A stretch of DNA of 45,060 nt from Melioribacter sp. Lineage in GTDB: Bacteria > Bacteroidota > Ignavibacteria > Ignavibacteriales > Melioribacteraceae. The stretch is from the NCBI GenBank assembly GCA_012026935.1, contig VEPI01000028.1:44841-89900 (forward strand), read 5' to 3'. Made by a program: the position numbers and the translations under genes. How positions within the stretch are numbered: position 1 is the first letter of the stretch; each line of letters begins with the position of its first letter. The notes below the pieces were generated by a model. The model worked only from the letters and a program-made list of their open reading frames with translations, was not told the DNA's origin and searched no databases. This document shows positions 1 to 45,060 of the stretch, in pieces.

Positions 1-1887
1 TTCAAATGGTTAAATATGCCGGGCACCCTGTCGGAAGGATCAATGCATGATTACACTCCGGAAAGTTGGAGACTGAAAAATGATAGTTATTTAAAACATG
101 AAGCTTGGGCAATTGCACGGGCATTCCTTATATATTTTATGGGAGGGAGTTTCCAAAACGGAATAGTGGCAGGAATATTAAGAGATGAGTTGGAAACTGT
201 ACCTGCATCATATAAGCCAATCGTTGGAACTCTGGATAATTATAAACCAATAAATAAAATAAAAGTAAGATTAGAACCCGGTGGAAGAATTTATAATGGA
301 GACGAATTCAATAACGGATATTATTTCTTCGATAATGTAGCTCCCGGTAATTATAAGTTATATTTTGATGCTGATGGAATGAAAACCGATTCTGTTGCAA
401 CAGTTGTTAATATAAATGAATCTGTGTTTAATGATAAATTGTTGGTGCTGAATCCTATTCTTGATCCGCCAGTAATTGTTAATTATTCACCTGCGGATAG
501 TGTAAATGAGGTAAGTAATATTTCTCCAATTGTTATTGATTTTGATATTAGAATGAATACAACTGAAACCCAAAACGCAACCACTATTTCTCCAAGTATT
601 GCCGGTAGTTTCAAATGGGAAAATGATTATAAAAGATTAATCTTCACTCCAACTGTAAGTTATGTACCCGGTACAAAATATACAGTTTCAGTTTCAACAG
701 CAGCTAAAACTTATTTTGGTATTAACTTACAGCAAAAAAATTCTTTTAACTTTACTACCAGATCAAAACTAAATTTAATTTCTGCTTATCCGGATTCCGG
801 CGCAGCGGATATTTCTACTTCTGTTTTAATAAATATAAAATTTGATAAAGGAATACTTGCTTCAACATTAGCGTACAGAGTTACATTAACAGATGCTAAT
901 GGAAACTCGGTGCCTGTTAAGGTAAATCCAAACAAATACAGTCTTGGAATAATAGAATTTGAACCCCAAGCCCCTTTGAAAAATAATACACTTTATAAAA
1001 TCACACTGAAAGCAGGTATAGGTGATGTCGAATATGTAACTTTTCCTCAAGATACTTTCATAGAATTTAGTACGGAAAATAAATACACATTTACCGGAAA
1101 TATTTTGGATGGATTTGAATTGAGTAATGTGTGGCAATCACCTTTATTATCTCCCAATACTGTTGGTGTAATTAATGACCAAACAAATTTTACTATTACA
1201 ACAGAAAGGGAGAAGAGCGGTAATAATGCCGGAAAACTTTCATACGGTTTTTCAGGCAGCACCGGATTGGTTGAGTTAGCTTTATTAAATCCAATTGAAC
1301 TTGGAGAAAGTTCACCAGCAGGATTTGGCATTTGGGTGTTTGGAGATAACAGTAAAAATATTTTAGAATATAAGTTCTCAAGAAACAACTCCAATTCTGA
1401 AAATGTAAAGATTGATACTCTAAATTGGACGGGATGGAAATTAAAGAAAATATGGTTAAACGAAATTCCCGGTACAGGCAGTATTCAATTTAAAAGTATT
1501 AATGTAGTTCAAACCGGATCGGGAAATACCGGCGGAATAATATTTTTTGACGAATGCATTTCAAATATAATTACCGATGTACATGACGAAAAGAATTTAC
1601 CAAGCGAGTTCCATCTTGCACAAAACTATCCGAATCCTTTTAATCCTGAAACAACAATAAAATTCTCGGTTCCTGTAAAGACACTGCATGCAGCGTCTCT
1701 ACAACATGTTACTTTAAAAGTATATGATGTACTTGGACGGGAAATTGCAACTCTGGTTAATGAAGATAAAGCACCGGGGAATTATGAGGTAATTTTTAAC
1801 GCCAATGGATTAGCAAGCGGGATGTATATATATAGAATTCAATCTGGTAATTTTATTGAAAGTAAAAAACTGATATTACTGAAGTAA
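1..1887 (+). CDS. 3' part of a T9SS-secreted amidase-like protein with Ig-like domains
   Basis: The frame is open to the left edge, so this is the C-terminal part of a longer protein; the ATG at 16 is probably internal. The first residues (MPGTLSEGSMHDYTPESW, then an Ala-rich helix) resemble the end of an Amidase_3-type N-acetylmuramoyl-L-alanine amidase, in which the Glu of the 'SEGS' segment would be the catalytic acid. Next comes a short carboxypeptidase-regulatory-like beta domain (about residues 60-140), then two Big_5/SbsA-like Ig domains (about 150-350) and a lectin-like beta region. The C-terminus is a PNPFNP-type sorting module starting at [11 protein letters not shown] and ending in KKLILLK, which implies export through the T9SS and surface attachment or release. 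A palindromic element appears to be inserted in frame in the sorting module (1675-1702). The next gene is 52 bp downstream. The amidase call rests on a short segment and is inferred; the sorting module is clear. Confidence 0.75.
   Translation, partial: FKWLNMPGTLSEGSMHDYTPESWRLKNDSYLKHEAWAIARAFLIYFMGGSFQNGIVAGILRDELETVPASYKPIVGTLDNYKPINKIKVRLEPGGRIYNGDEFNNGYYFFDNVAPGNYKLYFDADGMKTDSVATVVNINESVFNDKLLVLNPILDPPVIVNYSPADSVNEVSNISPIVIDFDIRMNTTETQNATTISPSIAGSFKWENDYKRLIFTPTVSYVPGTKYTVSVSTAAKTYFGINLQQKNSFNFTTRSKLNLISAYPDSGAADISTSVLINIKFDKGILASTLAYRVTLTDANGNSVPVKVNPNKYSLGIIEFEPQAPLKNNTLYKITLKAGIGDVEYVTFPQDTFIEFSTENKYTFTGNILDGFELSNVWQSPLLSPNTVGVINDQTNFTITTEREKSGNNAGKLSYGFSGSTGLVELALLNPIELGESSPAGFGIWVFGDNSKNILEYKFSRNNSNSENVKIDTLNWTGWKLKKIWLNEIPGTGSIQFKSINVVQTGSGNTGGIIFFDECISNIITDVHDEKNLPSEFHLAQNYPNPFNPETTIKFSVPVKTLHAASLQHVTLKVYDVLGREIATLVNEDKAPGNYEVIFNANGLASGMYIYRIQSGNFIESKKLILLK
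1675..1702. repeat. 28-nt near-perfect palindrome inside the coding sequence
   Basis: The two 14-nt arms centred on 1688/1689 pair at 12 of 14 positions; the outer right end reads GCGTCTCTAC and the core is CTGCATGCAG. It encodes residues within VKTLHAASLQHVT of the sorting module, where the four other sorting modules in this window have only about six residues between the same landmarks. The sequence resembles dispersed GTAGAGACGC-type palindromes that I recall from cyanobacterial and other genomes; that resemblance is from memory. Confidence 0.7.
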
Positions 1888-1939
1888 CACGATCAGGCAA
1901 CAAGTGAGAAGAATATAAAATTTTCTGAGAGATTTTAGC

Positions 1940-4291
1940 ATGTCTGAAGCAATACAAATAAAACCTCAATCAAAAGTTGAGCAAACCTACCTTACCTTAT
2001 CAGGGAAAGAATTTATATATGAACCGGTTGAAAAGATTCCGGTTATCCAAGTAGAAAGTTTTCCGGAACTCGGCAAACTTACTGCATTACGTTTTATCGA
2101 ATGGGTGACTGAAAATCAAGATGGGGTAGTTTCTCTTCCTACAGGAAAAACGCCGGAGCATTTTATTAAATGGGTTGCAAAAATTCTAAATGAATGGAAT
2201 ACTCAACCGATTCAAAAATTAATTAAAGAAGTTGGAATAAATGCGAAGGATAAACCAACACTAGAGAATCTTAGATTTGTTCAAATAGATGAGTTCTACC
2301 CGATTGATATTAATCAGCATAATAGCTTTTACTATTACATACAAAATTATTATTTCCGTCTTTGGGGATTAAATCCGAAAAACGCTTTGCTGATGAATAT
2401 CAATGAAATACCTACGGCAGAAAATTTACCGCTTAATCAAATTTTTCCCGAACAGAAAGTTGATCTTTCGTTAAGAACACGATGGGCAAGTTCAAGATTA
2501 GAACGATTGCAAAAAGAGACGATCGAAATTGTTGATGAGTATTGTTCAAACTATGAAAGGAAAATTCGTGCGCTGGGTGGAATAGGATTCTTTCTTGGCG
2601 GAATAGGACCTGACGGACACATCGGTTTTAATGTTCAGGGCAGCGATCATTTTTCAACTACAAGGTTAATCCAAACAAATTATGAAACGCAAGCAGCAGC
2701 AGCAGTTGATCTTGGCGGAATTGAAATTGCTCGTAACCGGCTTGTAATAACTATAGGACTTGAAACGATAATTTATAATAGTAATGCAACTGCTATAATT
2801 ATTGCCGCAGGAGAAGCAAAAGCAAATATTGTCAGAGATTCAATCCAAAATTCATTTTCAAATAAATATCCTGCTACTGCTTTGCAGAAACTTAGAAATG
2901 CCAGATTTTATTTAACACATGGTGCTGCTTTAAGATTGGGCGAGAGACGATTTGTGGACGCTGCGCTTGAATCGCCAATGAGCCAACATACCGTTGAACG
3001 AAGTGTTATTAATCTTGTTGTAGAAAAAGTTAAAACATTATCCGAATTGAATAAAGAGGATTTCAAAGAAAATAAAATTACTGATCTTGTTTTGAAAAGT
3101 TTGAAACAGCCGGCGGGAAAAATTACAAATGGTATTGAAGAAAATTTAATTAGCAGGCTTGAGAAGGGAATGAAGTTGATTGAGAATGAGGTGATATTAC
3201 ATACAGCGCCTCATCATGATGATATCGAGTTAGCATACTTACCATACATAACACATTTGGTAAGAACCCCTTTAAACAAACATCATTTTTCTTATATGAC
3301 AAGCGGATTTACTGCCGTCACAAATTCTTTCATGCTCGAGTTGACGGAAAATTTATTAAACTTTTTGAATTCGGGCGCCTTCGAAAAAAAACTCACTTCA
3401 AATTATTTTAACCGCCAGAATATTGATGGTAAAAACCGAGATGTAATGCTCTATCTGGATGGTGTAGCCGGACACAGCCGCACTCTTCATAATGAAGCTT
3501 TAGCCAGAAGATCATTAAGGAATATTATGGAAATTTATGAAGAAGAGAATCTTGTGTATATAAAAGATAGAGTAAACGAATTAATAAATTATTTTAGAAC
3601 TCAATACCCGGGGAAAAAAGATATTGCTTACGTACAAAAATTAAAAGGTATGCAAAGGGAATTTGAGAGCGAAATATTTTGGGGATATTATGGTTTTAGT
3701 GTAGAAGATGTTTCTCATTTAAGGCTCGGTTTTTATCAAGGAGATATTTTTACGGAATTACCTGAAATGGATAGAGACGTATTACCGATTTTTGAGTTAA
3801 TGAAAAAGATAAAACCCACAATTGTTACGGTAGCTTTTGATCCTGAAGGGAGCGGTCCGGATACACATTATAAAGTTATGCAGGCAGTTGCCGAAGCGTT
3901 GGAACTTTATGAAAAATATTCCGGGAATTCCAACATTAAAGTTTGGGGTTATAGAAATGTTTGGTATCGGTTCCATCCTGCGGAAGCCAATCTGTATGTT
4001 CCTGTAAGTCTAAACTCATTCGCAATTCTTGAAAATACATTTATGAAAAGTTTTAGTTCTCAAAAAGGCGCGAGTTTTCCAAGCTGGGAATATGATGGAC
4101 CTTTCAACAGGCTTGTTCAAAGAATTCAGGTTGAACAGTATAACGTATTAAGAGAATGTTTAGGGAAAGACTATTTCTTAAAACACCCGCATCCAAGAAT
4201 TAGAGCCGCGAAAGGAATTTTATTCTTACGTGAATTAACTTTGGATGAGTTTTACAAGCATACGAGAGAATTGAAGAAAGTAACAGAGTAA
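1940..4291 (+). CDS. NagB-like (glucosamine-6-phosphate deaminase family) fused to PIG-L/LmbE deacetylase
   Basis: Residues about 40-350 are a NagB/RpiA-fold sugar-phosphate isomerase-deaminase: phosphate-loop PTGKTP (67-72), QIDEFYP with Asp117 (matching Asp72 of E. coli NagB) and GGIGPDGHIGFN (220-231) with Asp225 and His227. By eye the position of the catalytic Glu148 of E. coli NagB is Val232, so classical deaminase activity is uncertain. Residues about 415-780 are a PIG-L/LmbE zinc deacetylase: PHHDDIE (424-430) stands for the usual HPDDE motif and a later DTHYKV supplies the distal His. Such two-domain proteins are known in Bacteroidota as nagB annotations, usually somewhat shorter. A role in cytoplasmic deacetylation and deamination of GlcNAc-6-P is the natural guess, since no NagA is visible nearby and a BadF-type sugar kinase lies in the converging operon. 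It has no signal peptide. The gene follows the upstream secreted protein by 52 bp. Confidence 0.85.
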   Translation: MSEAIQIKPQSKVEQTYLTLSGKEFIYEPVEKIPVIQVESFPELGKLTALRFIEWVTENQDGVVSLPTGKTPEHFIKWVAKILNEWNTQPIQKLIKEVGINAKDKPTLENLRFVQIDEFYPIDINQHNSFYYYIQNYYFRLWGLNPKNALLMNINEIPTAENLPLNQIFPEQKVDLSLRTRWASSRLERLQKETIEIVDEYCSNYERKIRALGGIGFFLGGIGPDGHIGFNVQGSDHFSTTRLIQTNYETQAAAAVDLGGIEIARNRLVITIGLETIIYNSNATAIIIAAGEAKANIVRDSIQNSFSNKYPATALQKLRNARFYLTHGAALRLGERRFVDAALESPMSQHTVERSVINLVVEKVKTLSELNKEDFKENKITDLVLKSLKQPAGKITNGIEENLISRLEKGMKLIENEVILHTAPHHDDIELAYLPYITHLVRTPLNKHHFSYMTSGFTAVTNSFMLELTENLLNFLNSGAFEKKLTSNYFNRQNIDGKNRDVMLYLDGVAGHSRTLHNEALARRSLRNIMEIYEEENLVYIKDRVNELINYFRTQYPGKKDIAYVQKLKGMQREFESEIFWGYYGFSVEDVSHLRLGFYQGDIFTELPEMDRDVLPIFELMKKIKPTIVTVAFDPEGSGPDTHYKVMQAVAEALELYEKYSGNSNIKVWGYRNVWYRFHPAEANLYVPVSLNSFAILENTFMKSFSSQKGASFPSWEYDGPFNRLVQRIQVEQYNVLRECLGKDYFLKHPHPRIRAAKGILFLRELTLDEFYKHTRELKKVTE

Positions 4292-4314
4292 ATCCATTGA
4301 TTGAATTCTAATAT

Positions 4315-4398
4315 GTCATTGCGAGGAGTTCTGAGCTTGTCGAAGAACGACGAAGCAATCTCATTCTATAAAGACTACTTCGCTTTGCTCGTAATGAC
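4315..4398. repeat. Interspersed palindromic repeat between convergent genes
   Basis: The element starts GTCATTGCGAG and ends CTCGTAATGAC, terminal inverted repeats with one mismatch. Inside lie a self-complementary segment around GAGCTTGTCGAAG (4333-4345) and the motif GAAGCAATCTC. Both are pieces I recognise from widely dispersed bacterial repeats of the GTCATTGCGAG and CTTCGACAAGCTC types. It sits between the stops of two converging genes and is followed by T-runs (4405-4409, 4413-4419), so it could also act as a terminator. The 61-codon reading frame across it is a by-product. Confidence 0.8.
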
Positions 4399-4418
4399 AA
4401 ATTGGTTTTTGACTTTTT

Positions 4419-5564
4419 TTAATGCGGCAACACTTTTGAAATTCCAATCCCCGGATTTTCGTTTAGTGTTATTTTACCATCAATAACTTTCGTCCCTTCA
4501 AAAGGATCATTCTTTATAAGAAGATTACCATCAAGATCCGCCCAATGAACTTCTGGAGCTAATTGAGATGCTGCAGAAATTGCACAAGATGTTTCCGTCA
4601 TACAGCCCAACATAACTTTCATCCCGAGAGATTTAGCCAATGTTAACATTTTATATGCTTCTCTTAACCCGGTGCATTTCATCAATTTAATATTAATCCC
4701 GGAATAAACTCCGTGAGCTTTAACTACATCCGGAATTCTTTGAACTGATTCATCTCCCATTATTGGAAGCGGGCTTTTCTCTGTCAGCCATGCCATATCA
4801 TCAACCATTTCTTTTGGCATTGGTTGTTCAACATAGATTACATTTTTTTCTTTTAACCAATTAATCATATCCAGTGCAAAGAATTTATCTTTCCAGCCTT
4901 GGTTAACATCAACAGTAATTGGTTTGCTTGTTACAGAGCGGATTGTTTCAATCATTTCTTTATCAGTTTCACGACCGAGTTTAACTTTCAAAATTTTATA
5001 TTCTTCCGCCTCTTTTACTTTTTGTTTAACAACTTCGCTTGTATCTATACCGATTGTAAATGACGTGTAAGGTGTTTTATCTTTGTCGAATCCCCATATT
5101 TTATGCCACGGTTTCCCAATTAATTTCCCAACAAGATCATGAAGAGCAATATCTACAGAAGCTTTTGCCGCCGGGTTAAGTTTATCAACATTGTCAACAT
5201 ATTCTAAAATGTTTTCCATCTCATACGGATCTTTGAATTGTGAGAGATCTACTTTTGATAAAAATTTTGTTGCTGTTTCATGAGACTCGCCTAAGTAGGG
5301 AGGCATTGAAGCTTCTCCGTATCCGGTTATTCCTTCGTATTCAATTTTTGTCAACACTACTGGTGTTGTTGTCCTGGAACTGGTTGCTAAAGTAAAAACA
5401 TGTTTTAATTCCAGTGTGTAAGGTTTAAATGTTAGTTTCATGTTCGAATTCTTTTTTATGATACTGATATTTTTAGAAAATACATTTGTATTTAATCCGC
5501 CGGTTAATATTGTTCCGCCGATTAACGCAGAATTGATAATAAATTTTCTACGGCTTTGTTTCAT
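4419..5564 (-). CDS. Dipeptide (L-Ala-D/L-Glu) epimerase with Tat-like signal, enolase superfamily
   Basis: Enolase-superfamily protein of 381 residues. The second half holds the muconate-lactonizing-type active site: catalytic Lys pair in KVKLG (Lys193, Lys195), metal ligands in VDVNQGW (Asp219), YVEQP (Glu246) and GDESVQ (Asp271), and the opposing Lys in NIKLMK (Lys293). The DLDGNLLIKNDPF segment (343-355) is typical of dipeptide epimerases, which convert L-Ala-D-Glu from murein to L-Ala-L-Glu. The N-terminus begins MKQSRRKFI followed by a hydrophobic stretch, a good twin-arginine signal, so the enzyme probably acts in the periplasm. Its ATG overlaps the stop of the NlpC/P60 gene by one base (TAATG) with GGAG just upstream, implying translational coupling. 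This pairing matches ykfB-ykfC of Bacillus subtilis. It is the last gene of the minus-strand operon. Confidence 0.9.
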   Translation of the reverse strand: MKQSRRKFIINSALIGGTILTGGLNTNVFSKNISIIKKNSNMKLTFKPYTLELKHVFTLATSSRTTTPVVLTKIEYEGITGYGEASMPPYLGESHETATKFLSKVDLSQFKDPYEMENILEYVDNVDKLNPAAKASVDIALHDLVGKLIGKPWHKIWGFDKDKTPYTSFTIGIDTSEVVKQKVKEAEEYKILKVKLGRETDKEMIETIRSVTSKPITVDVNQGWKDKFFALDMINWLKEKNVIYVEQPMPKEMVDDMAWLTEKSPLPIMGDESVQRIPDVVKAHGVYSGINIKLMKCTGLREAYKMLTLAKSLGMKVMLGCMTETSCAISAASQLAPEVHWADLDGNLLIKNDPFEGTKVIDGKITLNENPGIGISKVLPH

Positions 5565-6760
5565 TACATTTCTCCAAGGTAGAATTTATTTTTCTTTATT
5601 GAGGAGATTCCGTTTTTATCAATTGAATTTAGAATTCTTTTTGCCCGAATGAAATGGGTCAAACGAAACTCACTGAAATCCGCTGCATTTTTATCAAGAG
5701 AATTTATTTTTACCATTCCCGAATCATGAATAAATCTTAAATCACCGATATAAATTCCAACGTGTGTAACTCTTTCCTTCGTTGTATCGGTTGCATGGGA
5801 ACCAAAAAAAAGTAAATCACCGGGATGTAAATTTTCAAATCCATTTTTTGTATCAACCAAGGTACCGGTATTAACTTGCTGGGAAGCATCCCTTGAAAGG
5901 ACTATTCCATTTAAAAAATAAACTGTTTTCGTAAAACCGCTGCAGTCCATTCCCTTAATTGAAGTGCCGCCCCACAAATATGGAATTCCCATAAATAGTT
6001 TCGCCGTTGATACAATATCTTCTCCTGCCGGATTTCTTTTTTCTAACCATGAATTGAATAATTCACAGTTTGATTTTTCAACGTACGCAATTCTATTATC
6101 AGGATATCTTACCTTTAAAAAATTATTATCCTCGCCAATAACCGATAATAAATCTCCGGCAACTAAATCTGAAACACGTTGAGATAATATGTCCGGCTGC
6201 GAAAATGAGAATCCAAATTCTTTGGTGAAGATAATTTTTTCTGATTTCATCCAATCATAAAACCGTGATTTTGTCATTCGAACTATTCCTGATTCGCTAA
6301 TCCAAGCGATGTAATTATCGGGCGTTTGAACTAAATAATATTCCGGTGCTTTTTTAAAAATCTTAATCGGTGTTCCTAGAAGCGCTTGTGTCGCTAATTC
6401 GGCTCTATCATTGGGATTCGATCTGATACTTTCTACCGAAATATTAACTACTCCATATATTTTATCGCCGAGATCTTTTTCCGGTAATAAATGGATTTCG
6501 TCGGTAAAATTCAGATTAAGTTTCTTTAGTTTATTTAATAATTCTTGTTTTGCTTCCGGAATATTTGTCTCTCCGGAAAGAGTAATAGTGTTTGTGCTTT
6601 CAGTTGTGGTTATTGTAAAAATAGCCTCCCTAGTATCCGGGGCATACTGATTTTTAATTTCTTCTATAACTCTCGTTGCGACATTCATGCTTACTTCCTG
6701 TGCGTGTAAATAAACACTTGATATAAAAAAATATAAAAAAGTTAGAATTGTTGTTTTCAT
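5564..6760 (-). CDS. Secreted NlpC/P60 gamma-D-glutamyl-diamino acid endopeptidase (YkfC-like)
   Basis: 398 residues with a signal peptide (about 1-20, ending YLHAQ). After a small N-terminal domain (about 22-110) there are two SH3-like segments (about 115-165 and 190-230), and residues 245-380 form an NlpC/P60 cysteine peptidase: Cys273 in GMDCSGF, His333 in VTHVGIY and His345 in FIHDSG form the expected Cys-His-His set. Proteins with SH3 domains ahead of NlpC/P60 cut between gamma-D-Glu and diaminopimelate in free muropeptides with an N-terminal L-Ala, giving L-Ala-D-Glu. That dipeptide is the substrate of the epimerase whose start codon overlaps this stop, which supports both calls. The AmpG-like permease gene lies 54 bp upstream. 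Specificity is inferred from family and neighbours. Confidence 0.9.
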   Translation of the reverse strand: MKTTILTFLYFFISSVYLHAQEVSMNVATRVIEEIKNQYAPDTREAIFTITTTESTNTITLSGETNIPEAKQELLNKLKKLNLNFTDEIHLLPEKDLGDKIYGVVNISVESIRSNPNDRAELATQALLGTPIKIFKKAPEYYLVQTPDNYIAWISESGIVRMTKSRFYDWMKSEKIIFTKEFGFSFSQPDILSQRVSDLVAGDLLSVIGEDNNFLKVRYPDNRIAYVEKSNCELFNSWLEKRNPAGEDIVSTAKLFMGIPYLWGGTSIKGMDCSGFTKTVYFLNGIVLSRDASQQVNTGTLVDTKNGFENLHPGDLLFFGSHATDTTKERVTHVGIYIGDLRFIHDSGMVKINSLDKNAADFSEFRLTHFIRAKRILNSIDKNGISSIKKNKFYLGEM

Positions 6761-6814
6761 ATAATACTCAAAAATGATTTTGTAAATCTTATTTTTAATT
6801 CCTTATAAAGCACA

Positions 6815-8086
6815 TTATGAATTAGTCTCATTATTTTCATCTTCCTCAAATGGAATGAAAAATAAAGTAGCAAGTCCGGGTATTGCCATTAATAATACAA
6901 TAATAAAAAATAATTTATATCCTACCGCTTGTTGAACATAGCCGCTAATTAATCCCGGCAGCATCATTCCCAAAGCCATGATTCCCGTTGATATAGCAAA
7001 GAAAGATGTTTTGTATTCACCTCTAGAAATATACATCAGGTAAACCATGAATGCAGTAAAGCCAAAACCATAACCAAACTGTTCAATTGCAACCAAGGGG
7101 AAAGCTAATTGTATCGGAGGCTGCGCATAAGCCATATATAAGTAAGCAAGATGCGGGACGTTTAAAGTGATTGCAAAAAACCATATACATTTTTTTAAAC
7201 CGTATTTAGAAATTACCCAACCGCCAACAATACCTCCAAGGATTAAACAAATTACTCCTACCGTTCCATAAACAATTCCAACTTCAGAAGTTGACAAACC
7301 AAGTCCTCCGACTTCGTGTTTATCAAGAAGAAAAGGTGAAGCTAATTTAACAAGCATTGCTTCTCCGAATCGGTAGAAAAGTATAAACAGAAGTATTGCC
7401 CAAATTCTTTTTTGAGAAAAGTATTGAGCAAATATTTTTACGTAGGGAGTTCTATCTTTTGAAATCCTAGGCTTATCACTTTGGGGATAGGGCAGAATAA
7501 AACGATGATAAATAAAAATTAAAAGAAAAATACATGCTGCTATGCCAAAGACTATCGTCCAGCTAACTGGAATATTTTTTAGTGATACTTCAAATTGACC
7601 GGCTACATAAACTAAAAAACCGGAACCAAATATCATTGCAATTCTGTAAAAGACCGATCTTATTCCAACAAAGAAAGCTTGATCTTCTTTGTTTAACGCT
7701 AGCAGGTAAAGACCATCAGCAGCAATATCATGAGTGGCTGAAACAAATGCACCTATTGTAAATGCAAACAATGAAACTGCGAAGTAAACGGGAAGATGTA
7801 ATGTGAATGCAATAAAGCTCAGACATCCCGCCATGAATAGCTGAGTATAGAGAATCCAATTTCTTTTTGTAGAAATATTATCCACTAACGGACCCCAAAA
7901 CATTTTAATAACCCAGGGCAGATAAAGCCAACTTGTCCAAAATGCAATTTGAGCATTATCTATACCCATTCTTTTATAACATATTACTGATACGGTATTG
8001 ATCAATATGTATGGAATGCCTTCGGCAAAATAGAGAGTTGGCACCCACGCCCAAGGATTTCTTGAAGTTCTTTTTTGAATGGGCAT
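6815..8086 (-). CDS. ampG: AmpG-like MFS muropeptide permease
   Basis: A 423-residue membrane protein with about 12 hydrophobic segments. The N-terminus carries the AmpG-family pattern: PTLYFAEGIPY, then LPWVIKMFWGPLVDN in the loop after the second helix. AmpG proteins import GlcNAc-anhydroMurNAc and its peptides across the inner membrane by proton symport; Bacteroidota homologues are associated with sugar or muropeptide uptake in salvage clusters. It sits between a sugar kinase gene (31 bp upstream) and a murein endopeptidase (54 bp downstream), which fits import of amino sugars or muropeptides. Substrate is inferred from family and context; a generic MFS sugar carrier is the alternative. 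Confidence 0.85.
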   Translation of the reverse strand: MPIQKRTSRNPWAWVPTLYFAEGIPYILINTVSVICYKRMGIDNAQIAFWTSWLYLPWVIKMFWGPLVDNISTKRNWILYTQLFMAGCLSFIAFTLHLPVYFAVSLFAFTIGAFVSATHDIAADGLYLLALNKEDQAFFVGIRSVFYRIAMIFGSGFLVYVAGQFEVSLKNIPVSWTIVFGIAACIFLLIFIYHRFILPYPQSDKPRISKDRTPYVKIFAQYFSQKRIWAILLFILFYRFGEAMLVKLASPFLLDKHEVGGLGLSTSEVGIVYGTVGVICLILGGIVGGWVISKYGLKKCIWFFAITLNVPHLAYLYMAYAQPPIQLAFPLVAIEQFGYGFGFTAFMVYLMYISRGEYKTSFFAISTGIMALGMMLPGLISGYVQQAVGYKLFFIIVLLMAIPGLATLFFIPFEEDENNETNS

Positions 8087-8116
8087 AAAATTATTCTCGG
8101 AATTAGTGGATGATTT

Positions 8117-9049
8117 TTAAATAGTTTGTAAAATAGCCTTGGCCATAAACGCCGCCCCGATCTCCGGAGGGTTTTCTGCCGACACGATTTTAATATTAGA
8201 TAAATACTGTTCAACTTTCTTAATAAACATTTTTGAATAAAAATTTTCCGTTGCTATTGTTCCGCCGATCAAACATAGTCTTAAGGTTTCTTCTCCAATC
8301 ATATTATACATTGATTTGACATGAAGCAATAGTTCGTCAGATTCTTCATCCAAAATTTTCTTTGCAATTACATCTCCATTCTGTGCTGCCTCAATAACTT
8401 TGGGAGCGAATGAAGCTATATCAAAATTATTTCTATAAACTTCTGTGATTAATTGAGCCGAATCCGAAATACCGAAATCACGTCTTAGAATTTCCGTTAA
8501 AATAGTTTTCTCTCCCCGGCCGTCAAATTCTTTTGCAATTTGATTTAGCCCTCGTCTTCCTAATGTGCTGCCGCTTCCTTCATCACCAATTAATTTTCCA
8601 AATCCGCCAACGCGATATATCCGGTTGTTTTTATCCTTACCAAAAATTACAGATCCTGTCCCAGCGATTAACAATGAACCAACCCCGCCTGAAAATGCGC
8701 CTTCAAGTGCAATACGCGCGTCACTATCAACATTAAAAGAATTAAATAAATAACCTTTTGATTTAGCGTGATGAAGAAAATCATCCCGTAACTTTTGAGC
8801 ATCGCTTGGTCTTCCGGCTCCGGTTGTACCAATCAGTATTGATGCAATCTGATCCATTGAAATTTTTAGATGAGATATGGAGTCGAGAATCAATGAAAGA
8901 ATTGTTTCTGATACTATTTGTGTCCCGATCAAAAGAAAATTAGATGGCCCTCCTTGACATGTGTACAACGGGTTCAAATTAAAATCGGTTATTACACATT
9001 TCGTTTTTGTGCCGCCGCCATCTAAACCGGCTAAATATTTTTTATCCAT
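8117..9049 (-). CDS. BadF/BadG/BcrA/BcrD-family amino-sugar kinase (GlcNAc/MurNAc kinase-like)
   Basis: 310 residues with the ASKHA ATPase fold. The phosphate-1 loop is DGGGTKT (10-16); GTTGAGRP, then the DSDARIALEGAF segment with a conserved Asp and LIAGTGSV (phosphate-2) follow, and GGFGKLIGDEGSG is the typical N-acetylhexosamine-kinase signature. MurK of Clostridium acetobutylicum and N-acetylglucosamine kinases belong to this family. It probably phosphorylates the GlcNAc and/or MurNAc brought in by the neighbouring AmpG-like carrier, feeding the NagB-like/PIG-L fusion encoded on the other strand. No MurNAc-6-phosphate etherase (MurQ) is visible in the window, so MurNAc use cannot be judged. 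Soluble, with no signal peptide. Confidence 0.87.
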   Translation of the reverse strand: MDKKYLAGLDGGGTKTKCVITDFNLNPLYTCQGGPSNFLLIGTQIVSETILSLILDSISHLKISMDQIASILIGTTGAGRPSDAQKLRDDFLHHAKSKGYLFNSFNVDSDARIALEGAFSGGVGSLLIAGTGSVIFGKDKNNRIYRVGGFGKLIGDEGSGSTLGRRGLNQIAKEFDGRGEKTILTEILRRDFGISDSAQLITEVYRNNFDIASFAPKVIEAAQNGDVIAKKILDEESDELLLHVKSMYNMIGEETLRLCLIGGTIATENFYSKMFIKKVEQYLSNIKIVSAENPPEIGAAFMAKAILQTI

Positions 9050-9096
9050 CTATTACCTGATATAGAAAAGATAATGGAATTTAAGAATTTATTGGA

Positions 9097-11784
9097 TCAA
9101 TCTTTCATATACTTTAAATAATCAATTAATCCTTCATAAATCTTTTCTGCCATATGTTGCCGGAAATTATCATCATTAAGTTTTTCTTCATCTTCGGCAT
9201 TGGAAAGAAAAGCCTGCTCAACCAAAATTGACGGCATATCAGACATTCGGGTAACTCGGTAATTGAAAGATCCGACAACTCCGAACGGTTTAACATCCAG
9301 TTCAATTAATTTATTAAAAACTTTTTCGGCTAATTTAGCCCAAAAAGGGTTATGATAAAATGTGCATGTGCCTGACGCTCCTAAAAATTCATTTGATGGT
9401 TCGCTTGAATTTGCGTGAATGCTTAAATGAATGTTCGCATCAGAGTTTGTTACGGTATCGCGTTTTGCAGTTAGCGTCATATCTTTATCGGAATCTCTAA
9501 CCTGTAAAATTTCTGCACCCTGTTCTTTGAAAAGTGATTCAAGCATTTTACAAAGTTTCAAATTAATTTCTTTTTCCTTTAATCCCGATAAACCAACTGC
9601 GCCGATATTACTTCCACCATGCCCGGCCTCTAAAGAAATTTTAATTCCTTTTAACGGTAAATTATTTTCAACATTATATGTCGGCGGATATTTTATTCTA
9701 AAGATTAATTCTTTCCCATATGGTTTTATGTCATAACCCCAAATTTTTGATGTCTTCAAATTGATATAAATTTTATAAGTCTCTTTTGTTGTCTGCTGCC
9801 ACGTTACATTTTCAATAAATCTTAAATTATTTCTGTGAATCATCCAGGTACTGCTTGTTCTAACACCGTATAAATTAATTATAATTCTTTTCTGTTCGGG
9901 ATCGGGATAAATTTCATAAGGTACGTTTTCCAAATAAGGAATTTTAATAATATCTGCCGAAGCAGACGAATAACATGAAATAGGATTGATAAAATAACCC
10001 GGCATTACAGAACTATTTGGAAGTTCTTGTACGAATTCTCGGTTTATATATCCTTCTTCTGTGTCACTTAAATGGACTCTATAATTATCACCGAAAATTC
10101 CATTTGATTTAAGAACAACATTTTTCGGGAGTTCATTTCTTATCGGCGCACCTAATCTTATCGGCGCAAGAGTGAAAGTCAAAAGAGAATTATCTTGGGT
10201 GGTTGTTAATAATGGGAAATCCGTTTCATCTTTAACGAACAGATTACAACCGAGTACTTTCTCAATTGTAGTTTGATCTGTATTATTCTCACTTGATTTC
10301 AGAACTAACTTGATGCTATACTTTTGATTCTTAGTAAAATTTTTCAAAGGTATTTGAACTTCATAATTACTTGATCCGCTAAAATCTTTCCTTTGACATT
10401 CAAAAGAAATATTGCCGGGGGTTAATTCAACAAATCCTACTTGAGATTTTGTCCCGTTGAATGAAACCGTAAAAAAGTCTTCCGGCGTAAGAGTAATGCT
10501 TTCAGCAGGTTCAATAGAGTTATCGTTAATAGATAATTTCAGACCAATTGTTGAAGGATCTTTTTGCTGGAATAAAATACGATCTTCATAAACAGCAGTA
10601 TCACTGTTGCCGGCTATTGCTTCCGCTCTTAATTTATTCAATCCTTCTTTCAATTTTATTTTTTTAAAGAAGATACCTGTTTTATAAATTTTCACCGAAT
10701 CGTCGTTAATAAAAACCTTAGAAGGATATTTTGTTTTGCAAAGTAAATTATAAATATCGTTGCGTGTATTTTTAGCAAAAGGTCTCCTGAATTCTACCCA
10801 GTTTCCATAACGGCTTACGGTATTATCTTTGTTCAACAAATAATTGTACGGTATAGCCCAATCGCTTGTTGAAAGTTTATAATTTCTGTTACCGATTTTC
10901 AGATTAACCGTATCAGTATTCCCGGATAATATAAAATTCAGTTTCATATCTGCATCAATATTCTTAGTCCTGTTTTCGTTTAATATATCAACTTCAGTAA
11001 TGTTTTTATCTGTTACTTCCGAGAGATTAAATGAAATAAAATGTTCCGGAGATAATCGTTTCAAATATTTATTTAGAATTTTTGCATCTGCGTCAAAATT
11101 AATATCCTTGTTATAATTAATTGAGTTGTCAAATTCATCGTCAATTAGGAAATCAATTATTCCTGTCTCTAAATATTTATCAACCAACATTCTATTCGCC
11201 ACGCCAAATTTATTCGGAGTTGTTACAATCAAAAAAGGTTTTACCAAAACACTCTCTACAATTATATCTTCGAATAAATTATTATCGTCTTTTGATGAAA
11301 AATCTATTCCGTAGAAATAAAACCCGTCAAACTCGTAGTTTTTAACAAGTCTATTAAAATTATTTTTTATAGAAGCAGTTAGAGCAGGCGAAGCGGCTAA
11401 TCTGTCCAAATAGTTGAAATCAATTGCAATAAAAAATTCCAATCCATTGCTATGAGCTAGTTCACTTGCATACTTAATAATATCTTGGGATATGAACTCT
11501 GAGTTGGAAGAAGTTAACATTAATTTGGAAAAGGTAGTTGACTTAAAAATAACGGCGTCAGGATTTTGTTTTGACAACGTTAAGATTTCATTCGTAATTT
11601 TATTCTTAGTCAAGTCCGATACAATTAAATTCTCGTTCCCAAAATCTAAAACTGAGATTTTATCTTTAAAGTATTGTGAATTAATAGGTTTAGTCGCTAT
11701 CTCTTTTTTTGCTACATCAACACCCGTTGAGCATGCAGTTGCAATAATCATAATTAATGAAAGACAGCCTATGTATTTTTTCAT
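9097..11784 (-). CDS. Lipoprotein N-acetylmuramoyl-L-alanine amidase with large N-terminal region
   Basis: 895 residues. The N-terminus is a lipoprotein signal with lipobox ending ATAC (Cys18). Residues 711-895 are a complete Amidase_3 domain: zinc ligands His722 (EAGHGG), Glu739 (EKEIN) and His790 (LSIHAN), and catalytic Glu856 (LVEQAFLSN). The long N-terminal part holds a TIM-barrel-like segment (about 40-260, with FFIAIDFNYLDRL and FDGFYFYGIDF) reminiscent of GHL10-type hydrolases, then beta-rich modules including an SH3-like stretch and an AMIN-like region (about 640-700). It should release stem peptides from murein in the periplasm. GGAG lies five bases before the ATG. It follows the GHL10 lipoprotein gene by 78 bp and precedes the kinase gene by 47 bp. 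The barrel assignment is by eye and may be a non-catalytic relic. Confidence 0.88.
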   Translation of the reverse strand: MKKYIGCLSLIMIIATACSTGVDVAKKEIATKPINSQYFKDKISVLDFGNENLIVSDLTKNKITNEILTLSKQNPDAVIFKSTTFSKLMLTSSNSEFISQDIIKYASELAHSNGLEFFIAIDFNYLDRLAASPALTASIKNNFNRLVKNYEFDGFYFYGIDFSSKDDNNLFEDIIVESVLVKPFLIVTTPNKFGVANRMLVDKYLETGIIDFLIDDEFDNSINYNKDINFDADAKILNKYLKRLSPEHFISFNLSEVTDKNITEVDILNENRTKNIDADMKLNFILSGNTDTVNLKIGNRNYKLSTSDWAIPYNYLLNKDNTVSRYGNWVEFRRPFAKNTRNDIYNLLCKTKYPSKVFINDDSVKIYKTGIFFKKIKLKEGLNKLRAEAIAGNSDTAVYEDRILFQQKDPSTIGLKLSINDNSIEPAESITLTPEDFFTVSFNGTKSQVGFVELTPGNISFECQRKDFSGSSNYEVQIPLKNFTKNQKYSIKLVLKSSENNTDQTTIEKVLGCNLFVKDETDFPLLTTTQDNSLLTFTLAPIRLGAPIRNELPKNVVLKSNGIFGDNYRVHLSDTEEGYINREFVQELPNSSVMPGYFINPISCYSSASADIIKIPYLENVPYEIYPDPEQKRIIINLYGVRTSSTWMIHRNNLRFIENVTWQQTTKETYKIYINLKTSKIWGYDIKPYGKELIFRIKYPPTYNVENNLPLKGIKISLEAGHGGSNIGAVGLSGLKEKEINLKLCKMLESLFKEQGAEILQVRDSDKDMTLTAKRDTVTNSDANIHLSIHANSSEPSNEFLGASGTCTFYHNPFWAKLAEKVFNKLIELDVKPFGVVGSFNYRVTRMSDMPSILVEQAFLSNAEDEEKLNDDNFRQHMAEKIYEGLIDYLKYMKD

Positions 11785-11862
11785 TCTGACTCCATAAGAT
11801 TTCTAGCCTCTTACAAAAAAAATCATAACTCAATTTTCTAATAACTAAGATGAAGTTTTTTA

Positions 11863-13407
11863 TTATTCAATCTTACGAAAAGTTGGAATACTTTCATCAC
11901 TAATCCTATCTACAGCAGATACCGCAACTTCATTAAGAACATACTTCTTGACGATTTTTTTGTCATTATCATTTGTGGATTTAATTTCGAAAGTTAGGGG
12001 AGCTTCATATGAAAAAGTATCGCTATCTAAAATTGTGTAATCCCACCTGTTGCCGTAATTGAAGTAAATAATCCACTTAAAAACATTTTTCTTGTTTTCA
12101 TGCGACCAAGAAATTTTAATCTTATCATTTTCTTTAGCGGTGATAATTTCCGGTGATGCAAGGGGAGTCTTCTTGAACCAAGGGGTTTGAGGAACTAATG
12201 CTTGTTTTTTGTACGGCCCATTTACAATTGCATCGGATAATTCCTTGTTAGTTAGAATTGGGCCGACACTCCAGAATAAGTTGCCTGGTGAATCCGGCAG
12301 CATTCCTCTTACAATCATAATTTGATTAATCACTTCTGAATTATTTAATTCGTTATTCTCCCTATCTATATTAATACCCGGCCAGAAGTGCCTGTCTTTC
12401 AAATTCTCATTTTTCCACCATCCTAAAAGGACCGGGAAACTCTGAGGAATGGTATTTATTTTCCAATAAAGTTGTGGTGCCCAGTAATCAACCCATCCTT
12501 CATTAATCCACCGTTTTGCATCGGCATATAATTTATCATATTGATCAAATCCTTCAATTGATTCAGGGTGTTTAGGTCTCCAGATTCCAAAAGGACTTAA
12601 TCCAAATTTTACATTCGGTTTAATCTCTTTTATGCTTTTGTAAACTCTTTGAATGAAGACATTAATATTTTCTCGCCGCCAATCTGCTTTACTTAATGTA
12701 CCGCCATTGTTCAAATAATTTTTCCAGCTTTCATCATCGGGAAAATCTTCTTCATTATTATAAGAAGGGTATGGATAAAAATAATCGTCGAAATGAATTC
12801 CGTCAATGTCATATCTATTAATAATATCTACCACAACACTATTTGAGTAATCTTGAACTTCTTTTTTACTTGGATCCAGCCACCAATATCCCTCTTTAAG
12901 TTTCACAACCCAATCGGGATGTTTTTTAACAACTGAAAATTCTGTGACTTCTCCACCGGCAATATGATGAGCTCTGTAAGGATTTAACCAAACATGCAAT
13001 TCTATGCCGCGTTTATGAGCCTCATCAATCCAGAATTCCAAAGGATCATAGTATGGATCAGGCGCTTTACCTTGATTGCCTGTTAAATAGTATGACCATG
13101 GCTCGATGCTGCTTTTATAAAGAGCATCGCATTGAGGACGAACTTGGAATATAGCTGCATTGAAATTATCATTTTTAAGTTTGTCAAGAATTCCAATCAC
13201 TTCTTTTTTTTGCTCGTCAGTTGTAAGATCTTTCCTGCTAGGCCAGTTAATGTTTGCAACGGATGCAATCCAAGCTCCACGAAATTCACGTTCTACTTTA
13301 GGAATATTCGGAAATGTTTTTTCCGATCGGTCTAGTTGCAAAGTAGTACAACCTGAAATAACTATTAGAGAGACGATAACAATTTGAATAACAACTTTAG
13401 TGGTCAT
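11863..13407 (-). CDS. GHL10 (DUF187) family glycan hydrolase, lipoprotein
   Basis: 514 residues with a lipoprotein signal ending VISGC (Cys20). Residues about 40-390 are a GHL10/DUF187 TIM barrel: REFRGAWIASVANINWPS, FQVRPQCDALY, EPWSYYLTG, HVWLNPYRAHH and DGIHFDDYFYP are hallmark segments; the acidic residues of the last are likely catalytic. E. coli DigH (YddW), of this family, cuts murein glycan strands that amidases have stripped of peptides, which suits its place directly upstream of an amidase gene. A C-terminal beta domain (about 410-500) looks fibronectin-like. It is the first gene of the minus-strand operon. Upstream sequence shows no obvious Shine-Dalgarno. A relative with a T9SS module is encoded divergently at 13702. 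Confidence 0.87.
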   Translation of the reverse strand: MTTKVVIQIVIVSLIVISGCTTLQLDRSEKTFPNIPKVEREFRGAWIASVANINWPSRKDLTTDEQKKEVIGILDKLKNDNFNAAIFQVRPQCDALYKSSIEPWSYYLTGNQGKAPDPYYDPLEFWIDEAHKRGIELHVWLNPYRAHHIAGGEVTEFSVVKKHPDWVVKLKEGYWWLDPSKKEVQDYSNSVVVDIINRYDIDGIHFDDYFYPYPSYNNEEDFPDDESWKNYLNNGGTLSKADWRRENINVFIQRVYKSIKEIKPNVKFGLSPFGIWRPKHPESIEGFDQYDKLYADAKRWINEGWVDYWAPQLYWKINTIPQSFPVLLGWWKNENLKDRHFWPGINIDRENNELNNSEVINQIMIVRGMLPDSPGNLFWSVGPILTNKELSDAIVNGPYKKQALVPQTPWFKKTPLASPEIITAKENDKIKISWSHENKKNVFKWIIYFNYGNRWDYTILDSDTFSYEAPLTFEIKSTNDNDKKIVKKYVLNEVAVSAVDRISDESIPTFRKIE

Positions 13408-13701
13408 AATGATACCGTATAATTTTATATTTGAGTAAAGTTATTTCATAAAAATATTTATATCAACTATTTGGAAATATTATTAGGTAATTAAAACACC
13501 ATAATTCTGATTACAAAATGGGCGGTCTAATATTATTTTTTCTAAAATAGATTTTAACCGTCACTAAATTCGAATTGTATTTTCAAAAGAAATGTATTTT
13601 AATTTGAAAATCCTAATATTAGTATAGTAGAATTAAGTTTAATTGTTCACAAATTAATTTTGCATTTCCGTTTTTAAGAATTCTGTGGATTCAACTGTAA
13701 A
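13408..13701. promoter_or_regulatory. Divergent intergenic region between two GHL10 genes
   Basis: 294 bp of very AT-rich sequence separates the start codons of the two divergently transcribed GHL10 genes and must hold both promoters. I see a ten-base palindrome CTAATATTAG at 13613-13622 and a related CTAATATTA at 13529-13537, possibly a shared operator. No clear -7 element of Bacteroidota type could be assigned with confidence. Confidence 0.45.
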
Positions 13702-16074
13702 ATGAGAAGAACTGTCTATCTGTTTTATCTTTTATTTCTCTTGCAAACAATAACCGCTTTTGCCCAATCTACAAATCCCAAAAGAGAATTTAGAGGTGCT
13801 TGGATAGCCACAGTACAAAATATTGATTGGCCAACAAAGGGAGCTTCGACTGCTTCGCAAAAACAAGCATTAATAAATATTCTTGATCGCTTAAAGGCTG
13901 TAAACATTAATGCAGTTATGTTTCAGATCAGACCTGAATGTGATGCATTATATAATTCCACAATTGAACCATGGTCTTACTATTTAACAGGTATTCAGGG
14001 ACAAGCACCAAATCCTTTTTATGATCCATTACAATTTGCTATTGAAGAAGCTCATAAAAGAGGAATGGAATTGCATGCATGGTTTAATCCATATAGAGTT
14101 GAAAGATCTGTAGGTAATTATACAACTGCTGTAAATCACATTTCAAAAACTCATCCCGAATGGACATTTACAAAAAGTGGAGTAAAAATACTTGATCCAG
14201 GTCTTCCGCAAGTAAGAAATTATGTTGTTTCGGTAATAATGGATGTAGTAAGAAGATATGATATAGATGCAGTGCATTTTGATGATTATTTTTATCTTGA
14301 TGGTATGGGAACTGAAGATGCCGCAACTTTTGCATCATACAATCCAACCAATCTTAATTTAGCAGATTGGCGTAGAAATAATGTTAACACATTAGTAAAA
14401 ATGATTGATGATAATATTCAGTTAGTGAAACCGAATGTTAAATGGGGAATTAGTCCACGCGGTATATGGCGTCCGGGATATCCTGATTCAACAATAACAG
14501 GAAATGATAATTATAATTCTATTTATTGTGATGCCATGGCATGGTTACGCACTCAATCAATTGACTACATTAATCCGCAATTATATTGGAAATTTACCGG
14601 ACATCAAGATTATGGAAAATTAATGCCTTGGTGGGCTGACTCTGCCGGTGTTCACAATAGACATATGTATGTTGGGCATGCGGTATATAGGATTGCATCA
14701 GGAAACGAACCTTTTAATGCTGCTGAAATACCCAAACAAATAAAATTAAATCGTACAGATCAAGATTGTCAAGGAAGTGTTCTTTATAATACTAATACAA
14801 CAATAAATAATCCTCTTGGCTTTTATGATTCTCTAAAAATTTTATACAAATATCCTGCAATACCCCCTACTATGAATTGGAAAGATTTCGTAATACCAAA
14901 TCCACCATCAAATTTACGATATGATAAATTAGCTGATAACAGGGGAGACGGATTATTTTGGAACGAACCATCAGTTGCTTCAGATGGTGATGTTGCTTCC
15001 AAGTATGTAGTTTATAAGTTTGCTACTCCAACTGTTCAACCATCAGATCTTGAAAATTCCTCTAACATGAATAATATTGTAGGTACTACATATGCTGAAA
15101 TAAAAACAGAAAATGTAACACAGACAATGTATTTTGGTGTAACTGCATTAGACAAAAACAATAATGAAAGTGATCTTAGTTCAATAATTCCGGTTCAAAT
15201 TACAATTCCGTCAAGACCTATAGTGATTTCTCCAGATGATCTTGCAATCAATCAAAGAGATACTATTAAATTTGTCTGGGAAAACACAGCACACTCTAAC
15301 TATAATAGATTGCAAATTGCATCCGACCCAAATTTTAATGATCTAATTGTTAATCAAAATAACATTGTAGATACTTTTAAAACTGTAACAGGTTTCAGAG
15401 GTCTCACTACTTATTACTGGAGAATTACTGCATCAAACTTAGCTGGAGAAAGTATTACTTCTGTTGCTAGAAGTTTCACTACCGGATTTCCTATTCCCCC
15501 TCAATTATTGTTACCACTTGATCAAACATATATCTCTTCTATATCTACAAAACTTGTCTGGAAGAAATCAAATTCAGCTACAAGATATAGGCTTCAATTA
15601 GCAGAGGGTTTGTCTATCGTACCATCAAAAACAATTCTTGATACAGTAGTTACGGACACATCATTAATAGTAAACAACTTAAAAGATAAAAGCTTCTATA
15701 CATGGTCTGTAATGGCTGCAAATAATTTCGGTTCAAGTGCATTGGCATCTGTTTTCAAATTTAATACCGGTACTTCTACAAATATTATGGATGATAATAG
15801 ATCACTACCAACATCTTATGTATTGGATCAAAATTTTCCTAATCCATTTAATCCAATTACGAGAATTTCATTTTCAATACCGGAAAACGGATTTACAGTT
15901 ATTAAAATCTACAATCTACTAGGACAGCAGATTGCAGTATTAATAAATCAAGATTTGGCAGCAGGATCATATTTTACTGAATTCAATGCAGAGAAATATC
16001 CAAGTGGAATTTATATCTATGTATTACAATCGGGATCATATATTTTAAGTAAAAAAATGATGTTGATTAAATAG
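13702..16074 (+). CDS. T9SS-secreted GHL10 (DUF187) glycan hydrolase with fibronectin-like modules
   Basis: 790 residues. A signal peptide (about 1-21, ending TAFAQ) leads into a GHL10 barrel (about 28-380) that shares REFRGAWIA, FQIRPECDALY, EPWSYYLTG, AWFNPYR and DAVHFDDYFY with the divergently encoded lipoprotein. Three fibronectin type III-like modules follow (about 395-510, 515-600, 605-695), then a PNPFNP sorting module beginning LDQNFPNPFNP and ending KKMMLIK. This version should be exported to the surface or medium by the T9SS, whereas its relative stays anchored as a lipoprotein. Probable substrate is peptide-free murein glycan, by analogy with DigH; another polysaccharide is possible. 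It stands alone on the plus strand, with 239 bp to the next gene. Confidence 0.88.
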   Translation: MRRTVYLFYLLFLLQTITAFAQSTNPKREFRGAWIATVQNIDWPTKGASTASQKQALINILDRLKAVNINAVMFQIRPECDALYNSTIEPWSYYLTGIQGQAPNPFYDPLQFAIEEAHKRGMELHAWFNPYRVERSVGNYTTAVNHISKTHPEWTFTKSGVKILDPGLPQVRNYVVSVIMDVVRRYDIDAVHFDDYFYLDGMGTEDAATFASYNPTNLNLADWRRNNVNTLVKMIDDNIQLVKPNVKWGISPRGIWRPGYPDSTITGNDNYNSIYCDAMAWLRTQSIDYINPQLYWKFTGHQDYGKLMPWWADSAGVHNRHMYVGHAVYRIASGNEPFNAAEIPKQIKLNRTDQDCQGSVLYNTNTTINNPLGFYDSLKILYKYPAIPPTMNWKDFVIPNPPSNLRYDKLADNRGDGLFWNEPSVASDGDVASKYVVYKFATPTVQPSDLENSSNMNNIVGTTYAEIKTENVTQTMYFGVTALDKNNNESDLSSIIPVQITIPSRPIVISPDDLAINQRDTIKFVWENTAHSNYNRLQIASDPNFNDLIVNQNNIVDTFKTVTGFRGLTTYYWRITASNLAGESITSVARSFTTGFPIPPQLLLPLDQTYISSISTKLVWKKSNSATRYRLQLAEGLSIVPSKTILDTVVTDTSLIVNNLKDKSFYTWSVMAANNFGSSALASVFKFNTGTSTNIMDDNRSLPTSYVLDQNFPNPFNPITRISFSIPENGFTVIKIYNLLGQQIAVLINQDLAAGSYFTEFNAEKYPSGIYIYVLQSGSYILSKKMMLIK

Positions 16075-16118
16075 TATCGAATTGGTTATCGGATATTTGT
16101 AATTGAGGTTTTGTTTTA

Positions 16119-16137
16119 CGTACATAATTATTGTACG
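16119..16137. promoter_or_regulatory. Inverted repeat CGTACA...TGTACG
   Basis: CGTACA and TGTACG are exact complements separated by seven bases, 45 bp after the GHL10 stop and 177 bp before the next start. It could be an operator or a weak hairpin; there is no T-run directly after it. Confidence 0.3.
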
Positions 16138-16245
16138 ATAATATTCTGATTGCGAAAAATTGTTATTGTGAGAATTTTTTCACGTAAAAACGTTTGAATG
16201 ATTAATTCTTGATTTAATATGAGAAATAATTTTATAAAAATTGTT

Positions 16246-16259
16246 TTGATTTAAATCAG
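16246..16259. promoter_or_regulatory. FNR-like box upstream of the FG-GAP gene
   Basis: The sequence TTGAT-TTAA-ATCAG matches the FNR/CRP-superfamily consensus TTGATnnnnATCAA at nine of ten defined positions; it contains a perfect 12-base palindrome. Its centre is about 61 bp ahead of the ATG, a spacing compatible with activation at a promoter about 40 bp further on. A chance match in AT-rich DNA cannot be excluded. Confidence 0.35.
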
Positions 16260-16313
16260 ATAGTCTTTATTTTCAAATAAGATATATTACTTCTAATAAA
16301 AGAGGAAAGTCAT

Positions 16314-18251
16314 ATGAAAAAGTCATTTCTACTTCTTTCTCTAGTTTTCTTGTTTGTTATTTCTCTTCAGGCACAATCTCCTATTAATGTTACTAAAATG
16401 GCAACCTACAATGCCTTTGCTGTACAAACAGCAGATACCAACAGGCCTTACTATAAGGATTTAGGTGTAAGAAGAGTGATTGTTGCTGATGCCGATAATG
16501 ATGGCACTCAAGAAATTATAGCTACAGATTATTCAAACGGTGGTAGAGTTCACGTTTTGAAATACAATGGAGCGGGTGTTCTCGAAATCGTTTGGTCTTC
16601 TCCGGTTTCTAGAACTTCCAGCGGATCCACGCCAAGATTTCCTCAAGTAGGGGATTGTGATGGAGACGGAATGCCGGAAATTATTTTTGAACAAGCCGGC
16701 GAGGCTAGAATAGTTTTTTATGAGTGGGATGGTGTTTCTTGGGGAACAACACCTGCTTATGAAATAACTAATGCTATGTTTGTAGCTGCCGGTGCAAAAG
16801 CGGCAACATCAGGAAATACTTTAAGACTAAATAGAGAAGTCTTAACTGTTAAAGATTTTGATGGGGATGGAAGATCTGAGATAATAACTCACTCATATGG
16901 AAATAGTAATAGAGATGTTTACATCTTAGGAATAGATGGTCAGTTCCCTGGATTTGCATCTCTAGTAATGGAAGGCGGTCGTCCAGGTACTTCATCTAAT
17001 GGAATTGATTGGGCTACCGGTTCCCATTGGAGCTCAACACCGGCTGATATTGATGGTGATGGAAAACTTGAAATTATTAATCATCACTGGAATGCATGCG
17101 GTATGTGGGCTATTCAAGTTAATGGACCAAATTCTTATACCTTCCCTGATAAAAGCAAGCCAGGTTTTTACAATAAATATTCACCTACTACACCTACTCT
17201 AAAAGATGGTGTTAGTTATTTCGGTATGGCTGCTGTAGATGTTAATGGCGATGGTCGTGATGAAATTGCCGGTACATTGTATCAAGATAATTTTGATATG
17301 GTTTTGTTTGCTTTTACACCGGCGGACACTAGTGCAAATTTATTCAGTAGCGATGCAACCGATATCTCCAACAGATTTGGAAGAATATCTTTAAAGTCAG
17401 ACTTAGCTGCTTTAGGAGGAAAAACTGCTGCTGAATTCTGGCCCTGTGTAAAAGGTGATCTTAATAAAGATGGTAAAGATGAAATTTATACCGGAGGCGG
17501 AAGAGGAATTAATTTAATTGCAGTTCAGTACAAAGGTACAGGCAGTTTATTGGATAAAAATAATTATACCTCAAATTTAGTTTACAAGGGTGAAGGTGGA
17601 GAAGTATTTGCGACTATTAAAATTTATCATGGTAGAGTTGATACTGTTATTACATTCACAGATACTACTTATGTTCTAGATCCGACAAAAATTGATACAG
17701 TTAAGGAAGAGACTCCGTTCACATCTTATATTTTTGCCGATGGAGTTGATATTGATAAAGATAGTAATATGGAAATAGTTCTTTCTGAGCAAAGTGTTTA
17801 TGATTCAACTTCAGTAGTTCATTATGTATGGGCCCCCGCTACTAAATCGTGGGAACGTGATAATGCCGCTTCTCATAAGGTTATAAATTATTATCGTATA
17901 CCTATTCGTGTTCTAGAGTATACCGGGGCAACCGGACTAAAAGATGAGGGCTACAAGATTGTAACTCCTGATGATTATATATTGGAAAATAATTACCCTA
18001 ATCCATTCAATCCAAGTACAACAATAAATTTTTCTCTTCCTGTACAGAAAAAAATATCTCTTAAGATTTATGATATGCTTGGTAGAGAAGTAGCTACTTT
18101 AATTGACAATGAAGTTTATGAAAAAGGAAACGCTAAGATAATATGGAATGGAACAAATAAATATGGCGCCAGAGTTGCAAGCGGAAATTATATTGCAACT
18201 TTAACCTATGGTAATTTTGCCAAATCTATAAAGATGACTTTGTTGAAATAA
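16314..18251 (+). CDS. T9SS-secreted FG-GAP/VCBS repeat protein
   Basis: 645 residues with a signal peptide (about 1-20, ending SLQAQ). At least seven calcium-loop repeats of the form D-x-D-x-D-G-x-x-E-I are visible: DADNDGTQEI, GDCDGDGMPEI, KDFDGDGRSEI, ADIDGDGKLEI, VDVNGDGRDEI, GDLNKDGKDEI and VDIDKDSNMEI, as in FG-GAP/VCBS beta-propellers. The C-terminus is a sorting module starting [11 protein letters not shown] and ending IKMTLLK, so the propeller should be displayed or released by the T9SS. No enzymatic motif is seen; binding or adhesion is the likely role, unproven. A Shine-Dalgarno-like GAGGAAAG precedes the ATG. An FNR-like box and a MITE-like hairpin flank the gene, suggesting it is its own transcription unit. 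Confidence 0.9.
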   Translation: MKKSFLLLSLVFLFVISLQAQSPINVTKMATYNAFAVQTADTNRPYYKDLGVRRVIVADADNDGTQEIIATDYSNGGRVHVLKYNGAGVLEIVWSSPVSRTSSGSTPRFPQVGDCDGDGMPEIIFEQAGEARIVFYEWDGVSWGTTPAYEITNAMFVAAGAKAATSGNTLRLNREVLTVKDFDGDGRSEIITHSYGNSNRDVYILGIDGQFPGFASLVMEGGRPGTSSNGIDWATGSHWSSTPADIDGDGKLEIINHHWNACGMWAIQVNGPNSYTFPDKSKPGFYNKYSPTTPTLKDGVSYFGMAAVDVNGDGRDEIAGTLYQDNFDMVLFAFTPADTSANLFSSDATDISNRFGRISLKSDLAALGGKTAAEFWPCVKGDLNKDGKDEIYTGGGRGINLIAVQYKGTGSLLDKNNYTSNLVYKGEGGEVFATIKIYHGRVDTVITFTDTTYVLDPTKIDTVKEETPFTSYIFADGVDIDKDSNMEIVLSEQSVYDSTSVVHYVWAPATKSWERDNAASHKVINYYRIPIRVLEYTGATGLKDEGYKIVTPDDYILENNYPNPFNPSTTINFSLPVQKKISLKIYDMLGREVATLIDNEVYEKGNAKIIWNGTNKYGARVASGNYIATLTYGNFAKSIKMTLLK

Positions 18252-18271
18252 CAATTGAAAGTTCTCGAAGG

Positions 18272-18360
18272 GAGGCTGAATCAAAAATTATAAATTGATG
18301 TAGGACAAATTAAAGTGTGAGTCTTTTGTTGCATCTATTAAATTATTTTTGAACAGCCTC
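18272..18360. mobile_element. MITE-like long hairpin
   Basis: An 89-bp stretch begins GAGGCTGAATCAAAAAT and ends ATTTTTGAACAGCCTC; the ends pair over about 16 bases with a small bulge. The interior also pairs imperfectly (GATGTAGGACAAA against TTTGTTGCATC), so the whole element folds into one long hairpin. Ends of the GAGGCTGTTCAAAA kind resemble terminal repeats of insertion sequences and their non-autonomous derivatives. It carries no reading frame and no obvious target duplication. It could also serve as a terminator between the two flanking genes. Confidence 0.6.
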
Positions 18361-18370
18361 TTGTCTTTTC

Positions 18371-18384
18371 AATCATTAATGATT
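18371..18384. promoter_or_regulatory. Perfect 14-bp palindrome upstream of TonB-dependent receptor gene
   Basis: AATCATTAATGATT is fully self-complementary and ends 44 bp before the receptor start codon, where an operator is plausible. It lies just outside the MITE-like hairpin. Confidence 0.35.
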
Positions 18385-18428
18385 TTATTAAAAACAACAC
18401 GTCCAAAATTCTTTGAAGAGGCGCACTA

Positions 18429-21275
18429 ATGCAGAAAGTTTTTTTGCTAATTATTGTTGCGGCATTTTTCTTTACAAATTCTAATCTCACTTACTCCCAA
18501 TCTACCGGTAAAATTATGGGCAAAGTAACAGACGCATCTCTGGGTGAAGGAATCCCCTTTGCAAATATAATGATTGAGGGTACAACAACCGGTGCCGCAT
18601 CAGATTTAGAGGGAAATTATGTTATACTAAATGTACCACCCGGTAAATATAATGTTACAGCATCGTATATAGGTTATAAAAAAATTACAATAAAAGCTGT
18701 ATCTGTTAATGTTGGCTTTACTACTACATTAAATATTAAGTTAACACCCGGGGAAGTTACATTAGATGCGGTTATTGTACAGGGCGAAAGAAATCCTCTG
18801 ATCAGGCAAGATTTAACTAACCCAACTGTTGCAATCACATCTGAATCAGTAGATATTTTACCTGTCTATAATATAAGCGATGTAATAAAGTTGCAGGCTG
18901 GTGTTGTTACCGGCGATGATGGAAGTATCCATGTAAGAGGTGGATACGGTAATGAAGTGGCTTATACTTTAAATGGACTTTCTTTAAACGATCCTTATGG
19001 TAATTCTAGAGCCGTTGGGCTTGCTACAAATGCAGTTCAAGAAGCATCTGTTTCAACAGGAACGTTTAGTGCAGAATTTGGTAACGCTCTAAGCGGAGTT
19101 GTAAATTATGTTACCAAAGAAGGCGGCGAGACTTTTACTTTTAGTGTAAAAGGTTATGGCGGAGATTATGCAACTTCAAGAACAGATTTGTTTAACAACC
19201 TGAATAAAATAGATTATTTTAATTCAGGCAGAGTAGAAGCTACATTAGGCGGACCAATTCCGATAACTCAATCAACAAGAATTTTCTTCTCAGGTGTTTT
19301 TGAAAATTATAAAGGGACGTATTACGGTTATAGATTATATAACCCGAGTGATTCTTATTTAACCCCTGATAATTTTAAAAGTACTGATGCAAGATACGGC
19401 AACGCAACCGGGGCATATTTTTTCAATCCATTTGACCCTAATGGTAATGGTTTACCATCCGGCGATAAACAATTAGTCGCTATGGATCCGAGTAATTCGT
19501 TGAATTTACAATTTAACATCAGTCAAAGATTTGGTTCATATATAAAATTAAAATATGAGTTTGTATATGATAGGGCAAAATCACGTTCATTTGATAGAAG
19601 TTATCTTTTCAATCCAGATGGAGTTAGTTGGGATTATAGTCGAGGAGTTATTAATACATTAGATTTGACGCACACTTTAAGCAACAACACTTTTTACACA
19701 TTGAAAGCTTCCTACTCATATAATAGGGCAGAATCCTATCTTTATGCCGACCCGAATGATCCGAGATACCTGCCAAGTTTTTATAGAAAAACTATTGGCA
19801 ATACAACTTATTATGCAGGCGGAACAGACAATGATATTGTAAAGAGAGCTACTACAACTCTTAGTGTTAAAGGTGATATTGTTTCGCAAATGTTTGGTGT
19901 TCATGAGATTAGAGCCGGATTTGAAATTAGGAAACACAATGTTAAAAGAGATGGTTTTACTCTGGATTTTTATAAATATAAAGTAATTAACGGAGTTCCA
20001 TCAGTTACATCATTAAGTGTTAATGATTTATTATATGATCGTGCACTTACGATTCAACGCGGTGGAATACAAAGCGTTTCAACTTATGATAAAAATCCAA
20101 TTCAAGGATCTGTTTACATTCTTGACAAAATGGAGCTTGCTAAGACTTTAATTTTAAATATTGGTTTAAGATATGAATTCTTTGATGCCGCTTCCGATTA
20201 TAACTATGACATTTCAAAAAATCTCACAGATTCTTTATCGGGATATATGAACGCTTATCTTAAACCTGCTGAAGTTAAACACATGCTCTCACCAAGATTT
20301 AGTGTCTCTTATCCGATAACGGATAGGGGCGTAATAAGATTTTCTTACGGGCATTTTTATCAGATTGGGTCCTTGTCAAGTTTATATCAAAATGATTTAA
20401 GGTGGGTTGCTAACGTCTCGTCTATTCCCACATTTGGCAATTCAAATGTTAATCCTCAAAAATCTATCCAATATGAAATTGGTCTTCAGCAGCAATTAAC
20501 GGATGATCTTAAATTTGATCTCACTGCTTATTATAAAGATGTACGCGATTACATTTTTACTCAGACTATATATACCGAGAAAGCAAGGCAATATAATATT
20601 TTAACAAACTTAGCTTATTCCAATGTTAGAGGAATTACTCTTTCTTTTCTTAAAAGACGTTCACTCGACGGTATGTTCGCCGCTACTTTAGATTATACTT
20701 TTCAGATTGCGGAAGGAAACAGAACCGAGCCCCAAGTGGATTTATTTTTTAGTGAAGCTGCAGGAAAACAAACAGAAACTTTTCTTGTCCCGCTCAGCTT
20801 TGATAGATCCCATTTAATAAATGGTACTTTTAGTTTTTCCGATCCGAAATCATGGTCACTTGGAGTGATTTATAACATTCAAGCCGGAACACCTTATACT
20901 GTGGCGTTACCGCCGAGTTTATCAACTATCACATATGAACAAAACTCTGCAACTAAATCAATGCAATGGGAAGTTGATTTGAAATTTGAAAAATTCTTTT
21001 CCTTTGGATCGAATTTATGTTCAGTATCTATTAATGTAAATAATTTATTTGATACACAAAATGACAGATCGGTTTATGCAAGTTCTGGAAAAGCATTATC
21101 TAATGTTGAGCAAAAATTAAATGCTAATCAATTTAATGATTTACGCAGCAGGATAAGCAGAGGCGATCAGGGTATGATTGATGTGAGCTATCTTGACAAT
21201 TATTATTCTCAACGTCCGGAACGCGTTAACAGGCCTCGAGAAGTAAGGCTTGGATTCTCTTTAATCTTTAAATAA
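18429..21275 (+). CDS. TonB-dependent outer-membrane receptor
   Basis: 948 residues with a signal peptide (about 1-24, ending LTYSQ). Residues about 26-113 form a carboxypeptidase-regulatory-like beta sandwich (GKVTDASLGEGIPFANIMIE, then DLEGNYVILNVPPGKY), typical of Bacteroidota receptors. A plug domain follows (about 120-235, with VRGGYGNEVAYTLNGLSLND and GTFSAEFGNALSGVVNYVTK), and the remainder is a 22-strand-type barrel ending in a terminal aromatic (RLGFSLIFK). It is not a typical SusC and no SusD-like gene follows; instead a 1181-residue secreted protein starts 17 bp downstream and a PorV-family gene follows, so the three are probably one operon. GAGG lies seven bases before the ATG. 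The transported ligand is unknown. Confidence 0.92.
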   Translation: MQKVFLLIIVAAFFFTNSNLTYSQSTGKIMGKVTDASLGEGIPFANIMIEGTTTGAASDLEGNYVILNVPPGKYNVTASYIGYKKITIKAVSVNVGFTTTLNIKLTPGEVTLDAVIVQGERNPLIRQDLTNPTVAITSESVDILPVYNISDVIKLQAGVVTGDDGSIHVRGGYGNEVAYTLNGLSLNDPYGNSRAVGLATNAVQEASVSTGTFSAEFGNALSGVVNYVTKEGGETFTFSVKGYGGDYATSRTDLFNNLNKIDYFNSGRVEATLGGPIPITQSTRIFFSGVFENYKGTYYGYRLYNPSDSYLTPDNFKSTDARYGNATGAYFFNPFDPNGNGLPSGDKQLVAMDPSNSLNLQFNISQRFGSYIKLKYEFVYDRAKSRSFDRSYLFNPDGVSWDYSRGVINTLDLTHTLSNNTFYTLKASYSYNRAESYLYADPNDPRYLPSFYRKTIGNTTYYAGGTDNDIVKRATTTLSVKGDIVSQMFGVHEIRAGFEIRKHNVKRDGFTLDFYKYKVINGVPSVTSLSVNDLLYDRALTIQRGGIQSVSTYDKNPIQGSVYILDKMELAKTLILNIGLRYEFFDAASDYNYDISKNLTDSLSGYMNAYLKPAEVKHMLSPRFSVSYPITDRGVIRFSYGHFYQIGSLSSLYQNDLRWVANVSSIPTFGNSNVNPQKSIQYEIGLQQQLTDDLKFDLTAYYKDVRDYIFTQTIYTEKARQYNILTNLAYSNVRGITLSFLKRRSLDGMFAATLDYTFQIAEGNRTEPQVDLFFSEAAGKQTETFLVPLSFDRSHLINGTFSFSDPKSWSLGVIYNIQAGTPYTVALPPSLSTITYEQNSATKSMQWEVDLKFEKFFSFGSNLCSVSINVNNLFDTQNDRSVYASSGKALSNVEQKLNANQFNDLRSRISRGDQGMIDVSYLDNYYSQRPERVNRPREVRLGFSLIFK

Positions 21276-21292
21276 ATACTTATAGGATATTA

Positions 21293-24200
21293 ATGATGGC
21301 TAAGAAAAATATTTCGATTCTTCTGTACTTGTTCGTACTTATAGGATTAACCTTTGGCCAGGTAAAGGACAAAGTAGATGATTATTACTATAAAAATTTA
21401 ACTCCTGAACAATCCTTGAAAATTTTTGGTCCGATTAAAGGAACTAAATTAAATAAAATTGCCGGAGATAAAAGGGAAATAAAAGATATTACTATCAAAG
21501 GTAATAAAATTACAACTATCCTTTATAATTATGGATCTGTATGCGCCCCCAGTGTATTATCTAACGTTGAAGATTTGGTTTGGAATGGTCTTGGATACGG
21601 TTTTGAATTTGGTTTTATTGCTGGAGCCGAAGTTTTAGATGTTAATGGTGATACTCTCCACATAATAAGCGATTCACATGTTAGATCAACTGAAGGTGAT
21701 TACAGCCCAAATGCTTCATTAAAGTATGGGTGGTTACCAAGAGCCGGTTACTCTGATAATAACCAGGATAAAGTTGCTTCCTTAAATTCTGAAGATAAAA
21801 ATGGTGATGGGAAACCTGATTCTTGGCCTGAAAACTGGTATTCACCTGGCGCCGGTAAATATTTATGGCCTGCTTTTTTGGGTGATATGGCAACCGCACC
21901 GGATGAGGAAGTTTTTTATGCAATTGATGACTATACAAACTATGAATTTATTGATAGATATCAACCCTTTCCAAGTGATCTTACAAAAGGAGGTTTGGGA
22001 TTAGAAGCAACTGTAAGGATACTTCAATTCAACAACCCAATGGCAGAAGATATAATTTTTATGGTTTATCAAATTACAAACGCTTCTGAAAAAGATTTAG
22101 ATAAAGTTTACGTAGGTATGTTTGGCGATCCACACGTTGGAGGGTCAACCGATTATCTTGATGACCGTGCATTTTTTATCCCTCCAAAAGGCACACTTGC
22201 TGAATCATATGATCAGCGGGCAAGAAGCATGGTTTATGCTTGGGATGCTGATTTCAAAGGAATGGGAGGCAAAGTACCCGGTTATTTTGGCTGGAAATTT
22301 TTAGAATCTCCTTCATTTGATAAAAATGGAAGAGACGATGATGATGATGGAATAATAGACGAGAGCCCATTTAATGACAAAGGAATTTTTATAGATGGTG
22401 TTGCTACTCCATTAAATTATGGTATTTACGATGTTGTAAAATATACAAAAGTTTATGGTGCACCAAAGCCAAGATGGTCTGGAGACGAGGATGGCGATTG
22501 GGATCCGGAAAAACATGATATAGGTATTGACGGTATTGGGCCGGAATCTAAAAACTATCCTGGTCCCGATTATGGAGAAGGTGACGGAGTACCATCGCAA
22601 GCGTTTTATAAGGATCTAAATAACAATGGAATATTTGATAAAGAAGAGACTAGTACTTTAAGTGATATTCAACTTCCCGGTTATAAGTGGGCCGGTTCAG
22701 AGCCGAATTTTGGTTACAGAGATATTTCGGAATCAGATATGGTTGGCCTAACCGGATTTACAGCCGCAAGATATGGCGCTCCTAATTTTCCCAAAGAAGA
22801 TGAATTGATTTGGCAATGGATTAGTAAACCGGAAATAGACCCTGAGCAGGCTTTATTGAAAGAGGAAGGGGACAATATTTTTTGTTTTTCAACCGGTCCT
22901 ATGTCATTAAAAAAAGGTGAGACTCAAAGATTTTCGATGGCTATTATAATGGGTGAAAATAAAGATGATTTAATTCTTAATGCAATTACTTCTGTAAGAA
23001 TTCTTGAAGCAGATTACAGATTTGCGCAACCACCTGCAAAACCGATTGTTAAAGCCGTTGCTGAAGATGGAAAAGTTAAATTATACTGGGATGCGAAATC
23101 TGAAGACTCAATTGATCCATTAACACAGGATAAGGATTTTGAAGGATATAAAATTTACCGCAGTAGGAACTTTAATTTCTCTGATGTTTACAGTATAACA
23201 GATGCAAATGGTGTTGCTTTCCTTGGTCAGGCACTACTAGATCCTAACACAGGTAAAAGAGCACAGTTTGATTTGATAGATAGTTACTCGGGATTGGCAC
23301 AAAGAGAATATGATGGACGCGGAGTAAAATACTATTTGGGTAGTAATACCGGTTTGCAGCATGAGTATGTAGATTCAACAGTTCAAAACGGAATTACATA
23401 TTACTATGCTGTGGTTGCTTACGATCACGGTTCTCCTGACCTGCCCCCAACGGAAACTCAATCAGTTATTCAACAAGATCCTTTAACTGGTAAATTAATT
23501 TTTGATGTTAATACTGTTCAGGTAACTCCTGGACCAGTATCAAAAGGGGTTGTTTCTCCAGAAGCAGGAATTGACGGGTCTCCGGTTTCAATTAATTCCG
23601 ATGCCACTGGAAAAATATCTATAAAAGTAATTGATGCTTTAGCGGTTGATGATAAGTTATACAGAATTGAATTTAATGAAGCTCAGTCCTACAGTGTGCT
23701 TGATTCTACGGGTGTTGAAACAACATTTAGATCGAAGGACACAATTCTTGTTAACCTGCCAAATAAAAATATTCGATCTGGCAGTATTAGTGTTTTTGAT
23801 CAATCAAACAATTTGGTAGATCCATCAAAGTATATTGTAAATTATACTTCCGGTCAGATTGCAGGCGTAAAACACGGTGATCTAATAACAGGAACTATCT
23901 ATAAAGTTAAATACAGATATTATCCTTTTTACAAGAGTCACCTGCTCAATAATGAAGATGCAAATCCTACGTTCGATGGTTTAAAAGTTTTTGTTCAAAA
24001 TGATGAATTAAACTTTGATTCGGAAAATTCCAAATTTATACACGGTAGCGATGTAACTGTTTTGGATACTATATTTTATCCTGCTTTAATAGGCATAGCA
24101 GGCTTAAGGACAAAAATAAGTGCCGATTGGGAAATTAGATGGAAGGATGTGGATACTTTGTCAAACGGGAGTTGGAAATTTGCTGATACGGTTAAAACTT

Positions 24201-24838
24201 TAACCGGTACTTTTGCAATGCCTTTTCAAATATTTAACATAACTGCCAATGCACCGGCAACCTTTGTTATAGATGAATTGGTCCCCGGTAAAAAAAATAA
24301 TAAACGATGGGACTGGGGCGAAGGAATTGTTCTTCAACCACAGGGTGCAACAAATGCAGCTACCAGCTATGAAGTAATTTTATCATTGGATAAATCTGCT
24401 CCTGTTCAAAAACTTCCAAAGAACGGTGATATATACCAAATCAAAACAAAAAAACCTTTTGAAAAAAATGATTTATTTGTTTTTAACACCAAAAAAGCTG
24501 AAATAAAAAATGAAGTCATAAAACAAGGCTTAAATGATATTTATGTAGTACCTAATCCATACGTTGCATACAGTATTTCCGAAAATCCTGGTAGAACATT
24601 TACAAATAGAGGTGAGAGAGAAATACAATTTAGAAATCTTCCACATACATGTACTATAAGAATATATACATTAACCGGTGAACTAGTTGATACGATTGTA
24701 AAGGATGATTTCACAAGTATCGCTAGTTGGGATCTTCTAAGTTCAGAGGGTATGAGGATAGCCTATGGTGTATATATTTATCATGTTGATATTCCGAATG
24801 TTGGAGAAGTAATAGGAAAATTTGCTGTAATAAAATAA
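21293..24838 (+). CDS. Large secreted protein with fibronectin-like modules, receptor partner
   Basis: 1181 residues; start MMAKK, with the second Met at 21296 an equal alternative. A signal peptide ends near TFGQ (about residue 22). The N-terminal half is family-specific beta-rich sequence with Asp-rich, calcium-loop-like segments (DKNGRDDDDDGIIDE, DLNNNGIFDKEE). A fibronectin-like module covers about 585-720 (KLYWDAKSEDSIDP, GYKIYRSRNFNF). The C-terminus (VPNPYVAYS, then IRIYTLTGELVDTI, GVYIYHVD and GKFAVIK) is a variant sorting module of the PNPF type, so T9SS export is likely. I recall similar long proteins next to TonB receptors in Ignavibacteria, but know no function. Its position between a receptor and a PorV-family gene suggests a surface ligand-capture role, which is an inference. 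Confidence 0.85.
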   Translation: MMAKKNISILLYLFVLIGLTFGQVKDKVDDYYYKNLTPEQSLKIFGPIKGTKLNKIAGDKREIKDITIKGNKITTILYNYGSVCAPSVLSNVEDLVWNGLGYGFEFGFIAGAEVLDVNGDTLHIISDSHVRSTEGDYSPNASLKYGWLPRAGYSDNNQDKVASLNSEDKNGDGKPDSWPENWYSPGAGKYLWPAFLGDMATAPDEEVFYAIDDYTNYEFIDRYQPFPSDLTKGGLGLEATVRILQFNNPMAEDIIFMVYQITNASEKDLDKVYVGMFGDPHVGGSTDYLDDRAFFIPPKGTLAESYDQRARSMVYAWDADFKGMGGKVPGYFGWKFLESPSFDKNGRDDDDDGIIDESPFNDKGIFIDGVATPLNYGIYDVVKYTKVYGAPKPRWSGDEDGDWDPEKHDIGIDGIGPESKNYPGPDYGEGDGVPSQAFYKDLNNNGIFDKEETSTLSDIQLPGYKWAGSEPNFGYRDISESDMVGLTGFTAARYGAPNFPKEDELIWQWISKPEIDPEQALLKEEGDNIFCFSTGPMSLKKGETQRFSMAIIMGENKDDLILNAITSVRILEADYRFAQPPAKPIVKAVAEDGKVKLYWDAKSEDSIDPLTQDKDFEGYKIYRSRNFNFSDVYSITDANGVAFLGQALLDPNTGKRAQFDLIDSYSGLAQREYDGRGVKYYLGSNTGLQHEYVDSTVQNGITYYYAVVAYDHGSPDLPPTETQSVIQQDPLTGKLIFDVNTVQVTPGPVSKGVVSPEAGIDGSPVSINSDATGKISIKVIDALAVDDKLYRIEFNEAQSYSVLDSTGVETTFRSKDTILVNLPNKNIRSGSISVFDQSNNLVDPSKYIVNYTSGQIAGVKHGDLITGTIYKVKYRYYPFYKSHLLNNEDANPTFDGLKVFVQNDELNFDSENSKFIHGSDVTVLDTIFYPALIGIAGLRTKISADWEIRWKDVDTLSNGSWKFADTVKTLTGTFAMPFQIFNITANAPATFVIDELVPGKKNNKRWDWGEGIVLQPQGATNAATSYEVILSLDKSAPVQKLPKNGDIYQIKTKKPFEKNDLFVFNTKKAEIKNEVIKQGLNDIYVVPNPYVAYSISENPGRTFTNRGEREIQFRNLPHTCTIRIYTLTGELVDTIVKDDFTSIASWDLLSSEGMRIAYGVYIYHVDIPNVGEVIGKFAVIK

Positions 24839-24853
24839 TGATGGATAATTTTT

Positions 24854-24878
24854 GGGGACAGATTTTTTATTTGTCCCT
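24854..24878 (+). terminator. Small hairpin between secreted protein and PorV-family gene
   Basis: GGGACA (24855-24860) and TGTCCC (24872-24877) can pair across an 11-base T-rich loop. There is no T-run after the stem, so this is more likely an RNA-stability or partial attenuation element inside the operon than a full terminator. Confidence 0.3.
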
Positions 24879-24915
24879 TACTTAACTGAAAATGAATTTA
24901 CGGAGAAAGCTGAGT

Positions 24916-25953
24916 ATGAGAAAGTTTTTTCTACTGATAACATTAAGCATCTTCATCCTTTTTAGTAATACTAATTTATACTCACAGATATTTAGAGACA
25001 TTACTAAAGTCGGTACTACTGCCGGTCAATTTTTGAAGATAGGACCGGGAGCGCGAGCACTTGGAATGGGGGGAACATATGTCGGAATAAGTGACGATAT
25101 CTATGCAGTATATTATAATCCAGCTGGACTCGCGATTAGTAAAGGGAATGGACAAGTTGCGTTTAGTCATACACAATGGTTGGCAAACATAAATTACGAC
25201 TTTGCTGCTGCATCATTGAATATTGAATCCTTTGGCTCTTTATTTATAACCGTCACATCATTGCGGGTACCGGAGGAAAAAGTTAGGACGTTTGAATTTC
25301 CTGAAGGCAACGGACAATTCTGGGACGCCGGCTCGGTTTCTTTCGGTGCAGGTTTTGCGATGAGTCTTACTGATAGATTCTCTATAGGATTTCACGCGAA
25401 GTACATTCGTGAATCAATTTGGAGTAGTTCAGCAAGTGGTTTTGCTTTAGATGTTGGTACTTATTACATAACACCGTTTAATGATTTAATTATTGGAGCG
25501 AGTGTTACTAACTTTGGCACCAAAATGAAAATGGATGGGAGAGATATTCAAATAAACTATGATCCTGATAATAATCCGTTTACCGGACCAAATAATATTC
25601 CTTCTCAATTTGAAATGGATCAGTATGATCTCCCGCTTACATTTAGAATCGGATTTTCAATGGATGTAATTAAGACAAGATACATTAGAGTTAAAACTGC
25701 TTTCGATGCCACTCATCCAAATGATAATGTTGAATACGTTAATGCCGGTATTGAACTTGCTTATGATGAATTATTTTTTATTAGAGGCGGTTATAAATCT
25801 CTCTTTCTATCTAATAGCGAACAAAGTTTTACTTTGGGTGCAGGTATTAATTATGAAATGAGCTCGGGACTAAATTTAAAAATAAATTATGCTTATGGAG
25901 ATTACGGGAGATTAAAGAACATCCAGTATATTGATATCGGGATAGTTTTTTAA
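24916..25953 (+). CDS. PorV/PorQ-family outer-membrane beta-barrel protein
   Basis: Start chosen at 24916 (MRKFFLLITL), which has GGAG at 24902-24905, rather than the in-frame ATG at 24892, which has no ribosome-binding site. The signal peptide ends near LYSQ. The mature start (GTTAGQFLKIGPGARALGMGGTYVG read in part as GPGARALGMGG, then YYNPAGLA) is the hallmark of the PorV/PorQ family of 14-strand barrels, which includes the T9SS shuttle protein PorV. Length (345 residues) fits. In these phyla several paralogues occur beside TonB receptors, so this one may be the dedicated T9SS or ligand partner of the two genes upstream rather than the housekeeping PorV. A strong terminator follows. Confidence 0.88.
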   Translation: MRKFFLLITLSIFILFSNTNLYSQIFRDITKVGTTAGQFLKIGPGARALGMGGTYVGISDDIYAVYYNPAGLAISKGNGQVAFSHTQWLANINYDFAAASLNIESFGSLFITVTSLRVPEEKVRTFEFPEGNGQFWDAGSVSFGAGFAMSLTDRFSIGFHAKYIRESIWSSSASGFALDVGTYYITPFNDLIIGASVTNFGTKMKMDGRDIQINYDPDNNPFTGPNNIPSQFEMDQYDLPLTFRIGFSMDVIKTRYIRVKTAFDATHPNDNVEYVNAGIELAYDELFFIRGGYKSLFLSNSEQSFTLGAGINYEMSSGLNLKINYAYGDYGRLKNIQYIDIGIVF

Positions 25954-26071
25954 TCCTTTGAATTTATCATGTAAGATGTCTGGTTATACTTTTACTCTAT
26001 GTAGTTATAAAATTTTCGAGAAAATGTTACTGCTAATGTAAGACTTTTGTAAAAAGCTATTTTAGTAAATC

Positions 26072-26113
26072 AAGAATTCCCTTCTTAAAAATTTTTAAGA
26101 GGGGAATTCTTTT
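26072..26113 (+). terminator. Strong hairpin terminator
   Basis: Two 20-base arms (26072-26091 starting AAGAATTCCC; 26092-26111 ending GGGAATTCTT) are complementary at 19 of 20 positions with essentially no spacer, and T residues follow. It closes the receptor/secreted protein/PorV-family operon 119 bp after its last stop. The near-symmetry also allows it to work for the other strand. Confidence 0.8.
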
Positions 26114-26210
26114 GAAATGAAATGGCCAATATTTACTCTCTTCATAAATTATTTCTGTTTTTTAATTTATACTAATTGGAATATAAAACTTGATGGAGAT
26201 ATAAAATTAG

Positions 26211-27671
26211 ATGGTTACAGTATTTCTCCCTTATAGTGGTTTGCTTCACAGCATTGACATAATAAATGAATTGATTAATTGTGATTTAGTTTCTAAAATT
26301 TATTTATTAGCCGGTGACGATAAATATGAGCCGCCTAATAAATGTGAAATTATTAAAGTAAACGATTTGACTAGCTCGGCCACTGTCGGTTTAATTATTA
26401 AAAATACTCAAACAAAATACGTCTTGTTATTTACTCAAGATAACAGATATCAATTTGCCCAGTTTGCTTTCGAAAGGTTTTATAATGTTATAAACAGTAC
26501 AGGTGCAGGATTAGTCTATTCCAATTATTCAATAATTAAAAATGATTCTGTAACTCGTCATCCTGTAAATGATTATCAATTAGGAAGTTTAAGAGATGAT
26601 TTTGATTTTGGTAATATGGTATTTCTAAATGCAGAATTACTGAAATCGTTTAAGAATGACAATGAATATAAATACGCCGGAATATATAATTTGCGATTGC
26701 ATCTCTCACGGCTAAGTGAGTTTCTAAGAATACCTGAATATTTATATACAACTATTGAATCCGACTCAAGGGAAAGCGGTGTTAAACAATTTGATTATGT
26801 TAATCCTAAGAACAGGGATGTCCAAATTGAAATGGAAAAAGTCGTTTCGGATCATTTAAGGAAAATTGATGCTTACCTTACCCCGAAATTTAAGTACATT
26901 GAAATTGAAAATGACACTTTCGAATATGAAGCCTCTGTAATAATCCCGGTAAGAAATAGAGTTAGTACCATTAGTGATGCTATCCATTCTGTTCTTTCAC
27001 AAAAAACTAATTTTAGATTCAACATTATTGTTGTTGATAATTATTCCGATGACGGTACAACTGAAAAAATAAAAGAATTAGCAAAAAAAGATCCCCGATT
27101 GATTCATATTATCCCCGAAAGAAAAGATTTAGGAATAGGCGGATGCTGGAATGAAGCTGTCCATAATAAATTATGCGGAAGATTTGCTATACAATTGGAC
27201 AGTGATGATGTTTATGCAAATGAGAAAACTGCCCAAATAATAGTTGATACTTTTAAGAAAGAAAAATGTGCGATGGTTATTGGTACATATAAGATGACAA
27301 ATTTTAAGCTGGAAGAAATACCTCCTGGCACAATTGATCATAGAGAATGGACCCCTGATAATGGACGAAATAATGCGCTCAGGATTAATGGACTTGGTGC
27401 ACCAAGAGCGTTTTATGCTCCTCTTCTTCGTAAATATAAAATTCCAAATGTAAGTTACGGTGAAGATTATGCCATTGGATTGATGATATCGAGAGACTAT
27501 CAAATCGGTAGAATCTACGAACCTATTTATCTTTGCAGGAGATGGGAGGGAAATTCGGATGCTGCTTTGGATATTGATAAACAAAATTATTACAATGAAT
27601 ATAAAGACAGATTAAGAACGATCGAAGTGCTAGCGCGTCAATGGAAAAATAAAAATGCAGACAAGGTTTGA
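26211..27671 (+). CDS. Two-domain family 2 glycosyltransferase
   Basis: 486 residues. The C-terminal half (about 240-470) is a GT2 GT-A domain: [27 protein letters not shown], an [10 protein letters not shown] segment with the metal-binding DSDD, and YGEDYAIG as the probable catalytic-base region. The N-terminal half (about 1-200) is a second, degenerate GT-A-like domain (LFTQDN near 80) without a clear DxD. There is no signal peptide or membrane helix, so it probably acts in the cytoplasm on a nucleotide sugar. GGAG lies 12 bases before the ATG. Its 3' end overlaps the next gene by 17 bp, giving tight coupling to a FAD/Fe-S dehydrogenase, an unusual partner for a glycosyltransferase. Acceptor and donor are unknown. 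Confidence 0.87.
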
Positions 27672-30597
27672 TAATCGAGAAAAGTATATTGATTATAATG
27701 AATTAAGAAAGAATTTTGATGGTGATATTCTATTAGATGAATTATCTAAAATTATTTATGCTACAGATGCTTCAGTTTACCGAGAAAAACCTCTAGCTGT
27801 TGTAATCCCTAAAACAAAAAATGACGTAAAGTTAATTGTAAGGTTTGCATCTGAGAATAACATTTCGATCATTCCGCGAGCAGCCGGAACTTCATTAGCG
27901 GGACAGGTGGTAGGCAACGGTATTGTTGTAGACATTTCAAAATACATGACTAAAATTCTGGAACTGAACACTGAAGAAAAATGGGTTAAAGTTCAACCCG
28001 GGGTTGTATTAGATGAACTGAATATTTATCTGAAGAGACACGGATTGTTTTTTGGTCCGGAAACGGCTTCCGGCAACAGATGTATGCTTGGCGGAATGTT
28101 GGGGAATAATTCGTGCGGTTCACATTCTATATTATATGGCTCAACCCGCGATCACGTTCTAGAAGCAAATGTAATTTTAAGCGACGGCTCGGAAGTTTGT
28201 TTCACAACTTTGAAAAAAGAAGAACTAGTTGAAAAATGCAATGGACCTTCCCTTGAAAATAAAATTTATAAAAATTTATTTGAGATATTGTCGGACAAAA
28301 AAAATCAAGAAGAATTAATTAATGAGTACCCTACTCAAGAAATAAACAGAAGAAATAACGGCTACGCAATTGATCAACTCTTGAAATGTAATGCTTTCGG
28401 AATGGGAGACGCAGATTTTAATGTTTGCAAACTGTTAGCCGGCTCAGAAGGAACATTAGCTTTCACGACAGAAATAAAATTAAACTTGGTTCCTCTTCCT
28501 CCCAAAGTTGTTGGTGTTGTTGCCATTCACATGAATTCTTTAGAAGAATCATTTAGAGCAAATCTTGTTGCATTGAAATATAAACCCGGTGCTGTTGAAT
28601 TAATTGATGGAAAGATTCTTGAGTACGCGAAAGTAAATATCGAACAAAAGAAGAATCGTTTCTTTATTAAAGGTGATCCGGCCGCTTTGGTAGTGGTCGA
28701 ATTTGCAAGAGATTCTGAAGAAGAGATAAAACAGATTGCAAATGAACTTGAAAGAGAATTGAGAGAAGGAAATTATGGTTATCACTTCCCACTATTGCTA
28801 AATGATGATGTCAATAAAGTGTGGTCTCTTAGAAAAGCCGGATTAGGATTATTAGGCAATATTCCAGGAGATAAAAGAACCGAACAATTTATTGAAGATA
28901 CTTGTGTCCGTCCGATTGACTTACCGGACTTTATGAATGAGTTTTGCCGGATATTAAAAAAGAATAATCTGGATTCAGCTTATTATGCACATCTTGGTTC
29001 AGGCGAACTTCATTTAACTCCAATGATGAATTTGAAAGATCCCTACGATGTAAAGCTATTCTATACAATGACAAAAGAAATTGCTCATCTTGTAAAAAAA
29101 TATAAGGGATCGTTAAGCGGTGAGCATGGTGACGGCAGATTAAGGGGTGAATTTATTCCCATTGTGATTGGTGAACATAATTACCAGTTGTGTAAAGAAA
29201 TAAAAAATGTTTGGGACCCGAAAAATATTTTTAATCCGGGTAAGGTTGTTGATACAGTTGCGATGAATACGAATTTGAGATTTGAAGTTGATAAGAAACC
29301 TAAAGAAATTTCTACCATTTATGATTTCTCGACAACAAAAGGAATTTTAAGAGCCGCTGAAAAATGTAATGGCTCGGCAGATTGCAGAAAATCCGATTTG
29401 ATCGGCGGAACAATGTGCCCGAGTTACAGAGCAACACGTGAAGAAAAGAATTCAACAAGGGCGCGCGCAAATACATTACGGGAACTTCTAACAAGATCTC
29501 AAAAAACAAATCCTTTTGACCATAGCGAAATTTATGAGGTTATGGATCTATGCCTTTCTTGTAAAGCATGCAAGTCGGAATGTCCGTCCGGCATTGATAT
29601 GGCGAAATTGAAAAGCGAGTTTTTGCAACATTATTACGATGCGAATGGAACACCTTTAAGAACAAAATTGATTGCGTACTTACCAAAAATTAATTCAATC
29701 ATTTCAAAATTTACCAGCATTGTAAATCTATTTCTAAAGTATAAACTGATAAATCAATTAATAGGATTTAGTCCGAAACGCTGCATCCCTTTACTATCAA
29801 AAAATACTTTCCTTAATTGGCATAAAAAAAATAAGGATAGGTATAAAAAAACAAATTATCCGAACGGAAAATTATTTTTATTCGTTGATGAGTTTACGAA
29901 TTATAATGAATCCGAACTGGGTGTAAAAACTTTTCTTCTATTTACTCGTTTGGGCTATGAAGTTGTAATCCCGAAACATTTGGAAAGCGGAAGAACATTT
30001 ATTACCAAGGGTTTATTAAGAAATGCAAAAAAAATAGCGAATGAGAATATAAGGTTGCTAAAAGATGTAATTGATCCGGAAACACCTTTAGTGGGAATTG
30101 AAGTTTCAGCAATTCTTTCTTTTAGGGACGAATACCTTGATCTTGTTGATGCTGAATTAAAAGTAGATGCCGAAAAAGTGTCGGAATCAACTTTTACGAT
30201 CGAAGAATTTCTTTCAATGGAAAACAAGAAAGGGAAAATATCTTCTTCATCTTTTACAAATGATTTCAAAAAAATTAAACTACATGGTCATTGCCAGCAA
30301 AAAGCAATAGCGTCAACAAAGGCAACAATTGATATACTTTCATTGCCGCAAAATTATGAAGTGGAAGAAATTCCATCCGGTTGCTGCGGAATGGCTGGAG
30401 CCTTTGGTTACGAAAAAGAACATTATGATCTATCAATGAAAGTTGGAGAGTTGGTTCTATTCCCTGCAGTGAGGAAGGAAAATCCCGATACGATAATTTG
30501 CGCACCCGGTACAAGCTGCAGACATCAAATTAAAGATGGTACTGAAAGAACGGCATACCATCCTATAGAAATAATTTACGATGCTCTTATAAAATAA
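27655..30597 (+). CDS. FAD/Fe-S D-2-hydroxyacid dehydrogenase (YdiJ-like)
   Basis: 980 residues. Residues about 40-260 are a PCMH-type FAD-binding domain ([35 protein letters not shown]), followed by an FAD-oxidase C domain (about 270-540, with [13 protein letters not shown]). Two ferredoxin-like clusters follow (Cys residues in [16 protein letters not shown] near 570-590 and [12 protein letters not shown] near 635-645), then a CCG-type domain (GHCQQK near 878, [10 protein letters not shown] near 909). This is the architecture and length of E. coli YdiJ and of glycolate/D-lactate dehydrogenase GlcD+GlcF fused in one chain, which oxidise D-2-hydroxyacids (D-lactate, D-2-hydroxyglutarate) and pass electrons to a carrier. 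The start overlaps the glycosyltransferase by 17 bp; the next gene begins eight bases after its stop. Substrate unknown. Confidence 0.9.
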
Positions 30598-30605
30598 TTA
30601 TTCAT

Positions 30606-31733
30606 ATGAAAAAAACTAATGATGAAAATATTAAACAACATTATTTAATGGATAGTGCACCAGGCGCAGTAACAAAAATAAACGGTAAAGAATATTCTTA
30701 CTTCGGCGGAACAAGTTATTACGAACTGCATAAAAATAAAGAAGTAATCAACTCTGCTATCAATGCATTAAAAAAATATGGGATTAATAGTTCATCTTCC
30801 CGAAATAGTTATGGTACAACACAGCTTTTGTTGGATGTGGAAAGGGAAGCATCGAAATTTTTTAATTGTGATGATGCTGTTTATTTGCCTTCCGGATTTC
30901 TAAGTGATTTAGCTGGAGTACATGCTTTATCGAGTAGAAAAATGTTTGATGTTATTTTTATAGATGAGATTTCTCATTACAGTAATGATTACGCAGCCAA
31001 GTTAAGCGGTAAACCAATTTATAAATTCTCGCACATGGATGATGTTGATCTCGAAAAAAAAATGTCCAGCAATCTTCTGCCAAGGCAACAACCATTAATA
31101 ATCACGGACGGAATATTTCCAATATTCGGTAAGATTGCACCGGTTAAGAAATATTTGAGTATCATAGAAAAGTTTAACGGAATTTTATGGGTAGATGATG
31201 CACATGCGCTTGGTATTCTTGGACCAAACGGAAGAGGAACTTATGAACATTATGGTTTAACTTCGGAAAGATTTTATTTTGGAGGAACCTTTTCGAAAGC
31301 TTTCGGAGGATTTGGCGGAATTATTCCGGGAAATAAAAAATTTATTGATGAGATTAAAAATAATCAGATACAAAACGGAGCTACACCGCCGCCTTCATCT
31401 GCTGCCGCTGCAAGTTTAACGGGATTAAAATTAGTTAAATCAAAACCGGAGTTGAGACTTAAATTGTGGAGAAATGCCAAACGATTGAAAACAGGATTAA
31501 GAAGTTTGGGTATTGATGTGGAAGATACAAATGTACCAATCGTGGCATGGGCGATGGGCAATAAATCTGAAATGCAAAAAATTCAAAAAGAGTTAATGAA
31601 AAAGAATATTGTAATACAGTACATCCAGTATATTGGTTCGGGGGATGAAGGTGCGTTAAGAATTGTTGTCTTTTCTTCACATACACCACAGCAAATTGAT
31701 AATTTAATTTATGAGCTGAAAAAGATTATCTGA
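30606..31733 (+). CDS. Alpha-oxoamine synthase-like PLP enzyme (BioF/KBL/SPT family)
   Basis: 375 residues of fold-type I PLP enzyme in the alpha-oxoamine synthase group. The Schiff-base Lys is Lys231 in GGTFSKAFGGFGG; the cofactor ring is bracketed by VDDAHALG (Asp197, His200); SSSSRNSYGTT, AVYLPSGFLSD and GALRIVVFSSHTPQQID are further family landmarks. Family members condense an amino acid with an acyl thioester with loss of CO2 (BioF, KBL, serine palmitoyltransferase, HemA). It is divergent and slightly short at the N-terminus, so its donor and acceptor cannot be read from sequence. No other biotin, haem or sphingolipid gene is present nearby, and it is flanked by a YdiJ-like dehydrogenase (eight bases upstream) and a LysA-type decarboxylase (44 bp downstream), which argues for a pathway of its own. 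Confidence 0.85.
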   Translation: MKKTNDENIKQHYLMDSAPGAVTKINGKEYSYFGGTSYYELHKNKEVINSAINALKKYGINSSSSRNSYGTTQLLLDVEREASKFFNCDDAVYLPSGFLSDLAGVHALSSRKMFDVIFIDEISHYSNDYAAKLSGKPIYKFSHMDDVDLEKKMSSNLLPRQQPLIITDGIFPIFGKIAPVKKYLSIIEKFNGILWVDDAHALGILGPNGRGTYEHYGLTSERFYFGGTFSKAFGGFGGIIPGNKKFIDEIKNNQIQNGATPPPSSAAAASLTGLKLVKSKPELRLKLWRNAKRLKTGLRSLGIDVEDTNVPIVAWAMGNKSEMQKIQKELMKKNIVIQYIQYIGSGDEGALRIVVFSSHTPQQIDNLIYELKKII

Positions 31734-31777
31734 GTATTTAGAATTACTATATACTAGTTAGGGAAAAACTGAAAGCA

Positions 31778-33022
31778 ATGGAAAATATTACAACAATTGA
31801 TAAAAATTTATTTATTAATTATGCTGAAAAATATGGTACGCCATTATATATATATGATGCGGATCTAATTGTAAAGCGGTACAAAGAACTTTATAAGTAT
31901 ATAAAGTGGCCAAAGCTAAAAATATTATATGCGATGAAAGCAAACTATAATATCGGCATTTTGAATTTGCTGAAAAATAATCAAGCCTTTCTTGATACAG
32001 TTAGCCCGGCAGAAGTGCATCTTGCATTAAAATTGGGATTCTCGAAGGAAGATATTTTATTCACAGCAAATAATATTACCGATGATGAAATGCACGAAAT
32101 TAAAAAAACCGGCGTGCTTTTTAACATTGGTTCGTTGAGCAGGTTACAAAAATTTTCTGCTGCCTATCCGGGAAGTGAAGTTTGTATTAGATTTAATCCG
32201 GATGTTTACGCGGGAGAACATAAGCATGTACAAACCGGCGGAGCAATTACAAAATTTGGTGTGTTGTTGTCAGAGGTTGATCGAATAAAAGAGATTACTA
32301 ATAAATATAATATCAAAGTTATTGGACTTCATGAACACACAGGTTCGGGGATAAGTGAGACAGATAAAATTTATAAAAGTATGACGAACTTGCTTGGAAT
32401 TGCAAATCAACAAGATTTTCCGCATTTGCAGTTTATAGATTTCGGTGGAGGGTTTAAGGTTCCTTATAAACCAACAAGTACAAGAATTGATTACGCAGGA
32501 TTTGGAGAAAAGATCAGTTCTATTTTCTCTGATTTCTGTAAACGGTATGGAAGAGATTTATATATTTATTTTGAGCCTGGAAAATATATTGTTGCTGAGT
32601 CGGGATATCTTTTAATGGAAGTGAATTCCATAAAAAATAACAGAGAAAGATTAATTGCCGGTACAAATTCCGGATTCAATCACCTTATACGACCTTTGCT
32701 TTACGATGCATATCATCAAATTGAAAACATTAGTAATCCAAAAGGTGAATTAAAAATTTATGATGTATGCGGGAATATTTGCGAGACAGGCGATTGCTTT
32801 GCAGAGCAGAGAGAATTACCGGAAATTCGTGAAGGTGATAAACTTATTATTAAAAATGCCGGCGCTTATTGTTATTCCATGGGCAGTATTTATAATTTAA
32901 GATCAATGCCCTCTGAATTATTGGTTGCCGGAGGAAAAGAGTTTTTAATTACGAAAAGACTATCAAACAAAGAATTAGCAGACTCATTAATTTCTTCCGC
33001 TAATGACGAAATTAATTTATAA
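31778..33022 (+). CDS. lysA: Diaminopimelate decarboxylase-type PLP enzyme
   Basis: 414 residues of fold-type III PLP decarboxylase. Key sites: the PLP Lys54 in YAMKANYN, HEHTGSGI, the glycine loop FGGGF, EPGKYIVAESG, CGNICETGDCF with the catalytic Cys of the partner subunit, and NAGAYCYSMGSIYN. RFNPDV and the H-x-x-x-TGG...TKFG segments agree with LysA rather than with ornithine or arginine decarboxylases. The usual EPGR of LysA is EPGK here, and the SPAEV/FTANNITDDEM segments differ from the common G-E-L and F-x-G-x-x-K forms, so a related substrate is possible. It might make lysine from meso-diaminopimelate, including diaminopimelate salvaged from murein, or serve the pathway of its three upstream neighbours. 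Last gene of the four-gene unit. Confidence 0.82.
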   Translation: MENITTIDKNLFINYAEKYGTPLYIYDADLIVKRYKELYKYIKWPKLKILYAMKANYNIGILNLLKNNQAFLDTVSPAEVHLALKLGFSKEDILFTANNITDDEMHEIKKTGVLFNIGSLSRLQKFSAAYPGSEVCIRFNPDVYAGEHKHVQTGGAITKFGVLLSEVDRIKEITNKYNIKVIGLHEHTGSGISETDKIYKSMTNLLGIANQQDFPHLQFIDFGGGFKVPYKPTSTRIDYAGFGEKISSIFSDFCKRYGRDLYIYFEPGKYIVAESGYLLMEVNSIKNNRERLIAGTNSGFNHLIRPLLYDAYHQIENISNPKGELKIYDVCGNICETGDCFAEQRELPEIREGDKLIIKNAGAYCYSMGSIYNLRSMPSELLVAGGKEFLITKRLSNKELADSLISSANDEINL

Positions 33023-33177
33023 TTATTCCATTGCAGTATTATTTCAATTCTCATTTTTCTTTAATTTCCTAACAACAATAAGAGAGTTATCTCTGTAAAA
33101 TAACAGTACTTTAGATTTTAATTTCATATAAATGTATATTAACAAATAACTCTACGTAAATATTTTGTACAAGAATT

Positions 33178-36021
33178 ATGAATTATTATTCAATCATACC
33201 TATAGTAGCACTTCTTTTTAATGGGGCTGTATGGAGTTATATATTTATTAATAGAAAAGAACGACCCATCAATAATTCTTTTCTACTTTACTCAACAAAT
33301 TTAACACTATGGATTGTCTTAGAAATTATTTTGCGCCAGCCTCTGCCAGCAGAATATATTATGCCTCTTATAAAGATTGAATCAATAATGAGTTTGGCGT
33401 CGGCTTTTTGGTTCCTAAATTTTACTTATACTTTTATTGGAAGGAAAAGGGATTTGATCTTTTACATTTTTTCTACATCCGTTTTTACAACTGTCTTAAC
33501 AAGTATAAGTACTAATTTTATTTTTACAGGTTACATTAAAACAATATGGGGTTATGATAAAATTCAAGGCGGACTTTATTTCCCGGCAGTTATAATAGCT
33601 ATTATTTTACCTGCTATTTACTCGGTATATCTCATAGTGACAAAAATAAAATCAACTACAGACTATACTTATAAAAAAACTTTGCCTTTAATACTTATGG
33701 GTTCATTAATAACTCTCATTTTAGGTTTAGTCTCTAATGTGCTGCTTCCTCGTATACTAAATATTCACAATATAGTCCAAATCGGAGAATCGGTAACTGT
33801 AGTTCAATCATATTTCATTTTGATTGCTGTAATTAAGTACAGATTATTTACCCCTGGAGTTGAAGATATTGCAAACGATCTATTCGCAAGTATGAAAGAG
33901 GCTGTGCTCATTCTTGATAAAGGGGGTAAAATACTTCAATCTAATGCATATGCTGATAGATTATTCAGAGCGAATCTTGAAAATAAAAAAGAAGTAGTCA
34001 ATGTTAACAATCTATTTAGTAACTATGAAATAAACAAAGACTTCTCTGATTCCGAGGTAGATTATATATCGAATGGTGAAAAGAAAATACTCTCTCTCAC
34101 ACAAATGGGGATTATACATAAGAATGTTGAACTAGGAAGAATTCTTATTGCACGCGATATTACTGAACGCAAACAAGCTGAAGAAGCGTTGCGTGAATCC
34201 GAGGCAAAATTCAGATGGCTGTTTGAGAATGTCCCTGATGGAATTTACCTTAGCACACCAGACGGTAAACTTGTTAATGTCAATGATACCTTAGTGCAGA
34301 TGCTTGGTTATAATTCTAAGGAAGAACTTTTATCTGCAGATATTGTGAATGAATTATACCTGAAACCTTCCGAAAGGACATTTTGGATAGAGAAACTAGA
34401 AGTCAACGGTAAGTTACACAGCATAGAGCTTCATCTTAAACGTAAAGATGGTACTCCATTGACTGTGAGAGAAAATGCTCATCTGCTTGCTGATAAACGT
34501 GGTATGCTGTTTTATGAAGGCACGCTGACTGATATCACCAAGCTCAAAGAGGCAGAGAAAGCGTTGCGTTCATCTGAGATCCGCTTCCGTTCGGTTTGGG
34601 AAAACTCAACAGATGGAATGCGACTAACAGACAAAAATGGAAAAATTGTTGCAGTTAATGAAGCATTTTGTAATTTGATAGAAATGAAAGCACAGGACCT
34701 TTTAGAACAACCACTTACAGTTACATATAAAGAGAACATAAACAAAGAGGGTATGCTTCGAAACTATCGGACCCGCTTTGAAGAGAGAAGTTTCCAAACT
34801 AATCTTGAGCAGAAGCTTAAACTCCCTTCGGGCAAAGTTGTATTTCTTGAAGGCACGTATACATTTGTTGACATTGAATTCGGTGATGCACTCTTGCTGA
34901 GCGTCTTTCGTAATATAACTGAAAGGAAGCTGAATGAGCAGGCACTCAAAAAAAATAAATTAATGATGAACCGCGCTGAAGAAATTGCTCATTCGGGTAG
35001 TTGGGAATTGGATTTAGAAACTGATAAATTAAATTGTTCGTCGGAACTTTTCCAAATATATGGTCTTCAACCCGAAAATTTTGACGGGAAGTTTGAATCA
35101 ATTCTAAAATTAGTTCACTCTGAGGACTCCGATAAAATTCTAGCAAATATTAATCATGCGCGCGAATCGCATGAACCTTTTGAACACTACGAAAGGATAA
35201 TTAGACCGGATGGTGAACAACGTATTTTGTTTACAAAGGGAATTGTTCTTGACAACACCGAAGGAAGTGCAAAAACTATTTATGGCTCCTGCTTGGATGT
35301 AACTGAATTTAAAAGAGTAGAGGATGCACTAATTAACTCTAGCGAAAAGTTAAGAGCACTTTCGGCAAGTCTTGAAGCAGCAAGAGAAGAAGAACGTTCA
35401 TATATAGCTAGAGAACTTCATGATGAACTTGGACAGGTATTAACTGCTATTAAAATGGATCTAACCTTGATGCAAGATGATTTACAAGTCAAACCGAATT
35501 TGCTAAAAGGAGAATTAACTGAACAATTGGTTCAAATTGAAAAAATGATTGATCGCCTTATCAGTACAGTAAAGAATATCGCAACTGAACTTAGGCCGGA
35601 TATTTTAGATCACCTGGGATTAATTGCCGCTTTAGAATGGCAAGCAAAAGAATTTGAGAAAAGGCATAAAGTCAGTTGTGATTTTAATAGTAATATCAAT
35701 AAGATTGAATTGGGAAAAGATATATCAACGGCCGTTTTCCGTATATTTCAAGAAACATTAACAAATGTTGCGCGACATTCGTATGCTTCACAAGTGGCAG
35801 CCAAGATACAATTGCTGGGAGACAAATTAATTTTAGAAGTTGAAGATAACGGCAAGGGAATATCAAAAGAACAACTATTCAATATCTCATCAATTGGAAT
35901 AACGGGAATGAAGGAAAGAGCAAAATTTTTAGGGGGAAAAGTTTTTATTGAAGGCCAAGAAGGAAAGGGAACAAAAGTTTTTCTCGAGATGCCTCTTTCC
36001 CATGGGGACCAAATTAAATAA
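33178..36021 (+). CDS. 7TM, multi-PAS sensor histidine kinase (HisKA_3 type)
   Basis: 947 residues. About seven hydrophobic helices occupy residues 1-230, as in the 7TM N-terminal sensor region of histidine kinases. Four PAS-like domains follow (about 235-330; 335-455 starting ALRESEAKFRWLFENVPDG; 460-580 starting ALRSSEIRFRSVWENSTDG; 590-715 starting near NRAEEIAHSGSW). A coiled linker leads to the HisKA_3 phosphorylation site, His748 in ARELHDELGQV, and an HATPase_c domain with FQETLTNVARHS (N box) and EDNGKGIS. HisKA_3 kinases pair with NarL-type regulators, and such a gene begins 15 bp downstream. A ligand for the membrane part or PAS domains cannot be deduced. The 155-bp upstream gap suggests its own promoter. 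Confidence 0.93.
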   Translation: MNYYSIIPIVALLFNGAVWSYIFINRKERPINNSFLLYSTNLTLWIVLEIILRQPLPAEYIMPLIKIESIMSLASAFWFLNFTYTFIGRKRDLIFYIFSTSVFTTVLTSISTNFIFTGYIKTIWGYDKIQGGLYFPAVIIAIILPAIYSVYLIVTKIKSTTDYTYKKTLPLILMGSLITLILGLVSNVLLPRILNIHNIVQIGESVTVVQSYFILIAVIKYRLFTPGVEDIANDLFASMKEAVLILDKGGKILQSNAYADRLFRANLENKKEVVNVNNLFSNYEINKDFSDSEVDYISNGEKKILSLTQMGIIHKNVELGRILIARDITERKQAEEALRESEAKFRWLFENVPDGIYLSTPDGKLVNVNDTLVQMLGYNSKEELLSADIVNELYLKPSERTFWIEKLEVNGKLHSIELHLKRKDGTPLTVRENAHLLADKRGMLFYEGTLTDITKLKEAEKALRSSEIRFRSVWENSTDGMRLTDKNGKIVAVNEAFCNLIEMKAQDLLEQPLTVTYKENINKEGMLRNYRTRFEERSFQTNLEQKLKLPSGKVVFLEGTYTFVDIEFGDALLLSVFRNITERKLNEQALKKNKLMMNRAEEIAHSGSWELDLETDKLNCSSELFQIYGLQPENFDGKFESILKLVHSEDSDKILANINHARESHEPFEHYERIIRPDGEQRILFTKGIVLDNTEGSAKTIYGSCLDVTEFKRVEDALINSSEKLRALSASLEAAREEERSYIARELHDELGQVLTAIKMDLTLMQDDLQVKPNLLKGELTEQLVQIEKMIDRLISTVKNIATELRPDILDHLGLIAALEWQAKEFEKRHKVSCDFNSNINKIELGKDISTAVFRIFQETLTNVARHSYASQVAAKIQLLGDKLILEVEDNGKGISKEQLFNISSIGITGMKERAKFLGGKVFIEGQEGKGTKVFLEMPLSHGDQIK

Positions 36022-36036
36022 AATTCAGAGGGTGCA

Positions 36037-36666
36037 ATGAAAATAATAATTGTTGATGACCATGAATTGGTGCGTGAAGGATTAAAAAAAGTTCTTCTCA
36101 AGGAACCCGGAATACAATTGGTCGGTGAAGCAAACAATACATTAGAACTTTTTAAATTATTGGAAGAAACGGAAGTTGATTTGGTGGTACTGGATATTAC
36201 AATGCCCGGAAGAAGTGGTCTAGATATTATCAGCGAACTCAAAAACCTGAATGATCATATTCGTATTCTGATTTTGAGTATGCATCCCGAAGAAAGATTT
36301 GCGTTACGAGCATTAAAAGCAGGCGCTTCCGGCTATTTATCTAAAGAAGCAGCTGCAAGAGAATTAGTTACAGCTATTAGAAAGATTATGAGCGGCGGGA
36401 GGTACGTCAGCGCCAATCTTGCAGATCATTTACTTAGTAATCTAGACAATGATCTTGGTAAACTACCACACGAAAATTTATCCAACCGCGAATTTGAAAT
36501 TTTCCGTCTGATTGCTAAAGGTAAATCGGTTGGACAGATTGCAGAGGAACTAATACTGAGTGTGAATACAATAACTTCTTATCGCTCCCGTATGATGGAG
36601 AAAATGAATTTTAGTTCAAATGCGGAAATTGTTCGCTATGCAATTGAGCATAACCTCATCGAATAA
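36037..36666 (+). CDS. NarL/FixJ-family response regulator
   Basis: 209 residues. The receiver domain (1-120) has the acid pair Asp7-Asp8, phospho-acceptor Asp53 in VVLDITMPG, Ser in LILSMHPE and Lys in GYLSKEAA. The C-terminal LuxR-type helix-turn-helix starts LSNREFEIFRLIAKGKS, with VNTITSYRSRMMEKM as recognition helix region. It should be phosphorylated by the HisKA_3 kinase encoded 15 bp upstream and control transcription; its targets are unknown. AGAGGG precedes the start codon as a good ribosome-binding site. Confidence 0.95.
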   Translation: MKIIIVDDHELVREGLKKVLLKEPGIQLVGEANNTLELFKLLEETEVDLVVLDITMPGRSGLDIISELKNLNDHIRILILSMHPEERFALRALKAGASGYLSKEAAARELVTAIRKIMSGGRYVSANLADHLLSNLDNDLGKLPHENLSNREFEIFRLIAKGKSVGQIAEELILSVNTITSYRSRMMEKMNFSSNAEIVRYAIEHNLIE

Positions 36667-36750
36667 ATATGAAACAGACAATGCTTTTTTCTATTTGTAA
36701 GAAAGTATTAAGTGAATTATCCTCAAACAGTTGACTTCAAATCAATTTAT

Positions 36751-36767
36751 GCCACAATAATTGTGGC
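36751..36767. promoter_or_regulatory. 17-bp palindrome upstream of stand-alone receiver gene
   Basis: GCCACAATAATTGTGGC is a perfect inverted repeat of eight bases around a central A, 98 bp ahead of the receiver start. It lies between the NarL-type regulator gene and the receiver gene, so it may be the binding site of that dimeric regulator or a small transcript-end hairpin; no T-run follows. Confidence 0.4.
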
Positions 36768-36865
36768 TATCACGCCATAGTTTTATTGGCACAAAAAACA
36801 ACTGAATCGCTCTAATGGATTAATATCAAATATATTATAATCCATTTTAAGAGATTGAGTTCAAT

Positions 36866-37246
36866 ATGAAGTTATTAATTGTTGACGATTCAAAAGAAAT
36901 TAGAGATAGGATCTTAAGACTTATAAGTGCAAACACACAATTTACTAAAGTGTTTCAGGCGGAAAATTTAATTCAAACAAAAAATATAATTTCAACAGAA
37001 TTTCCGGAAGTACTTTTATTAGATATACAGTTGCATGACGGTACAGCATTCGATATACTGGACTCCATTGACAGATCAGCCTATTCGCCAATTATTATGA
37101 TTCTTACGAACTTCGATTTGCCTTTATACAGAGAAAAAGCTGCCGAAAAGGGAGTTTCTTTTTTCTTCGATAAGTCAACAGAATTTTTAGATCTTAAATA
37201 TGCATTGCAAAATTTTATATCTAAAGATCAAGGCTTTTTTTTCTAG
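36866..37246 (+). CDS. Stand-alone response-regulator receiver domain protein
   Basis: 126 residues, only a receiver (CheY-like) domain: acid pair Asp7-Asp8 in IVDDSK, phospho-acceptor Asp53 in LLLDIQLHDG, Thr in MILTNFD and Lys in FFDKSTEF. There is no output domain, so it must act by protein contact or as a phosphate sink. It is 199 bp downstream of the kinase/regulator pair and probably has its own promoter. Partner unknown. Confidence 0.92.
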   Translation: MKLLIVDDSKEIRDRILRLISANTQFTKVFQAENLIQTKNIISTEFPEVLLLDIQLHDGTAFDILDSIDRSAYSPIIMILTNFDLPLYREKAAEKGVSFFFDKSTEFLDLKYALQNFISKDQGFFF

Positions 37247-37570
37247 TACGGGATAATATAATCAGAATGATTATAAATTCGAATTGATTTGAGAAACAAC
37301 AAATAAGTATTTGCCCCTGACAGTTCTTCATCAGTATTTCTTTTTAATGATAATCCTTGTCGAGATTAGTGATATACAACACTTAGTAAAAAATTTAATA
37401 TATAAATAAATTCCAAAAATGTTGAATCCACACCAAATTCTTGTCACGGAAACGGTTACAAAGGTGTAACATGAATGGTTACATCAAAATCACGAAGTAA
37501 GCGCTACCACAAAAATTATTGCACCGATATATAGCCTACAGAATTTTATCAATAAAAAAGGAGCAATAAA
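37247..37570. promoter_or_regulatory. 324-bp intergenic region ahead of the tandem proteases
   Basis: No gene is seen. The right part contains three GTTACA half-sites: GTTACA at 37455-37460, TGTAAC at 37465-37470 and GTTACA again at 37478-37483. The first two form an inverted repeat around AAGG, and the last two another around six bases; the two forward copies are 23 bases apart, about two helical turns. This is a plausible operator array 88-116 bp before the start codon. AAAGGAG lies at a good distance from the ATG at 37571. Confidence 0.5.
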
Positions 37571-40339
37571 ATGAAAAGCGTTATAAGAACTACTCTTTCC
37601 ATTATTCTCTTCCTTTCTTCAGCAGTTATCTTAACAGCACAGCCAAAGATTGATAATAATATACAGAACACTATCCTAAGCGGTGTTTCAGAACTCCAAG
37701 TGGTAATAACCTTTAATGGTACAACAGCCCCATCTGCATTGCAGTTAGCAGGATTAAAACAATTGGGAATACTTAATGCTTTCAGTTTTAAATCTTTGCC
37801 AATGGTCGGCGCTATTGTAAGTCCTGCTCAAGTTTCAGCCCTTGCAAAGAACTCAGAAATAAAATCAATCTATTTAAATAAACAACTACAATATTTTAAC
37901 AATGATGCCACTCATCTTACAGGTGTATATCGTTTAAGGGCTGATCAAAACATAACATCGAAGAATAATGGCATGCCGATTTCTGGAAAAGGCATAACAG
38001 TTCTTATTAACGACAGCGGTGTTGACGGCACTCATGCAGATATTCAATTTGGAAACCACCTCATTCAGAATGCAGTTGGTTCAACAAATCCACATGCATA
38101 TTCAGATCTTTTACCTATTGTTTACCTCGAAAATATTCCAAACACAGATAATAATTCAGGTCATGGTTCACACGTTGCAGGAATTGTTGGAGGCAACGGT
38201 TCTAAATCTGCTGGTAAATATGCAGGTGTAGCCCCTGGAGCTAATCTAATGGGATATGGATCCGGTGCTGCACTTTTTGTTCTTGATGCTTTAGGTGGCT
38301 TTGATTATGGAATAACAAACCAATTTTTATATGGAGTACGAGTGATAACTAATTCATGGGGAACTTCCGGAAATTTTGATCCTTATGATCCAATTAATAT
38401 TGCAACAAAGCTAGCGTATGATCGTGGAATAGTTGTTACATTCGCTGCTGGTAACTCAGGTCCAGGTGAAAATACACACAATCCTTATGCAATAGCCCCA
38501 TGGGTAATTTCAGTTGCAGCGGGAGACAAACACGGTGCATTAGCTGACTTTTCTTCGCGCGGTGTAAAAGGCCAAACAGGAACGTTTCAGTTTGATGGTG
38601 ATACATGGACATATGAAAATAGACCAACAATAACAGCTCCTGGTGTTAGCATAATTTCTACACGTGCTATTGGACCAGTTTCAAGCCTTGGTGCAGAAAC
38701 CGATGCAAACTTAATTGAACCTGCTTACCTGCCTTTTTATACAACAATGGATGGTACATCAATGGCCACTCCACATGTTGCGGGTATTGTAGCATTGATG
38801 CTCGAAGCAAACAGATCATTATCCCCAGCTCAAGTAAAAAGTATTCTTCAAATAACTGCCACAAATATGCCGGGATATGAATCCTGGGAAAATGGTGCCG
38901 GTTATGTTAATGCTTATGCTGCAGTTGATTATGCAATGAATAATAGAAGTTATAGCTCTCTCGCAAATATATACCAACAGTTTAACAGCAGTGTAAATAG
39001 AAAAGTTAGCAGAGAAAATTTTACTGTAGATTATAATCCGGTTGCTACTTTATCAGCAAATAATAATTCATATACATTTAATATTTCAGCAGGTCTTTCA
39101 GCAATCGAAGTAAGAATTGATTTGTTCGGGGCGTTAGGACAAACAGGAAATCCGGTTAACTTAATTCTCATTTCGCCTGATGGTAAAGAATATTCTTCAG
39201 GAGTTCCGGTTGCATTCGCATTATATACTGATAGAACTCTTGCCATAACAAACCCAATTGCAGGCACGTGGACAGTTGTTCTGCGTGGATTGCGTGGAGA
39301 TCCAGCAAATCCAACAAACGGTGCAGGTGTACCTGAACAAGTTAATGGATATGTAAAGTACGTAACTTTTATGGGCTACACGGGACTCAACGATATAAGT
39401 GGTAACCCTGCTGAATCGGCTATAAAATTAGCAGTAAGCTCAAGACTTGTTGATAGTTATTCTGGTGGGCTCTATAAGCCTGATTCACCGCTTAAAAGAA
39501 TTGATCTGGCTAAATATTTAATGATGGGTGAAGCTGTAAGACAATATTTTCCAACAAACGGTGTTTTCCATTTTTCGGATATAACACCGGATCAAGCACT
39601 TTTAGTAGAGTCAATTACTAATAAAGGTGCTGCAATCAGAGATATGTTCCAATTGTATAAAGGTGTAATGCTTCCAACGGGTGTTGGAATTTTTTCTCCC
39701 AAAGCAGGTGTTAATAGACTTGACATATCATATTCATTAGTTCAATCATTAGGTTTACAAAGCAGAGCAGATTCTTTGAGTGATACACAGGTAAAAGTTA
39801 ATTATAATAGTCAACAAATTATTTTAGATGACAATAATGATATCCCTGCTAATTTGAGAGGATATGTCCAAATCGCTTTGGATCTTAACTTAATTAATGT
39901 TTTCTTTTCTCTTACTCAGGGCCCTTATGATTTAACGCCGACTATACATGCTTCTTTTAGACCAAAACTAGCTGTAACGAGAGGGGATTTTGCAGTGTTA
40001 GTAACAAGGACTTTCAATCAGTGGAAACAAACATTAGGAAAATCAAACAATGCAAATTCTGTTTCTGTGCTGCCCTCTGAATTTAAGTTAGATCAGAATT
40101 ATCCAAACCCATTTAATCCAACAACAACGATCAATTATTCAGTCCCGGAAAATGGCCTGGTTTCTTTAGAAGTCTATAATATAATTGGTCAAAAAGTTGC
40201 AACGCTTGTAAATGCAAATCAACCTGCTGGTAACTATTCTGCAACCTTTGATGCAAGCAAACTATCATCTGGGATTTATTTATACAGAATAATGACTAAC
40301 AATTTTGTGAAAACAATGAAAATGAGTTTGATTAAATAA
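37571..40339 (+). CDS. T9SS-secreted subtilisin-like (S8) protease with SLH-like repeats, copy 1
   Basis: 922 residues with a signal peptide (about 1-24, ending ILTAQ) and an I9-like propeptide region (about 25-110). The S8 domain (about 135-450) has Asp148 ([10 protein letters not shown]), His198 (GHGSHVAG), oxyanion Asn295 (AAGNSGP) and Ser397 ([11 protein letters not shown]), so it should be active. A beta domain with a P-domain-like look follows (about 480-600), then three SLH-like repeats (about 615-830: [56 protein letters not shown]) and a sorting module starting [11 protein letters not shown] and ending MKMSLIK. Having both SLH-like and T9SS modules is unusual. Copy 2 follows after a terminator hairpin. 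Targets are unknown. Confidence 0.93.
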
Positions 40340-40373
40340 TTATTATCTAATTATAAAAATTAAAATTAGTACT

Positions 40374-40403
40374 AAGCGTCGGGAATTTATTCCCGACGCT
40401 TTT
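40374..40403 (+). terminator. Rho-independent terminator between tandem proteases
   Basis: A perfect 13-bp stem, AAGCGTCGGGAAT (40374-40386) with ATTCCCGACGCTT (40389-40401), continues into T residues. It lies 34 bp after the first protease stop and 52 bp before the second start, so the second gene likely has its own promoter or depends on read-through. Confidence 0.85.
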
Positions 40404-40455
40404 CGTTCAATTAAATAGCGATTAAGAATACAAGAATTACAAAGGAGTAGAATTA

Positions 40456-43239
40456 ATGGAAACTAAAAAGACTATGCGCTTTATTTTGACTTTAATGTTG
40501 ACTCTTGTAATTACAGGTAATTTGTTTGCACAGGCAGTTATAGATCAGAAGCTGAAAAATGTATTGGCTAACACAACCGGACTTGTTGAAGTGGTTGTAA
40601 CATTTAATGGCAATGGACCTTTAAATGAAACACATTCTGCTATTTTAGCAAACGCAGGAATTACTCGCGGGTTTCTATTTCGGTCCCTCCCGATAGCTGG
40701 AGTCTTAGCCACTTTTGCAAACATACAGGCATTAGCAAATAATCCTCAAGTTAGGTCTCTCTATCTTAATGAACAGCTTACGTATGATAATTACAATTCA
40801 CGTCAGTTAACAGGAGTGGATAAACTACGTAGTGATCAAAACATGACCGCACGAAATAAAGGACTGCCAATTTCCGGGAAAGGAGTTGGTGTAGTGATCA
40901 ACGATTCGGGTATTGAAGGTACAAACAAGGATTTGGAATACGGACGTAATTTGGTCCAAAATACATTAGGGGCAACGAACCTGCATGCACTGAACGATCT
41001 TCTTCCTATCACATATATTGAAAACATGCCTACGACAGAACTTGGTTCCGGACATGGTATGCATGTAGCTGGTATAGTTGGCGGAACCGGAATTAATTCG
41101 GCGGGGAAGTATCAAGGTGTTGCACCAGGTGCTAGTTTAATTGGATATGGGTCCGGTGCTGCTTTATTAGTTCTTGATGGTCTTGGGGGTTTCGATTATG
41201 CACTAACGCATCAATACCAATATGGAATTCGTGTTATTACAAATTCTTGGGGTAACACTGCAGATGTTGGCACACCGGTTAATCCAAATGATCCGATTAC
41301 AATTGCAACGAAGTTATGTTATGATCATAATATTGCTGTTGTTTTCTCGGCGGGTAATTCAGGTCCAGCTGGTTTAATAACGGGAAATTACAAAAAAGCT
41401 CCGTGGGTTATTTGTGTTGCTGCAGGCGATAAGTTTGGCAGGTTGGCAGATTTTTCATCGCGTGGTGTTAAGAATAAAACAGGTTCGTTTGAAATTGACG
41501 GAGAGGTGTGGAATTGGGAAGACAGACCAACAGTGACGGCACCCGGTACAGATATTATTTCAACCCGGGCACTGGTAGCAACATTAACTCCATTAGGTGC
41601 AGCTCAAGATGTATCCATAGAAACGGCTTATCTTCCATACTATACAACAATGAGTGGAACATCAATGGCCGCACCGCACGTTGCGGGAATTGTTGCCCTG
41701 TTACTCGAAGCAAATCCATCTCTTTCTCCTTTAGAAGTAAAACAAATTTTGCAGCGAACCGCAACAAACATACCTTCCCGCGAGTCATGGGAAGCAGGCG
41801 CCGGATATGTGAATGCTTTTGCCGCTGTTGATAATGCTTTCCGATCTGCGAGTTATGGTTCAACACTTAATTATACAAGACAATTTAATAGCAATCCGCT
41901 TAGTGAAATAATCAATACTAGTTTTACAATTGCATACAACCCAATAGTATCTTCATCTACTCAGAATCGTTTTCAGTTTACTGTTGCTGAAGGACTCACT
42001 GCTCTTACAGCGAAGTTAATGGCATGGGGAGTTGAAGGGCAAACGGGAAACACGGTTGGTATAACATTAATTTCGCCACTGGGAGAAGAATATAGTTCTG
42101 GTGTTAATCTTCTTTTTCCTCTTTACTATGATAGAAGTGTAGTTGTTGCATCTCCTATGTCTGGTGTATGGACAGTTGAAGTTCGTGGTCTTCGAGGTGT
42201 AGCAGCCAATCCTGTTGGAGTTTCTGTGCCAGAAAACATTAATGGAAATATTGAGCAGATCAAAGTAGGCGGTATCGGTGGTTTGAATGATATTGCAGGG
42301 CACCCGGCTGAGGCATCAATAAAACTTGCCGTTAGTAAACGCCTTGCAGATGGTTATCCTGATGGTAATTTTTATCCGGATAAATTTTTGAAAAGAATAG
42401 AGCTTGCTGATTATTTAACTATGGGTCAAGCTATCAGACAATATCTACCAACAAACGGCATAAGCAATTTTTCAGATGTCAGTTATAATAATCAATTGTT
42501 AGTAGAATCAATAACAGCCAAAGGCGCAGCTATTCGAGATAGATTTCAAGTTCTTAAAGGTGTTATGCTTCCAACAGGTTCAGGAATATTTTCTCCGAAA
42601 AAAAATGTTAAAAGAATAGATATTGCTTATTCATTAGTTCAAAGTTTAGGGTTGCAATTAAAAGCAGATTCTTTGGCCGGAACACAGGTGAAAGTTATTT
42701 ACAATGATCAACAAATTATTCTGTCTGATAACGATGACATCCCGTCTAATCTTAGAGGATATGTTCAACTTGCACTCGACTTGAATCTAATAAATGTATA
42801 CTACGCACTATCACAATGTTCATACGATTTAACACCGACAATGAAGGCATCCTTTAAACCTAGCAAAGAAGTAAGCAGAGGAGATTTTGCAGTAATAATA
42901 ACAAGAACATTTAACGAATGGACGAAGGCATTAGCTAAGTCTGGTACAAATCAGAATACGGTAACAACATTACCGTTGGAATTTAAGTTAGAACAGAATT
43001 ACCCGAATCCGTTTAATCCATCAACAGCAATAAGTTTTTCTTTAGCTAAAGATGGAATAGTAAGTTTAGAAGTATTTAACATGCTTGGTGAAAAGGTTGC
43101 AACGCTTTTAAATGATTATAAACCGGCTGGAAAATACTCTGTTAATTTTGATGCAGGCAAATTTGCATCAGGTATTTATTTGTATAGAATAAATACAAAT
43201 CAGTTTGTAAAAACGATGAAGATGAGTTTGATTAAATAA
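40456..43239 (+). CDS. T9SS-secreted subtilisin-like (S8) protease with SLH-like repeats, copy 2
   Basis: 927 residues, collinear with copy 1 through its whole length: signal peptide ending LFAQ (about residue 26), I9-like propeptide, S8 domain with Asp150 (INDSGIEGTN), His200 (GHGMHVAG), Asn301 (SAGNSGP) and Ser403 (GTSMAAPHVAG), beta domain, three SLH-like repeats and a sorting module from [11 protein letters not shown] to MKMSLIK. The tandem arrangement implies a local duplication. The copies differ notably in the propeptide and around the substrate-cleft loops (Asn-Thr-Ala-Asp-Val insertion near 267-275), so specificity may have diverged. AAGGAG precedes the ATG. A lipoprotein gene starts 34 bp downstream and may be co-transcribed. 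Confidence 0.93.
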   Translation: METKKTMRFILTLMLTLVITGNLFAQAVIDQKLKNVLANTTGLVEVVVTFNGNGPLNETHSAILANAGITRGFLFRSLPIAGVLATFANIQALANNPQVRSLYLNEQLTYDNYNSRQLTGVDKLRSDQNMTARNKGLPISGKGVGVVINDSGIEGTNKDLEYGRNLVQNTLGATNLHALNDLLPITYIENMPTTELGSGHGMHVAGIVGGTGINSAGKYQGVAPGASLIGYGSGAALLVLDGLGGFDYALTHQYQYGIRVITNSWGNTADVGTPVNPNDPITIATKLCYDHNIAVVFSAGNSGPAGLITGNYKKAPWVICVAAGDKFGRLADFSSRGVKNKTGSFEIDGEVWNWEDRPTVTAPGTDIISTRALVATLTPLGAAQDVSIETAYLPYYTTMSGTSMAAPHVAGIVALLLEANPSLSPLEVKQILQRTATNIPSRESWEAGAGYVNAFAAVDNAFRSASYGSTLNYTRQFNSNPLSEIINTSFTIAYNPIVSSSTQNRFQFTVAEGLTALTAKLMAWGVEGQTGNTVGITLISPLGEEYSSGVNLLFPLYYDRSVVVASPMSGVWTVEVRGLRGVAANPVGVSVPENINGNIEQIKVGGIGGLNDIAGHPAEASIKLAVSKRLADGYPDGNFYPDKFLKRIELADYLTMGQAIRQYLPTNGISNFSDVSYNNQLLVESITAKGAAIRDRFQVLKGVMLPTGSGIFSPKKNVKRIDIAYSLVQSLGLQLKADSLAGTQVKVIYNDQQIILSDNDDIPSNLRGYVQLALDLNLINVYYALSQCSYDLTPTMKASFKPSKEVSRGDFAVIITRTFNEWTKALAKSGTNQNTVTTLPLEFKLEQNYPNPFNPSTAISFSLAKDGIVSLEVFNMLGEKVATLLNDYKPAGKYSVNFDAGKFASGIYLYRINTNQFVKTMKMSLIK

Positions 43240-43273
43240 GTTTTTTCACAGAGAACAAGAAAGGAATAAAAGC

Positions 43274-44620
43274 ATGTTAAAAATAAATAAATCTCATTTC
43301 AGTCTTTTTCAAGGAATTTTAACGATATCATTACTTCTCATATTTTCATCCTGTTCAAAAGATGATAATCCCGTGGATTCAGGCGGTGCAAATGCAAAAG
43401 TAACAGGCAAAGTTACAGGTGATTCCGGTCTGTACAAGTCTCTGCAAAAAACTTCAGACACCGAATCGAACTTAGGTGTAAGCGGTGCAACCGTAATCTT
43501 AGCACAAGTGCAAGCTGATGGGTCTTTAAAAACTGTTTCAACGCAAAGCGTACAGACAGATGTTAATGGAAGTTTTACTGTTGAGACTAACGTGAGCGGT
43601 GCTCAAAATTTGGTAGTAGTAGCTACCAAAAGTACATCTCAATGGAAAGCGGTTGTTTATTCTGAAGTGAAAAGTAATTCAACTGTTTACTGCCAGCCTG
43701 TAAACACACAAACAACGGCACACGCAGACGTCTATTCACAGATGGTTGTTTCCGGACAGGCAAGTTTGGTCTCATCTGCAGACTTGCAAATGTATTTAAA
43801 TTCTTCCGTTGCAGCTCAAATTAATAGCAGTACAACTGCAAAGAGTCAATTTGCATCTTGTCTTACAACAGAATCACAAGTAAGAGCTCAAGCTTCAAGT
43901 CATACATATTTTGGAATTTCAAATTCCCAGTTGCAAACTATTGAAAACGCAAGGGCGCAAGCTTCGGTTGCATTCCAATCTTCACTAAACAGTCATGCAG
44001 AGTCTCAATCCTCAGCAGCCCAAGATTTTAGAACTTACCAGCAAGCATGCATTGCGGCTTATACCAGTGCAAGTGTTAAACTTGAAACCTATGCAAAGCT
44101 CTTAAGAGTTTCATCAAGAGCGTATATGACTCAATCTGCACAGTTGTCCTCAAGCGCTTATTTTTCCGCATCACAATCTGTTAATGCATACTTGGCATTA
44201 GCAATAAGGTCTGCAGCGGAATCTAAATTTCAAGAGGCAGGTGCCTCAAGTACACAGATGAGCTCGGTAACTAGTGCTGGAGCAACATTATCTGCTTCCA
44301 TTTCAAGTGCAACAACTATAAGCCAAATGAATGACGCTTATGTTCAGTATCATAATTCTGTAGTTGCACAACTAAAACTAGTTTTAAGTGCGTATGCTTC
44401 ACTAATTGATAGTATTGACGCAAGCATAAACGGCAGCACCGGAGCTAAAGCTACGTTAAATACAGCATTATCGGGAACTTTTTCTGCTACTTTATATATT
44501 AATGCCTACACAAGTTTTTATAATGCATTAACCACTACAGTTCAAACAACATTGACTGGTGCATCAAGCACACAACTGAGCAGCGCAACCGAATTGCTAA
44601 TTCTTGCTAATATGAATTAA
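43274..44620 (+). CDS. Ser/Ala/Thr/Gln-rich helical lipoprotein of unknown function
   Basis: 448 residues. The N-terminus is a lipoprotein signal with lipobox FSSC (Cys27) followed by SKDDNPVDSG, a typical Asp-containing surface-export-like start. Residues about 40-150 look like a carboxypeptidase-regulatory-like beta sandwich (VSGATVILAQVQADG, TDVNGSFTVET). The rest (about 155-448) is strikingly rich in Ser, Ala, Thr and Gln with few charged residues, and its spacing suggests long amphipathic helices or a fibrous stalk. I do not recognise the family. It follows the second protease by 34 bp with AAAGGA as ribosome-binding site, so it may be co-expressed and could be a protease substrate, anchor or adhesin; these are guesses. 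Confidence 0.85.
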   Translation: MLKINKSHFSLFQGILTISLLLIFSSCSKDDNPVDSGGANAKVTGKVTGDSGLYKSLQKTSDTESNLGVSGATVILAQVQADGSLKTVSTQSVQTDVNGSFTVETNVSGAQNLVVVATKSTSQWKAVVYSEVKSNSTVYCQPVNTQTTAHADVYSQMVVSGQASLVSSADLQMYLNSSVAAQINSSTTAKSQFASCLTTESQVRAQASSHTYFGISNSQLQTIENARAQASVAFQSSLNSHAESQSSAAQDFRTYQQACIAAYTSASVKLETYAKLLRVSSRAYMTQSAQLSSSAYFSASQSVNAYLALAIRSAAESKFQEAGASSTQMSSVTSAGATLSASISSATTISQMNDAYVQYHNSVVAQLKLVLSAYASLIDSIDASINGSTGAKATLNTALSGTFSATLYINAYTSFYNALTTTVQTTLTGASSTQLSSATELLILANMN

Positions 44621-44749
44621 AAGAATTGGCAGAAGAAATTTTTGTTTAAAGAGAGTAATATTCGAACTGTATATATTTTTATTAACCAAGCGATTAATTA
44701 CTCCTGTGAAAAAGTCAATCGCTATAAAATAAAATTGTTGGCGGTTGAA

Positions 44750-44787
44750 ATCGGTACAATGTAACATGTGACTAACCGATATTTTTT
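44750..44787 (+). terminator. Possible terminator after the lipoprotein gene
   Basis: ATCGGT (44750-44755) pairs with ACCGAT (44775-44780), and six T residues follow at 44782-44787. The 19-base loop and short stem make this weak; it is 130 bp after the stop. Confidence 0.35.
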
Positions 44788-44923
44788 CACTAAGGTACTC
44801 AACAGTTAATAGTATCAATAAGTTTGTGAACAGTTTATAAATTGAAATGAAATTTATTATTAAGAATCTGCAATAAAGTTACCAATAAATTGTTCTTATT
44901 GACCCAAGCTGAATGATTTGAGC

Positions 44924-44949
44924 AGCTATGAATTATCTCATTCATAGCT
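44924..44949. repeat. Perfect 10-bp inverted repeat
   Basis: AGCTATGAAT (44924-44933) and ATTCATAGCT (44940-44949) are exact complements around a six-base loop. It may be a terminator for either strand or an operator for a gene past the right edge. Confidence 0.45.
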
Positions 44950-45060
44950 ACAATTCTTTATTCTGAAATAATAATTACTTAATTTTTATTATAAAATAAT
45001 CTCAACCTTGAGCGAAACGTTCTGATGTTCTAAGAACAATTCTCTCTTCCTTCTTTTGTG

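Follow-up and report, generated by a model that had tools for sequence, protein, structure and literature searches.

What do four adjoining genes of this Melioribacter genome do together, and do they belong to a single pathway? They encode a GT2 glycosyltransferase, a YdiJ-like dehydrogenase, an alpha-oxoamine-synthase-like (AOS) protein and a LysA-type decarboxylase, and they lie in the 45,060-nucleotide stretch of DNA analyzed here, which we call the window. An earlier note suggested that they could build a glycosylated amino-ketone or amino-lipid, or else handle an amino acid liberated from murein.

The four-gene locus and its conserved trio

The four open reading frames lie on the plus strand at positions 26211 to 27671 (GT2), 27655 to 30597 (YdiJ-like), 30606 to 31733 (AOS) and 31778 to 33022 (LysA), as first described, and domain searches returned the same four families. 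The earlier note gave an overlap of 17 bp and gaps of 8 and 44 bp, all of which are right for the starts as called. These starts were assigned mechanically, and another start for the YdiJ-like gene would alter its overlap with GT2: four of the six orthologs aligned begin about 15 residues later.

The YdiJ-like, AOS and LysA genes form a genuine unit, beyond chance. They keep the same order in all eight genomes with an AOS ortholog (60 to 100% identity) among the 57 searched, that of the window included, although the G002 contig ends within LysA. Since these genomes share ancestry, counts of loci and genomes are not independent. The order is also kept in named genomes, so that the expectation of finding the families side by side in relatives was borne out for these three, and YdiJ-like orthologs of at least 76% identity were confined, among the 57, to the 8 genomes with the trio. 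Terminator-like sites numbered 8 against 3.7 expected, with none found on the plus strand between 31390 and 33400; a scan for promoters, with 40 sites where 35.4 were expected, was of no use.

The GT2 gene behaves differently. Its protein carries Glycos_transf_2 (PF00535) at residues 242 to 379 only, and the structural model probably contains two GT-A-like domains, its best Foldseek match being K4 chondroitin polymerase at a low TM of ~0.4. Orthologs of GT2 were found in 51 of the 57 genomes, and a close GT2 is present in 43 of the 49 that lack the trio. A DUF4922 gene separates GT2 from the YdiJ-like gene in five of the eight trio genomes and adjoins GT2 in 12 of 13 further loci examined. In the window's own genome a DUF4922 gene remains at the older site (L228), where no GT2 was seen. 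For these reasons we set GT2 aside as a pathway member; it would be a co-transcribed passenger, outside the pathway of the trio. A literature search, with most subscription journals outside its coverage, found DUF4922 named only in two papers on plants.

A murein-recycling region and the proposed salvage route

Genes for murein recycling are found in the upstream part of the window, with the trio at one end of the region, and most of the encoded proteins score below NCBIfam cut-offs. A glucosamine-6-phosphate-deaminase-like gene (1940 to 4291, plus strand; NF002557, 209.9 bits, cut-off 384) is followed on the minus strand by a dipeptide-epimerase-like gene, a relative of L-Ala-D/L-Glu epimerases and DgcA (4419 to 5564; 202.8 bits of 400 for the DgcA model NF042940, 139.8 of 343 for NF011708 and 133.4 of 500 for a further model). 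Next on that strand come a YkfC-like NlpC/P60 peptidase with SH3 domains (5564 to 6760), an AmpG-like MFS transporter (6815 to 8086; TIGR00901, 196.6 bits, cut-off 350), a BadF-family sugar kinase resembling N-acetylglucosamine kinases (8117 to 9049; NF046058, 122.5 bits, cut-off 370), an Amidase_3 N-acetylmuramoyl-L-alanine amidase (9097 to 11784) and a GHL10 glycoside hydrolase-like gene (11863 to 13407). A second GHL10 gene, with a T9SS sorting tail, is encoded on the plus strand (13702 to 16074).

About 2.3 kb before the window lies a MurQ gene above its cut-off (G000:C116:41672-42544; 370.7 bits, cut-off 302). The trio operon, MurQ and an epimerase-like gene share a single contig in G000, G004, G026 and G030 (span ~36 to 48 kb) and in one Stygiobacter genome, that of locus L089, where the layout is equal and MurQ to LysA fits within ~56 kb. 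The operon of G022 lies 21 to 30 kb from the epimerase-like gene, with MurQ on another contig; the three are on different contigs in G002 and G010, and MurQ was not found in G011 (72% complete). Within the genus, MurQ above cut-off accompanies the trio in four of five genomes (the miss is G011) versus none of the seven without it (p = 0.010 over all 12 genomes; p = 0.008 when restricted to the 9 with a completeness of 90% or more), and it is present in all four further trio genomes tested (L163, L101, L089 and L091). When all 57 genomes are considered, MurQ shows no tie to the trio (7/8 with versus 33/49 without, p = 0.41), and the idea that it generally accompanies the trio was rejected, the association holding within the genus only.

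To our knowledge, most of what is known about murein salvage comes from a small number of model bacteria. We consider it probable, at roughly 60%, that the YdiJ-like, AOS and LysA proteins form the consuming end of a murein salvage region, GT2 sharing only their transcript. This reading is based on family membership, gene order, the murein location, MurQ in the genus, the AOS clade and its residues, and the epimerase association; we infer every substrate in it, as well as the shared transcript. Muropeptides would enter through the AmpG-like carrier and be dismantled by the amidase, the NlpC/P60 peptidase and the kinase. MurQ, which converts MurNAc-6-phosphate to GlcNAc-6-phosphate and D-lactate, would supply the D-lactate that the YdiJ-like flavo-iron-sulfur enzyme would oxidize to pyruvate, while the epimerase would turn L-Ala-D-Glu into L-Ala-L-Glu and LysA would decarboxylate freed meso-DAP to L-lysine. 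The AOS-like PLP enzyme would take the alpha-hydrogen from an amino acid freed of the stem peptide (our best guess is alanine), leading either to an exchange of D for L configuration or to condensation with an acyl-CoA. If so, one three-gene unit would use D-lactate, meso-DAP and a stem-peptide amino acid, and it would point to an uncharacterized family of PLP enzymes whose best curated match is BioF, at a score that misses the cut-off. A literature search largely outside subscription journals did not find MurQ, D-lactate dehydrogenase, muropeptide and recycling together.

The AOS-like enzyme and its neighbors in other bacteria

The AOS protein has an Aminotran_1_2 domain and scores below the equivalog cut-offs of the following enzymes: BioF (226.1 bits, cut-off 426.45), KBL and glycine C-acetyltransferase (153.5, cut-off 493; 191.9, cut-off 460) and serine palmitoyltransferase (205.8, cut-off 640; 198.9, cut-off 500). 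In a tree of 80 of 97 rows, CapC not among them, from which 14 duplicate loci, rows shorter than 300 residues and all close paralogs except 6 had been removed, it forms a separate clade, apart from the BioF and Kbl of E. coli and from the second AOS encoded in the same genome. Placement inside an established BioF or KBL group, which the earlier note would have taken, together with LysA as the sole lysine enzyme, as evidence against its reading, was not observed, and the model cut-offs and the tree led us to set aside BioF, KBL and SPT as identities for this protein.

The protein shares the fold of the alpha-oxoamine synthases BioF, KBL, SPT, ALAS and CapC (TM ~0.9) and their PLP-binding residues, keeping the PLP lysine K231 along with H124, D197, H200 and R352; its best PDB match is 30% identical. 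It differs from them by Asn to Thr36, Ala to an aromatic residue at 125, Ser to Pro172 and an aromatic residue to Gly258, the last also found in 19 of 22 Verrucomicrobial AOS rows. The conserved Asn and Ser of the superfamily are replaced in the clade: the position of BioF N47 is Thr in 32 of 32 members and that of BioF S179 is Pro in 30 of 32, versus Asn and Ser, respectively, in all 38 sequences outside the clade used for comparison, among them 23 close paralogs from relatives. We take Asn47 and Ser179/Ser185 of BioF/KBL to lie next to the substrate. The N terminus of the clade is also shorter, its lengths being rough because of the mechanical starts. These pocket changes and the short N terminus would fit a racemase or another enzyme acting on the alpha-hydrogen of alanine or a like amino acid, and we propose a distinct-clade PLP enzyme of stem-peptide amino-acid salvage. 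That the clade has abandoned acyl-CoA condensation chemistry for the salvage of D-amino acids or stem peptides is a tentative suggestion.

The clade accounts for 31 of 80 AOS loci surveyed, one of which (L105) was assigned by score (487.5 bits) and not by the tree. YdiJ-like and LysA genes are present at 11 of these loci, and the other 20, outside the window's group, have an epimerase-like gene nearby in 18 cases; neither arrangement occurs at the remaining 49 loci, whose flank lengths vary. A Fisher test of the AOS neighbors compared 30 with 40 loci, a set to which 10 loci were added later. The cluster from which the epimerase profile was derived includes the epimerases located beside AOS genes, and the NCBIfam scan covered 3 of the 18 partner epimerases. 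The epimerase-like gene is absent at L111, where the contig stops 0.4 kb past AOS, at L116, and likewise in the distant genome G634. Some clade loci also hold peptidase and peptide-permease genes, recognized by eye or by weak family matches; no lipid genes were noticed near the clade in other phyla, where most flanking genes were viewed only by eye or left unexamined. This AOS family lies beside peptide-breakdown genes in many unrelated bacteria. With the racemase-type activity tentatively suggested above, the enzyme would work beside dipeptide epimerases in several phyla. We rejected the idea that Thr36 strictly marks the epimerase pairing, because G205 carries Asn at this position, with Pro172 kept, and its AOS gene still overlaps an epimerase-like gene.

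Of the 16 genomes behind the 20 AOS loci that fall beyond the group of the window, only 4 had MurQ above its cut-off, and therefore the role of AOS does not need MurNAc catabolism; any MurQ match at 1e-40 was found in 8 of them. Literature searches, largely outside subscription journals, found no paper naming both dipeptide epimerase and 8-amino-7-oxononanoate synthase, and no paper on alpha-oxoamine synthases and peptidoglycan was on the subject by title. Among the matches listed (the best 10 of 1,575 in one listing), no title linked AOS to this context.

Alternative readings and closest known systems

The YdiJ-like protein combines FAD_binding_4, FAD-oxidase_C and 4Fe-4S domains with GEHGD and CCG motifs and is predicted to be an FAD/4Fe-4S D-2-hydroxyacid dehydrogenase, for which we propose D-lactate as the substrate. 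Alternatively, its substrate might be D-2-hydroxyglutarate, as for the E. coli enzyme, with a role in the metabolism of serine or 2-oxoglutarate. YdiJ is its best NCBIfam match, and the E. coli protein is homologous over the whole length with common His/Glu motifs, but identity is only 30% and the score of 646.4 bits falls far short of the equivalog cut-off of 1350. Moreover, glycolate oxidase (124.8 bits) and D-lactate dehydrogenases (123.3 and 117.0) rank above D-2-hydroxyglutarate dehydrogenase (70.7) in the PDB, and close orthologs are confined to the trio genomes, which makes this alternative doubtful. Catalytic residues do not discriminate between the two substrates. By the description of Dld-II D-lactate dehydrogenase (Shewanella, Desulfovibrio) in the part of PMC4481167 on its domain make-up and GEHGD motif, the three domains, CCG and GEHGD all match. 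The motif is not general, since solved D-lactate dehydrogenases have GEHGI.

LysA (Orn_Arg_deC_N and Orn_DAP_Arg_deC) exceeds the TIGR01048 cut-off (343.5 bits, cut-off 297.9) and is, as predicted from these features, a LysA-type diaminopimelate decarboxylase of a divergent clade. It keeps the PLP Lys, His, second Arg, Tyr and Cys-Glu of that enzyme, whereas the clade differs by Cys, Gly and Ile/Leu changes in the GAYG..SNYN region and by Lys in place of the EPGR Arg (16/16). The EPGR Arg, which has a role in LysA, is present in E. coli LysA and in the LysA matches of the five relatives compared, and its replacement could mean another substrate. The gene may simply make lysine, as it is the sole LysA match in its genome. 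G004, G010, G022 and G030 also have a single match, and in the window's genome a DapA-like gene lies just under its cut-off (204.0 bits, cut-off 206.15). An ordinary last step of lysine synthesis among chance or loosely related neighbors is nonetheless unlikely. The trio order is conserved, LysA is 28 to 33% identical to the LysA-like matches of five relatives, and seven genus mates without the trio gave no LysA match at E 0.001 (G008 and G009 being 66% and 84% complete), so that within the genus the presence of LysA follows that of the trio. The earlier note had tied a shared pathway to the families being neighbors in relatives, which they are, and would have counted against it a BioF or KBL placement of AOS combined with LysA as the only lysine enzyme; as the sole match, LysA leaves plain lysine synthesis as a rival for that gene. 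Less probable still is biosynthesis of an amino-ketone, amino-lipid or glycosylated natural product by an SPT/CapC-like synthase. The AOS fold is nearest serine palmitoyltransferase (TM 0.90) and the PLP-holding residues are kept, but the substrate-side Asn and Ser and the N terminus have changed, and the neighbors elsewhere are epimerase-like genes and, judged by eye or from weak family matches, genes for peptidases and peptide permeases. The profile match to sulfonolipid CapC (28eh) reaches 129.9 bits versus 203.8 for SPT. Furthermore, GT2 has its own partner and occurs without the trio. Consequently, of the two original ideas, the evidence favors murein amino-acid processing and not a glycosylated amino-ketone or amino-lipid.

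Two of the closest known systems bear on the proposed murein salvage by the trio. B. subtilis ykfABC is a set of LdcA-like, epimerase and NlpC/P60 genes for murein peptides, by the part of PMC2954226 that describes it. As in that set and the E. coli murein-peptide pathway (LdcA, L-Ala-D/L-Glu epimerase, YkfC), epimerase-like and NlpC/P60 genes adjoin in the window, whose proteins individually fall below the NCBIfam cut-offs for orthology, and the region adds MurQ, LysA, the hydroxyacid dehydrogenase and the AOS-like enzyme. At L106 and L110, AOS has NlpC/P60, a second epimerase-like gene and an LdcA-like gene that scores 165.7 bits (cut-off 378) beside it. The other system is the DgcN-DgcA pathway for D-glutamate, whose description in the relevant passage of PMC10845958 does not name AOS. 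In L098, AOS comes directly after a DgcA gene that scores 411.4 bits (cut-off 400) and a DgcN-like gene at 472.9 bits (cut-off 480), and L102 has the same two clusters; no DgcN match was found among the 16 window proteins scanned against NCBIfam. Finally, the sequence extends beyond LysA at 11 distinct trio loci, and at 4 of them (L071, L072, L073 and L091) LysA is followed by an Amidase_2 or GH3 gene.

The three-gene block and its glycosyltransferase neighbour

The four open reading frames lie on one strand with the 17-bp overlap and the 8- and 44-bp gaps described in the earlier note, and domain scans agreed with its families: a GT2 domain (26211-27671), a FAD/4Fe-4S hydroxyacid dehydrogenase (YdiJ-like, 27655-30597), an alpha-oxoamine-synthase-type PLP enzyme (AOS, 30606-31733) and LysA (31778-33022). 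LysA alone exceeded an NCBIfam cut-off (343.5 bits against 297.9); the YdiJ-like protein reached 646.4 bits for YdiJ (cut-off 1350) and the AOS 226.1 bits for BioF (cut-off 426.45). Among 57 genomes (the window's own and 56 relatives), AOS orthologues at a threshold of at least 60% identity were found in eight (G000, the window's own, G002, G004, G010, G011, G022, G026 and G030). The same eight carried the YdiJ-like orthologue (76-100% identity) and LysA (71-100%, the G002 copy being divided between contigs), and the order YdiJ-AOS-LysA was maintained, so that these genes are indeed neighbours in relatives. The block also appeared in records of Melioribacter, Stygiobacter and other Ignavibacterial MAGs. 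Immediately 3' of LysA, on the same strand, a PAS histidine kinase and a LuxR-type response regulator (33178-36666) are possible regulators.

Membership of the GT2 gene in a four-gene pathway, as earlier proposed, was not sustained, given a close relative in 51 of the 57 genomes, 43 of them trio-less (of 49 such genomes; 48-64% identity), and a partner gene, DUF4922. The latter adjoins GT2 in 5/8 trio genomes and in 12 of 13 further GT2 loci (from 12 non-trio genomes and G010), L082 being the exception. At the second GT2-DUF4922 site of G010 (L074, 4430-8762) both genes are apparently broken, GT2 into two ORFs and DUF4922 into two ORFs separated by two opposite-strand ORFs. In the window's genome, the operon has GT2 and lacks DUF4922, and the older site (L228, contig C68) has DUF4922 with no GT2 visible, which looks like reciprocal loss. 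We infer that GT2 and DUF4922 act jointly in another process and that GT2 merely travels with the trio.

A divergent oxoamine synthase clade

In a tree of 80 rows, the window AOS fell inside a group of 32 (support 94/89), sister to four Planctomycetaceae rows (all 36 together, 100/98) and apart from E. coli BioF, E. coli Kbl and the genome's own second AOS. The clade is rare, since the clade proper (>560 bits) occurred in 8/392 genomes of the window's phylum, and in a 398-genome sample taken for the phylum of clade-bearing G435 the only matches were G435 itself and the distant G634.

Clade rows (32) were compared with 38 BioF/KBL/SPT-like rows, 23 of which are close paralogues from the relatives. 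Position 36 is Thr in 32/32 against Asn in 38/38, position 125 aromatic in 32/32 against Ala in 35/38, position 172 Pro in 30/32 against Ser in 38/38, and position 258 Gly in 32/32 against Phe/Tyr in 36/38. Gly258 is not clade-specific, because 19/22 Verrucomicrobial rows also have it; the distant relative G205 retains Asn at position 36. The segment N-terminal to the position-36 block has a median of 26 residues in the clade versus 44 in the other rows. The PLP lysine, His124, Asp197, His200 and Arg352 are retained, except for Lys at 352 in L111, and the model (pLDDT 92) is closest to serine palmitoyltransferase 3a2b (TM 0.90). These changes suggest a different substrate or reaction, but not which one. 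A further divergent group from Verrucomicrobiota (L121-L145, L159, L166) has Cys at the BioF Asn47 position in 22/22 rows, with no epimerase-like or LysA gene nearby.

Of 80 AOS loci from genome contigs, 31 belong to the clade (30 by ORF calling, L105 by a second look). YdiJ-like and LysA genes accompany AOS in 11, all from the window's own group. The other 20, assigned by record title or tree label to Bacteroidota, Aminicenantes, Acidobacteriota, Pseudomonadota, Chlorobiota and Bipolaricaulota, include 18 with an epimerase-like gene near AOS, adjacent in most (about 1.1 kb away in L103 and 0.4 kb in L113; opposite strand in L104 and L115). None was found near AOS in L116 or in L111, whose contig stops 0.4 kb past AOS. 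Within the available flanks, none of the 49 non-clade loci had an epimerase-like gene or LysA, and in three a YdiJ-like gene some 9 kb off matched weakly; Fisher values for such association counts are optimistic owing to shared ancestry. Three partner epimerases scanned against NCBIfam matched best L-Ala-D/L-Glu epimerase or DgcA, with only that of L098 passing the cut-off. In L106 and L110 the neighbours of AOS include an LdcA-like gene (below cut-off) and NlpC/P60; in several other loci, genes nearby were identified by eye as encoding serine hydrolases, peptide permeases and an aminopeptidase. Among distant relatives, the AOS gene of G205 (L207, 323 bits) and an epimerase-like gene overlap; that of G634 (L231, 325 bits) has no such gene and adjoins apparent genes for a peptide ABC transporter and a serine hydrolase.

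A proposed role in murein salvage

We consider the trio to be the consuming end of a murein-salvage region, with a probability of roughly 0.6. The YdiJ-like enzyme would consume D-lactate and LysA meso-DAP, steps proposed because of the known chemistry of these families, and the AOS-like enzyme would take a stem-peptide amino acid. The last step, the point of interest in the trio, is proposed with much less confidence, and a reaction without acyl-CoA is less likely than not.

The first 16 kb of the window encode, among others, NagB-like, dipeptide-epimerase-like and NlpC/P60 proteins, an AmpG-like carrier, a BadF-type kinase, an amidase and two GHL10 proteins, the majority of the murein-region proteins scoring under NCBIfam cut-offs. 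MurQ lies 2.3 kb upstream of the window start, and a Stygiobacter contig (from the genome of L089) holds the same set, MurQ through LysA, at 15-73 kb. Of the 11 distinct trio loci whose sequence extends beyond LysA, four have an Amidase_2 or GH3 gene 3' of it. Within the genus, MurQ passed its cut-off in 4/5 trio genomes and 0/7 others (p = 0.010). Beyond the genus it is of little value as an indicator of the trio, since over all 57 genomes it occurred in 7/8 with and 33/49 without (p = 0.41).

In domain composition and in its GEHGD motif the YdiJ-like protein agrees with the published description of Dld-II, whereas solved D-lactate dehydrogenases have GEHGI; its residues are compatible with D-2-hydroxyglutarate as well as D-lactate. 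LysA retains the PLP residues and most substrate residues, with the EPGR Arg replaced by Lys in 16/16 members of its clade. It is the sole LysA match in the window's genome. A search of the seven trio-less genus mates gave no LysA match. Five of these (G001, G003, G005, G006 and G007, at least 91% complete) had no match at E 0.001 and a DapA-like gene present, and are possibly lysine auxotrophs.

The NagB-like protein of the murein region (783 aa, 1940-4291) had no Pfam match and an NCBIfam match of the glucosamine-6-phosphate deaminase-like kind. Elsewhere in the window, two large consecutive subtilases with SLH and T9SS sorting domains occupy 37571-43239.
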